Shown in pieces: positions 1-64,000 of a stretch of DNA of 64,000 nt. The notes beneath the pieces were generated by a model. The model saw only the letters and a program-made list of their open reading frames with translations, searched no databases and was not told the DNA's origin. The DNA comes from Tetraselmis striata (taxonomy: Eukaryota > Chlorophyta > Chlorodendrophyceae > Chlorodendrales > Chlorodendraceae): the NCBI GenBank assembly GCA_006384855.1, contig VCJN01000108.1, positions 124,001 through 188,000 on the forward strand, in the 5' to 3' direction. Made by a program: the position numbers and the translations under genes. Numbering within the stretch: position 1 is the stretch's first letter; each line of letters begins with the position of its first letter.

Positions 1-304
1 TTTCCGTTTCTCCGCGGCGCGCACTAGCGGGCGAGTATCGCTGATTTGTGAAGCGCATACGCCAAGCGCGGCCATGGGCTCGCGACGCAAGATAGCCGTA
101 ACATCACCTCGCATGTTCTCAGAGTAGAGCATCGAAATACCCTAGATAACCCGAGATATACACCGCATGCATGCGATGTAACGCATTTACATTGGCAAGA
201 TGTAGCATTTCACCAATGCTAGATGTAAATGTGTATATGTCCAGCATACGCCACCGCATTCATTGTGCGACTACTAGGGCCGGCTAGCTCGAGGGATGAT
301 GAGG

Positions 305-306
<2 letters not shown>

Positions 307-351
<45 letters not shown>

Positions 352-360
352 GTATGTATA
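307..360. repeat. (TA)n / (TATG)n microsatellite
   Basis: A pure TA dinucleotide tract of about 33 bases runs directly into several TATG units. It explains the Tyr/Ile-alternating open frames over it, which are not genes. Confidence 0.95.
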
Positions 361-2136
361 TGGCATATATGCCCACAAAGCAGGAATCGGTTTGGCGACA
401 TGTGGCGTGCAGCATTGCATGCGCACAGATTAAGACATACCCGTTCACTACTTTTGACTCGTGTATATATATGGCTGCTTGTATGTCTGCTCATGCTGCA
501 CACCCAAGGGCACAACAAAGGGTGAACTTTAGACACATGCAGCTACTACACCCCTCCATATAAGTCCCAGGCCCCTTTCTCGCCGAATCCGAGCTTACAA
601 ATAGTAGGGCAGCTGAATCTATGTTTTATGACCTGAAATCCTGGAATATTCCACATTAATGCTCAGCCTTTACCACCATAGGGTGTAAGCAACCCCTTTG
701 GCCCTACAAGTGCCCTACACGAGTGGCACTTGCGCCACACTTCGCGTTTCTAGTACCCCCACAACAACGGGGGTTGGTGCTCCGCACGTCCCGCCGCGCA
801 TGCATAGACCATTGCATGGCGGGATGGCCATGCATGTGTGGGCGAGGAAACAAGTCAGCAAAGAGGCTAGGGCATTTTTGCTTGGGGTGGGGCCATAGTG
901 GCGTGCGCCCGTGCACGATGCGGCGTGATACCATCGCCACTGCATTGCCGCCTAGTGGTGCAGCTCTCAAACTCGCGGTATCGCTCAGTACGTTGCGAAG
1001 AAACGTCAGAAAATTTTCATATAAATACCAATAAAAAACTACGCGAGCAAGACTACAAATTCCACGCCTGCAGCACGGTTGTCCGAGGCCATTTAGGCAC
1101 TTTTTCGAATTTTTTGAAACAATATGTCGAAATCTGACGTCCGTGTCACCGTGTGGTCAACATCTTGGCGTGAAACGACACGCCAAGGGGATCTCAAAAC
1201 CTGATACACGGTGGCGGGGACACTAGTCATACAAGTGTTGTATGTACTTGTGCACGGACTTCTCATACTTGGCACATACCCCCCTTGAGCGATCCCCACG
1301 GCCGCCATTCCGGATCCCCCCTTTCACAACATTATTTTCACCAGCATCGACGCATTAAGGTGCACGCCATTGCCGCCCACTGGGCTCACCATGGCGCGCT
1401 ATGAGCATGCATGCATGCGGCCATGCGCTGCTATAGAAAAGCTTTGGCCTACGGCAAAGAGGCCGCGAGAATCCTCTCCCGCCTGCGCGTGCAACGATCA
1501 CAGCCGCATTTTGTCCATGATCTACGTGCATGGACACGTAGGGCTTGGTCCAAGTCGTGAATGACCTAATTTCAATGCCCTACGTGTATGGTGGATAGTG
1601 ATAATAGTTACCAAGGCTGATGTGGTATGAGTACGGGGCTGTGGTGCCCCATGCCTATTTGTGCACACGAGTGGCGCAATTTGTGGTTTTGAAGCGCTAG
1701 CCCAGAAGCCTTGCTTTTGCATGAATGAAAGCGTCGACGGCAACGGTCCCCGCGTGGCAATATGGGATGTATCGCGCTATCGCGGCATTTCCCCCCAGCC
1801 GTACGTACGACCATGAGTAACCCGCATGCACGCACGCACGGCCTCAGTGCAGCCGCGCACGGGCATGTGAATCAATTTAGCAAACCCCATATTTATGTGG
1901 AAGGGTGTAGTAGAAAGCGGGCGAGGAAAGAAGAAACGCCGAGGAACTCGTCGCTACCCCATATCAAACAATTCATTGAACAGAACATAAGCGACTGTAA
2001 CGTCATTGTCAGGATCCCTCGCGGAATCCTATAAATCATCAGTACAATAAATCCGTAGCGGATAAGAGCAGCGCGAAGCCTCGTACACCAAACGTTTGTG
2101 CATTCTGCTCGCGTGTGGAGATACCAATACCGTACA

Positions 2137-2375
2137 TTCCCTTGTCCGCTCGGCGGTAGAGCGGTCGTCTCGTGTGCGAGAGACCCGGGTTCGATTCCTG
2201 GCCGATTTATTTCGGCAATATCGGCCCGGCGTGTCCCTGGTTTACTCGGTTGATGCATTAGCCCTTCGGAGTAAGGGATTACCGGTAATACGAGTACCAG
2301 CACCTCGAGGAATTGAAATGCTATTGCGGTCGAATTCCAGCAGGTTACCCGTCGCCGTACATTGCCGCGCACTTA
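2137..2375 (+). mobile_element. tRNA-derived SINE-like copy
   Basis: A RNA polymerase III B-box (GGTTCGATTCC, 2188-2198) lies in a T-arm-like hairpin. Upstream is a D-arm-like GCTC...GAGC stem (about 2148-2162) with A-box character. No 7-bp acceptor stem or regular 7-base anticodon loop can be formed, so this is not a working tRNA. A non-tRNA body follows to about 2375. The reverse strand reads RPGIEPGS, a translation often produced by tRNA-SINE B-boxes. Element ends were not located. Confidence 0.55.
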
Positions 2376-2737
2376 GCGCACTCAGAAGTGAATCCTACTA
2401 TTCATGAAGCTGCAGCTGTTAGTTAGCTGTTAGCAATTTAGCATAAGGATTACGTGGGCCTCCGGTTGGAAAGTGGACGACTGACAGCAAGCAGCAGGGG
2501 ACACGCGCCAACGACGACGGGACACTAGCCATCGAGACACCATCATTTGAGCACCGCCGAAAACGACTTGGCGCAGTCGCCGTTGACAAAGATTACCCGT
2601 AGCAGCTCCGACGTTGTGCAATTCACAATCTTTCCAGCCACTGCTTATCCGTTTCACGTAGGTCGGACCTTGCGGCGAGTACTACCATAGCACATATCCA
2701 CTGCTTCCATTCGCAGTCGCTTGCTGTTGCTGCCGAG

Positions 2738-5700
2738 ATGGGAATCTTCGGGAAGACCCAAGTTTCGGCTGATGAGTCGGCCGAAGCCCAGGAGCGGATA
2801 CCCGCACGCAGCGTCAAGGACATCCTTGTCGGCGACTATGACTACAGCTTCCTCTGCATGGTGAGCGGCCTTTCCGTGGAGGATGAGTGGAGGACCATTG
2901 AGCATCTGATGGCGCCGTCGCCCCCAGCGCCTCTGCGTCTATCGTCTCTGCGTGCGGTCGTAGCGTGCACCGTATACCTCAGGGTATGTTGAGACGAAAC
3001 AATAACGTCCTGACAGTTGTATATTTCCATCCAGTAACACACGGGCGGGTGTCGCCTGCAGCATGTCCCGATGTTTGTTATTGGATATTCGATTCGAAGG
3101 ATGTGGAGAAGGAAGGAGGCACAATAAGCACCCGCAGGTCTTCCCAAGGAACCGCAAACCCAGTATCTTCACCGACTGACCGCGAGCGGCCTATCGTGTG
3201 GCGTCACCGGGCGCAGTGAGTCCTCGGACGTGGTTCCGAATCAAAACGTGAGCTCGGATACATGAGCGGCGGTCAGGCTGCTCTTGGGTCGCCGACCACA
3301 ACTCGCTTAAACGCAGTATCGTCGCGCGACCACCACTGCCTCCCACTGCTTGATGATATCATCCATCGCGGAAGAAAGTTTCTGCCCGGGATCGTTCGTT
3401 CGGCACTTTGATTTACGCATGTGACGCCCTGCTGTCCGTGTCGTGTGTGGGAAATGTGACCGAAGGTCGCGGCCGCCATGCCAACTATCCGAGGTGCAAC
3501 CCTGCCTGAGCTTCCCACTGCGTCCCTTTATTGTCACGCGCGGCGATCAGCCGTCCTTCAACCCTTGGAGCAATAAGAAGGGCGCCACTCGGGAGCTGCC
3601 TTTCTACGCCCCCCAAGCGATGCTGCCCGTGCTTCTGTCGGTGGTGATGGGTTTCCAGCACTCGCTGTCCATGGTACGAGTGCCCTGTCGTACTCGTATA
3701 CCATCGTACTGGTATGTATAACATAACTGCGCACCCTCACCCTCAGCCGCTTGCCGAGAGCAGTAGGACTCGGCAGCACCTGGCCGCTGTGTATGAAATG
3801 CCATACTGGATTGTCGTATCATATCTGCTCTGAATGCACGTATCTCTCGACACACGACGACACTGAATACCCCCCCCCCCCCCCCCCCCCCTCCCCGGTT
3901 GCCGGGCCCCAGGTTGGCGGCATCATCACGCCCCCTATTCTCGTGGGAATTGCCGACCAGGTAAATATATCACCCTCCCTACGCGCCTCTGCGCGGCCTA
4001 TCGAAAGCGTACCTGCTGCAGTCGGCGTCTGGTCCGGTGGCAAAGTGTTATTGCTGAACGCGTCGACTGTTCTGTACCGACGGGCAGTCCGAAGGCAAAG
4101 TCTACCAGCAAGCGCTCTTCAGCTATATGGTCTCATCATCATCGGTATCTGCAGCATCCTACAGGTCGGCAGATTGCAACCTCTCTCCCATGCTGCCAAT
4201 TAGCCCCCCCCCCCCCCCCCCACCACACGCACACACGCACACGCGTCACACGCGAATGCCATTGAATCGGCATTATTAAGTTCTTTTGTTCAAATTCAGG
4301 TGGTGCGTGTCAATATCCCCTTTACCAAGTACTACGTTGACAGCGGCCTGCTATCGGTGATGGGCACCTCCTTCACCTTCCTGCCGATTGCACAGCGTGC
4401 GGTGGCTGCCCAGATGACAGATACCAATGACCCCAGGGACTTCCCAACTGCGTTTGGCTCCCTGCTGGGCGTCTCCATGATTGGCAGCTTCGTTGAGATG
4501 GGCATGAGCTTCATCCCTCCCCGGTATCTCCGCAAGATCTTCCCACCATGGATCTCCGGCCTGACCATCTTCCTCATTGGCGCTTCCCTGATCGGCTCCG
4601 GTGTGAAGGTACGGCGCCACTGCTGCCTGACCTCCTCCACCCTGGATGAGCATGCCACAATCGGCGGCATGCTGCCACTGCGCCATTCACCGGGCATGCT
4701 GACAAGTCCCATGCGCGTTCTGCAGGCCTGGGGCGGCGGCACCTTCTGCGCTGATAACCCCGCCTTTGGCTGCGGCGTCGGCGAATCCTCTCTCAAATAC
4801 GGCGCTGCCTCCTTCATCGGGCTCGGGTTCTTCGTTATGGTGATGACCATCGTGCTGGAGCTCTTCGGCTCCCCGTTCCTGCGCAGCTGCCAGGTGGCCA
4901 TCGCGCTGCTGCTGGGGTACCTTCTCGCTGCCACCACTACAGACTACAACGGCGACAAGTACGTCACCACCACAGGTATCGAGAACGCCCCTGCCGTCAC
5001 CTTCCTCTGGGTAAAGAGCTTTCCGATCGGCTTCTACGCACCGGCCCTCCTCCCCGTCCTCATTGGCTTTGTGGTCTCCGGTGTCGAGTCCATTGGCGAC
5101 CTGACCGCCAGTGGCGAGGCACTGGCTTGGACCCAGACTCGGAGGAACAGACCGTGGCGGTTCAGGTAACAGCATTTCTGGTTGACATGCTCATGTGACT
5201 TGCGTTGCTTCCTGATGCGATGGATAGGCTCCGCGAACAAGCATGAACGGGCATGTGTCGCCCTTGTGTGCGGCGCCATCAGGGTGGCCTGCTGGGCGAC
5301 TCGGTGAGCTCCTTCCTCGCCGCCCTCGCCTTCTCCATGCCCAACACCACCTTCTCCCAGAACAACGGCGTCATCTCCCTCACCCGCGTCGCCTCGCGGA
5401 TGGCCGGCATCGGCTGCGCTGTCTGGCTCATCATCTATGGCATCTTCGGCAAGGTCGGCGCGTTCTTCACCAGCATCCCACAGCCCGTGCTGGGCGGCAT
5501 GACCACCTTCTTGTTCGCCAACATCGCCGTGTCCGGCATCAAGGTATGCGCCACCGGCAGCGCTCCCTCGCACAGGCAGCGGATGGGCCATGGAGAACTG
5601 TTGTCCTGCGAGCAATGTGAAAGTGTGTAGCCAGGGAGCTGATGCCACGCGCGGCGGCTCTACAGGTCATCTGCTCCAGGCCTCTGACGCGCCGCATCCG

Positions 5701-6859
5701 CTTCATCCTGGCCATTTCCCTGTCCTTTGGCCTGGGCGTCACCATCTGGCCCGCCTGGACCAGCAACATGTTCGATTGCGCCGGCATCGACAATGATGGC
5801 CTGTCCGGCCTGTGCGAGGGCGCCAAGCTGACCGTGACCACAGGCACGTACCCAGCAGCACCTCTCTCATGGTCAAAACAAGTCGCCTCGCTCGTGAGGA
5901 GGCTGCCTGAGTGGTTTCAAACAATGCACGTGATATTTTCCTCTATATGTATGGGCAATACAAACTCAAACAATGTACTCAGTGCTTTCCTAGATCGATT
6001 CGCAAAACGATCAGATGTATCTGTCAGTTTTCTTTCAAACAAATCCAAATTATCGACACAGTATCTATCTCTACTATATTATATTCTATACTGCTATTTT
6101 ACTCTATTATATACGATATATATGCTGCTATTACATTACATTACGTTACATTCTATTCTATTCTATTCTATTCTATTCTATTCTATTCTATTCTATTCTA
6201 TTCTATTCTATTCTATTCTATTCTATTCTATTCTATTCTATTCTATTCTATTCTATTCTATTCTATTCTATTCTATTCTATTCTATTCTATTCTATTCTA
6301 TTCTATTCTATTCTATCCTATCCTATTCTATCCTATCCTATCCTATCCTATCCTATCCTATTATTTTCTATTCGATACTGCTATTACATGACATTATATT
6401 ATTTCGTATGTTATCATGTCCTATCCTATCCTAGCCTATCCTAGCCTATCCTATCTCATCCTATCCTATCCTATCTCATCCTATCCTATCCTATCCTATC
6501 CTATCCTATCCTATCCTATCCTATCCTATCCTATCCTATCCTAGCCTAGCCTAGCCTAGCCTATCCTATCCTATCCTATCCTATCCTATCCTATCCTGCT
6601 ATTACACTACACTATACCATATCATATTCGATTCTATTCCATTCTATCGTATCTGCCGAACTTGCATCCTAAGATTCCCTGCCATCTCTCCATTCTTCTA
6701 CGCAATCCTGTCGTCCTGACGCGGTGTGCCGGTGTGAATGCAGGGTATGCGGTAGGCTGCGTGAGCGCCCTCATCCTGCACGGTATCATCCCCGGGGATG
6801 TCGAGGCTAAGGAGGATGAGACGGATGAGGAGAAGGCCAAGATGGTGGATGCGCAGTAA
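2738..6859 (+). CDS. Purine (xanthine/urate) permease, NAT/NCS2 family, UapA-like
   Basis: Predicted plasma-membrane proton symporter for xanthine/uric acid. Exons by eye: 2738-2860, 3494-3673, 3913-3960, 4088-4164, 4300-4608, 4726-5165, 5283-5543, 5666-5843, 6744-6859 (stop TAA). The total is about 577 residues, close to fungal UapA. Family marks are GDYDYSFL near the N-terminus, GFQHSLSM then ITPP in the first helices, the VESIGDLTAS segment, and the NAT signature QNNGVISLTR in exon 7. That signature is the xanthine/urate-type form rather than the ascorbate or uracil form. Exons 4 and 6 each lack one base: the frame changes inside a TCA run near 4135 and near 5120, where homology continues in the next frame. 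This may be assembly error or a decaying gene. A shorter exon 4 (4123-4164) stays in frame but drops a conserved segment. The last intron starts with GC and carries a large pentamer satellite. Confidence 0.88.
6147..6600 (+). repeat. TTCTA / TCCTA pentanucleotide satellite in last permease intron
   Basis: About 170 bases of near-perfect TTCTA units (from about 6150) grade into TCCTA and TAGCC variants up to about 6600, interrupted by a short unique patch around 6363-6418. The array lies wholly inside the last intron of the permease and explains the long Ser/Ile/Leu/Phe/Tyr open frames over it. Confidence 0.95.
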
Positions 6860-8370
6860 GCGATAGATCCACCCAGACATGAACCCAAACAAGAGCAAGC
6901 ACTCCACAGGGACCGACCTAGTACAAATCGTTGCGCTTGTCACAATATATACCTCGGCTACTGCTTGGCAGTTCCTCAGCAACAAGATGCTGTTGGCGCT
7001 GTCAGCACAAAGAAGTGACGTACTATTCATAGCGGGAACATCCTCCTTTATATATATATTCATCGACTCCGTGTTCCTAATTTTCGTTGCAAGCCGGGAG
7101 GGGGGCGCATGTGATGGAAGATTTAGTAAAAATCAGCCGCCTCTCCTTCGCTAGCACCCTATCGCAACATGCATGCAAACGTGCATGCCTGCGATGAGCA
7201 CCACCCAGCTATCAACACCTACTTGTTGTGCAATCGCGGCCGAATGTGTTGTGCGGATCCGCCAGTGCCAATCACCCCCCCCCCCCCCCCCCCGGCCCAC
7301 CCTGGCGAATGCTAATGGCTGAGGAGTCTCTGAGCTTTACTCAAACTACTAGTAACACTTTCAAAACCTGGCGATGATTGACAAAGCAACCCTGCACGTC
7401 CATCTGTCAGCATGGCCATGGCCATGTCAGCATGGCAACCCTGCACGTCCATCTGCCAAGCTGGTTGCTTGCGCGTCATTCGGTTGCCTGTTTTGAGCAT
7501 GCTTGATATGAAGCTCATTTACTGCTCAGCATGCATATTGCATTTATAATAAGCCACTCCACTTCACCAGCGGCTGCATGGAGGACGGATTGTTCCACAA
7601 CAGCAACTCCATCCCGCACAGCAGCGACAACTCCCCAGTTTACACAGGGTTTTCCGCCACTACTGCGGGGACAGCTGCCACGAAACGACGAGGGGAGCGC
7701 CCGAGCTGTCGCGAGAAGTCCGCGAGCTCTCCACGCCCCCGCAAACGGACAATGCATACGGGCTCACGGGCCAATGGTCGTGCGCCCATCCGCGCGACGC
7801 TGCAGGCCATGCACCTCATTGCACACGGGCCGGAGGTCCTGACGCAGCACACCCAGGAGGATGCATACCGCAAGCACGGGCTTCTTCTCAAACACCACCC
7901 ACCATCCACCAACCCAGTCGCAGATATGGACTCCCTCCTGCGTTCCATCACACTGGGGCCGGTCCCCTCTTACCTCTGACCCCCGCAACCCACCGCTACC
8001 GGCACCCGGACCCGACCGCTCAGGGGGGGGGGGGGGGGGGGCGTGCCACCCGCAGCACCAAGCACGCTACCCCGGAGCCTACACAATCCCCTAGTGCGCC
8101 GCGAAATTTAAATTGAAATTGATCACATTATTGCCCCAATCACATTATTGCGCAGCATCTGTTGGTGCCGCGAGTCGCGGATTCAGCACGTTCCTTTCCT
8201 TGTTCTCTTGCACTGAGCTTGGATACCAATGCATTTACAGTCGCGACTAGATTCTATCTATCACTCTATATATATATACGTGCAGATACCTGTTCGGCTC
8301 ATAGCTAGCACTTCATGAGCTGCTCAGGAGCTCTCAATCAAACTTGCTGGCGCTATATTATACCCTACTA
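6860..8370. other. Intergenic between permease and receptor 3' ends
   Basis: Holds a poly(C) run near 7277-7294, a poly(G) run near 8023-8041 and a partly duplicated segment near 7380-7465 (the phrase CAACCCTGCACGTCCATCTG occurs twice). A 133-residue open frame at 7578-7979 (+) is rich in Ser/Arg/Pro and has no recognisable domain. I do not call it a gene. Confidence 0.5.
8235..8239 (-). terminator. Candidate polyadenylation signal TGTAA (receptor gene)
   Basis: TGTAA on the minus strand, about 130 bases downstream of the receptor stop codon at 8371-8373. TGTAA is the usual poly(A) signal of volvocine green algae. Assignment to this gene is inference from distance. Confidence 0.4.
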
Positions 8371-11300
8371 CTAAGATTGCAGCCGCGGCAGCTCCGCGTC
8401 GTCGCCCGCCTGTTCGTCCGAGACTTTCAGCGAGTCTACTCTGCCATACTCCACCCCATCCGCGGTGGACCGGAAGCTGTGGTGCCGCGATACCGCGCCC
8501 TTGATCCGGGTGAGCGAGGCGTGGAACAGCGACGAGCCAAAGCTGCCGCCTCGCTGCAGGGACGCGCCCACGCGCTCCCACACGGCGCTGCCGCGCCGCC
8601 TCGCCTCGTGCTCCAGCGTCACCTCCTCCAGCGCCGCCTCCTCCCACAGCCACCACTCGTTGCGCCGCATCACCCTGCTGACGCCACGCTTGCCGTAGAA
8701 TGTGGCCAGGCTCATGAGCGACACGCCGTCGCCGTGCGGGCGCGACACGTTCAAGCCGTGTTGCTCTCCCCACAGCAGCAGCGCCGAGACCACGTCCTCG
8801 TGCCCGCGCACGGTGGCCAGGTCGATGGGCACGCGGCCGGCGTTGTTCTTCGCCAGCGCCATCGAGTCCTCCATACCCGCGGCCAGGCTGGCGCGCAGCA
8901 GCGCCAGCACCGCCTCGCAGTGCCCCCGCATCGCGGCGTGGTGCAGCGCCGTGTTGCCCTGGTGGTCGTCCGCCCACAGGGCCGCCGGCCCCACCGCCCC
9001 CAGGAGCGCCTCCAGCACGCTCGAGTGCCCGAAGTGCGCCGCGACGTGCAGCGCCGAGCAGCCGTGGCCGTCGGTCTTGTTCGCCTGCAGCAGACCCGCG
9101 GCGGGTATCGTCGGCCCATCCAAGGCTGTTGACCTCGGCGCGGCCTCCGCCGTGGCGCCGTTGCCTGCGTCGCTGGCATCCGCGTCCCACGCGGGGTCGC
9201 AGCCTCCCAGGTTGTCGTCGGCTTGCGCGTGATCCAAAACCAGCTCCGCGGGCTGCACCGCCTCTAGCAGCGCCCGCACCGCCGGCAGGTGCCCGTGCGC
9301 GGCGGCGAGGTGCAGCGGGGTTTGGCCGCGGGTGTCGGAGAGGTTGAGGTTCACGGCGGCCTCAGGGCCGGGGGGGGGCGCCCAGCGCAGCAGCACGCGC
9401 ACCGCCGCGTGGTTCCCGGCGCGGCAGGCGGCGTGCAGCGGGCTGCGCCCGTTGGCGTCCCTCGCGTTGGCGTCACCCGGCGTGGCCGACAGCGCGGCGG
9501 CGACCTCGTCCGCGTCGCCTGTGGCCGCCGCGCGGTGCAGCGCGGTGGTGAGCGCTGCCGCCGAGGTCGCCGTGGCGCTGCTTCTGCCATCAGTCCTTTC
9601 GTAGCCGCCCGAGGGCTCGACCCCCGGTCGCAGCAGAGTCAGCCCGTGCCGAAGGTGACTGTACGCGGGGTGTGCGCCGTCGCGGTCGCCCGGCACAAAG
9701 GACGAAGGCGGCGTCGATACTTCCGAACAACGCGACAAGTAGCTGAGGCTGCTACCGTCCGTCCACGCGCGCCCGCTCTGCAGCCCGACGGTCGTCGATG
9801 TCATCTGGCGCTGCGGCTGGCGCGCGCGCTTGTCGACCGCCGGAGCCTGGGCCCGGGATTCCTGCTCGACGGCCGTCGAAGGGCGCAAATACTGCCACCG
9901 CCGCATGTTGCGGAAGATCGACCGGGAGCCGTTACGTTCGCACCATCCGCCGACGGCCACCAGCAGCAGCAGCATGCCCAGCCCGCCGCCCGCGATCCCA
10001 AATGTCGTGACGTCGTGCTTCGGCCTGCCGCCCTGGGCCGGTTGTCCCAGGATGTCCGCCATGCCGGGTCGGCGCGCGGGGACGTAGTCGAGCGCACGGG
10101 CGGGACCGGAGGGCGCGCGGCTAACCTGCAGAACGACGTAGTCGCCGTACGCGTCGGCCCGGCACAGCGCGTGGTGCCTGGCCACGCTGTAGGCACGGCC
10201 CCCCTGCTGCTCCTTCACCACCGTCACCACCCGCGCCGGCCCCATCACCACCAGCGCCATCGCGCCGTAATCCACCCGTGCGCAGAATTTGTTGTCCGCG
10301 CGCAGGTCACTCATGCCTGTCTGCAGGTCCAGCGGCAGCTGCGCCTCCAGCACAGGCAGCAGCGGCCCTCCGCCGCCACGGACGCTCAGTACCCCCGACG
10401 CGGTGTGCACAGTGTCGACGTCGGCCAAGGGGAAGGCGGTGCCGGAGGCGATGGCGGCCCGGAAGGCGGCGGTCCCCAACCCCAGCCGCAAGTAGGAGCT
10501 GTCGGCGACGAAGGTGATGCTCACGGCGGTGACGGAGGGCGTGCAGGCGTCGTCGGTGTAGTTGAAGGCGGTATTATTGCAGCCGAGGCCAGTGAAGGCC
10601 CGCAAAGTGGCAAGGGCCGCACTCGGCCGATGGGCGACGCCAGCACTGTCGTCCGTGCCGGCGAGTCCCAACAGCCGACGATGGCGACCCCACAGCCCGC
10701 CGGACGACGTCAGCTCGTCGCTGTCGTCCGAGCCGCCGCCCCCCTCGGCCAGCTGAAGCGGCTCCTCGAGCAGCCCGCCGCCGACGCCGTTATACAGCAG
10801 CATGCGCAGGTCCTCCGTGCCCGTCGTTGTTGGGCTGTCCGACAGCGGCATCGCCTCTAGCTGCGCCGACGACGTCCAGGCCAGCGCATACGTGAGCTGC
10901 CGCAGTGCCGCCTCGCCGCCCTCGTCAGGGCCGAGACTGCCCGCGGTGCCGCCCACCGACACCACCACGGCGGATAGCGCGCCCAACACATCACTTGACA
11001 GTGCCGACACCATCGCCGGGTCGCCGTTTGACGCGCCCATCATGCCCGCCGCCGCGCCTGCAGCGATGGCAAGTTGCATGCCAGCCAGCGCCGGCGCCTC
11101 CTCGGGGGCGGTGGCCAGCGCCAGCTGCCGGAGCACCGACATGCAGGTGCTCAGTTCGGCGCTTGTCGCACCCGGCGCAGTCGCGATGTCGAGCACCGCG
11201 CCCAGGACCGCCTCCTTCGACAGGGCCGCCGAGCCCTGGGCGCTCTGCTCGGCATCATCGCTCGCCGCCGCAATGTGCTCGGCCGCGATAGTCGCCGTCT

Positions 11301-11709
11301 GCAGCCGGAGCCTGGGCGTTTGCAGCGCGGTGGCTAGCACGGCAGGCGTGAATATGGTGTAGTGTGGCGGGCGGACCACCGCCACGTCACGCTGCGTGCA
11401 CGCTTGCGACGTGACCACCTCGACACCCGGGAGCACTCTCACGGCGCACAGCTGCACGGTGGTCAAGTTCCCGTTGGCCGGGTCCCCGGGCGGCAGCGAC
11501 GTCAGCTGAAACTCCAGGGTCGCCAGCAGCCCTGACGCCCAGGTCACTCCGCCATCTGCGCAGCCATACTCGGCGCACACCCCGTAGCGGTAGCGCAGCT
11601 CCGGGTCGGGCGTCTCGCCGGCATTAGCGGCGCCGGACTCGCTAGCCCATGCGTACGCAGACGCTCGGAACGTGGTCTCGCCCCCTGACCAGCCAGAGCT
11701 GGGGCTCAC
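8371..11709 (-). other. Last receptor exon: REJ-like end, TM helix, ankyrin repeats
   Basis: A 3.3-kb uninterrupted exon. Its N-terminal part continues the REJ-like ectodomain (an LEFQLTSLPPGD strand, scattered Cys, NNT/NYT glycosylation sites). A hydrophobic helix follows (TTFGIAGGGLGMLLLLVAVG, about 9,960-10,010), with a basic stretch after it, placing the C-terminus in the cytoplasm. The tail holds about five to six ankyrin units with GRSPLHAACRAG, GQTPLHLAAAHG, GCSALHVAAHFG and GNTALHHAAMRG, then a degenerate unit and a Ser-rich end. Confidence 0.88.
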
Positions 11710-13108
11710 CTGCGCAACCCCCGCGCAAGAACGGTCAGTTCTCGGCGGTGGCGACGGAACGAGTAAATCGAAGCGCTATACACCGGGCTTTGTTATAATC
11801 CTTGTACTCCAAATATACGTTTGGATATGTTGCGGGTCGGAACGACGTCCGTGATGGCAAACGTCGGAACGACATCCACGATGGCAAAACCAACCTCGAA
11901 GCAAGCCCCGTCCGGGTCGGTGCAGCGCGGCGCCGTGTCCACAGCGATCGTGCGCTCCAACACCGCCACCGCCACCGCCACCGCCGTGGTGCTGTCCACC
12001 AGCCGCGCCTGGAACGAGTGGCTGCGCGCCAGCTGAAGCGCAGCGGGCGACAAGACGAGGCGCCACCCGTCGGCGCCCGGGACGGCATACTCGTCGGGAA
12101 ACGGCAGGCTGGCGTCTCCCCAGCTCCACTGCACCTCCACATCCTGCTCGGAAACGCCCTCGGGGGCGATGACCTGCATTATTGCCATAATAATTGTCAG
12201 CTCGCGCTCGCTACGAGTAGCGGCGCCCATCATACATCAGCCAACGTTGTATATACCTACCCGTATATATCTGTTATACTCGTACATTTTTTAACAGGTC
12301 CAGGTACCCCGTATGCATATAGAGATATCAACATACTATTAATGAAACATTATTAAATGCCTAATACACAGATGAACAGTCCATGTCAGTGAAAAAGAAT
12401 GCGATTGTGCACTGTCAGCTGCCAAGGAGGGGTAGCGCCGTATGAAGGCACCAAAAGCCCGTGATTCCGACCGCGCCGCATACCTGCAGTTCCAGGTACT
12501 GCTCCGGGTTGACTCGGCGCTCCGGGTGCAAGCAGGCGGCGCCAACACAGCCCACTCGTATGTCGCCCTCCGGCGGCGCCGCCGCCACCTCCACAGTACG
12601 CAATGCCACCGCAGACTGCCCCCCTTCACGGATGGTCACCTGCCACGGAGCAGTAACACGTACAGCCGCTCAGGTGGCGCACACTCTCACACCCCCAGCG
12701 CTAGATGGGGTGACTGTTGCCGGACAACCTTCCATTGCTGAAGACTCTGCTGGGATACACGGGGAAGGCAGACACCATGGCCCAGACTGATATGCTTTGA
12801 ACCGCAAACCGATCTGGGTGGAATGGCCTAGCAGCCCATGCAAAAGCTCACACTCACCAGTGTACTCATGTGCAGAATCATACATACATACATGGAAGAA
12901 GCCGAGTGGCCGGGTTTCCCACTGGGACTGTTTCCTACTGACCTTGCTAGAGAAACAAAGAAAACTTCTGCCCTGGAATCCGCAAAAAGCACCTCCGCCA
13001 CTTGGTCGATAAAATGCGTACTACAAGCGGACGTAATGTACATGCATGATTTCGCATAGTTACTGTCACGCAGACCCCGGAATGTATGCTCACATTCCAT
13101 ACATACAT

Positions 13109-13158
<50 letters not shown>

Positions 13159-16100
13159 TCACACACACACACTATATATGTATATATATAATGATGATGT
13201 TATTAACGACACACACGATTTCACATTTTAGTAGTCGCTACTTGTTGTCGCTAAAACGCTCCGCCGCTCAGAAAAATGGGGGAGGGAAACAGAGTAGGAA
13301 TCCGAAATCGGAGCCGCACGCTACCGCATATAGAAGTATATGCAATAATATGCATAGTGGTAGAAGTATACATAGTGGTACAAGTACACAAACATGGTAC
13401 ATAGTACATGTATATATAAATCATGTATCTAGGTAATGTATACATATACATATACACAGGTACATACTATGTGTAACATATACAGGTACATATATGCGTG
13501 CAAATAGGTGTATATACTCACACAGACACAACGCTCTATGGTATGGGGGCGCCGGCACGTGTACACCCCGTACAGTGATCAAGCAATGCCCGTCTGGTCT
13601 AGCATATTGCTAGCAACCCGTCACATCCCCTTGGTACATGTAGTACCCGAGCATCATCAGGAAAGTACCCTCCGGCATAGCAAGTTATCGCCGGATGTCA
13701 TTATTTTTGGCGGGCCATCGCATCGACGTGGGACTGCATTAGCGCTGGCTCACTGCACAGCTACGAGAACGCAGGCGGGTGCTCATACCGTGAATGTGTA
13801 CACCCCCGGGTCTATGGCATCGCGGGGTATGACGAGGGTGGGGCTGTTGTCCAGCGGGGGCAAGCCGCAGCTAGTGGCCGGCGCAGCGGGGCCGCCCGTG
13901 GCACAGCTCCATGCGTAGGAGGCCGCTGCGGCGGAGTCCCAGCCCGGGCCGACCCGAAGGGCGTCCAACCGGAAGCTGCTGCCGGCGGGCACGGATGACG
14001 ACCCTGTGAGGTCTGCCTTGAGGTCGCCATCGGGGGTGGGGAGTGGGGGTGGAGGTGGGGGGTGGGGGGAAGATGGGAGTGAGGTCGTTGGGGTCAGGGT
14101 GGCGGGGACGGGGGTGGTGCGCAGGTCGGGGGGCGCCGTTGTTGTTGCGGGCTCGGTTGGGCTGGGGTCGGGGAATGGGGTGGGGATGGGGGTAGCTGTG
14201 GTGGGAGCCGTCGTGGGGGCGGCCGTAGGAAGCGTCGTGGGGGCGGCTGTATTTGGAGGTGGCGTGGAAGCTGTGGTGATGCTGCTGGGCGTGGGCGTGG
14301 GCGTGGGCGTGGCTGTGGGGACTGGCGTGGTGGTGGCTTGTCCAGTGGGCGTCACAGGGCTCCCCCTTGTCAGCGCGGGGGTGCTTGTGACTGTGGGCGT
14401 TGGCTCGTCACCGGAATCCGCCTCCGCCGTAGGAGTGACTGTCGCCACGGCGCTCTCCGGCATTGTCGTGGATGTGGTGGGAGGCAGCTCTACGGTGGCG
14501 GTGGCCTCTGGGGTAGCGGTGGGCGTTGCTGTGGACGGCATGAGTGTAGCGGTGGCAGTGGCGGTGGCGGTGGCGGTGGGGGTGGGGGTGGGGGTGGCAG
14601 TGGCGGTGGCGGTGGCAGTGGGGCTGGCGGTCGGGGTGGGGGTGGGGGTGACGGTGATGGCGGGCGTGGAGGTAGGGGATGGGATGTCAGTGACTGCGTG
14701 TGGAGTTGCGGTAGCGGTCATGGCGGGGAGCGGGGTGGGGCGTGGGGTTGGTTGTTGTCGGGGTGGGGGTGGCCGGGGTTGGAGCGGAGGTGGGGTTAGG
14801 TGGGTCGAGGGGGGGCTGAGAGGGGGCGGGAGGTGGAGGGTACTGGGGAGGCGGCGGCGGGGGGCTTGGCGGTGGTAGCGGCGGCGGCGAGTTGGGGGGC
14901 GGACTTGGAGGGGGACTGGGCGGGGTGTTTGGAGGCGGACTCGGAGGGCTTGGATGGTGGAGGGCTAGATGGTGGGGGCCTTGGGCGAGGGGCTTGGTGG
15001 CGGGGGGCTTGGCGGTGGAGGGCTAGATGGCGGGGGGCTTGGTGGCGGGGGGCTTGGCGGAGGTGGGCTTGGCGGAGGTGGGCTTGGCGGAGGTGGGCTA
15101 GGTGGAGGGGGGCTCGGTGGCGGAGGGTTCGGTGGCGGGGGGCTAGGTGGCGGAGGGCTCGGTGGCGGAGGGCTAGGTGGCGGAGGGCTCGGTGGCGGAG
15201 GGCTCAGTGGCGGTGGGCTTGGCGGAGGTGGGCTAGGCGGCGGGGGCCTTGGTGGCGGGGGGCTTGGTGGTGGGGGGCTAGGTGGTGGGGGGCTTGGTGG
15301 TGGGGGCAACATGGGGCATCCGTCCGTCTGCGGAGTGTCCACCGAGTTGGGAGCAGACCTGTGCAGCAGCGTCATGTGCACACATTGCAAGCTTCAGCCG
15401 GCAACATTTCACGCGACTATTTGTTGTGTGGGCGACAACATGGCAATGTTCTATTAGCGGCATCTCGGAGTGTAGGTAATCCGCTTTGACAGCTACCTGT
15501 CAAATAGGTGCCAGGACTGAAATTCGGATGACCGTTGAAATCCCAGCGGGAGCCCAAATATGCACAGCGTTCCCGAACTGCCGATACGTTGTTCTCGTAC
15601 GGTGCGCGCAGTGTTCGTGTACGAGTAGCGACTACACGGTACTGCCGTAAGTACTACAACACAACGAATCAAATCAAAAGTGGACGGTACCTGGGTACCC
15701 GCAGACCTCCATAAAAGCTGGTAAAAAATATTATTCCAGACCGAATACAATAATGCATATCTGATGTAGTCGTCCGGTTTCCGACAGTCCTCGGGTATTC
15801 ATCCCCACATGCACTGTGTAGCATACTACTTGTGATGTAGAGACCATAATTGTATAAATAACCGTGGTATGATAGGTATGAGTGGCTCCTCAAGCAAAAC
15901 CGGAGGAGGTTCCCGGGCCGATCGAACCCAACGACACAATGTGCCCCCGCCCATTAATTCGACGGAGGTCGACAGGTGCTGGTAATGGTACTTTTACCGC
16001 CATGTGGCGAAATATATCTTTTAGTGGTACTCGGATTTGATGTAGTGGCGTAGTGCAGCAAGTACTAAAAGCGCTTCGCGGCGAATACAAGGAAAGCGCC

Positions 16101-17975
16101 ATACCGCCGTGTGATACGCCGTGATGATGCACTCACACGTATGCCAAGCATGTGTATATGGACTCTGCCGCCTAATTTATATTTTCAGCAGGAAAAATGT
16201 GCTAACGTGCTAATACACTAATATGCTAAGCTGGCAGCCTTTCAGGAAACTTATAGTTTCGATGCCCGTTGTGGCGCGTTGCTTTCAGGTGGCTTGTAAT
16301 CAAGCCACGATAAATGGTAGTGGTTTTAGGTGGGTTTCAGGCTTTTAGGTGCTGTAGTCGATCGAAAGCGGCATCGAGACAGTGTAGGCGGGGCAGCAGG
16401 CGCAGCGGAAACTGCAAACTCACCAGACATCCTCTGGGATCCCGCCGGTCAGGCAGTTGCCGTCCAGAAACCTGCACACCACGGAGGCGGATGTCAAACC
16501 CTGTGGCCGCGCAGATCCTGCGTGGTCAGGGCACAGTTCGCTACGGAGCGCCTTGAGTCAGGTGGTTGGGGGCATAGCGGATAGGGTGGTATGTTGGTGT
16601 TGGGAGAGGGGGGGGGCGGGGGGGGGGGGGGGGGGGGGGCTGCACGTACACATCCGTCAGGGAGATCATTTCCGACCATTCCGCAGGCACGGTCCCGACG
16701 AGCCGGTTGCTCGCCAGGTTGCTGCCGCCGAGGGGGGGGGGGCGGGGGGGGGCGCATCACATCAGCGCTTTACATCGCGGCAAAGCTCAAGCAAAGCCCC
16801 AGCCCATTGGATGGATGCTACACAGTCGCCACCATCAATCACAAGAGGGAGCTCACATGTCCTCCAGCAAATTCATCTCGGAATACTGCACCGGGAGAAT
16901 ACCAGACAGCATGTTGCTCTCCAGGTCACTGTGGCGCCAGCACAGATCAGCGTTTCAGCGCCATGAGCGCACAGGAAGAGGGAGTGAACACGACGCAGGG
17001 GCAAAGGCACCAGGAAGGAGCACTCACATACTCTTCAGAGCGGTCATCTCAGACCACTCCGGCGGCAACGTTCCGGTGATGTTGCTCCCCGGGATGATAC
17101 TGTTCGACGAAGAGAGGCGGGGGTCAGGCGGGGGCGGCGGGGCAATGGCGAGCCTGCTGCCGGCATCCCTCTCCTCAACTCGCCTATGTAGCTGCCTGTT
17201 AGACGCGGATCCCACCACAACTCTGCTTCCCCATAGCAGGGACGGTAAAGAGGAAGAGGATAGGAGTGTGTGTGTGTGTGTGTGTGAGAGAGAAAGAGAG
17301 AGAGAGAGAGAGAGTTGAGTGTGAGGGAATGGGGCGGAGGGGTGGGGCGGGGGAAGTTGGGGGGGGGGGGGGGGGGGGGGTTGCTGAGCGCTTACAGCGC
17401 CTCCAGGGCCGTCATCAGCGACATTTCCGGCGGCAGCGTGCCCTGGATCACGCCAGGGTGGAGGCTCCTGTGTCGGTGGGGACGCACATTGCCATTTCAA
17501 GAGGGGTGCCTGCCATCAGTCTGAAGGACCTGGCATGCACATGCAGACGCCAAAGAACGGATGCGGCAATGATGCTTTGCGGCGTACATGTACTGGAGGG
17601 CATGGAGGGCGGACACGTCCGCTGGAATCGGTCCGCCGAGGCCGGGAATATCAGGGCTGGATGCCATGTCACTGCGCGCAGCATCACACATGCCGGCAGG
17701 GCGAGTAAGGGAGTCAGCAGGCAGTGCCTTCGCCGCTTGAGCGTAGCGCTCGTGTTAACGCGCCCCCCCCCCCCCCCCCCCCGCCCCCCCCATTGGTTGC
17801 TTGGAATTCATACATGGGGCGGGAAGCAGTTTCACAACTCACATGGAGACGATGTGGACGCCGGAGCATGTCACGAGGTAGCAGTTGCAGCAGCCGATGC
17901 AGTCATCGTTCTCCCAGGTGCCGTCAGTGAAGCCGGGCGCCACGCTGTACTTGTATTGCAGCAGGGCCGCATGCT
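8371..17975 (-). CDS. Putative receptor: LRR, PPSP/TP-rich stalk, REJ-like, TM, ankyrin (5' exon missing)
   Basis: Multi-exon gene read leftwards. Exons by eye: 17975-17843, 17671-17588, 17467-17396, 17099-17028, 16928-16857, 16721-16650, 16471-16424, 15358-13789, 12639-12484, 12173-11895, 11709-8371 (stop TAG). Intron phases agree at every junction: phase 2 from the first listed exon through the LRR block into the Pro-rich exon, then phase 0 to the end. The product so far is about 1,965 residues. Order: LRR N-terminal cap, six LRR-type units, PPSPPPP block, TP/TA-rich mucin-like stalk, REJ-like beta domains, one transmembrane helix, cytoplasmic ankyrin repeats. This looks like a surface protein that couples extracellular recognition to an intracellular ankyrin scaffold. 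The exon for the start codon and signal peptide was not found upstream of 17975. No polycystin-type channel and no GPS cleavage motif are visible. I know no named family with this order. Confidence 0.75.
13108..13172. repeat. (AC)n microsatellite
   Basis: About 25 CA units, slightly interrupted, within the intron between the 13789 and 12639 exons of the receptor. It is followed by a TATATA patch. Confidence 0.95.
13789..15358 (-). other. PPSPPPP and TP-rich stalk plus first REJ-like segment
   Basis: A single exon. After the phrase WSAPNSVDTPQTDGCPM it runs into PPSPPPP repeats, then a long Thr-Pro/Thr-Ala region (mucin-like, likely O-glycosylated). It ends in a beta domain with YAWSC...C and a GVYTFTV strand end, typical of REJ/polycystin ectodomains. 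The Pro-rich part holds an in-frame TAG at 14965-14967. From about 14965 to 14725 the Pro-rich frame is a different one, then the original frame resumes at MTATATPHAV. The exon length is compatible with one frame throughout, so this looks like two compensating single-base shifts. No GT donor exists nearby to make an intron. Confidence 0.7.
15884..15975 (-). mobile_element. Possible diverged SINE-like copy
   Basis: The reverse strand contains GGGTTCGATCGG, a partial match to a pol III B-box. A related stretch occurs at about 63893-63975 (shared words GGTTCCC, GGCCGATC, TGCCCCCG). Too short and diverged for a firm call. It sits in an intron of the receptor. Confidence 0.25.
16424..17975 (-). 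other. LRR ectodomain block of the receptor (seven exons)
   Basis: The first visible exon encodes an LRRNT_2-like cap: ALLQYKY, then W and paired cysteines (CIGCCNCYLVTC). Six LRR units follow. Four are on exons of exactly 72 nt (24 codons), the classic plant LRR unit, each splitting a codon after its second base. Repeats read GTLPPEMS, GTLPPEWSEM, GILPVQYSEM and GTVPAEWSEM, and the final short 48-nt exon reads LTGGIPEDVW. This is the plant-specific LRR consensus (LxGxIPxE) of receptor-like proteins. Poly(G) runs at 16619-16640 and 17361-17380 and a poly(C) run at 17763-17782 lie in the introns. Confidence 0.85.
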
Positions 17976-19624
17976 CTGCGCGCAGACACATACCACAGGC
18001 CATTAGAGCGGCGCGGCTGGTACCTAGGTGACTTATTTAGTACCGGTTTGCGTACACCTATACCCGTCTCACAGGTACAGTGCCCACCCATTTTCATTTC
18101 ATTTACCTCCCGCTGTTCGACGTTAAACTCATCAGTCTGGTACTTAATGGCAAAAATAAAAAAACATATTGCCAATTGCCGACCACCCGCATAAAACTAG
18201 TGCCGACTCGAGTACACTGGTGTAGGGCTCAAATTGGAGCAACTTATTTGAGCGACTACTACTTATTTCGAATACACTCCAGTTCTCTGGGGGAGAATTA
18301 TATGCGACGTATAGCCCCGCTACATAAAGAAGACCAGGAGAGCAGGACCGCTAATAGGTCGGTACTATTTAGTATCTACGAGGTATGCATCGAGGTACTC
18401 TTGAGGTACTATCAACGAGATTGCTGCAATCAGTCAATGATGGGCTGTGTGTTTTCTTGCATATCCAACACATGGCGACTTTAGTTGCTCCAAGAGTCAC
18501 ATCACATCGCTAGCAGATATTCAGTAGGCTATTAGCTGTTAGCCACCGCCGTACGGTACGAGTAACGGCAGGCTGCAGTGCTTGTACTATTCGCGCCCGT
18601 AATGGGATGTATGATGTTCACTGCATGCTGCGTGTTTGTCCGACCCCCCGCCCCCCACCCCTCCCCCTGTCGTACCTTGCTTTCATCAGATTCTTCCCTG
18701 TGTAAAGCCCATGTTGGATACAGGAGAAAGGAGAAATAGCCCTTTCTCCTGAGCTCACTGCCTCAGGGAGAAATATTGTGCAAATACTGCATTCGTACTG
18801 GAGAAGTAGCACCGGAGAAGTAGCAAGTTGGATTTAGAAATCGCGATTTCTCCCGAATCCCAGAGAATCGGAGCCGCTGCAGTAGGCAAGTTGGCTGCTT
18901 TAGATAGACCCGCCCCGCCAACATTTATGGCGGTCTCCGCCCCGCCTCACGCCAATCAGCTACGTCCACAAATGCATGTGACCCACTGGCTAGGGGAATA
19001 GGGCTGCGTGGGCTGAATCGGGGCAAGGAGGGGCGGTGCGCGATGAAAGCAAGCTGGTTGTGGCAGATGAGTCAAGACCCGTCGCTTAGTATTAAGTCAA
19101 CGGGTCCGGTCGACTTTGGGGGGGGGGGGGGGGGGGGGGTAAGGCTGCGGCGGCTACGCATCCTCCGCCGCGCCTGGGTGGGGGCGTGGGGCTGGCATTG
19201 TCAGCCAGTCGGATTGTGCTTGGCGCCTCTACGACGCGCCGACGGCGAACGCCAGGAAGCGCACGGCACAATGTGGGAAGTAAGTTAAACATGATGTACT
19301 AGGTTGCTATTTCTCCCGTGGGAGAAACACTTCTCCAGCTAGAAATGGGCCCTTTTCCCGGTCTCACGGCCTTTCTACTACAGCGGGAAAAGTACTGGTT
19401 CTGGTACCTGCTTGCAGCGATTTCTCCTTCTGGCATTTCTGCCTTTAGCAATGGCGACTATATAATATTGTTCTGAACTAGTTTAAGTGGTGTCTCTCAC
19501 TATGGGATAGCCCTGGCGCGGCGCCCGTAGCGCGCGTGTGTGCCCGCATGTATAGAGGGACCAGTCAGGGCCACCACCTGCCTTCTCGTTTTAGGCGAGA
19601 AGTGAGTAATGGGCGCTAATACAT

Positions 19625-19766
19625 ATAGGAGATGCGCAGAAGTGAGATATGGGCAGCGATGCATACTCTCCCTTTCTGAATATCGCCCTATATCCATAGA
19701 GGTATCTCCTCACCGGTAATATTATGTCGGATCGCTGCCCATATCTCACTTCTACACATCTCCTAT
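19625..19766. repeat. 36-bp inverted repeat with 70-bp loop (foldback element)
   Basis: The left arm 19625-19660 and right arm 19731-19766 are reverse complements with about two mismatches. They end in ATAGGAGATG outside and GGGCAGCGAT at the loop side. A single transcript would form a long hairpin. Either a small MITE/foldback element or a hairpin precursor. Confidence 0.8.
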
Positions 19767-22210
19767 ACACGTACTAGCGATACCCGTACTCGTACCACGT
19801 AATCCTGACCCATTATCCTGGGCAATAAAATAGTCGCTAATAATATGGGGCGCGATACATACTATTACCGGTACGGCGGAGATACCTATATATATGGATC
19901 GGGTCATATTTAATATAGTACGGCCATACCGGTCGCTGGATCAGACGAACGTCTACCGCAAGGAGCAGTAGTCGCTATCTCCATTTCTCCCGCCCCCAGG
20001 ACAGGACTGCCATCAGTGAAACCCGGGGTAACCCTTCATGCAGCGTCTTCGACGGCCGTTTAGGCAGCGAGTACCAAAAAATGATCTTCGCGCGCACGCC
20101 AAGTAACTATAAATAAAACCTCGTACCATCATGAATGCCGCAAATATGTGGTAGGGATTTTCCAAATGAAGGCTCTGATGAAGCATTGATACAGTTACTT
20201 TGCACTGGCGGGGCCGATGTGACTTTTACCTGTACCTGAAATGATCTAAACGGGTTATATGGGGTTTCCTCGTCCAGACTCGTCGTGACCGTTTATTGAA
20301 ATTTGACGTATTTTGGATTGTCTGCCATTAAGGATTATCGGACAACCAAAGTTTAGATTGCGGTATATTTACTCGTACCAACACGACAACAATTAGCTAC
20401 ACCCCGTAAAACACAGCCCCTGGGTGCACTTTGGAGCGGCAGAAGTGCCGGTGATGATGTGCCCTTATTCTCCACTTGGAGCTACGGGGTTTTGTGTTCA
20501 ATGAATGGGCCCTACTACAGTAAAGACATAACGTACTATGATGGTCATGGTGGCGGAGTGCGCCTTGCGCGCGATGCCAACATCGCCACATACGTCACTG
20601 GCTCACCTTCCCCAATACTTTTAATATGTGACAGCTGCATGGGTCCCAGAGGACCTCTCCTGCGCTGCTGTGGGTATCTGGCTGGGGCTTCAGTGCTCAT
20701 ACTTTAAGCCTTGATAACAAAATGTACACGCGTACAAAATTTGGTTCGCGCGTACTGGACTACGAGTAGACGGGCAGGTAGCGACTATATGGACGAGCAC
20801 TGGCAATAAACTATCAATAAAATAGATACCTAGCCGGGATTAAGCGTAAGGGTACCCGGGTAGCCGCTACCGGTATTCATTGCAGCATAATAATTCGTCC
20901 CTACTGGTGGTAGCGACTACTGCATTCATTGCACAATAATTCACAGCAGCAAGCCCTGCCCCCGGCCGGGCCGGTGCTAGCAATAGTGCACATACATACC
21001 CACCGCCGATTCTCGTTTCCGGTGTTGGTGATACACTCCTACATAGCGACAAAGGATTACATGTCCGAATCTGCGGGTTACTGTCAGCACGCGCGAGGGT
21101 CGTACGGGTACTAAGGATTTATTACTCCGTACTGCTACTGGTCGGTGGCACTTGCCGCTGGTCGTTCCTGTCCCAGCATCAGTCGCTAGGAAAGAAAGAA
21201 AGAAAGAAACACCCGCCTGTGCTGTATCACAGCCATCGGACCACATGCTGCAGCAGCAATATAATACAGCAGCACCATAAAGCAGAACGCGCGCTCGTCT
21301 CTCGTCCCTGTCGCATAGTGATTCGCGCTATGTAGTGTACCCTGTACAGGTATTATGGATTTATTCACGGTTAGCAAAGCAGGCGGAATTGTAACGTCGG
21401 GTAACACCCGTCGTACTTAGCCCCTTTGCTGCAATTCAAACCTCTATAATTCTCAATATATATGACCATAAAATCGCGCGCCGAGAAATATATATGTATG
21501 TGTATGTGTATGTGTATGTAGCGACTTCTCGTGCCGACGTACTACTTCCTAATACCTGCTACTGCTGTAGTTGCTGCCGTACTGTCGAAAGAATATTACC
21601 CGGCGGCGCGTTTTTTGTTGTTAAATATTATGCGTACGAATTTTACTGTACGCGTACGGGTACGGGTATCCTCGTAGTGGTATAATATGATGATTACATG
21701 AGCTAGACGCAACATTCAAGAAATAATGCTGGTAGTATAATAGTAAATGGTATAATATACACACCCCGAGTAGTGTCCCTGCCGCGCGAGCAGCATCAGC
21801 ATTACCGCCCCCCGGTAGTGTAGTACTGGTACGGGCACGTAGGTACGGGTTGCTGCAATTATTTCGCGCGCGACGACGGCCACCGTGCTCGGCCCGCCGC
21901 GCCCCTCCCCGCCTCTCCGGCGCAGGATTCGGGGCACCACGACCAACGCAGCCGTGCCCGTACCTGCTGGGTCGATGGGGATGCACTTGGGCTCTGCACC
22001 AAGTAAGAGACTGCATAAAAATAGACATGCGAGAACCGGTCCAGTGCGGCGTGGTTGTCTTCCAGAGGCAGGCGAAATCCAATGAGGTATCATCACTGCG
22101 ATGGTGCGAAGAGCGGCCTCGTGCGAGCTGAAGATACTCGTGCCCGCGAAGTGCGCAGTACGGCAGTAGCGTTGGCGTCAAGCGCAATGATTGCGAGTAG
22201 CGGGCAGCAA

Positions 22211-22435
22211 TCGCACGGCCTCCTGGCACGGCGCCGCCTGCTTTCGGGGGGACACGAGAGCTGGCAGGCAGAAAAAATCCTGGCGCGGCTTGTAGCGCGC
22301 AGGAAGGCGGAAGCGAGCAGAAGTACTGCTACGACCGTCGACTGGACGGCTTGCGAACAGGGGGCGCAGCGATCGCACGGCCTCTTGATGCGCCGCCGCC
22401 TGGTTTCGGGAGAAGAAGAGAGCTGGCAGGCAGAA
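22211..22435. repeat. Diverged tandem duplication, period about 162 bp
   Basis: The segment 22211-22273 (TCGCACGGCCTC...GAGCTGGCAGGCAGAA) recurs at 22373-22435 with scattered substitutions. Both copies can be read as a similar RRR-SWQAE peptide on the plus strand, but there is no other sign of coding. Confidence 0.7.
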
Positions 22436-23586
22436 TCCAGCTTCAGGACCTTCTATCCCTTGCGAGTACGAGTGTGACCGCCGGCTCTGGCAGCGCGGGG
22501 CTCCCGCTGCCCTGACGGCGGTTCGCGATTTAGTAGTTCGCTTCACTCATTCCCGACCAAAAAACAGGCGGGTATAACAACAATAAAGCCGGGTTCCTAC
22601 TTGCGGATTTCTCGGTCATAATGGCCTCTAGTCATAAATAGAGCCCGTGACTAGGGTCTATTTGACCAGGAAATCCCCAGTAGCCATGGGAAATGAAGTG
22701 ATCAAAACAGTACTTTACGCAGGGCTTTTTGGGAAATACCGCAGGGGGAACGGTACAGTCAGGAATACTACTCGCGGGCGCGTCTGATATCAGATTTTTT
22801 TCTCTCCCGCAAAATACAATAATTAGCGACTACGGTAAAGGATTAATGCCCGTCAGTACATATTCGAGTACAGTAATCACTGCTGAGGAGCTCGCTGGCC
22901 CCGCACGCCGAGGCTTTCTTGGTGGAGCTCGCGAAAGCTAGCCAAGCACACACTGGCCAAAAAATCGGCCAGCTCTTGTCTGCGTGGCGCCGCCGTTTCT
23001 CCTTGCTCATCAGCATGGCACATGCAGACAACGTTCTTGGCGGGGTCGCGGCCGCGCGTGCGGCACGTGATGGTGCTCGTGCGCCTGCGTCGCGTCGCTC
23101 GTCGGCATGTGTTGCTATGACCCGGGTCATTGGCTGCAAGCGTCCTCGCCGCAGCTGATAGCCTACCCCGGGGCGGGGGTTCCTTAAGTTCCTGGCAGCT
23201 AAGTGACTTCGTGGTTCCCTTGGCTCCTTCTTGGTTCTTGGCTCCCTGTCCTCCTGCTCGACCTTGGTTTCGGGCTTATGTCTCTCTTCTGCTGGGAACC
23301 TTTCATAGTTGTTGTTAGTTCTGTTGTAGTGCGCTTTTGTGACAGCCCTGATGTAATTATACTGCTGAGGAGCAGCAGGAGCGGAAGCGCGCCCCCGATA
23401 ATAAAGCGTACCGGGAGTGCAAAAACGCCATGCTTATTATAATAACCGAGTATTATATATTGCGACGAAAGCCATAAAGATGAGACCTTGCAAAAGGCGA
23501 ACGCCGAAAGGCCAAAAATGAACCCTGAGAGCCATCGCGAGTAAGGATTACTCGCGGCGGTTTACAGAAAACGAGCGGCTGCCACT

Positions 23587-23811
23587 TCAACCACTGAAAG
23601 AATACTGAAAGCAGTACTCAAAACGATGATTCTTAACTATCCGCATTATAAATTTGGTAGTACAGCGTGGGGCATATGAGTAACAAAGCTCCCACGGCCC
23701 ATGACAGGCGTCACACGGGTGGGCCAAAATTTGCCGACACGGGTAGCAAAAACGCCCGGCGACTTCCGGGATTCCGCAATTCCTACAACTTTCCAAAATT
23801 GAAAATGACAT
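23587..23811 (-). CDS. Small Cys-rich open frame, doubtful
   Basis: A 74-residue frame starting MSFSILESC. Its Cys spacing is C-x2-C-x11-C-x2-C-x7-C-x2-C (CRNC, CYPC, CDAC), which could bind two zinc ions in zinc-ribbon fashion. It lies left of the copia insertion and so might belong to the same viral fossil as the polymerase. There is no homology I can name, and it could be chance. Confidence 0.25.
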   Translation of the reverse strand: MSFSILESCRNCGIPEVAGRFCYPCRQILAHPCDACHGPWELCYSYAPRCTTKFIMRIVKNHRFEYCFQYSFSG

Positions 23812-24130
23812 CTAAATTACGATATCAGACGATGCAATGGGTTGCTCTACACGCGTGCGTTTGATTTCAGATGTATTTTCTCGGGGCCTCTATCAAAACC
23901 CCCAGGGCGTCCGCGTCTGATCTCAAGAATTATTTTCCCTGGCCTTATCAACAACAACAATATGATCGAAGTCCCTCCCCGCTCGTAGGACCGTGGCGTC
24001 AGCGAGTGCCTTTTAGTAGGCCCAATATGCGGAAGCCGCTCGTGACAACACCCTTAGGGGCGCCGTCGGCCTCCCGTCTCTCACGGGGCGCGAGAGACAA
24101 CTTGCGGCCCTACGCAATAGCAACAAGGCT

Positions 24131-24343
24131 TGCCGGGCGGCCGCCGCTGGCCGGGCGGCAAACCCCGGGGCCTTCACTCCCTCGGGCCGCCGCTCCAGGG
24201 CGCGCTTGACCCCCGAGCCCCGGGCCGCCGGGCGCCGGCGTACACTCGCGAGAAACACGGTGGCGAGACGTCCCCAACCAAGAAACGCCGTCCGCACCAT
24301 TGAAGCCGCTTACCGGCGGGCCCAAGAGCGCCGGGCGGCCTAA
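24131..24343 (+). CDS. Arg/Ala-rich basic reading frame upstream of the viral polymerase, doubtful
   Basis: A plus-strand frame ends at TAA 24341-24343 and is very rich in Arg and Ala (GRRRTLARN, RRAQERRAA). It is immediately left of the copia insertion, so before insertion it lay just upstream of the type-B polymerase start. Small basic DNA-binding proteins are common in DNA viruses, but GC-rich sequence also makes such frames by chance. No start codon is assigned. Confidence 0.2.
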   Translation, partial: CRAAAAGRAANPGAFTPSGRRSRARLTPEPRAAGRRRTLARNTVARRPQPRNAVRTIEAAYRRAQERRAA

Positions 24344-24405
24344 GATTTATGCCTTTACAACGCACCACGTGGAACAATGGGGTCGGAGAACGACTACACC
24401 ATGAC

Positions 24406-24706
24406 TGTTGGCAACTGAGGTCTGAAAGTCCGTGTCTGTGATATTACAATGCTATTGCGCTTAGCCGCTGCTGAGAAGCGCGTGCTGGCGCGCGCGTACG
24501 AGGACTACATCAAGATATGTGCGTGATGTACGCACCCTAGCTAGTAGCGCCAATAGTCCTCCAACTCCGGCTGCTCAGCCCTCATCAGTGAGGGGTTGCT
24601 AGCCTTGTAATCACTTCTTCGGTCTCACCTAGAAGAGCCTCCGGCACCTACCACCTGCACAACCACCTGCGACTCGGGCAGGACGCACCAGATTATGCGC
24701 ATGACA
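24406..24706 (+). repeat. 5' LTR of copia element
   Basis: About 301 bp, TG...CA termini, matching 30031-30329 in full. It contains CTTAGCCGCTGCTGAGAAGCG and a central GCGCGCGC patch. The right end was set where the similarity between the two LTRs stops (after GCATGACA). Confidence 0.95.
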
Positions 24707-24716
24707 GGTTATGGGC
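24707..24716 (+). other. Primer-binding site matching the anticodon loop of initiator tRNA-Met
   Basis: GGTTATGGGC follows the 5' LTR directly. It is the complement of GCCCATAACC, the anticodon-loop region of eukaryotic initiator tRNA-Met, rather than of the tRNA 3' end. Drosophila copia and yeast Ty5 prime from a tRNA-iMet half molecule cut in this loop. The assignment here is by that analogy. Confidence 0.6.
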
Positions 24717-25280
24717 TAGTTCCACACGTTGCTTTTGCCTCGCTCTGGAGACCTTGTAGACAAGAGTCCGTCGTGCAACGGCGACGTTAAACAGAGCTCG
24801 GAGCTGGAGTCTCGGAGTATCGAAGCGTTATTTTTTTTTCTTAAAACGTTATATATTTTTTGCGCAGTCAACCACGACGGGCCGTCGACACCTTCCACCA
24901 CCTACTGGTTATCATCATCCCTGGGACAGCCGCCTTGGAACAGCTGCACACAGGTCGCATTACAGGCACCCAGCGGGAGCAGGTGGGAGCATCGGGGGGG
25001 TTGGCGCGTGCGGCATTCATATTCTGCACGTCAGCCGCAACGCCCCAGCAACGCCTGGCTATTGTTCCGTCAGCGCCGGGTGTCACACCTGTCGTCCAAC
25101 TGTGCATCGACCACGTACGAAAAGGGTCCGTGAGAGCCTAGCTTCCCTCAGCAGGGAGAAGGGTCTGGCGGTGTGGTCCCCGAGATGCCACCGCTCACGA
25201 TATCCCGCGTGCTGCACGGTTGACGAGTGCTTTCCGCACTGGTGACATCTGGCATCCCTGGTTACTTACTGGTCGACAAC

Positions 25281-27106
25281 ATGTCCGACAGTGACTCGAG
25301 GGCGGTGTCGCCTTTACCCCCCGGTATACACTCACCTGGCGGTACTCCTCTCCTGCGGACTACCACAGGAGGAGGGCCTGGTGTGAGGAGCAGTGGACGC
25401 AGCGGAAGACGTGGTGGTCGTAGTAGTGACGTTGCCACCGGCGACGAGCCGGGAGGGGGGGGGGGGGGGGGTCGAATCTTCACAGCCATAAAGGAACTCC
25501 AAGCATTGGAATGGATCAGTCACGACTTAGGGAAGAGGTCCAATGGCATCGCACCTGTGTCGATGACAAGTGCGGTCAACTCGAGTCCAAACTGGACACA
25601 CCTGCAGCAACTCGCCGAGTTGCTCCGACCACCGGTGGTAGCGGGCATCAGACTTTAACACCCGCTCAGGTGGAGTCGGCGCGCCGGGCTTCAGTGCGGC
25701 GAGCCCGAGGTGACACTTCAGTCCTCTCTCGCGAGAAACTGGAATTTCCCAAGCTGACCAAGGCCATGCCGATGTCGTCTTGGACATCCCTCGCTATCTC
25801 GTGGTTCGGTATCAAAGCACCCAAGCTGCTTTACCAGGCTACAGGTACCCTCTCGTCCGGACATCACGAAGTCGATGGTGTACTGCAGGTTGAGCTCTTT
25901 AACCTACTCATGTTGAGCATGAGCTCGTCTACGCAGGGCATGGATGCACTTGCACTAGTCGATGTGAATGCGCCTAACCGAGGAGCTCTGGCATGGCAAG
26001 CATTGCACGACAAGCTGAACATATACTCGGTGGCTCGCAGCATTGACATTGGCAGTCGACTTACCGACAAGTATGATCCGAACGCAGGTCAAAGCGTCGG
26101 AGATTTCATCCAAGGCAAACGCCAGCTGTGGCACAAGCTCAACGAGTCGGTTACCGGTTTGATGCCACCCGGCCAACACTGTATTTCCGATCATTTTCTC
26201 GGGATTATACTGCTTGGGTGCCTACCGAGTGACCACCCAGTATTAGGCATGTGCAAACGCGCAGTACTCACCGGTGCTGATGGCGTTCGGACACTACTCG
26301 AGTCTCGTGTGGTCGAAGAGCAACTGCTTGTTCAGATAGACAATTCCGGCTTTGATCATACGGGTCGACAGCGATCGGACTCGCGTACGACCATGGAGCC
26401 AGCGCAACCACAAGCATTTTTGGCTAACAAGTTTCGGAAGCGTGTTAGCCCCTTCGCCGGTAGATGTTCCTGGTGTGGTTCCAAGAATCACCGAGGTCCC
26501 GACTGCAAGGCGTCGGATGGCGAACAGTTGGCATGGAACAAGGAGAGGAAGAGTATCCTTAACGTCAAGCCGAAGCTTCCCACCGGTGGCGCAACGGCTC
26601 ATCTCACCGCCTTAACCGAGGGTTCCACCGAGCCTACATCTGACGAGGAGGACGATCCGGTTGAGGGATCAGACCTCGACGAGGTACGTATCTCTAGCGC
26701 ATCTACCTCTATTGTCGGCAGCAATCTAGTGGCCGGCAGCGATCAGCCTTCCACTGCTAGTACTAAACCTGTGGCGCCTGAACCGACCGCTCTAATGGCA
26801 TCGATTTGTTCTGCGTCACCACGACAGGGTCGTTGGGGCATTATGGATGGGGGTTGCAATATCAGTTGCAATGCATACCGATCCAAGTTGAAATCCATTC
26901 GGAAGCTCAACCGTTCCGTCGCCGTTGGAGGGGTTGATGTGCCTATCGAGGGCATTGGTACGGTGTTGTTGAAGCGGCATTCCCCCTTTTACCACAGGTT
27001 ATGCATTTTTGGATATCACCACACTCTACACTCATGCTCTGTTGTCCAAGAATGGCTGTGGCAGGTTACTCAGCCAGTCATGGATGCAACGCCACCGTGG
27101 CTGTGA
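25281..27106 (+). pseudogene. copia gag and start of protease
   Basis: Likely start ATG at 25281 (MSDSDSRAV). The frame changes near 25508, after a poly(G) run, into the long frame from 25511. Gag shows the UBN2-like helical region and a CCHC zinc knuckle CSWCGSKNHRGPDC (CX2CX4HX4C). Further on the aspartic protease site reads WGIMDGGCN where DSG or DTG is usual. Near 26990 the frame moves again and homology continues in the frame that starts at 27009. Confidence 0.85.
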
Positions 27107-28124
27107 CTTCATATACCCTGAATCTGAGGATTGTGGTCTGGTGGTTATGGATGCAGGAATGGTAGGCCTGAAAGTGGACAATGGCCTCTACATCCTACCT
27201 GGCACAGAGGACAGCTTTCTCGACCATGAGGAGGCAGTGAGTGGGGCAGCAGCAGCTGTTGCAGCCGTGACAACAGCTGCCGATTCCGGCACTAGTGCTG
27301 ATGCTAGTGATGCCAATGCACCTGATATTGGTACCTACGTAAGTAATGTTGACCTTGTGACGATGCTGTCCGAAGCCAATGCAGAGGCGGCACTGTGGCA
27401 CAAGAGACTCGGCCACTTAAACATGTTCGGTGTTCAGATGCAACATGGCCACGGGGTCGCTGGCGTGCCTAATTTTCCGTGTCACATCCGCAGTCAACTG
27501 TGTCATGAATGCCTACTCAAGAAGGCATGTGCGGCACCTCGGAACAGACCACGAGCGAAACCACCTGATGGCCCACTTCAGAACGTTTCAGTCGATCTTT
27601 GGGGTCCAGCACTGCGAGTGCCTTCACCTCATGGCCTGCGGTACGCTCTTCTTGTCACTGACCACTACACCAACAAACGGTGGCTTAGATACATGAAAAA
27701 CAAGACCGCATAGGAGATGGGCAAGCAGCTCACGGTGGCCTTACGCAGAATTAAGTTCACTCATCAGCGCCATCATGGGTACTTACCGGTTGCCCTGATG
27801 ATGAAATTTGATCAAGATCCCACTTTCAGCGTTGAAAGCCTGCAGAACATGGTCACCACCATGGGTTTTGGGGTACAATGGACAGCACCGCATCAACATA
27901 ACATGTTGGGAAAGGCGGAGCGGCCTTTCAGGACTCTCAGAGAGGCAGCTTGTACCATGATGCATGCAATGAATGTGCCCACTTGGATGTGGACTCTGGC
28001 ATTTTCCGCCGCCAACTGGATGCATGAGCGCACCTACTCCCGAGCGGTTGGACCTGGAGGCGGCATCCCATGTCAAGTACAGGCGGGACAGGCAGCCGAT
28101 CACGGCTTTGAGGATTGTGGATAA
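27009..28124 (+). pseudogene. copia integrase region
   Basis: The HHCC zinc-binding pre-integrase module is clear: LWHKRLGHLN then CHECLLKKAC. The catalytic core starts VSVDLWGP (first Asp). An in-frame TAG (27711-27713) interrupts it. Beyond that the second Asp (MKFDQDPTF) and the Glu region (GKAERPFRTL) follow. The core after the stop is shorter than usual between the two Asp residues, suggesting a deletion. Confidence 0.85.
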
Positions 28125-28613
28125 CGTCTATAACTCACCGCCGTTTGGAATCCGAAGAGGACTCCGATGGGGAATCAGATGTGCCAGTGCTCCCGGATGC
28201 ATCCCCAGATGAGTTAGATTCAGCGGGGGATACGGAGCCAGCACTTGGGAGGGCACCTGGAGATGCTGCACCTGACATACCGGTGCGAGATCGGCGCCCG
28301 CCTATGCGAATTCGCGATCAGTTTCAAGCTATGCTATCTGATGCTCGGGATGACAAAGCAATGATTGCTGAGCCACACCTGTCGAAGGGGCAATATGGTT
28401 GAACTCTTGGCCGCCAGTGGCGTACTTGAACCAACCACCTACAAAGAGGCAGTCAGTGGTCCCAACGCCAAGGAGTGGATGCAAGCAAAGGCATAGCCAA
28501 AGAGTTCAGTGCTCAAGTGGCTAATTGCACATGGGACGTAGATATGGTGGCACTTCCACCCGACAGAAAAGCGGTCACTTGCAAGTGGGTGTTTAAAGTC
28601 AAACCTGACTCTA

Positions 28614-29447
28614 ATGGCGAGGTTGCTTAAGTCAACCAAAGCCAGACTTGTGGCTAAGGGTTGCAGTCAGAAGGCCGGTATTGACTTCACAGAGACATTC
28701 TCACCTGTGATTAGACATGCCAGTCTCTGGGTTATGCTCACAATCGCTGTTGCCCTGAACATGGAACTATACCAACTAGATGTGGACACGGCGTTCCTCC
28801 ATTCCGATTTGGATGAAGAGGTATACATGCGCCAACCTGAGGGATTCCATGATGGCGCAAAGCGGGTACTCAGACTGAGCAAGTCGTTGTATGGCCTCAA
28901 GCAATCCCCTCGGAATTGGAACAAACTGGTCAGTGGGTGGCTGCTACATACCGGGTGGAAGCAGTGCAGTAAAGATCCATATATGTACTACTGCTATCAA
29001 GATGGAGTACTTTCTATGTTGGGGCTGTACGTGGATGATATGCCCTTTGCGTCGACCTCTGTGGAGTGGGCTACCCACTTCAAGCAACAGATCAGTCAGC
29101 GCTTCCAAATTACCGTCACGGATTTGCAGTGGCTTCTGGGCATGCACATTGCCAAGGACAGAGCCAACCGGACTATCACCATGGATCAGTCCAAATGCAT
29201 TGGTGGCATTCTTCGTCAGTTTGGAATGGAGGACTGCTACCCCTATGCACTCCCCATGGACACTGACTACAAGAATCACCTTCCTGATTTAGCGCCGCCG
29301 TCACCTGCACTTGGAGTGGAGGGTCGTGAAACTTACCGGTCCTTGATGGGCAGCCTCCTATATGTCGGTTGCAACACCAGACATGATATCAGTGTTGCTC
29401 TCAGCATTCTGGGCCAGGTGCAGAAGCACCATGTCAGATGCACCTAG
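28614..29447 (+). pseudogene. copia reverse transcriptase
   Basis: Conserved copia RT: KARLVAKGCSQKAGIDFTETFSPV, then LYQLDVDTAFLHSDLDEEVYM, SLYGLKQSPRNW and the catalytic LYVDDM box, then the connection domain. It opens in frame at 28614; the upstream linker (28115-28610) is split over other frames. It runs out at a stop after HHVRCT, where the RNase H part resumes in another frame. Confidence 0.92.
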
Positions 29448-30043
29448 CTGCTCTGAAAAAGGCCCTCCATTATCTCAAGGGCACGCAGTCACATGGCCTT
29501 ACCTTGGGGGGGTCACCGGCCAGTCTGCAGCTCACATGCTATGCAGATGCTGACCATGCTAGGGATTTGGAATATCGCCGCTCCATGTCTGGCTACCTCT
29601 TCTTTTTAGGTGATCACGGCGCCGTTAGCTGGAAATCCAGACTTTAGCCAGTCGTGTCCACCTCTACTTGTGAGGCAGAGTATTACTCTCTCCGCCTCGC
29701 TGTGGAGGATGCCCTATATCTCCGCCAACTCGTGGGAGAGCTGTTTGATCGGGATACAGCCAGCGTGTCAGCCGAGCCGGTTCACATCCATCAAGACAAT
29801 CAGAGCACCATCAAATGCTGTCATAATTCCATCGTCAGTGACAAGACTAAGCACATCGACATCAGATATCATTTTGTCAAGGAAAGAATCCTCTGGGGCA
29901 CAATCCAGATCGGATACTTGCCCACATCTGAGATGGTTGCAGACATGCTCACCAAACCACTTCCCAGGGAGGCCGTGCACCGACATGCGCGCAAGGCTCT
30001 GGGCTGGGGCGCTGCAGCATTTAGTGGGGGTGTTGACAACTGA
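29438..30043 (+). pseudogene. copia RNase H
   Basis: Continues the polyprotein: HLAALKKALHYLKGT, YADADHA, an in-frame TAG at 29645-29647, then STCEAEYYSL, HQDNQST and KHIDIRYHFVKE, ending ADMLTKPL. These are the RNase H catalytic acids of Ty1/copia. The stop TAA/TGA region abuts the polypurine tract. Confidence 0.9.
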
Positions 30044-30329
30044 GGTCTGAAAGTCAGTGTGTTTGATATTACAATGCTACTGCGCTTAGCCGCTGCTGAG
30101 AAGCGCGCGCTAGCGCGCGCGTACGAGGACTACATCAAGAATATGTGCGTGCTGTACGCACCCCGAGCTAGCAGCGCCAGTAGTCCTCTAGCTCCGGCTG
30201 CTCAGCCCTCATCAGTGAGGGGCTGCTAGCCTTGTAATCGCTTCTTCGGTCTCACCTAGCAGAGCCTCCGGCACCTGGTGCACCACCACCTGCGACTCAG
30301 GCATGACGCACCATGTTATCCGCATGACA
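30031..30329 (+). repeat. 3' LTR of copia element
   Basis: About 299 bp, starting TGTTGACAACTGAGG and ending CGCATGACA, directly before the ATGAC duplication. Compared with the 5' LTR it carries scattered substitutions and a few small indels. Confidence 0.95.
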
Positions 30330-33300
30330 ATGACCACTGAAAATTTCACTCACACCCTTGCCAACCGTCGGGGCATCGCCTCCGCGGCCGTGAGCCTCCA
30401 AGAGAGCATGATGATGCATGGTATGCGATCTAACATAGTGATCACCACTGAGGACGGAGCTCATTGAGGCTTTAATGGAGGGGCTCGAGGAATCGTGGTT
30501 TGTAGGCTCCCTCCTCCAAGTCGTTGTCAAGACCCGGGCCGTCGGAGGAGGGAGCGGAGCGTTATTTATGCCCGCGTTCCTCAAAAAGACCGGAGTAGCG
30601 ATCATCAATATAACGAGGACAACCCGTGACTTGCGGTGCCTTGTGCATGCTAGGCGAGGCGACCGACGCTCAGCGCCGAAACATGTTGAAGCCCGCACGT
30701 GCTTAGCAATTGGACAAGGCGTTGGCCAAGCTAGCGACCCGTCTAGGACGCCGAGTTGACGAGGCTATGCAACAAATCGATTTTGACGCGTTGACCGCGC
30801 TAACTGGTATCAAGGTGAAAGTCTACACGCGCTCAACAAACATAAGCCTTGTCTACGAGACTGAGTGTGACGCACAAAGAAGATAACCATCTTTTGGGAC
30901 GCTCAGCAATCGCATTACCAACTCATTCACAAGCCGGAGACGTTTTTGAACGATGGAGGCAAGCACCACATGTGGTGCGGGAAATGCCGCAACTCGAATC
31001 GCCGCGAGTTCTTCGCCAACCACAATAAGTGCGTTGATTTCAAATGCAAGTGGTGCCAACCTCGTTTTGACACGGCCGAGGGCGCCGATTCACACTTCAT
31101 CAAGCCGAAATGGCGTAAATCCCCCGATTGCAACATGAACCTCCCGTCGGACGAATGCCAAGCTGAGCACAAGTGCCACAAGGATGCATGGCGGTGCGAC
31201 AAATGCAAGAAGTGGATCGGCAAAGACCGCCGCGAGTCGCACAGAGTGCGCCGAGACTAAGTGCTTGGCATGCGGCGAGCATTACACCTGCGACTCGCCG
31301 AAGGCTGATGAAGGCTCGCACCGGTGATTCATCAAGACGCTCGAGAACAACGAAGACGCCGTTCCCGGTGTGAAACCTGAAAATGGGCGGTATTGGGTCT
31401 ATGACTTCGAGAGCCGCATGGTGGATGGCAACAAACACCAGCATGTCGACCCGGTACGCGCAGCCGAGCTCTACACCGAGGAGACGAGGGAGTTTGAGAG
31501 CCTAGAGGCCTTCATGGAGTGGGTGCTCAAGCAAAAGAGTTCTACATTCATTGCTCGCGACGCGAGGTCGTACGACGGTTGGAGGATATGGAAATGGCTT
31601 CTCGACAACAATACGGCCGAGCGGCCAAAGGACCTCGTGCTTGCAACAAGGTGATGTACATGGCGATGAAATCTAACCGCTTCATCGGACAGCCTCAACC
31701 ACGTCGCATCGGCCCTAGGCGGCCTCCCAAAAATGTTTGGGTTGGACGCTATCCGCTAGCTACAAAAAGGCTTCTTTCCTTACACGTTCAACACCGAGGC
31801 GAACAAAGGGTATGTCGGCCCCAATTCCCGCAATCGAGTATTTCTCGCCGGGAATAGTGAAAGACAAAAAGCGGGAAGAAGTTTTCAAATGGTATGCCGA
31901 CGCAAAGAACACGGTGCACGACCTAGAAAAGCAAGAGCGGCTGGAGTATTGCCGGCCGGATATGTGCAAATCCTCAAGCATGCCATGGAGCGGTACCGAG
32001 ACGCGGGCATCGAGATGTTTCAGCTCGACCCCACTCAAATGCCCAACGATAGCCTCATTTTGCATGAAAAACTACCGCACCAACTTCATGCCCGAGGACC
32101 AAATGCGGTTTTGAAGAAGGACGAGCACAATTTCGTCAAACGCCAATTTGCGGGAGGGGGCACAAAAGCCACTAGCTTATACCGCAATACGTGGTCGCCC
32201 GAGGAGATAGCCGAGCGCAATATGGGGCACAAGGTCGACGTGCAAAGCCTCTACCCCAGCGTGCAATTCTACGATGAGCTACCGGCAGGGGTGCCAGCTT
32301 GGGATACCGAAGAGCGATCGAGTATTCGACGACGCTGAAGCCATGATGGCGTATGCGAGGACGCACTTCGGGTTCATCAACTGCGATTTCGAGTGCCCTA
32401 CCGACCTCTTCCACCCGGTCATCCCGGAAAAGAAAGATGGCAAGCTGATTTTCGACTTGCTTCCCAAGCGTGATGTTGTTGTTAGCTCAACCGAGATTGA
32501 GGAGGCGCTAAAGCAAGGGTACAAGCTTTTGAAGGTGTACAATAAAGCACTAGTGTTTAATAGGCCTGACACGCTTTTTAAAAAGGACGTTTCGGCCAAT
32601 CTCAAAATCAAGGTTGAGACGAGCGGCGGACCAAAGGGCGACATCGACGAATTCATCGATGAGCACGAGAAGAGGTTTGGGTTCCGGCTCGAGCGCGAGA
32701 AGCTTCAGGCCAACCCGGGCATGCGCGCCCTAGCCAAAATAAGCTTGAACTCGCTATGAGGGAAATCCGGACAGGAAAAACGACCGAACATCGGACATGT
32801 ATTGCACGGAGGTCAAGCATTGGGCTTCTATCGTGGCGCGCCATACGAAGGGCGAGGTGGAAATCAAGGACTCGATCATTGTCGGCGACAGCCTCCATGT
32901 CAAGTACATGGAGCTAAGCGAAGACAAGACGTGCTTGGCTCGCACAACCTTGCGGTGGCAGCCATGGTTACCTCACAAGCGCGTTTGCGGTTGTACTGCG
33001 AAATGGTTGAGCTTGGCCCGCGCGTTTTGCATTTCGATACCGACAGCATCTATCGTGTACGAATACGAGCCGGGCAAGTACAATGTGGCAGAAAGTGAGT
33101 ACCTTGGCGAGTGGGAGTCGGAGGAGTGGGTGAGCGAATACGCTAGGATTGGGCCAAAATAGTATGCGACTCTCTCTATCGAGGGAAAGGAGGCCACAAA
33201 GATAAAGGGATTGACGCTTAACCACGTGAACGCGCAACAAGTTAACTTCGCAAGCATGAAAAGCAATCGACGGCGAGAGCGATTTCCTGTAGGCTAGGTA

Positions 33301-33487
33301 TCTTGGTTTCGTGCGGAAGGGGAGCGACATCCGCACCGTGGTTAGGCCGAAGCAAGCAAGCTTCAACTACACCAAGCGGAGGTTGGTAGGCAAGTGCCAC
33401 ACGGTGCCTCACGCACGGCTATCAATGAACCTATGTAGGTATCGACCAAACGGGCCCATGGTTGATGCTGAAGCAGCATTCATTTAG
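30330..33487 (+). pseudogene. Protein-primed type-B DNA polymerase (Polinton/polinton-like virus type), broken
   Basis: Apparent start ATG 30330 (MTTENFTHTL) overlaps the copia target duplication. The N-terminal part has the FLKKTGVAIINI...LRCLVHA segment seen before the exonuclease in Polinton-type polymerases. CxxC/CxxH zinc-binding pairs follow (about 30968-31325). The exonuclease has YDFES (31399) and RDARSYDGW. Polymerase motif A is DVQSLYPS, motif B is KISLNSL then a TGA stop where W of the usual LWGKFG is expected (32757), and motif C is FDTDSIY (about 33034). The C-terminal KGLTLN region continues to TAG 33485-33487. Reading needs at least five frame changes. Such enzymes replicate linear DNA of Polintons, some virophage/PLV relatives and linear plasmids. 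The host of this fossil is an alga. Confidence 0.85.
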
Positions 33488-34508
33488 CATAACTTCGCAG
33501 CTCGTTGAGCTTGCGTTAGTTGAGCCGTACGGTTTTGTCCCAATCCGTCTTCCGTGACACCTACTTGAGGCACACACTCGTTGACCGGTCTCGTCCTTCA
33601 TGAATTCACGTGTGTATCCAGAGCGCTTGCGCGCCAACACACTTCTAGCCTTGGAGAGCTTTGCTTTGAGTGCCGGAACGTCTATTTGGGCTAGCGGCTT
33701 GCTATGCGGGCCTAATAGACCCGGTATATTCGTAACACCAAGCAAGGTACTGTCTATTTTATAATTGAAGGGACGCGGACCCGTAGCGTTGAGAAACGAG
33801 GTAATGACTTCTAGCCTAACCTGGTCCTCACGTACCCTAGCCTCTATTGCGTTGCAGCTTCTAGGCCGTGGCCATGATGGGCGCGACCTAGTACCTCTTA
33901 GGTCCAAATTCATCGAATTTGAAATCGGTACCAAGAGTCAACCCAACGTCAAGCAACAACCGAGTTAGTTCGTGAACGAAACCGTTTGCGGAGCGCGTAC
34001 GGCGCCGAGCATGGGATATTCGTACCCCCTCCCAAACAACCGCCGAGTCCCGCCGATGGTCTATGTATATCATAGGCGCTAAGAGAGGTAGGAGTGGATT
34101 CTTGGCGACGGCGGCACACGCAGCGGCCGACAGCAACATCCTAACGCGCACTGTGTATACGACCGCCCATATCCACTCGGGTATCCGGGTTGAGGCGGGC
34201 TTGCCCATGAGGAATTGGATTTTCGTTCGTGCACCGGCGGCCAACCCAATAACATTCTTTATGGCGCGGTTGGTACGTCGCGGCTTAGCTCGGCGTCCAA
34301 GAGAGAGAAATTGAGCAAACCGCCTATCGGCTTTTGTGGGTTCTTCTGTTCGGGACATAAATTTGGCTTTCCACACCTCTTAGAAGGCATCCTTTACATC
34401 CGCATCGCCATTGTCATACTCGTCAGCAAACACGCGTACGGGGTCTTCGACAGCCTCGATGTGTCCGCTAATACGCGCTAGGCGGATGGCGTTGGCCGAT
34501 GCTTGCAT
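33431..34508 (-). pseudogene. Unidentified gene of the viral fossil, convergent with the polymerase
   Basis: Read leftwards from ATG 34508 (MQASANAIRL). An in-frame TAA follows the ADVKDAF segment, then the frame stays open (EVWKAKF...) to about 33888. Reading continues in a second frame to about 33431 with a long charged helical part (KAKLSKARSVLARKRSG). No family recognised. Its place between polymerase and fibre, and its convergent 3' end, suggest it belongs to the same element. Confidence 0.4.
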
Positions 34509-34613
34509 TTTGCTTTAACTACTAAAACTATCATGCCGGCATGACAATTCCAATACTTTTAATGCAATTCTATTACATATTCTATTCTATTACAATTCTA
34601 TTACAATACAATT

Positions 34614-36245
34614 CTATTTTACATCATAATTAGAACTATTTCGATGGAACTTATTGTGAGCTATAGGAGCCTGAACGTAGCTGTCGAATGACAAAGTTGT
34701 TGAACCATAATCGATCGTAGGAGTCACGCCGTCAACGGCGATCGTGCATGCCAGAGATACCTTGACCCACGGTTTGAAATAATCGTTCGGGTGGCTCTTC
34801 CAAGACGGATAGAAAGAAAACCCGGAGTGATGTCAAACCCGGTTGACGAATTTGGCGTTAAGGGGTGCTCTACCGAGTCCCGGAAGAGGCCGTCATCTTG
34901 GCTGATTACCGTATAAACGATCTTACCACCAGTATACGTTCCACCATCAGGAGGTGTCGCAGTTAGAAAGAAGCGGTCTACGCTAACGAGTAAAAACATG
35001 AACTCGCTCAAATCAGAGGTTTTTTTTCCACCACCCTACTCAATGCTTACCGACGCCAAACCCGAGGCGTTGATGGCTAACATTGAGGATAAGATATCCC
35101 TAGCGCTGTCAACGTAGTTCTTTGTAGCTGCGTGACGATGGGGAATAACAGATCGTATATCACATTGCCTCACATTTTGAACGACGTTGTTTCAAGTATG
35201 GGATTGCCATTTGTCGACTGTGTAAACTTGGTGGTCCAAACTGGTTTATAGGTAATAGCATCCCACGATGGAGCGCCTGGAGAGACACCCGCCACCGCAT
35301 TGTCGACATAGCTCTTATTCACTACATCAGTCCCGGTAGGTGGTTGGAGCGCCAGCTTGCGTTATTCGGGTATTTGCCGTTGAGGGACATACTGCCCGTG
35401 AGGTTTAAAAGAGGCGTTTCGATATTGCCCGCGTATAAACCAACTAAAAAGATACCCAGTTCCGAATACACGTCTAGCCATTCGTTTGTTGGGCTTCCAA
35501 GGGCAAGGTTTCCGCTCGCTACTACATGTATAAAGTCGTAGAATGTGCGATTTGCGTCGGCAATCCGATCGATATTTGGTTTGATTGTTCCGACGATATC
35601 AATCCAATCAACATGTCGAGAGCTAGAAATATTGGCGTCGACAACCTTTGTCGCTGCCTCGTTATCCAGCCCGGGCGACCGGGGAAGGAACAAGGGACGG
35701 CTCACCGACATTAGGTTTGAGGCGGTGTTGTACGTGAATTTACCAAAGTTTGTTATATCGCCTACTTGAATATCTAAAGCAAACCGACCGCTCATCCCAT
35801 AAACGAACTTCCACCTGAACCCGTCTTGACCCAGGTTGTACCCGTCGGCTGTTGTAGGCGTCATGCTGTCCAAAGCAACGATGTCAAAATTATTGCATTC
35901 TGCTGGGTACATCTGAGGACCGACATTTTGCGTTTTTATGAACTTGTCGGTCCAAATCGGGCGGTTGGGTATCGAGACCCAATCTGCATCGCTTCCAAAA
36001 TCTTGTGAGGTCGCCCACTTGTACACCCCCACGTAGTCCGCCGACCCGCCGACCCCGGGACGGCGTCCCTCGACGGACGGGCGACGGTCGTCCGGCGTCC
36101 AGCAACGGACGAACGACGGCGTCCGGCGTCCGGCGTCCGGCGTCCGGGTCAGGTCCACGCGGCGGGCTCGGCGCTTCTCGCCATGCCTGCCCCGTAGGCC
36201 TGCTGACCGGCGGCGGCCGGGCGGCCGGTACCCGTACCGATACAT
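34614..36245 (-). pseudogene. Fibre/receptor-binding-like protein of the viral fossil, broken
   Basis: Two copies of a W-x2-I-x2-(R/K)P-x-WT-x-KF unit are visible: DWVSIPNRPIWTDKF at about 35950 and SWDAITYKPVWTTKF at about 35240. Between them the phrase DVVNKSYVDNAV (35300 region) is the linker typical of phage and algal-virus tail fibres. A C-terminal beta-rich part ends at TAG 34614. Frame changes occur near 35350 and 34810, and there are in-frame stops near 35154 and 35035. The N-terminal 70 codons (36040-36245) run through a GC minisatellite and are probably not native. Confidence 0.5.
36040..36160. repeat. GC-rich minisatellite (CGGCGTC units)
   Basis: Imperfect CGTCCGG/CGGCGTC repeats, with four clean consecutive copies at about 36118-36150. 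It lies at the outer edge of the fibre-like gene and may mark the boundary of the viral fossil. Confidence 0.75.
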
Positions 36246-36442
36246 GTGTAGTCGGGTATGTATGCAAGCGCGGTATTACATATTTTAGCCTGCGCGGAAT
36301 TGTGACGGAATCTATAGCGCCTACATTTCAATCTATAGTAATCTATGCGAAACCGCTCCGAAAGACGGCGACAGACAGACAGACAGACAAACTCACCTCG
36401 CGATGTTAAATATGGTAGGATGCTTCTGTCGTGGTCGTGAGA

Positions 36443-36469
36443 ATTTCAAAGTTGAGTCTGGTTTTGCCA
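36443..36469 (-). repeat. Split repeat B2
   Basis: A 27-base sequence ATTTCAAAGTTGAGTC...TTTTGCCA, identical to 36737-36763. It marks the presumed outer left end of the element. Confidence 0.7.
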
Positions 36470-36561
36470 AAAAGGTCGCGCAGGCTGTTTTACACGGTCA
36501 AGAGCCGAAATTGGCAGGATGGTTTAGCGAAAGCGTGGAGGGAAAACGGAGTCAGGGGGGG

Positions 36562-36736
36562 CGCTGCGTGGAACGCAGCGAAAACTGGAAGATGGCAGGC
36601 TCAGCTGTTCTGGCTGCTTTTATGTCTACCCAAAAAGGGCGCAACAACAGATGCCTAGTTCCCGTACCACTGAGCAGCACTTGTAGCTAAAAAGCGGTTA
36701 GGTCAAGGAGGGAAACCCCATAAACTAGTTTAGATC
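36562..36736 (-). repeat. Split repeat A2
   Basis: Matches 39452-39634 almost base for base, starting GCTGCGTGGAACGCAGCG and ending CTAGTTTAGATC. The A1 copy has a small insertion (TCGTGCTGCACT region). It adjoins B1 directly. Confidence 0.85.
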
Positions 36737-37906
36737 ATTTCAAAGTTGAGTCTGGTTTTGCCAGTCTGGAGCGAACGGAGAGAGCGGTGGATTGACGGAG
36801 AAGAGGTAGCGCCAAGTCATGAAGGAGGCACTGGGAAGGCCACCGCTGCGGAGTCCTGTTGGACTTGGAAGTGGCGGAGGGGGCGATGTGTCCAAAGAAG
36901 AACCATGCGCCAGGTGAAGGAAGAACGTTGGGGTCGATGTAGTCCAGAACGACGTCAGAGTTAGTGGCCCAACCGCCTTGGTAGCGAATGTGGGACAATG
37001 GCACTCCGATGGCGTTTGCTGCAGAAGCTGCGCCCTTGAGAAGACTGTGTGAAGTCCAGAAAGTGCCAGCAGGGGGGGCAGCGTTGACTAGACTGATGGC
37101 TGCAGACGGCCAGTCTGACATTGTAGCCGCAGTCCAAGGTTTTGACTGCTCGGCCGCAGTGACAGCCCAGAAGTTTGATGTAGCCAAGCCAACAATAACC
37201 AGGGGGACAGATTGGACGTTGTCGATGAAGTGGTGCAAGAGACGTGCCACTCGAGGGTGCTCGGACACCGAAAGGAGAAGTACGCGCAGGTCGTCGGGTC
37301 CCCGTCGGCCAGCGCGACCTCGCGGTACACTTGCAGGGTGATGTTGTAGTCGTCGACATGCACGTCTCGCACTCGACAAGACACGCCAGTAAGGCCCCTG
37401 GCAAAGAACATAAAGTTGACAACCGAGGCGAGGAGGGCCCGGAAGTTGTGGTGGTACTCTGGGTAGGGAGCAGACACAATCAGCTCGGCCTTTGTGACGA
37501 AGCGGTAAGCCACATCCGCAGGCAGAGGGACACGCAAAGGGGCAGCGTCCAGTCGGCGCTGACGCAGCATCAGCCCATGCCTTGCTGCCGTTAAGTGCAG
37601 GCTGTCCTTGGCGATTGGGTCGAGGTTGTGCAGCTCGAAGAACGTGTTGATCGCAGACAGGTAAGGTTGCAGTGACTTAGCGGCGATGTGCCCCCGCTCG
37701 CCGATCCAGGCAACGTACCGAACGACAGTCGCAGTAGTCGCCTCCAGCGGGCTGATGTTCTCGGAGTCGTGACAGAACTCCGCGAACTGAGACAGCCGGC
37801 CGGCATAGCTCTTGAGTGTCTGAGCGCTGAGGGAGCTGGAGAGTAGGTCGAGCGTCCGCTGGCCCAGCTCGTCTGAGCCGAACGCGTCCTGCAGCCGAGC
37901 TCGCAA
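36735..37906 (-). pseudogene. Tyrosine recombinase of the split-repeat element
   Basis: N-terminal SAM-like half: SLSAQTLKSYAGRLSQF and LQPYLSAINTFFELHNL, then the first catalytic Arg region MFFARGLTGVS. A frame change near 37270 moves the C-terminal half to another frame, with SHSLLKGAASAANAIGV, RYQGGWATNSD and LDYI (nucleophile Tyr). The second catalytic Arg (HxxR) appears as Leu (HSLLKG), predicting loss of activity. The frame stays open upstream of the first Met to about 38100, so the true start is unclear. Confidence 0.8.
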
Positions 37907-38484
37907 TGAAGCAGCCCAGGGAGCGACAGCTTCGGGCTCGTCAATTACGTAAGTGCGTCGTTTTACTGACAGAGTTCCACCGGTACGACTACTGTTCGCA
38001 AAGTACTCGGCAGCAGCAGTTAGATTCCCGGCGGTTGGCTGGTAGCTGCTGGACAGGTTTGCAGTAGCATCGGTACGGGTTTGCGGGGCTAGGTTCAGGT
38101 AAGAGGGCCGCCCTGCGCGCCCTTTGCGCTCGTAGCGCCTGTCTCACGCGTAACGTACCCGCGCGAAACTTGGTCGTTGCGAACCAGTTGTAACACGTAG
38201 TGTAACAACCGACGGACGCAGTGGTGGAATGGTACGGGAGGCGGTTAGTTGAGCCGCCATGTGCAGGTGTGCGGATGGTTGAGCCGCACTCGGCTGTAGG
38301 TGTGAGAAGCGCCGCACCGAGGAAGGTCTAAAGGAAGTCTGTAAAGTGGGGGGGGGGGGGGGGGGTCAGGCCCTAACACGGGGCGCTCATCTCGCCGTTG
38401 AGCTGCAAGGGTGCGTCTTGCGGCGGTCACCGAAAGGTGGCCTCGCAAAGCTCCAGCAGCTCCGACGAAAGGCGCCCCACACCG

Positions 38485-39372
38485 TCAATCGTGCTCACCT
38501 TCGCGGCCACGCCCACGTCCACCGCCACATCCTCGCCCACGCCCGCGACCGGCAGCTGCAGCCGCCACTCGAGAAGTAGCGGTTGCTTTCGCGCTGCTGG
38601 CAACGGTCGCCTCGAAGACACGGCGCTCGTAGTCCCGCATGAGGTCCCCAAAGATCGCGGAACCCAGATGCTGCGAAGCAGGCTGAAAATGCTGGGCTCG
38701 CAGCACATCCAGAACACCTTGGTCACCGTGCACACGCTTGATCTCATTTAGCCTCCGCAGGAAGGCCAAACGAAACCGAAACGCCTTGTCGATGGCCTCG
38801 GCGTGGTTCCGAGCTCTCGCGAGGTAGGGGATGAAGTCCTGGTTGGTGGCAGGGACGTAGGGCAGTAGCTCGTCGAGAGCCACGAAAAGCGCGGCCATGT
38901 GGGCCCCGAAACACGACATCCACAAATACTCCTCATGGGCCGGCAGACGCCGGTTATCCTGCTTGAGGTACTCGTTCGTTAGGTCGGTGCTCAAGGGAAA
39001 GAGTCCAGGCACTCGGCTGACCGGTCGAACGGCCTCATAACCAGACTCTGCTCTCTGCAGTAATTCTGGCACCGCGAGGTAGTCATCCTCGGCACTCACG
39101 GATTTTGCTCCGACACGGCCGCTCTAGGCTAGCTCTAGCAAGTCGGGGCGCTCTGCGGCTCCCCCGCTGCCTGTCGGCTGTCCCGCGATGCGCTGCCCGG
39201 AGCGAGAGCCATGTGCCCCTTCTCCATCAACAACACGCTCACGAGCCGTCAATTGAGCTACAGCCGTAGCCAATGCACGCACATATGCTTGCAACGACTT
39301 GAGTGTCGGCTCGGCGACGGGTTCTTCTCCATCTGACATAGTAACGCACGGGCGTACGGACGAGAATATCAC
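38485..39372 (-). pseudogene. gag-like protein of the split-repeat element
   Basis: Starts near 39372 (or the internal TMSDGEEPV Met). It contains a helical segment with an in-frame TAG at 39124-39126, then a long helical region (EEYLWMSCFGAHMAALFVAL, FRLRLAFLRRLNEI-like), and ends in an RGRGRG-rich basic tail, as in DIRS/PAT gag proteins. It is upstream of and collinear with the recombinase. Confidence 0.55.
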
Positions 39373-39451
39373 ACTCGGATGGCGAGCCGGGTGTGGTCTT
39401 GAACAACCTGGGGTGACCTTGCTCGCAACTGGTTACGAGACAGTTTTTACA

Positions 39452-39634
39452 TCGCTGCGTGGAACGCAGCGAAAACTGGAAGATGGCAGGCTCAGCTGTT
39501 CTGGCTGCTTTTATGTCTACTCGTGCTGCACTCAAAAAGGGCGCAACAGATGCCTAGTTCCCGTACCACTGAGCAGCACTTGTAGCTAAAAAGCGGTTAG
39601 GTCAAGGAGGGAAACCCCATAAACTAGTTTAGAT
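39452..39634 (-). repeat. Split repeat A1
   Basis: Direct copy of 36562-36736, about 180 bp, at the right end of the element. Beyond AGATCA the flanks differ (GAATTCTAATAAG), marking the element edge. Confidence 0.85.
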
Positions 39635-40125
39635 CAGAATTCTAATAAGTCTAATAAGGAACCCGCGGCGCGCGGGGCCTCACTCAGCCGAGTGATGGCA
39701 GACTGCGCGATACTCACGAGCACGCCAGGTGGCACACACCCCTTTCTGTTGAGCACGAGCACGCCTTGCCCTACGGCCATCCAGGCTGCCCTCGGCTAGT
39801 CTAGTGCGCATGCGCGGTTTTGCTCCCCCCCCCCCCCCCCCCCCCCCCCGTTCTATTCCGTTCCGACGCTCGCCGCGGCCCGCGACGACGACTGCCTCTT
39901 CACTCGATCGCACCCCCGTACCACCTGCCAGCGCCACAGCCAGTGTTGGCGGCAACCTACAGAGCTTCCAGAAACGGCCGTCACGTGAATTTACGGCATT
40001 CCTGGCCCGCCGCTGCCGGGTGCCGGGCGGGGAAAGCTGACGCGTGCCGGCAAGGGGGTGAGAGGGAGGGACTCAGCGGCAGTCGCCAGCGTCGCACCCC
40101 GCGAGCCGGAGAGAAGTGTCCCGCG
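39635..40125. other. Region upstream of the LRR gene
   Basis: No coding exon supported. A poly(C) run at 39827-39849 lies about 280 bases before the LRR gene's start codon, and GC-rich sequence follows. Probably promoter and 5' UTR; no TATA box is convincing. Confidence 0.4.
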
Positions 40126-41042
40126 ATGCGTAGGACGGGAAGCGGCAGGCGGCGAACGGGCGGGGCCGGGGCCGGAAGCAGCGGCGTGAACAGCACCCCG
40201 CGGCAGCCCAGCGGCGCGGCGCCCTCCGCGGCGGCCGGCAGCGGCGGCAAGGTGGCGCCGACGGTGGCGCAACTGGTGAGAGTGCAGCAAAACATGAAAA
40301 TCTGGATTACAATTGAAAAAAATGCCAGGGTTCGGGAAATTCCGCGCTAAATGTGCGTCCGTCCGGGTCGGATGCGCCCGGTGACATACCTGCGGTCACT
40401 TTGCATTTCCTGTGAGATTACCTGTTGGTTTTTCCTCCGCATTTTTGGGGATGCGGCAGGTGCAAATAAAAAAATGGTTTATGGATGCAGCGGCGCGCCG
40501 GCGGCGTCCCTCCGCCCCTCCCCACCTCCCCGCTCCCACCGTGGCGCACATGCCTGGCCACCGGGGGCACAGGCACCACCCAGTCAACCGCCGCGCACCT
40601 CACGCCCCCATCTCCCCGCAACTGCCGTGGTGCCACCAGATGAAGGGCGCGCAGACACGCAGCCTCGGGGAGGCGGTCACGCTTGACCTGCACAACGCAG
40701 GCATTGAGCTCATCGCCGGCTTGGACGCGTGCCCCAAGCTCCGCAGCTGCGACCTCTCCTTCAACAAGATCGCAGAGCTGAAGGGGTGCGTGCGGGTGCC
40801 CCCCCCCCCTCCCTGCCGCCACTCCATCATGCCCCCCCCCTCTGCCCCCCCCCCCCCCCCGCCCCCTCGCTCACCCCCTCCATGATGTGGCGCCGCAGTC
40901 TGGACACACTGCTGGAGCTGCGCGAGCTCAAACTTTACGACAACCGCCTGGCACTGGTGAAGGGGCTGCTGCAGCTGACGGCGCTGCAGACGCTCGACCT
41001 CTGCGGCAACCGGATCGAGCACATCGAGGTGCGCACCGAGAT

Positions 41043-41073
<31 letters not shown>

Positions 41074-43892
41074 CAACTGCCGGCATGTGCGGCGCTCCAG
41101 GCTGGCGCAGGAGCACCCTGAGGCTGGCTGTGCGGCGGCGGCAGGGCGTGGCGCACCTGAAGCAGCTCACCACGCTGCGCCTGGCGCACAACAAGCTGCA
41201 GGAGCTGGCTGGGCTGGGCAAGATGTCGGGGCTGCAGGTGCTGGACGCCTCCAACAACCGCATCCAGGCGATCGAGGGGCTGCAGGGCTGCACCGCGCTC
41301 AGGGTGCGCATGCCCCCCCTCCCCGCTTCCGCCCTGGCACTCACACGCACCGATACACGTGGTGACGCACCCACGAATGTGCCGACGCGGTAATTAGAGC
41401 ACTGCGGGATGGGGCTTGCCCCAACTCGCATTACTCGAATGGGCCGACGCCCAGACGGATAGGGCGGACCCCTCGTGGTCAGTGCCGGGTATTTACATGA
41501 TGGCAGTGCTTCAGACAGTGATCCAACAGTGTTAGAAATTCCGTCACTGGCCTTCAATTAGTCTTGCAGAATGCGTCGGCAATTTGCTTGTTGACTATTA
41601 CGGAGCGTCGCCTGCTCGCAAGGGCTTTCCGTAAATGGGGCGCTGCCTAAACTGCGACCGTCATTGAGACGCTGCAACAGGGGTTTCACTGTTGCCAGTC
41701 CTGTCCCGTGGTCGAAAAAGAAAACCACTGCGAAGGAAGCCCGGCCCTGTGTGCCAGAGGTGGGATGAAAACAAAAGTATGGCGAGGCTATAGAGGATGT
41801 TGTAGTAGCTTGCACGCAAGCCGACTTTGAGGTTGAAACAGGGGTTCTTTTGGGTGCATCGGCGGCCGAATAGATACTTGGTACGCAAGCCGCAAAAAGT
41901 GGGTTTGCCAAAACAGCGGAGTTGGGTTTTGCATGCCACCTATCAGGACATTGACTATGGTTACGCTTTAGTTCCGTCTGCATCCGACCTTTGGCAGGTA
42001 GGGCAGGCGCTTACTCGTGGTGCTCTCATTCCCGCGCCGGCACCTGAGTACACAGCGCCCGCCCCGCACGGCCTCGAGGCCGCCATTGTCGTGCACACAG
42101 CGCCAGCTGGCCCGCCTTGCTTCAGTGCCTTACCCTCGCTCGCCCCGGCCTCCCGCCAGGAACTGAACCTGAACAGCAACAAGATCACCGCCATCAGCGG
42201 GCTGGGGCGCTGCGCGCAGCTGGCGGAGCTCGCACTGAACGACAACAAGCTGGCCAGCCTCAAGGGGCTGCGCGACATCGCTGCGTCCATTGACGTGAGC
42301 CCCCCCCCCCCCCCTCCCCCGCAACCTCACCCTCCACTCCCACACGAGTGGAGTCCGCGGACGGTCAGCGGCATGAGGCCGCAGGGCACTGGTCAGACTG
42401 GGACCCCGGGGAGGAGGGGGTGGGGGACCTGGGTCGTGGCAGGCTCGCATGGCGGCGCCGTTCGCAGGGCTGACAGCGGTCCCGCGGGCCGGCGCCTGGT
42501 TGTCGCAGATCCTGTGGGTGGCGGAGAACCAGCTGGAGTCGCTGCGCGGCATGCCGGAGCTGCTGCCGCGCCTGTCGGAGCTGTACCTCTCGGACAACAA
42601 GCTCACCTCGCTGCAGCCGCTTGACAAGTGCTGCCCCTCGCTGGAGCTGCTGGTAAGCGCCCCGTCCGCGTCTCACCCACCCACCAAGCTATGCGTGTGT
42701 AGCGGCAGCTGCTTGGCTGGGCTGGGCTGGGCTGGGCTGACTGCCACCCTTCTGCTTGGGGTGCGTGTGTCTGTGTTGTTGGGGGGCGGGGGGTCCAGGA
42801 TGTGGGGCGCAACAAGCTGGCAAGCGTGAAGCGGCTGGCGGTGGCGCTGAGCCCGCTGGGCGAGCTGGCGGAGGTGCGGGCGGAGGGCAACCCCATCTGC
42901 CACCAGCCGGAGGAGCAGGATCCGTACCGCGTGCGCGTGCTGAGCGCGCTGCCGCAGCTGCGCTACCTGGACGAGGAGGAGGTCACGGAGGCGGAGCGCA
43001 TGTGGATCAAGTGGTGAGCAGCCCTCCCCCCCCCCCCACCTCCCTTCTCCTCTCACGTAAATAAGCGACGAGACCAAACTGACAGACAACACCAAGTCAA
43101 GCAAAGGGCGAACCAAGCTGCCTACCATGAGTGAAAGAGCCTACCAAGAGAAAGAAGACGACGAAAGCTGACAAGCGAAGGCGCATCACTGAGTTGCCAC
43201 CGCCCTGCGCAGCGGGCGGGACACGCCAGCGCCGGGGAGCGCCGAGGCGGCGGAGCTGATGCCGACGCAAGAGGAGATGGAGGAGTTCAAGGCGAAGATG
43301 GGCATCCGCAGCGCCGTCCCGGCGATGGGCACGCCGGGGCCGAGCCGCCCGCCGTCGGCGGGGCCGTCGCGCAGCTTGTCGCGGCAGGGCTCGCGGCAGG
43401 GCTCGCGCCCTCCCTCTGCGGGCGGCAGCCGCCCCGGCACCGCCTCGCGCGTGGGCGCGCTGGGGCGGCCCTCCACCCCGCGCGCACATGGCGAGGGCCA
43501 GGCGGCGGTACCCGCGGTCGTGGGTGCGGCCGGGGGCAACCCGCTCATGCAGCAGCGGCCGCCCTCCGCGCGGAGCGCCACCGGCGCGGCGCTCATGCGG
43601 CCCGAGGAGTACGAGACTTCGCTGGCGCACTTCACGGAGACCATGGACGAGTACAAGGTCCAGATGGAGGTGTGCCCCCCCCCCCCACTGCATCCGACCC
43701 GTATAAAACCCGTGTCTGACAGTGTTGATTTTGGGCTTCTCTTTGATGACGTCTTTGGACCAGATCGCGGAGTGGGGTAGTAGAGTCTTTGAGGAGTCCA
43801 TACCATTGATCTCACGGAATAGCATGTCAGCCTGCTGCCGGGACTCGAGGATGGCCGACCCCAATGCAGGCGCTCGATAATGCTCCCAAATG

Positions 43893-43936
<44 letters not shown>

Positions 43937-46900
43937 AGAGGCTGGCCGTGGAGGGGCAGATGCTCAGGAGCATCTATATTCTCTCCCACATACTTCTGCA
44001 TCAATGACAACATAATACCGAGACTCGTCGTACAAGCAACATCGCATCTGAAGTAATATAGGTGCCATCATGTAAGCGTGGATTAGGGTCGAGTGCAACC
44101 TCTTATGGAACATCCATGGTGTATCTGTGGCAGTCCCGTGCATGGACCTCTGGCAGGTGGCTCGGGATCCCACCCGCTTTGCTGTTGTTCCCGCATCTGC
44201 ACTTATGCGTGTGCGTGTGCGTGTGCGGTGCCCCTTTCAAGACCTGTTCGATGGCCACGCACGTGCCGTACAATTCAATACATTTCGCGGGGCCCAAAAA
44301 GAATGACTTGTTTGCACCTTCACGTCGGAATAGTCGTCATGTATTTGTGCTGTATTCGGACTTGTTTCTTAGTTGTAATTGTTTTTTACTCTTCGCGGGG
44401 GGGGGGGGGGGGGGGGGGGGTGTGGGGGGGGGGTCAAAACCGTCATTTATCCGCAGACCGTTTGTGTATACCTTTATACCTCATACACACAGTAACGATA
44501 TTATAGCACCCCCCCCCCCCCCCCCCCCGCTCCTTGGTCTGTGATGCTGTTTGCCCCCATGATGGTGTCAAATGTGTAAATCTCGTAATATTTTTCTGAT
44601 GCCTTTTCTGTGGCTGCGTGCGCAGTCTGTGGTGAGCCAGCTGCGGGCCGGGCTGGCGCTTGACCTGCCAGCAGCGACGGCCGCGGTGCGAGAGGGCGGC
44701 ATGCAGGGGGCGGAGGGCATCGCCACCGCGGCGCTGCCCAAGCCGCCGCAGCTGCCCACGTTTGCTACGCGCTCCGACACGGACGCGGCGCTCAAACGAG
44801 AGGCACGCGAGCAGGTGGAGATGCCCCCCCCCCCCCCCCCCCCCTCCCCCTCCCTTGTCCTCTGCCCTCTACCTGACACACAGCCTCGCCCAGTGGCGTC
44901 CGAATGTTGGCTGCTGCTTCCGAACCCCCAAGGTAGCGATGCGTTGTTTACTGTTCATAGGTCATGCTTTAAACGAATGATGATATGTTGTGGTTCTTTG
45001 AGTACAATATTGACCGCTTGGAAGCATCGCTGTCAATATTGTACTCAAAGAACAATATTGGCAGCGATGGACGTACTGTTGTTGGCGTCCTGTACGGGCG
45101 GTGGCAAAACCTCTTGAGGCCTATGTTTAGTTGCAAGTCCGTCTGTGCATATCATCGTGGTGTTGATTTGAAGTCAAGGGTGCCGTGCTCCGTTGTGTGG
45201 CGTCCATATGTGTGTATGATAGCAGCGCCCAGGCTGTATGCCATTCGTAGATAGTATCCGCCACAGAGAACGTGCGGCAGCTTGGTTCATATCGGCGGCT
45301 GGTGCGCAGCTGAAATGTGCAAATCCTCTCTGTCTCGTGAGTACTGGTGATTATATTGCTGTCTGTAGCCTGTGCTGCAGGTGCCCTTGCCATCTATCGA
45401 GTACGCTGTTGATAACCGTCTCGCGCCAACCCCCCCCCCCCCCCCCCCCTTGCCGACGCGCCGCGCAGGCAGGTGCCAAGAAGCAGCAGCAGAGCACGGC
45501 GACGCCGCACCCACCGGAGCGAAGCGGCGGTGCCGCGGCGCCAACGCAGGCCGCAGCGCCGCTCCCGCCTGGCGAGGCTCCCCGCCAGCGCGTAGCGATC
45601 CCGGGCGTGAGCGATTCGATCGCAGCGATGCCCTCCAAGACGTCGGCGCTGCTGGAGCACTTCGCCTCGCTGTTCCCGAGCGAGAACGTCGGCGGGACGG
45701 AATCGGAAACGGGAGGGGGCGAGCCTGTCGAACTAACTCCCGCAGGAGAAGCACCCCCGCCGCCACAGGTGGAAGCAGCGCCTCCCAGGGCCGGCGCCCG
45801 CCAAAAGCCGCGGGGCTACAAGGCGGCGGGCGGCTTCACGCGCGTCGACATGGACGATCTGGGTCCACCCGGGCCTAGTGTGACGGTGCCGGCACCTGCG
45901 CGTGCGCCCGTTTCTCCTCCCGACTCAGCCCCGGAGGCGAGGCCTCCTCCCGTCGAGCCGTCGAGCGACGCCATCGAGCCGCAGTCGGCCGGTTCGGCCG
46001 GCCGTTCCACGCTGATGGCGCAGCTCGACGCGCTGGAGGCGATGGTTGCCGACTACGGGACCGACGGCGCGTCGGACGCGTTGCTGACGAGTGGCGAGGC
46101 GGGGATACCGCGCGGCCGGCGCCCCCCGTCGCCCCCTACGCCCCCCGCCGACCGGGCGGGTCCTCCCAACTCCGTCGAGCAGGCGCCGCCGCGGCAGGCT
46201 GAGGTGCTGTCCCTGGAGGAGTCGTGGCAGCAAGGTAAGCCGGGCGCCTCGTTCCAGCCTGCCGAGGAGGTGCAGTTTCAGCGGTACGTAGAGGAAAGAA
46301 TTTGCCTCTTCCGAGGAGCTGGCAGCTTGGTGGTGCGGCTCCGCGCGCATATAGTGGTAGCCCTCGACCGGACGTCGATGGCCGTGGCCCGCCGAGTGAC
46401 ACCGATATCCAGCGGTCTATCCCTGGCGACCGGTGCTTGGCTGGTCGCGACTTTCCGATAACGACCATCCGTAGCCGAGGCTACAAGTGGGCACCCAGTG
46501 TGCGCTCTCGTCCGGCCGCTATCGTCAGGAGCACCGAGTGCATACGGAGATGTAGAGTGTGGTCGCGCCCCCCTTCCCTTCCACCCTCCCTTCGCTGCTG
46601 GCAGTCGGTACAGTTTCTCTTGCGACGCCGTAGCCGGTGCTTACGAGGCAGCTTCGCTACTGGCCCGTCGACCCCGCGAGTGGGAGGAGCCGACGTGCCG
46701 TGGCTGGCGGCAAGGTGCGAGTATATATATGGTTTCGGTTCTGGTTTCGGAGCAGTCGGGGTCCACGCGTTCTTGCGTTGCCCAGGTGTCGGAGTATCAG
46801 CACGCAGTGGTTTCGGAGCACCGCCCTACAGATGCAAGGGCGCCACTGGCGGAGTGACCCCGCAGGCGATCGGAGCTTTGCTATGAACCAGCAGAGCAGG

Positions 46901-48034
46901 CTAGTTTCGGCGGCAGCCTTCCCAGCGACGGCTGGCGATGCGGGTCCGGCGCTCCGGCCGCTGGGGCGGGGGGTTGAGTCAGGGCTCAGATGGGAGGCCA
47001 GTTTTCTCTGAGTTATGGTTTCGGAGCGAATGACCAGCCCGGCTCGCGCTCTGCCATAAATAAATGAGTGAATAAATATATGTATCTGTATAAAGTATAT
47101 ATACATATACATATCTATATATACCGTCAGAGGGAGTCAAAAATACACTTGACCATAAACATTATTTCTTCTACAAAGGGCCAGCAGGGGCAGGCATCAA
47201 TGCAAAGGTTTTATAGTTGGGCTACATGCGCAATAGTATCTGCTACCTACCGGCTGTCCGTGCTAGGCCAATAACCGCTCAGCTGCTTCCCTCCTAGCAC
47301 CATGCCACCGGGGGCAATGTCCCGGTGAAGAGTGACCGGGATTCCAAGGTGTTGGGGTCATTTTTCTGATATTTCCGCACTGTTGTTTGCCACTACGTAA
47401 ACTGAATACAACGGGCATCCTCACACTCTCTTCAGTTGGCTGCTCTGTTGTCACAATGGTTGGGGTAGCTCTGCAAGTACTCGCAAGCGCGGCAATCCTC
47501 GCACCATTGACTCTGTGTAGACGGACGCTGCCGGTGAAATAGCGAGGCAGCGCTGCAACGCCATCAAATCGGTGCCGGAACACTGGTCATCGTGCCGCCA
47601 ATTGACCTCTCTGACCGTCCATCTCTGTGCCGTTAGGTATCGGTGTTCGCCCGCTACGTCCAGAAGAGGAGGGCGTGGGCACATCGGGCGCCGCACTGGC
47701 CGAGACGCCGCCGCCGCTCCCCCTGGCGGTGCGGCCCGAGCAGCCCGGCCCCGGTGTGGCGCCGCCCCGGGCAGCCGAGGGCAGCAAGTACAGCAAGTTC
47801 AAGCTGCCCACCAACACCGCCGCGAGCAAGGCGGGGCGCACCGGCGGCGCCACCGTGGCGGCACCCGTGAAGCAGCCGGCCGCGCGACTGGCGGCGGCCT
47901 CCGGCAAGCAGCTCCACTCGCCGCGTGCCGGTGGCGCCACCGCGGCGGCGGAGCCGGGCGCCAAGGCCAGCCGCCCCACCAGCGGGCGGCTGCAGAAGAG
48001 GGCGGCCGGCGGGATGCTGGCCAGGCGGGGGTAG
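40126..48034 (+). CDS. SDS22-like leucine-rich repeat protein, 962 residues
   Basis: Exons: 40126-40275, 40640-40785, 40899-41028, 41145-41303, 42160-42294, 42509-42652, 42799-43013, 43213-43669, 44626-44814, 45469-46234, 47637-48034 (stop TAG). All junction phases fit and the sum is 2,889 nt. After a 50-residue basic Ala/Gly-rich lead come about nine SDS22-type LRRs (LxxLxxLxLxxNxI), e.g. ELRELKLYDNRL, LQTLDLCGNRIEHIE and LSELYLSDNKL, with a C-terminal LRR cap (NPICHQPEEQDPYRVRVLSALPQLRYLD). The second half is Pro/Ala/Ser-rich and probably disordered, with short acidic helices (MPTQEEMEEFKAKMG, STLMAQLDALEAMV). SDS22-type LRRs bind PP1 or occur in ciliary proteins; which applies is unknown. 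Two introns (41304-42159, 46235-47636) carry dispersed repeats. AATAAA lies at 48116-48121. Confidence 0.85.
41621..41724. repeat. Dispersed repeat, copy in LRR-gene intron
   Basis: AGGGCTTTCCGTAA...GAGACGCTGCAA...GGTTTCACTG...GCCAGTCCTGTCCCG...AAAGAAAA matches 56130-56230 with moderate divergence. A partial third copy is at about 56250-56330. Confidence 0.7.
43888..43933. repeat. (CT)n microsatellite
   Basis: About 22 uninterrupted CT units inside the intron between exons 8 and 9 of the LRR gene. Confidence 0.95.
44993..45069. other. Two overlapping, mutually exclusive hairpins in an intron
   Basis: Arm A (44993-45014) is the perfect 22-base reverse complement of arm B (45032-45053). Most of B plus its left flank (45024-45041) can instead pair with arm C (45052-45069), 18 bases with one mismatch. 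Only one stem can form at a time. It lies within the intron 44815-45468 of the LRR gene. Confidence 0.8.
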
Positions 48035-49258
48035 CCCGCAGCCCGCTCGGTGCAGAGCGTGCGGGTGGTAGCGCTTGGTGTATGTATACCAACGATATCG
48101 AGCAGTACCCGCAGTAATAAATGCTCACCTGTGGGGGCGCCCAAAGTCGCAGCACCCAAGCAGCCGTTTCATATCATGGAGAGAACCTGGCTACTGTCGC
48201 GCTTTTTCGCCCGGGCAGGTGGCAGAAGGGCGATGAATGGACACACTGGCAGCGGCCAATGAAGACCGTGGGTACACTCCAGAGGCAGCGCTCTGGCAGC
48301 GGACCCGCATACCGAGATTTGAAATTTCTGGAAACTCTGTTCCTGCCAGTCTTTCAAGGACACAGGCCCGACTTGCACGAACCCGCGTAGGGTCTGCTGC
48401 CTCCCGTACTACATTGCACAGCAATTACTACTACATACTACATTACACGTAGCATCCGAAGTCCTCCGAAGGTCAGGTCCCTATTCCCCCCTCCCAGCAG
48501 CCAGCATAGTGATTCCTCGTGGGCTGAGCCCCCCGTAGAGCACCATGGTCCCGGCTCCAGGTGGGCACCCGTCCTCCTCCGCATATCGACTTCCTGTATG
48601 GCGGGACGGGGTCTTCCGCTAGCCATCGAAGGCCTCCATCACCATCATCATTTTTGTGCTGATGGGTGGTTGACGTATAGAGCCCCCTCAAGAAAGTAAT
48701 AGGCCTCGAGGCAGGCATGCGCCGCTGCTGCACACCACTGCAGGCCCTGATGAATCGCGATCACTCGTGTATTCGTCTCTTAGCAGCGTGGTCGGGGACC
48801 ACTCGGCATATTTGATCCTTTTACCATCGACTATCAGGTCTAGCCACATGCGGTTCGGCATCGATACTCAGCGGCTAACCGATGCGTATTCAGACAGATG
48901 ATAATCACCCCAATTTTGCTTCGCTTATTCATACGTCTCTACTTGTCATTTGCGCGTTATATCCGCAGGGTAGAATGGTTAATAATAAGCATGTTAAGAA
49001 GATTAGTCGAGCACGTAAAATGCGTGCATGCTGTGTCGGTATTGGAACAGGAGGCAGGGGGGGGGGGGGGGGGGCGGTCCCGGTTGGTACCGTAGTAGAT
49101 GCAGCCGCCCAGGCATCGGTGCAGAGCCAGAGGTGCCATGGACGGAACGATTGGCCGTTACATCCGCGTGCCGGGGGTCAGTTGAGCACAAGAGAGCGCA
49201 GCCGGAGAGCAGCTGCGTGGAGTGAAGGGAAGGGGGTCGGGGTCGGGCCCCTCCCGCC
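48035..49258. other. Convergent 3' intergenic region
   Basis: Lies between the 3' ends of the LRR and AP-1 mu genes. No coding exon seen. It holds a poly(G) run at about 49059-49074. Confidence 0.5.
49158..49162 (-). terminator. Candidate polyadenylation signal TGTAA (AP-1 mu)
   Basis: TGTAA on the minus strand about 97 bases beyond the AP-1 mu stop codon, the usual distance and form in volvocine algae. Confidence 0.5.
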
Positions 49259-52200
49259 TCACGTCATGCGGATCTCGTAGTCGCCGGCGGTGGTGATGTA
49301 GCGCACCCACGGCAGCGCCTGGTAGCCGCTCTTCTCCACCACCTTGAGGTAGCGCACCTGGATGCCCGAGACCGTGAAGTACGGGATCTCGAACTTGACG
49401 CGGATGGGCGGCATGCGGCCGTGCGGGTCGTCCTCCGCCGCCACCGAGGGCAGGCTGAACTTGCAGCGCAGAAGGAACTCGCGCCCCCCCGGAAAGTGCT
49501 TGATCTTCCACACCATCGCCTCCTGCTCCGGCACGTACGTCGCCGTGCCCTGCGAGGTGCGCACCGTGGGCTGCGTCGCGTCCGCCGGCAGCGGCAGAAT
49601 GATCTCCACGTTGCCGGCCGCGCTGCGCTCCTTGAACTGGCTGCGCGCCTGGGGGCGGGGCGGGGCGAGAGGGGGGGTCAGTGACGAGCGGCCGCTCAGG
49701 TGCTGAAGAAGGGCGAGAAGGGGGGGGGGGGGGGGGGGGGGGTCAGTGACGAGCGGCCGCTCAGAAAATGCGGGACAGCAGACCTATAGTGGACAAGAAT
49801 ACAAAAACCCTATAAGGCACACAGTTTCTGATCCATGTGAACATGGGGGGGGGGGGGGGGGGGGGTCACACCGCGGCCACGCGTTGGCTTTGCTGCTCAT
49901 TACTGTCTGCGGCTCATCCACCAAGAATGAACAACGAACCCTACATCCTGTACCCTAAACCCTACACATCATAAACCTTCAAAACCGGGATAGTACGTAC
50001 ACCGCAGAAACGGCGCACTTGTATTTCCAAGTTGATGCCGAAAACAGTTCGGTGTTTTTGGACCTCGCGGACCCAGGGCGGCGAGGCCATCGTCGCACGC
50101 GCCGACGGCATCCAGGTACCAGTAGTGTGATCATCGCATCGAGGGCGTGTCGATCCGGCGGCCGAGGAGGAGGGGGGTCGCCGCACCTTGACGAGGTACT
50201 CCGTGCGGCTGCGGCTGTGCTTCTCCACCATGCACTCCACCCAGATGAGCGGCTTCACGTTCTGGCTCAGCCGGTAGTTCATGAGGTCAAACGCGCCGTC
50301 GGGCGGGATGAAGGAGATGGTGCGGTCGTTGTCAAAGCGCGCGAGGCGCACGCACTGGTGGAACTTCATGTCCTCCAGGTCCACCGCCTTGCTGCGCCCG
50401 CCGCGCCCCTGCGTCTCAAACAGCACCTGCGGCACGGGCGGCGCCGGCGCTCAGCACCAAACCCTAAACAAGCCCTGTGCGGAGGAGAGGGGAGGGGAGG
50501 GGACAATGTGACAACACATGTAATCAACCCTGGAGACATACCCTATCTATACCCTTCCAGTAAAACATAACCTAAGAACATGGAATGACTTGCAAGGGTA
50601 AAATGAATTAAACCTGAATATGACAATAAACTCTACAACGGAAAAATAAAGCAAAACCCTAACAGATTGATATAAGCCCTACAAGCCCTACATATCGTGA
50701 TGAGCCCAAAACAGGAGCACCGTCCCAGGTTTTGCCGATACATTTGGATACCCGCTCCCGGTTGCATCTTCCGGGTACCTTACTCGAGCCTAGCCCCCCC
50801 CCCCCCCCCCCCCCCCCACCCCCAATCCCTCCCTCTTCCCTCCTCTCACCTTGTCGTTGAGGCCCAGCTTGCACTCCGGCATGCCCGACAGGAAGGTGCG
50901 CATCTTGAGCGCGCCCGCAATCTCGCTGCGCACGACGTTGCCGTTGGAGTTGACGAGCAGGTTGACGCTCTCCACCACGTCCAGAAACACCTGGCGCCGC
51001 ACACGATGAGCAAGGGGAAGGGGTGTGTGTGTGGGGGGGGGGGGGGGGGGAGAGGGGGGGTTGTCAGCCCCTGGCTCAGCCCTCGATCGGCCCCTGACAC
51101 TGCTGGCTTGTGTGCCCCCGGTGCCTCGTTTCAGCTTGGCAGGGAACTGGGATGTTGCGGGATGTAGCACTCACTACATGCGATCGCAACATCAGCAGCA
51201 GCGACGCGCACAACGGCGGTGGAATATATGCATCACAAGACCAGTGTCCTCCGGAGCACAGAGGCAGAAAGATTTGGGGGGGGTGGGGGGGGGGGGGGAA
51301 GGGGGGCACCTCGTTCTTCTTGTAGCGCAGGCCCTCGCTCCGCCAGGACACGGCATTGGTGACTGCCATGGGCGGCCGTGTCTCCACCTGGACAGAGGCG
51401 GGCGGGAAAGGGGGGGGGGGGGGGGGGGGTGAGCGCCAGAGCCCGGCATAGCTTAGGCTTTTAGGTTTCTGTTTTAGGGCAAGGTAACAACCTATGAAGC
51501 CCCGAAACAAACGGCAGACCAAGGAGGCCGGGCAACGGGGATCCGGGGGGGGGGGGGGGGGGGGGGTATGTCGACATAGCGCTATATGGACATCCCCCCC
51601 CCTTCTCCCCCCCTGCCCCCTGATGCTGCCGTCATCGCGCGATGCTGTCGTCGCCCACTGCCACGCCGCCCACTGCCACGCGTACTACTACACACTGTGC
51701 CAATTAATGAGGTCCAAGAAGTGATGAAGTTTTTTGCACCATCGGAGTAGGGACATTGGTGGAGTGTTGGCGGCGTATTCTGATAGGTTTCCAGATGCAT
51801 ATAATGTGGGTCTCTCTCTACAGACAGTGAGGAGGGGGTGGGGGAGGGGGGGGGGATCGAAACCAAAATTAGACACCCAGATGGATGTGGTCACGGCGTG
51901 TGATGTGAAAGCGGGGCTGATCCTGGTAGGTTCAGCCACCTGCGCTCTGTAGTATGCACGTGATCTGCCGTTTTGATTTCGAGCCGGAGGGCGCGGAGCA
52001 TGCGATTCAAAGCTTTGGTTCCAAGTGCCATCAGGGTCCCGCCAGGTAAGGGACCATGGGTGTGTTGATGGGTCGGGGGTGCAAGGGGAGAGGTGGTGGG
52101 TGCATCGAGAGGGGGAGGCAGAGGCGCCACGACACGCCAGCAAATGGGTTGGGGGGAGGGGCCGGGGGATTGGGGAGCCCGGGTGCCGGCGAGTTGACAA

Positions 52201-53311
52201 TGAATCAGCCATCGGAGTGTTGCCACGCTGCATGATTCATTCTATTGGCTTCGAGTCGTGATGGGCGGGGGATGTTTGCTGTTCATGAATAGACTGCGTG
52301 GTTCACGGTACGCCGGTGCCGGTAGCCGGGGCAGCGAGGCAGGTCGCCGTGAGGGAGGTATAGGTAGGAGGGATGAGGCCTGAGGGTAGGGTAGTGTGGG
52401 GGGGGCACCTCCATCTTGTAGGCGTCCGTCTTGATGTACTCCTGCAGCACCTTGGTTTCTGTGAACTGCGGGTACCCGAAGTCCATCATCTGCACAGCCA
52501 CAGCAGCGCAGCGTCAGACCAAATTCGGGCGGACAAGAGCCCCCCCCCCCCCCCCCCGGGGGAATGACGGATGGCAGCGACGGAACTGCAACTGCAATTG
52601 CAGCGACGGACTGCAATTGCATGCTGTGTTGCCAGAAGGGATGGCGTATGAGACTATCTCAAGGCAGCGTCATTTGACGCCCCTATCAGACCGACCCCCT
52701 TACTGAAAGCCTCATATTGGAATTGCATGCAACCTAAGCCATCGCCTGAGTTCTGATGTAGTTTCTTCTAGGCATTTGACCTGTGGCAGGTCGGGCAGGT
52801 CCCATTATTCGGAGGGCTCTTATCGCCGAACCGGCACCCGTGCACCCGCAAACCGATCAGCACTGCAAGCAAAGCAGTAATCAGCACCCATCTTGCGTAC
52901 TTCCTCGCCAAACCCTTTGTTTAATTGACAGGAGGGACGGAGCGACCGTCAGAACGGGGAAACGGGCGCCGGCGGGCCCCAGGGGAGGGATCGCGCGGGA
53001 GGGATGCCGACACATGAGGGTGGAATGCGACGCCCCACCGCACACTCCGTCCCGGTGCCAGAGAGCATGTCAATGAGGAGCCATGCGAGTCTGCGCCTCT
53101 CCCCCTTATCATGGCACAGCGCCCGCCGTTCTCGCATCAACACACCCACTACTCAGCTCTGCCACCGGAGACCGAAACACCACCCGCTGTGGCGGCAGCC
53201 GTGTAGCCGTAGTAGCAAGCGCGGTGCGCTCAAGAACAGCCACCAGTGTCCGGCAGCCCTCGACACAGATCCTCCACTGGGCGGGTGTTCCTTGAACACA
53301 GTACCGTCTTC

Positions 53312-53345
<34 letters not shown>

Positions 53346-53974
53346 GAAGGGGGGGGGGGGGGGGGGCAAGTTATGCATGTTGTTTTGCAGCATCAAGTTG
53401 GTAAGGTGGCATGCCTTTTCAGCTCTAATGCCTATTGAGGTACTGACCGGTGTTCTTCTCTTTAGTCGGGAGAATTAGTGTATCGCCAAAGCATGGCCAC
53501 GTACGAGGGACGGCATCTCGGGGTACGCTTTAGGGTGCGGCTTCCTCCAGCGCAGGATGCGGAGGCCCCTCGGTGGGGGTGCATCAAAAGGGGGGGGGGG
53601 GGGGGGGGGGGGAGGGGCACCTCGTCCAGCAGCTCGTACGCGATGACAAAGTTGTCGCGCAGCGACTCCTCCTCCAGCTCGGTGAAGTACTGCGTGAAGA
53701 CGTCCACGATGCGGTGCAGGAAGAGCAGGTTGGCGGCGCAGTTGACGTTGCCCTTGGTGACGGACATGAGGTACAGGTTGGTGTGCTGCACGTAGGTGTA
53801 CGTCACGCCCTCGCCCTCGTCGTGGATGACCGGCGCCAGCGTGCCCGCATCCTCCAGCTCGTGCATCTTGGCCAGGAACTTCTCCGCCACCTTGGTGGGC
53901 ACGTCGCCACGGTAGTCGCGCGACAGCACCACGCGCCCCTTCATGTCCAGGATGAACAGCGCCGAGCTCGCCAT
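49259..53974 (-). CDS. AP-1 complex subunit mu (clathrin adaptor medium chain)
   Basis: Exons, read leftwards: 53974-53621, 52489-52409, 51387-51310, 50990-50850, 50426-50187, 49648-49259 (stop TGA). Every intron is phase 0, giving 427 residues, the usual length. The N-terminal longin-like domain starts MASSALFILDMKGRVVLSRDYRG. The linker RPPMAVTNAVSWRSEGLRYKKNE leads into the mu-homology domain (EVFLDVVESVNLLVNSNG, SGMPECKLGLNDK, FDNDRTISFIPPDG). The end is YFTVSGIQVRYLKVVEKSGY..PWVRYIT, diagnostic of mu1 rather than mu2-4. It sorts YxxPhi cargo at the trans-Golgi network and endosomes as part of the AP-1 heterotetramer. Long poly(G) tracts on the plus strand (poly(C) in the pre-mRNA) fill the introns, several directly behind donors. 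Confidence 0.96.
53317..53344. repeat. (GT)n microsatellite followed by poly(G)
   Basis: About 14 GT units then, after TTGAA, a run of about 17 G, within the first intron of the AP-1 mu gene. Confidence 0.9.
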
Positions 53975-54164
53975 CGCGCCCGCTTCTAGGGAGGGTTGCT
54001 GGGAGTGCGTCTAAGGGCTGCTTCTAGGCCTTTGTGTAATGGGTACGCGAGGCTGTCCCTCTGCTCCACCGCGCTCTATCCGCTCTGCCAGTAGGTCTCT
54101 CCTGCCGGCAGCTCCTTGCCGAGACAGTGATTGTCCGGCTGTGGGGGGGGGGGGGGGGGGGGCT

Positions 54165-54404
54165 CTACTGCGGGCGGCGCACTGGGGTGGCCCCGGGCGT
54201 TGGCGCGGCGCGGCTCTGGTTGGACAGCGTGCGCAGGACGTTGGCGACCGCGGACGGCGTGGCTCCCAGCGCCAGCAGGCTGAGCACGAGCTCCAGCGCC
54301 GCGGGGCGCAGCTCCAGGCCCGCCTCCGCCACCAGGCGCGCTAGCTCCTCGCGGTGGCTCGCCGACGTGAGGTCCGAGGTGCTGCTAGCGCCCCCCGGTG
54401 CCAT
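54165..54404 (-). CDS. MOZART-family microprotein (MZT2-like)
   Basis: A 79-residue frame starting MAPGGASSTSDL. The core EELARLVAEAGLELRPAALE and LVLSLLALGATPSAVANVLR has the three-helix MOZART pattern. The spacing AxxAG...LxPxxxxLxLxLLxLGAxPxAV fits MZT2 somewhat better than MZT1/GIP1, and the length suits either. MOZART proteins bind the N-termini of gamma-tubulin complex proteins and help place microtubule nucleation. The frame could start earlier (54560) with a Pro-rich lead, but that region is low complexity. The 3' end is uncertain: the stop is followed at once by poly(C), and GTAGAG at the stop could instead be a donor, as in neighbouring introns. Confidence 0.55.
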   Translation of the reverse strand: MAPGGASSTSDLTSASHREELARLVAEAGLELRPAALELVLSLLALGATPSAVANVLRTLSNQSRAAPTPGATPVRRPQ

Positions 54405-56858
54405 GCTGCGCCGCCCTGGCCGCCATGCGCCTAACTGCCCGCCTCGCCTGCACTCTCCCCTGGGCGCTGAGCTCGATGCCAGCGGGGGCTGCGCGAAGGG
54501 GGGAGCGGAAGAGTGGGGGGGGGGGGGGGGCGAGGGGGGGGGAGTGGGGGGTTCAGCCAATGGCAGGGAGCGGTGGCGAGGGGCGGTGGACTTGGTACCT
54601 GCTGCGGCTGCTGCCAGTGGCGTGGGTGCGTGCAGGCAATACTAACATCCGGTTACCCACCGCCGGCGCCCGCACTCATACAATTAAGAGCCGGCTGGTG
54701 TAAAAGAGGGGCCGCCGCGCTGGCGTAAGTGGTGCGATGCTCGGCCGTCCCACGGATTGGGCGCCAAGAAAAGCGCCGGCAGTGCTTCCTAGCTCAGGCG
54801 GTACGGGAGCGGCGGATTCGGAAGGTGGCTACGCGGGCGGTACAGGGCACGCGTATAGAGGGCGGGGAGGTGCGAGGGGAAGGGGGGGAAGGAGGTGCGG
54901 GGGGGGGGGGGGGGGGGTGAGGGAGGGGGTTAGATCTAAAGGAGCGGTGCGCTGACGGCGGCGATGGCGGGCTGGCGACCTTCTCTATACAGGACTGTGT
55001 TGGTTTGAAAGGCAGACGAGCGCTGTTTCCAGGGAGGAGGGAGGGTGGGAATTTTGATTGGAGATCGGGGAGATAGGGACCACTCGAGGGGGCCGGGACA
55101 GGGGTGGGGGGATCAGGCTGGTGTCGCTGCCCTGCTAGCGGTGGGCTGGGCCAACGGGGTGGGCGGGAATTCGTAGTTATACCAGGGGGCACCCCTGGTT
55201 ATACGGGTTACCCCGCGATTTAGAATCGGGATTATTACGGTGTGATTCCATCTACGGGTGGCATGCGAGCGATGATTTGCGCACCTGAATGCAGCGCACT
55301 CGGGCCGGCAAGGCGGCGCTGGTCAGGACAGGGCACGTAAAGCCGCTCGGCAGCGCAGGCGGAGCTGGCGGATACAACGACGCCGTGCCTGGCCACGAAG
55401 GTGGGGCGGAGTCTGAGCTACCAGAGTTTGTATGTATGTGCTGGCGCAGCAGATCGGTTTTCGCGCTCGATATGACGATATATAGCGTGATGCTGAGAAG
55501 TCGGGCTTGCCCGGGTGGCGACTGCGGGAGAGTTATGGGGATCCCCAGGCGGCCCAAGTAACTGCCCGGTATGTCCAGGAGGCTCATCAATTTGGGGTAT
55601 TCCGGGGTTGTGAGGGGAGTTGTTGCGCTGGAGTTAGTGGGGGGGGGGGGGGGGGGGTGACGATGACGACATTTGGGCATTTGCTGAGGATTTGCCGTGT
55701 GCAGTTCGGGTTTTCCCTGCAAACAAACCCTCATCATTCGCTGGGCATTTGGCGCCCTCTCGTTCAGTACATATTTCCGTAGTAGGGGCCCGTACCTAGG
55801 TACCGGATCCGATTACTTGAGTACATGTACCCCGTCCTCTAGGGTAAACATAAGCCCTAAAACCCGTCGCCAGTCGAAAGTAAGCACACCCTAGCCGCAT
55901 TCGTAGCTGGCAGTTTAATTGAATATTTTCTTTTTACATCAGTGCTTTATGAAAGGAGAACCGAAGGCAAAAGAGGAATATATTATTAGCGTGAACGAAA
56001 CCAATATAAAGGGTCAAGCTCGTAGTATCCCTCTATTAATTGGAAGCTGGCATTGAGGCAATATCCAGGCAGTCAGGGCATCCGGATGCTGAGCAGCAGC
56101 ACAAGTGAGGCGGTACGCGTCGCCTACCCAGGGCTTTCCGTAACTGGATTGGATCTCTAAACGGCCGTCGTAGAGACGCTGCAAGGGTTTCACTGGTGCC
56201 AGTCCTGTCCCGAGGCCGGGGAAAGAAAAAGGCGGTACGCATGATGGATGAGACGCACGCTGCAATGGTTTCACAGTACTGGCACTAGTACAGGTAGTCC
56301 AGTACAGGTTGCCAGTCCTGTCGCCCCGCCGTGCCAGCAAGGCCAGCAGGCGGTACCTGTAGTCAAACGCCGCGCCGCGCAGGTCTGCGCTGCTATGCTG
56401 CCTTTGCCCGATGCTACGCGTGTAACCAGACCCATCACTCCGCTCCGCGCTGCTGCTGCGCTGCTTGCTGGGGCGAATGCGTCTTGGCGGACGAAGCGGC
56501 CATCTGATCCGATCGCCTCGCCCATATCCCCAGTCGTCACCGAGTCGGCGCCGCCACCCAGGTCGCTGGCCCGGCTCCAGGTCGAAGCGACCGAGGTCCA
56601 GATCAAGGAATCCGATCGCCTCTCCGGATAGCCAACCACTACATGGGAAGGGGCGGACGCATCACTGCGGGGGGACGGCTTGCGCGTCCTGAGCAGCGGG
56701 CTGGAAGACGGGTGTGAAGTGGAGGCAGCCCGCTAATACGCCGAGACGCCCACATCGCCCCCTCCCCCCCCCCCCCCCCCCCCCCCGATCCGTGATTGAC
56801 CTAGCCGTCGTGCGCGAGGTATTCGGCGTGGTAGCAAACGAAAGAGAGGGCCGGCGTC
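54405..56858. other. Intergenic region upstream of the RINT1-like gene
   Basis: No gene supported. Poly(G) runs near 54515, 54898 and 55639 and a poly(C) run at 56765-56786. Copies of a dispersed repeat occur at 56130-56330. A 127-residue frame at 56248-56631 (+) is rich in Ala/Pro/Ser without a domain. Confidence 0.45.
56130..56230. repeat. Dispersed repeat, intergenic copy
   Basis: Matches the intronic copy at 41621-41724. The block TTTCAC...GTTGCCAGTCCTGTC recurs partly just downstream at about 56265-56325. Confidence 0.7.
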
Positions 56859-58784
56859 ATGACGGAAACAGCCGTCGAGGCCGGGGAGAGGCAGCTTGCG
56901 GAGCTGCAAGGGCAGCTGACAGAGGCGGAGGCGGCGGTGAAAGGCCTCCGCGGCGGCAGCCCGGGACAGCCTGGTGAACCTCCCCCCCGGCCCTGCATCG
57001 GCCCCTTCACCCACCGCCACAGCAGGCATAGGAGGCGAACCGGCCAGGGCCGTGCGCTGATTGCGGCAGCCGCTGCTCGCACTCCAGTCGCGCTGGCATG
57101 GCGTGCTGTCCACCGCGCTGCCGGTGCCGGAGGGCGTGGACGCCATGGCTGCGGAGCTGGAGGCGGTCAGCCGCGCGGAGCAGCACGGTGAGCCGCCGCC
57201 CGCGCGCCGCGCTGGGCAGCCATGCAGCCGTTAGGTAGCGGGGGGTTCGGAAGCTGCATCACAGACCTCCACCGGGATGCCACCTCCCCCTAGCACTGCC
57301 CGCATCTCAATAAGACGAAGCTAGCCCAGCTGCGCCTGCTCCCTCATTGCCTTCCTTGCGGAGTCAGGGGAGGCTGGACGCACCTTACTGCATGCAATGC
57401 TCTCCGCCCTGGGCGCGCAGTGGAGGCGGTGCTTGGGCTGCAGCAGGTGGTGGCGGGGCTGGAGGCGGTGGTGCGCGAGATGGCGGAGCTTGACGCGCAG
57501 GTGCGACGGGGGGCTGCCGACGGGGGATAGGTGGTGCCGGGGAGGAGGGGGGGGGGGGGGGGGGAGGGGGTCTAAGAGAGCGCCCCCAGCCCCTGTTTGG
57601 CCCGGGTGCGCCTAACAGCCGTCCCACACCCCGCGGGCGCAGGACCCGCAGCTGCTGGAGCTCGCCGCGCACGCGATTGACCTGTGCGCCGAGGCGGCGA
57701 GCCACAGCGCGGCGGCGGCGCCGCTTCTGACGTGGGAACCGGGCGCCGCGCCACAGCCGCTGCTGGACTTTGCGCGCTCTGTGGATGACCGCATTCAGGC
57801 AACCCCCCACCCCCTCCCTCCTTTCACGCGCACATAGACACCAATCAGCCTTGCATACATACATACATACAGGTGTGTGCAGCCCCCCCACCTCCCCACC
57901 CCCCCCTCCCCCCCACACACATAGATAGAGTAGATATAGATATAGATATAGATATAGATAATCTGAAGTACTAAAAACAGGCAGGTAGTTATTTTCTTCA
58001 CGATTCTATCGACATTCGTGGCACTGCCACCTTGCGGCACACACGGCAGTAACTGCTCACTGCGGTGCTCCAAGTGGCACCTTGTACAGTATTATAGCCG
58101 AATCCGTTCTGGTGTATATGCCCATCCCCCCCCCCCCCCCCCCCCCCCCCTTCCCCTCCGGTTTGCTGCATGCCGGTGTCCAAGGGACGTACGCCGCCCT
58201 CTCCTGTAAAGCTATAATATCATCCCTCATGAGTTGCCGCTGACTGCCCCCCACTATCGCCCATCTCCCCCATCGCCGCGCAGGCCGCGCTCAGCATGCT
58301 GCGCTCCACGCTGTGCGCGGCGCTGGCAGAGGGGCTCGAGGGCGCCGGGTGGCCGCCCCCGCTCAGCTCCTCCGGCGGGCCCGCGGCGCCAGACGTACTG
58401 GCGGCCGCGCCGCCGCCGGTGCTGCAGCTGCTGCGCGAGCTGGCGGCGTACCTCACCGAGGCGCAGCGCCACATTGAGGCGGAGAGCTTTGCGGCCATCC
58501 AGGTGGAGCTGAGCCCCCCCCCCCCCCCCCCCCCCATGGCCTCTCCTCACCCTTTTATGCTCTGCCACACCCACACAGTCAGTGCATGCATATGTACAGG
58601 TGCCGCGGTAATGGGAGCAGTGCGAGTAGGAACCTGCCGTGCCTGCCGGAGGTCGAACCTAGACGAAGCTATAGCGGAACCATAGCAAATGTCCCCATAG
58701 GACACATGCAAATTCGGTTTGAGGCTCATGATAAGGGGTCTCATGGGTGCGTCGGCATCCATACATACATACATATATACATAT

Positions 58785-58857
<73 letters not shown>

Positions 58858-61800
58858 CAGACAGGGAGAGACACATAGGGAGAGAGAGAGAGGGGGGGGT
58901 GGGGGGGGAGGGGGGCGTTTGGCATTATCAAGAGAGGCTCGTAAGGTTTTTACAGTAATCTTTCAGCGTTGCTTGTGTATATACTGTGGTTGCGGGGCAT
59001 CATCGCACCCCGGTCAGGTGTAAACTATATCTTTGAAGCCCTAGTAGGAGGGGGGAGCCATTGACCCCCTTCTTTCTAAAGTGTATGATAGCCTTCGGTG
59101 TAGTGTCCATGCCGGTGTGTCTGTGTGTGTCTGCGTGTGTGTGCTAGTAGTGAGCCCATTGCAGATCGGTGAGCACGAATCATCGCATCAAATTCACTGG
59201 GTTGCTTCCACTGACAGACAGTGACCCGGCAGACGGCAATTATTATATGAGCAAATGTATGAACAAACACACATACAGATTCATATACGTTTACATTTGC
59301 ATTTTTATTCGCAGTAGACATAACCCCGGGGCAAGGCCCCCGTGTGCACTACCAGATGACGCCCACCCCCCCCCATCCGCTCCCGCCCCACTCTGTCCGG
59401 CAGGGCTCCCCGGCCGAGGGCAGCCCTCCGCTATGGCTGGCGGAGGTGCTCACGGAGCCACTGCGGCAGCGTCTGGTCTTCCACTTCGCCAGCGGCCAGG
59501 AGACGGACCGTGTGGACAAGCCAGAGTGGATGCTGGGCTACGCCCTCCGCATGGTACGCCCCCCCCCCCCCCCCCCCTCTCCCATCCACCCGCTCCTGTC
59601 TCAATGCCAGTGCCCCAGCTGCAGCGGCAACTGTGCGACGCATATGTGCATCCGACATGTTTGCGGTTTGCCGACTGTTTGACAACAGCCAGTTCATGGG
59701 TAAACGGCCCAAAGGACCCCTGTAAGCATGTATCAGTTACGGTGCATGACGAGCAAGCAGTTGCGGCGACTCAGCACCCCCCCCCCCCCCACCCCCCACC
59801 CCCCCCCCCCCCCAATGTTAGCTGGCACGGAGGAGGGGCGAGCCCATGTAGCAACTGCCCAGCAACGGCATTCACGCCCTCTTTGAAAAGCTTGTCTCTG
59901 TGATCCGGTTGAAGGGGCAAACTGTCTAGGAAGGAGATGTAAGGCTGAATTTAGCTGGCGACCTAGAAGGCTAACACTGGCGCTGGGTCGTCTGCGCCTG
60001 CGATTGGTGCGTGACTGCTGTGTGTGTACGGAAGCACGCGGCGTGTAAATACTCTTGGCCCAACACCATGAGACGCCAAAGCAAACCAGCTCTCCGTATA
60101 GCAGATGGGCTGTCAGATGGGCTGCCGCAGTCGGGCTATGCGCAACTGCGGCAGCCCATCTACAGCTGTGTATGTGCAGCTGTGCAGTCATGATTGGCGA
60201 GGCTGACTCTGGGTTGCATGCATACCGTGAAGCTGCAGGGACACACACACACACACATGTATATGTATATGTATACATTTGTGTATAGTTGTATATTTGT
60301 TTATTCGTGCGTGTATGTGTGTGTGTGTGTGTGTGTATGTGGTGATGGTGATGGTGACATACAGCACGAATCATGAGCAGGCAGCACGACGCACCGCATC
60401 CGGGGCTGCATGTATTCTCACTCTACTGCCGCCAACGCGCCGCAGGCGCGCGAGATGGCGCCGCAGACGGCGGCGCTCCACACGGCGCTGCAGGCGTGCG
60501 GGCTGCTGGCGCACTACGCGCTGCCGGTGGAGGTGGTGGGCGCGCTGCGGCGCGCGGTGGGCGGCATCGTGGGCAGCCACTTCCTGCCCAACCTGCTCGA
60601 CATGGCCTCCCCACCGCTCTGGCTGCACCTCGTCGACGAGCTCTGCGACTTTGAGTCCCAACTGGCGCCGCTGCGGTGCGCACACCTGCCTGCCTGCCTC
60701 CCTGCTGTGGACCAGAGCGCCCTAGTTTGCCGCCCCCTTGAATTCACCAGCACAAGTACCTGATTGTGTTTGATAGCCCGCGAACGTGTGCGGCCGCGTT
60801 GTCAGCCGACCATGCCCACCCCTGCCTACCGGGCTCCACCTGATCCCTGATGTGCCTCTGAAGAATCGGAGTCAGATCCTAGCTAGCGCTTTGTTCTCCC
60901 GCTACGCCCACCCTGCTGAACTGCAATGCATTAACTGCTCGTCCGTCACTGGAACTCGTACCCTAAAACCTAGCTCTACCGTTACTCACAGTAATCGAAA
61001 CTGTGTTTATGGTGTGTTTGCGGGGGCGGCCTTTATGTATTACCTACATATACGGGTGCCGACAAAGTAATAAGAACACTGCAAACAGGAAGCGGTCCTA
61101 CCTGTCAGCGGTCAAATTTAGACGAAGCTACAGCGGATGTTTCTCTGTAGGCTGCAAGCAAGCCCAGTTTGGGGCTTACATTCCGGGTTGTACAAGTGCG
61201 TCGGCGCCCGTAGCCTGACACAGCTAATGGGTGTAGGCCGGGCCCCACAGACGTAGGTGCGCTTGTATCGACGCGGTAATACGAACACTGCAAATAGGAA
61301 CCGGTCCTGCCTGTTACAGGAAACGTGTAGACGAAACTATACCGAATGTCCTTATATGTCACATGCAATGCCCGATTTGAGGCTTGTTGTATAAGGGTTT
61401 TGTGGGCGAGTCGGCACCGCTAGGCAGGGGCCCAAACATGGGTTGCATGTATGGGTGCACAAATCGCTGCTGACGGGTTGAGCCGCTCGTGCGCGCAGGG
61501 GGGAGATGGACGAGGAGGAGCAGGTCCTGATGGGGCCGCCGCTGTGGGCGCCCGGCGGCGTGTTGAGCGCCCTGGTGGAGGAGCCCCCGGCAATGGTACG
61601 ACCCACCAGGCCGCCCTCGCCAAAACAACTTGTGTTTTGCCTCCTCTGCCTAAGTCAACTCAAGGGTGCCATGATAAGCCTTGCATGTATGGTTTCGGAG
61701 CCGGATACCCTCCGCAATGGTACGACCCACCAGGCCGCACCCGCCGAAACAACTTGTGTTTTGCCGCCTCTGCGGAACTCAACCCTAGGGCGCCAAAACA

Positions 61801-63000
61801 AGCCTCCCAGGTCTGGTTTCGGAGCGACTGCCGCACATGGCGCACTAACTAGTACCAGGTGCTGACGAGCAGGGGTATTACACACTACACATAAGTATGG
61901 GGTTTGCCGAGATGCCCATGCGCGGCTACATTGAGGCCAACAACCACCCTCCTGCCCCTGCCCCCCCCCCCCCCTGCATGACTCCCATTTGCTCTACTTG
62001 TTCTGCTCTCTGCCAAAATGCAGCAATCAGGGTTTCCATCCATGTGATATTAGGGTATTGGTTCGTTGGCTTTGATATCTGTGATTATGCAGGGTAGGTG
62101 TCTCCTCCATTTGAAGTGTATTGGATGTTGGATGTGATGTCTTACCCCATCTAGGGTTTTATCCAGCACATAAGAGGTATTGGGTTCAACACAAATGATG
62201 TGTGACATACGGAATTCAACCACTCACTGCGCCCCAACACCCACACGCGCACCCCTCCAGCCCTGTCCCCCCCCCCCCCCCCCCAGCACACCATACCGAC
62301 CTCATCACCTGCTTACAGACTGTCCATGGTTGGATAGGCCGCCTGGGAGCGGGCAGAGCTGCTGGCGGCCCAGCGCGAAGTCGACGCGGCCGGCGACGGC
62401 GAGGCGGCTTGGGAGCTCGGCTCCGCGGCCGGCGACGGGTGCCCCCCCCCCCCCCCCCCCCCCCCCCCGCCCTACGTGCTGCATGCCCATATGCGCTTTT
62501 TATGCAAGCATTCCGACATTGTTGCACATCATCCCAACGAGGAGTCAGCCAACTTACCGCCAGTCAATGGGAGGTAACCTGGCGGTGCAGATGCCTACAT
62601 GGAGGAGAGATCGGGCAACACCCACTGCGGGGTGGCGCGCGATTATGTCGTGGTTTAGTGTTTGCCCTCCAGGCAAAGAGGGGCGCGTCGGAAATTAGTC
62701 CAGATCCCGCTGAAACACGCCACGGAATCAGCGGTGCGGGGGGGGCAACATTCGATGTTAAAGCGGCGTCTGCCTGCGCGCTGCCCTTTGCGCAGCGGTG
62801 ACCCCGCGTGGCAATCCGAATTCCGGTGCCCCGCGCTGGGCGAGGCGGCGCTGGAGGTGCTGCAGGCGCTGCTGCGCCGCGCCGCGTCGCTGCCAACCGA
62901 GGCCGCCTCCACCCGCTTTTGCCGCCACGTCGTCGTGCCCGTGGCCGCGAACCTGCTGTCCTCTCTGTCCCGGCTGGGCCAGCGCGCAGAGAACTACAAG
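56859..63000 (+). CDS. RINT1/TIP20/MAG2-family vesicle-tethering protein (3' end not found)
   Basis: Exons: 56859-56936, 57070-57187, 57421-57500, 57643-57798, 58284-58502, 59404-59553, 60446-60675, 61499-61595, 62338-62438, 62796-63000. Phases fit throughout for 478 residues so far. The N-terminus is helical (ERQLAELQGQLTEAEAA). The LEGAGWPPPL phrase matches the family's conserved GWP segment. The most telling motif is RLVFHFASGQETDRVDKPEW, the HFxGxxxTxxxxKPEW box of RINT1/Tip20. LWLHLVDELCDFE follows. These proteins act in the Dsl1/NRZ complex for Golgi-to-ER COPI vesicle tethering (MAG2 in plants). The first donor is uncertain (56936 versus 56960). The intron after 57798 begins GC. The stop codon was not found and the gene probably continues past 64000. 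Confidence 0.8.
57909..57962. repeat. GATATA microsatellite
   Basis: Repeated GATATA hexamers (about seven to eight copies with variants) in the intron between exons 4 and 5 of the RINT1-like gene. Confidence 0.9.
58601..58765. repeat. Dispersed repeat family R1, copy 1
   Basis: Shares with 61056-61210 and 61265-61420 an ordered series: GTAATA/GCGAGTAGGAAC, CCTGCC, TAGACGAAGCTATAGCGGA, TGTCC..TAT, TTGAGGCT and GTCGGC. About 150 bp, diverged. Intronic. Confidence 0.65.
58792..58900. repeat. (TA)n-(GA)n compound microsatellite
   Basis: ATACATAT and TATATA units run into about 17 GA units and then GACAGA/GGGAGAGA variants, all intronic. Confidence 0.95.
60115..60161. other. Perfect 17-bp inverted repeat with 13-base loop
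   Basis: AGATGGGCTGCCGCAGT (60115-60131) and its exact reverse complement (60145-60161) flank a 13-base loop in the intron upstream of exon 7 of the RINT1-like gene. The left arm's GATGGGCTG also occurs just before it. Confidence 0.85.
61056..61210. repeat. Dispersed repeat family R1, copy 2
   Basis: AGTAATAAGAACACTGCAAACAGGAA... then TTTAGACGAAGCTACAGCGGATG. About 200 bases upstream of copy 3 in the same intron and orientation. Confidence 0.7.
61265..61420. repeat. Dispersed repeat family R1, copy 3
   Basis: GGTAATACGAACACTGCAAATAGGAA... then GTAGACGAAACTATACCGAATGTCC. Ends with GTCGGCACC as in copies 1 and 2. Confidence 0.7.
61590..61835. repeat. 124-bp tandem duplication across an exon-intron boundary
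   Basis: GCAATGGTACGACCCACCAG starts at 61590, the end of exon 8 of the RINT1-like gene with its GT donor, and again at 61714. The rest of the unit (AACAACTTGTGTTTTGCC, CTGGTTTCGGAGC words) recurs in order to about 61835. Confidence 0.85.
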
Positions 63001-64000
63001 GTGAGCCTCTCCCTGCCACCCTGCCACTTCGTCATAGTCACCTTGCAGTATGTATCCCAATTCACCCGGCGTACTCCAGCCACCACCACCAGCGTCCTGT
63101 CGCGGGAATACCACAGCGTGCACCACCAGATCACTTTCGGCTTTGAGTGGAGCCGCCACCTGTCTCACGTGATATGTAAACGCCGAGTCGTAAAGTCGTT
63201 GTAACATCGATGGCGTCTCGCGTTTTTGACAGGCCCCCATTTCCGCTGCGATATGCGCTATGCAACATAGCGACTACTCAACCTCAGTGTTGCTCATATA
63301 TGTCGTGGGCTTTCTTTGTGTCTCAGCTCCATCGTCATCATCCTCGTCGTCGTCATCGTCATCAGCAAGCTCCAAAGGGGGGATCTGCCGCATGTCACGT
63401 GATCTAGAAACGTCTTGTGGTTCGTAAGTTCGACGCCTTCAGTTCACGCGCAGATGTTCAGCCACACCCGTGTGCTCGTGCAGTACAGCCGGTATTGTTC
63501 CCAAATCAATCCATAGAAGTTTTTGGATGATATCGAACACACCGATACTGCATTAGAATTGTTGCGGCCGAGAATATCGCCGGTCGCCGTCCTAGCACTC
63601 GACTCGCCGGCGTACTCGACCACATAGACGACCGATGCAATCCTTAGAGCATACTCAGATACGACTGCTGGTGGCCGATGGCCCGCCCGGGGCGAACTTG
63701 TCTTTACTTTACGACTGCTCACGTAGTTACGGCGGCATGTATGCAGGATGTGTATACATGTCATGTATCTATACATGTATGTGTATATATGTCATGAATA
63801 GAGACATATAGAGACAGGTATAGATGCACTCGTAGATATCAAGCATCAAATAAGACGCAGACTCCCCAGCAGTATTTACATACACAGAATGGGAGAGGGT
63901 TCCCCGGCCGATCTCGCACCGGATACAGAGATGCCCCCGGCGGCTTCGATGCGTCCACCATTCCAGGTCGCGGCGCAGCTGGTTTGTCATCTTGACGCGT
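63001..64000. other. Downstream of last recognised RINT1-like exon
   Basis: Starts with a good donor (GTGAGCC) at 63001, so the gene continues, but no further exon could be supported before the window ends. A diverged SINE-like stretch lies at about 63893-63975, sharing words with 15884-15960. Confidence 0.45.

Follow-up and report, generated by a model that had tools for sequence, protein, structure and literature searches.

A candidate green-algal receptor family combining leucine-rich repeats, a proline-rich stalk, a REJ domain, a single membrane helix and ankyrin repeats in Tetraselmis striata

The window, the 64,000-nucleotide stretch of T. striata contig VCJN01000108.1 analysed here, carries a minus-strand gene for which exon joining predicts 12 exons and a product of approximately 2,000 residues. 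Eleven exons, running from 17975 to 8371, are all joined at GT-AG borders; the spliced frame is open over every junction, and the sole stop lies within the stalk exon, exon 9. The original prediction had placed leucine-rich repeats (LRR), stalks, REJ, a membrane helix and ankyrin repeats in one gene. The exons do join in this order and in frame, and the order repeats at four other copies in the genome. The algal host assumed in that prediction is likewise in line with an LHCII-type protein, which makes the green lineage likely. No Rfam matches were found in the window at the gathering score.

The 11 exons lie within the predicted interval, 8371..17975, but the gene probably starts outside it, at 22093, because similar first exons are present at two paralogous loci (C2763/C2385 and C1246). 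This added exon 1 (21964..22093) contains an ATG, a signal-peptide-like stretch and the start of the LRR N-cap (..KCIPIDPA) and ends in a phase-1 donor, the only donor phase accepted in the search. Exon 2 (17843..17975) encodes the remainder of the N-cap (EHAALLQYKYS..CIGCCNCYLVTCSG) and has homologous exons at four paralogous places. A start within the N-cap exon (MACGMCLRAEH..) is disfavoured, since two other loci feature a signal-peptide-like upstream exon; the first-exon search found no convincing exon of this kind at C1502. Profile support for the plant-type N-cap that had been proposed is weak: with exon 1 joined, LRRNT_2 scores 14.5 bits against a cut-off of 20.7, and no match was obtained for the window cap without exon 1 or for the C1246 and C2763 caps.

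The LRR head is encoded by exon 3 (17588..17671, 84 nt), four exons of 72 nt each (exon 4, 17396..17467; exon 5, 17028..17099; exon 6, 16857..16928; exon 7, 16650..16721) and exon 8 (16424..16471, 48 nt), a final partial repeat (FLDGNCLTGGIPEDVW). All are entered in phase 2, and the 72-nt LRR exons described earlier are thus borne out. A strict 72-nt phase-2 exon pattern, which contributed to the assignment of exons 6 and 7, has two matches in the window, both within the LRR interval, and none elsewhere on either strand or in each of 20 window shuffles. The joined exons match LRR_1 (35.1 bits) and LRR_8 (34.0 bits) in Pfam, both above cut-off. The top PDB matches of the LRR part are the plant LRR receptor kinases GSO1, FLS2 and TDR, and the PDB matches also include LRX2 and pollen LRX1 entries, in line with a resemblance of the LRR-SPPPP half to plant LRR-extensins. 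Judged by sequence, the repeats are closest to plant-type LRRs.

Exon 9 (13789..15358) encodes an SPPPP stalk, a Thr/Pro stalk and the start of REJ, and its frame is interrupted. An in-frame TAG is found at 14967-14965 on the minus strand, and the Pro-rich frame exits near 15.0 kb and resumes near 14.73 kb, which corresponds to two frame changes; the intervening Pro-rich stretch (approximately 14955-14730, minus strand) is out of frame. The phase consistency originally described consequently holds across all junctions but not inside the stalk exon. The repeat in which the breaks lie is GC-rich and a likely site of assembly error. Three GT dinucleotides (15358, 15342 and 15310) precede the stop, none of which conforms to a GT[AG].G donor. 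As many as 38 formal GT-AG introns could span the TAG; each begins within the first 49 bases of the exon and would delete the SPPPP stalk largely or completely. Misassembly could explain the interruption, as could a genuine break or an intron that escaped notice. As a check for a volvocine origin, the pherophorin family PF12499 gave no matches, and neither did its control.

REJ continues through exon 10 (12484..12639) and exon 11 (11895..12173), both phase 0 and with homologous exons in the paralogs, and ends in exon 12 (8371..11709), whose 1,112 open codons also encode a post-REJ module, the membrane helix, a cytosolic linker and the ankyrin tail up to the stop. The Pfam REJ match (PF02010) spans four exons and scores 32.5 bits against a cut-off of 25 (E 4.8e-8); the profile search was therefore positive for this gene, an outcome on which the original prediction had staked its REJ assignment. 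In C2763, REJ scores 20.9 bits, below the cut-off, and C1246 has no Pfam match. Of the REJ-like domains initially proposed, one is a REJ match, and the rest is a conserved module (10117..11373) with no Pfam match in any of five module sequences. The module consists of a part that appears helix-like by eye (11373-10669) and a most conserved part (10584-10117). In a profile search of the PDB with the module, seven entries were listed with E values up to 10, and none carries the name GAIN. No HL[T/S] motif indicative of a GPS site occurs between REJ and the membrane in the window protein, or from REJ onward in four family proteins. Genome-wide, the GPS family gave no matches, and neither did the control.

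REJ is not confined to this family. Eleven matches occur on nine other contigs of the same genome, and the REJ proteins at C2854/C2422 and C1363/C155 share the post-REJ module. A four-row family profile matches these strong REJ proteins (C2854, C2422 and C1363) at 99.95% over 647 columns covering REJ and the post-REJ module (E 2.3e-38), while the best value in 20 column shuffles was 0.062. The C1363 row was built from two open frames joined over a gap; by eye, C1363 has one membrane helix after the module. LRR or ankyrin matches were absent from the four stretches scanned, which are parts of these loci. At least two classes of protein in one alga carry REJ but no channel part. The domain is also present in a brown alga, according to the part of PMC4700764 consulted. 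The view of REJ as an animal-type component is thus not sustained, as it need not have been borrowed.

The single membrane helix that had been predicted (FGIAGGGLGMLLLLVAVGGW, 9943..10002) scores strongly and is followed by basic residues. The ankyrin tail (8767..9555) is equally clear, with an Ank_2 match of 113.5 bits in exon 12 (cut-off 27.3, E 7e-33). Exon 12 has no kinase match, ankyrin families alone being returned at E up to 1, in agreement with a kinase-free single-pass protein. The protein ends in a family motif, VSRP..ATFxGxRxV..WWxW (8641..8748); in a genome search with this motif, the matches listed were five, all of them family copies.

The same domain order is found at four other places in the 224-Mb genome, C2763, C2385, C1246 and C1502, giving five copies with the window gene. 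C2763 and C2385 are a near-identical pair, with 20 synonymous and 23 non-synonymous differences (dN 0.008, dS 0.020). The window gene has no such partner among the matches listed, the best other match being 66% over 74 residues. Paralog exons were searched for in the expected phase (exon 1, phase 1; REJ, phase 0; LRR, phase 2), so that phase agreement is partly built in, and the LRR search of 78 kb accepted E values up to 0.1. Membrane helices were scored in the window and read by eye in the paralogs. Gene models are incomplete for C1502, which was left out of the identity, dN/dS, family-profile and part of the domain-order analyses, and for the second ankyrin exon of C1246, left out of the identity, dN/dS and part of the domain-order analyses. 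Between distinct paralogs, identity is 50-60% in the conserved part of the post-REJ module, 34-53% in REJ and 35-52% in the ankyrin repeats; it is 15-36% in the linker, membrane helix and cytosolic linker. Exons fitting the strict LRR pattern number two in the window gene, eight in C2763, two in C1246 and one in C1502. The better conservation of the post-REJ, REJ and ankyrin parts relative to the linkers and membrane helix, together with the varying number of LRR exons, suggests that the head varies and the output is retained. The window gene and C2763 differ by dN 0.51 and dS 0.92, and dN/dS values between copies point to moderate constraint at most. Searches for relatives outside this genome yielded 592 pattern matches in genome contigs and 43 in viral contigs, both collections being non-eukaryotic; none was confirmed.

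The frame interruption between the LRR-stalk and REJ-ankyrin blocks might suggest two adjoining genes, one for a secreted protein with LRR and stalk, the other for a receptor with REJ and ankyrin repeats. We consider this highly improbable and reject it, since exon 9 encodes both the Thr/Pro stalk and the start of REJ, and the order is repeated at all five copies. Moreover, C2763 and C2385 carry the stalk and the first REJ piece in a single open frame (822 and 834 codons), and the frame is kept where LRR exon 8 meets the stalk exon. The TAG and the two frame changes could alternatively mark the window copy as a decaying allele, its relatives alone being functional. The remaining exons, the long last one included, have GT-AG borders and open frames, and the breaks fall in a repeat prone to assembly error. 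Because formal introns could bridge the stop, albeit without a fitting donor and with the SPPPP stalk mostly or wholly lost, we slightly lowered the probability of decay, which was already small.

Two other roles appear unlikely, each to a similar degree. The protein might be a gamete-recognition receptor, which would recognise the coat of a partner cell as sea-urchin REJ proteins do and trigger gamete activation through its ankyrin tail. Sea-urchin REJ proteins act in fertilisation; in the consulted part of PMC4700764, an Ectocarpus REJ protein chosen for its expression in male gametes is under positive selection; and 28 PKD-channel matches in the T. striata genome are possible partners. This role is weakened by the presence of REJ and the same post-REJ module in another protein class of the genome, and by dN/dS below 1 between copies (simple method, dS near 1). 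LRR receptor proteins without a kinase serve plant immunity, and an immune-type receptor, in which ligand binding is varied through duplication and shuffling of exons that each encode one LRR, would fit the presence of one LRR per 72-nt phase-2 exon in numbers that differ between copies. The part of PMC11378527 consulted describes the same exon plan in brown-algal ROCO genes, which are immune candidates. However, the matches listed comprise only four gene loci, and the head is borne on a wall-like stalk.

Our literature search did not find the order LRR, stalk, REJ, helix and ankyrin in print, and the domain order looks new. That the architecture could not be matched to a named family nonetheless holds only in part, as LRR and REJ are already combined in the plan of polycystin-1 (PKD1 family), which, in the portions of PMC9672506 and PMC2781793 consulted, has an N-terminal LRR, REJ and a membrane-proximal module before the membrane. 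The algal protein differs in having one membrane helix rather than eleven, an ankyrin tail and one-LRR 72-nt exons; PLAT, lectin, a channel match and GPS were not found. Eleven helices are not a strict criterion for the PKD1 family, because one-helix sea-urchin members exist. SpREJ1, 8 and 9 combine a REJ ectodomain with one predicted membrane helix; GPS is reported for them, and LRR, leucine and ankyrin are not mentioned in the part of PMC1934368 consulted. We regard the algal family as a variant of the REJ/polycystin-1 kind. Plant LRR-extensins (LRX/PEX) similarly feature a signal peptide, LRR and an SPPPP-type part, and none was found in the four algal genomes surveyed (PMC4769139, consulted in part). 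LRX proteins terminate in the extensin part, whereas the algal protein continues with REJ, the membrane helix and ankyrin repeats. Plant LRR receptor kinases and receptor-like proteins share the plant-type LRR ectodomain and the one membrane helix; the algal protein lacks the kinase, has the stalk and REJ inserted after the LRR part and ahead of the membrane, and adds the ankyrin tail. Ankyrin repeats also occur in the membrane proteins called ANKTM in plants, as a search listing indicates (PMC9353636), a likeness at the level of description.

With evenly balanced confidence, we propose that the family may act as surface sensors or adhesion receptors in which an LRR head and a wall-like stalk are coupled via REJ to an ankyrin tail. 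The head, at the tip, would bind a ligand such as a glycoprotein of the wall, a polysaccharide or a second cell. It would be borne through the wall or matrix by the Pro/Ser and Thr/Pro stalk, for which a high hydroxyproline content and glycosylation are expected. It is the stalk that prompts our guess of a wall role, and a gamete or microbial ligand is equally possible for the head. In polycystin-1, the REJ module comprises a fibronectin-like fold and GAIN, and matrix components are bound by the LRR and lectin parts (PMC9672506, consulted in part). REJ and the post-REJ module, positioned like REJ and GAIN of polycystin-1, may bear force close to the membrane. A cytosolic partner would dock on the ankyrin tail and its C-terminal WWxW cap, and outside binding or tension would be relayed inward without a kinase.

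Chlorophyte receptor kinases are few, approximately 1 to 4 according to table rows in PMC10868138, which raises the question of how chlorophytes sense at the surface. It is conceivable, at somewhat less than an even chance, that green algae possess kinase-free wall- or cell-recognition receptors on the polycystin-1 plan, in which an ankyrin output replaces the channel half and exons encoding single LRRs are gained and lost, which diversifies the head. The family would be a candidate system for chlorophyte surface sensing of walls, partners and microbes, whose output may be tested via the partner of the tail.

Pfam searches of the window gene product revealed LRR_1 (35.1 bits) and LRR_8 (34.0 bits) matches, both above cut-off, an Ank_2 match of 113.5 bits and a REJ match of 32.5 bits, which is also above cut-off and is spread over four exons. 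The ankyrin tail of the original prediction is thus confirmed, as is the REJ domain, on whose detection the prediction had been staked. The single TM helix also holds: one strong membrane helix is found at 10002-9943 (-), and the residues that follow it, CERNGSRSIFRNMRRWQYLR, fit a cytosolic ankyrin side. The plant-type character ascribed to the LRR part agrees with its PDB matches, which are plant LRR receptors (best 60 of 267 sequences, E <=1), but the N-cap stays below cut-off as LRRNT_2. The REJ-to-membrane part (790 residues) has one PDB match at E <=1, a sugar transporter (E 0.33), taken as chance.

Eleven exons, from 17975 to 8371 on the minus strand, are joined by GT-AG borders in a single frame; the phase consistency originally claimed is therefore retained, except for one stop in the stalk exon. 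When a new first exon is included in the numbering, exons 2-8 encode the LRR part together with its N-cap, exon 9 (15358-13789, -) the SPPPP stalk, the Thr/Pro stalk and the REJ start, and exons 10-12 the remaining parts. This first exon was sought as an upstream ATG exon with a phase-1 donor, candidates being ranked by hydrophobicity. The top candidate, at 22093-21964 (-), is signal-peptide-like, ends in ..KCIPIDPA and precedes a 3,988-base intron. At the paralogs, the identical search ranked first, upstream of the N-cap exon, exons ending in ..SQTCVVLVPT (C2763/C2385) and ..LACTPIETT (C1246), both with a final G, and gave no convincing candidate upstream in C1502. The search imposed phase 1 but neither the Cys nor the similarity of the ends.

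In a scan of stretches of the window, C2763, C1246 and C1502, the strict 72-nt phase-2 LRR exon pattern has 2, 8, 2 and 1 hits, respectively, every one within an LRR interval; neither strand of these stretches has a further hit, and each of 20 window shuffles has none. Long G or C runs, likely places of assembly error, lie in the LRR introns and upstream (about 16602-16655, 17350-17404, 17763-17792 and 19118-19163). The genome is rich in LRR matches to the head (at least 117 at E <=0.001), so what sets the gene apart is not the head by itself but its join to stalk and REJ.

Searches with the ectodomain matched contigs C2763, C2385, C1502 and C1246 and, more weakly, C2854, C2422, C155 and C1363. 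With the ankyrin tail, C2763 (48%), C2385 (50%), and C1502 and C1246 (44%) outrank many ordinary ankyrin matches (150 in total). Each of these four contigs carries, on one strand and in the window order, LRR N-cap, LRR, stalk, REJ exons, membrane helix (read by eye) and ankyrin. Their REJ exons, delimited by AG and GT borders with phase 0 imposed, align over their full length with the REJ exons of the window. With a dS of 0.02, C2763 and C2385 are near-identical and are probably two haplotypes; the family is therefore counted as four gene loci in five copies. In these two contigs, about 300 residues without a Pfam match, not seen in the window copy, separate the LRR part from the Thr-rich stalk.

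Among distinct paralogs, with C1502 left out and C1246 ankyrin partial, identity is 34-53% in REJ, 33-44% in the first part and 50-60% in the conserved part of the post-REJ module (a stretch without a Pfam match preceding the membrane helix), 25-36% in the linker and membrane helix, 15-29% in the cytosolic linker and 35-52% in ankyrin. Four sequences share 13 invariant columns in the C-terminal motif VSRP..ATFxGxRxV..WWxW, and all five genome candidates for the window tail at E <=1 are family copies.

By Pfam, REJ stays below cut-off in C2763 (20.9 bits) and has no match in C1246. REJ matches are strong (91.6-104.3 bits) in C2854, C2422 and C1363. A family profile (window, C2763, C2385, C1246) aligned with these three over 647 columns (99.95% probability, E 2.3e-38), the best of 20 column shuffles reaching 0.9% and E 0.062. 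The aligned columns also cover the post-REJ module, so REJ and module are one unit here. Four scanned pieces of the C1363/C155 and C2854/C2422 loci have no LRR or ankyrin Pfam match; in C1363, the open frame continues after this unit with a Thr/Pro linker and a further stretch, after which one membrane helix (by eye) leads into a short tail. On sequence grounds, these loci constitute another REJ protein class with the same post-REJ module. The REJ family search of the genome returned 11 matches on 9 contigs, none of them the five family copies because it reads exon by exon; none of 14 control genomes had a match. PKD-channel matches number 28 in the genome. Pherophorin had none, and its control likewise gave no match.

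The genome comprises 224 Mb in 2,903 contigs (window, C80:124001-188000). A 167-residue light-harvesting piece has PDB matches whose chains bear the names chlorophyll a-b binding protein or LHCII (best 60 of 78 distinct sequences, E <=1e-60); a 620-residue chain named LHCI-2 ranks first, and 7d0j and 6kac, which we take to be Chlamydomonas structures, are among the next. These matches make a green alga the likely source. The window also holds a xanthine/uracil permease exon (4204-5166, +), a clathrin adaptor small-chain-type exon (53465-54010, -) and a Copia-type reverse transcriptase (RVT_2; 28542-29444, +) adjoined by a long frame without a Pfam match (25430-27103, +). A frame with an integrase-type SAM domain (PF02899) lies within 37091-39123 (-), probably a mobile element; the neighbouring frame 38488-39123 (-) has a near copy upstream of the C2385 paralog.

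In exon 9, the frame entering from exon 8 meets a TAG at 14967-14965. The Pro/Ser/Thr-rich frame shifts near 15.0 kb and back near 14.73 kb, after which REJ is in the entering frame, and C2763 and C2385 have 822 and 834 open codons spanning the Thr-rich stalk and first REJ piece. The interruption may be an assembly error or a real break. It may also reflect an unseen intron, as 38 formal GT-AG introns could bridge the stop, but none has a GT[AG].G donor and all would leave little or nothing of the SPPPP stalk.

Parts of this architecture are known elsewhere. Polycystin-1 combines LRR, REJ and a GAIN with GPS with eleven membrane helices (PMC9672506, PMC2781793), and sea-urchin SpREJ1, 8 and 9 have one helix each (PMC1934368). 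LRX proteins are described with signal peptide, LRR and SPPPP parts, and one survey found none in four algal genomes (PMC4769139), and brown-algal ROCO genes follow a 72-bp phase-2 LRR exon plan (PMC11378527). Going by titles, abstracts and selected passages, the literature on REJ within our coverage, which excludes most subscription journals, showed no protein with the domain order of the window gene, hinting that this order may be new.

The anatomy of the product can be read directly from its sequence, and a surface sensor or adhesion receptor is its best reading, with gamete recognition and an immune role as rivals; we infer ligand, location, force sensing and partner. In such a surface receptor, the LRR head would be the variable part, the stalk would be wall-type, REJ and the post-REJ module would form the membrane-proximal part, and ankyrin would be the kept output.
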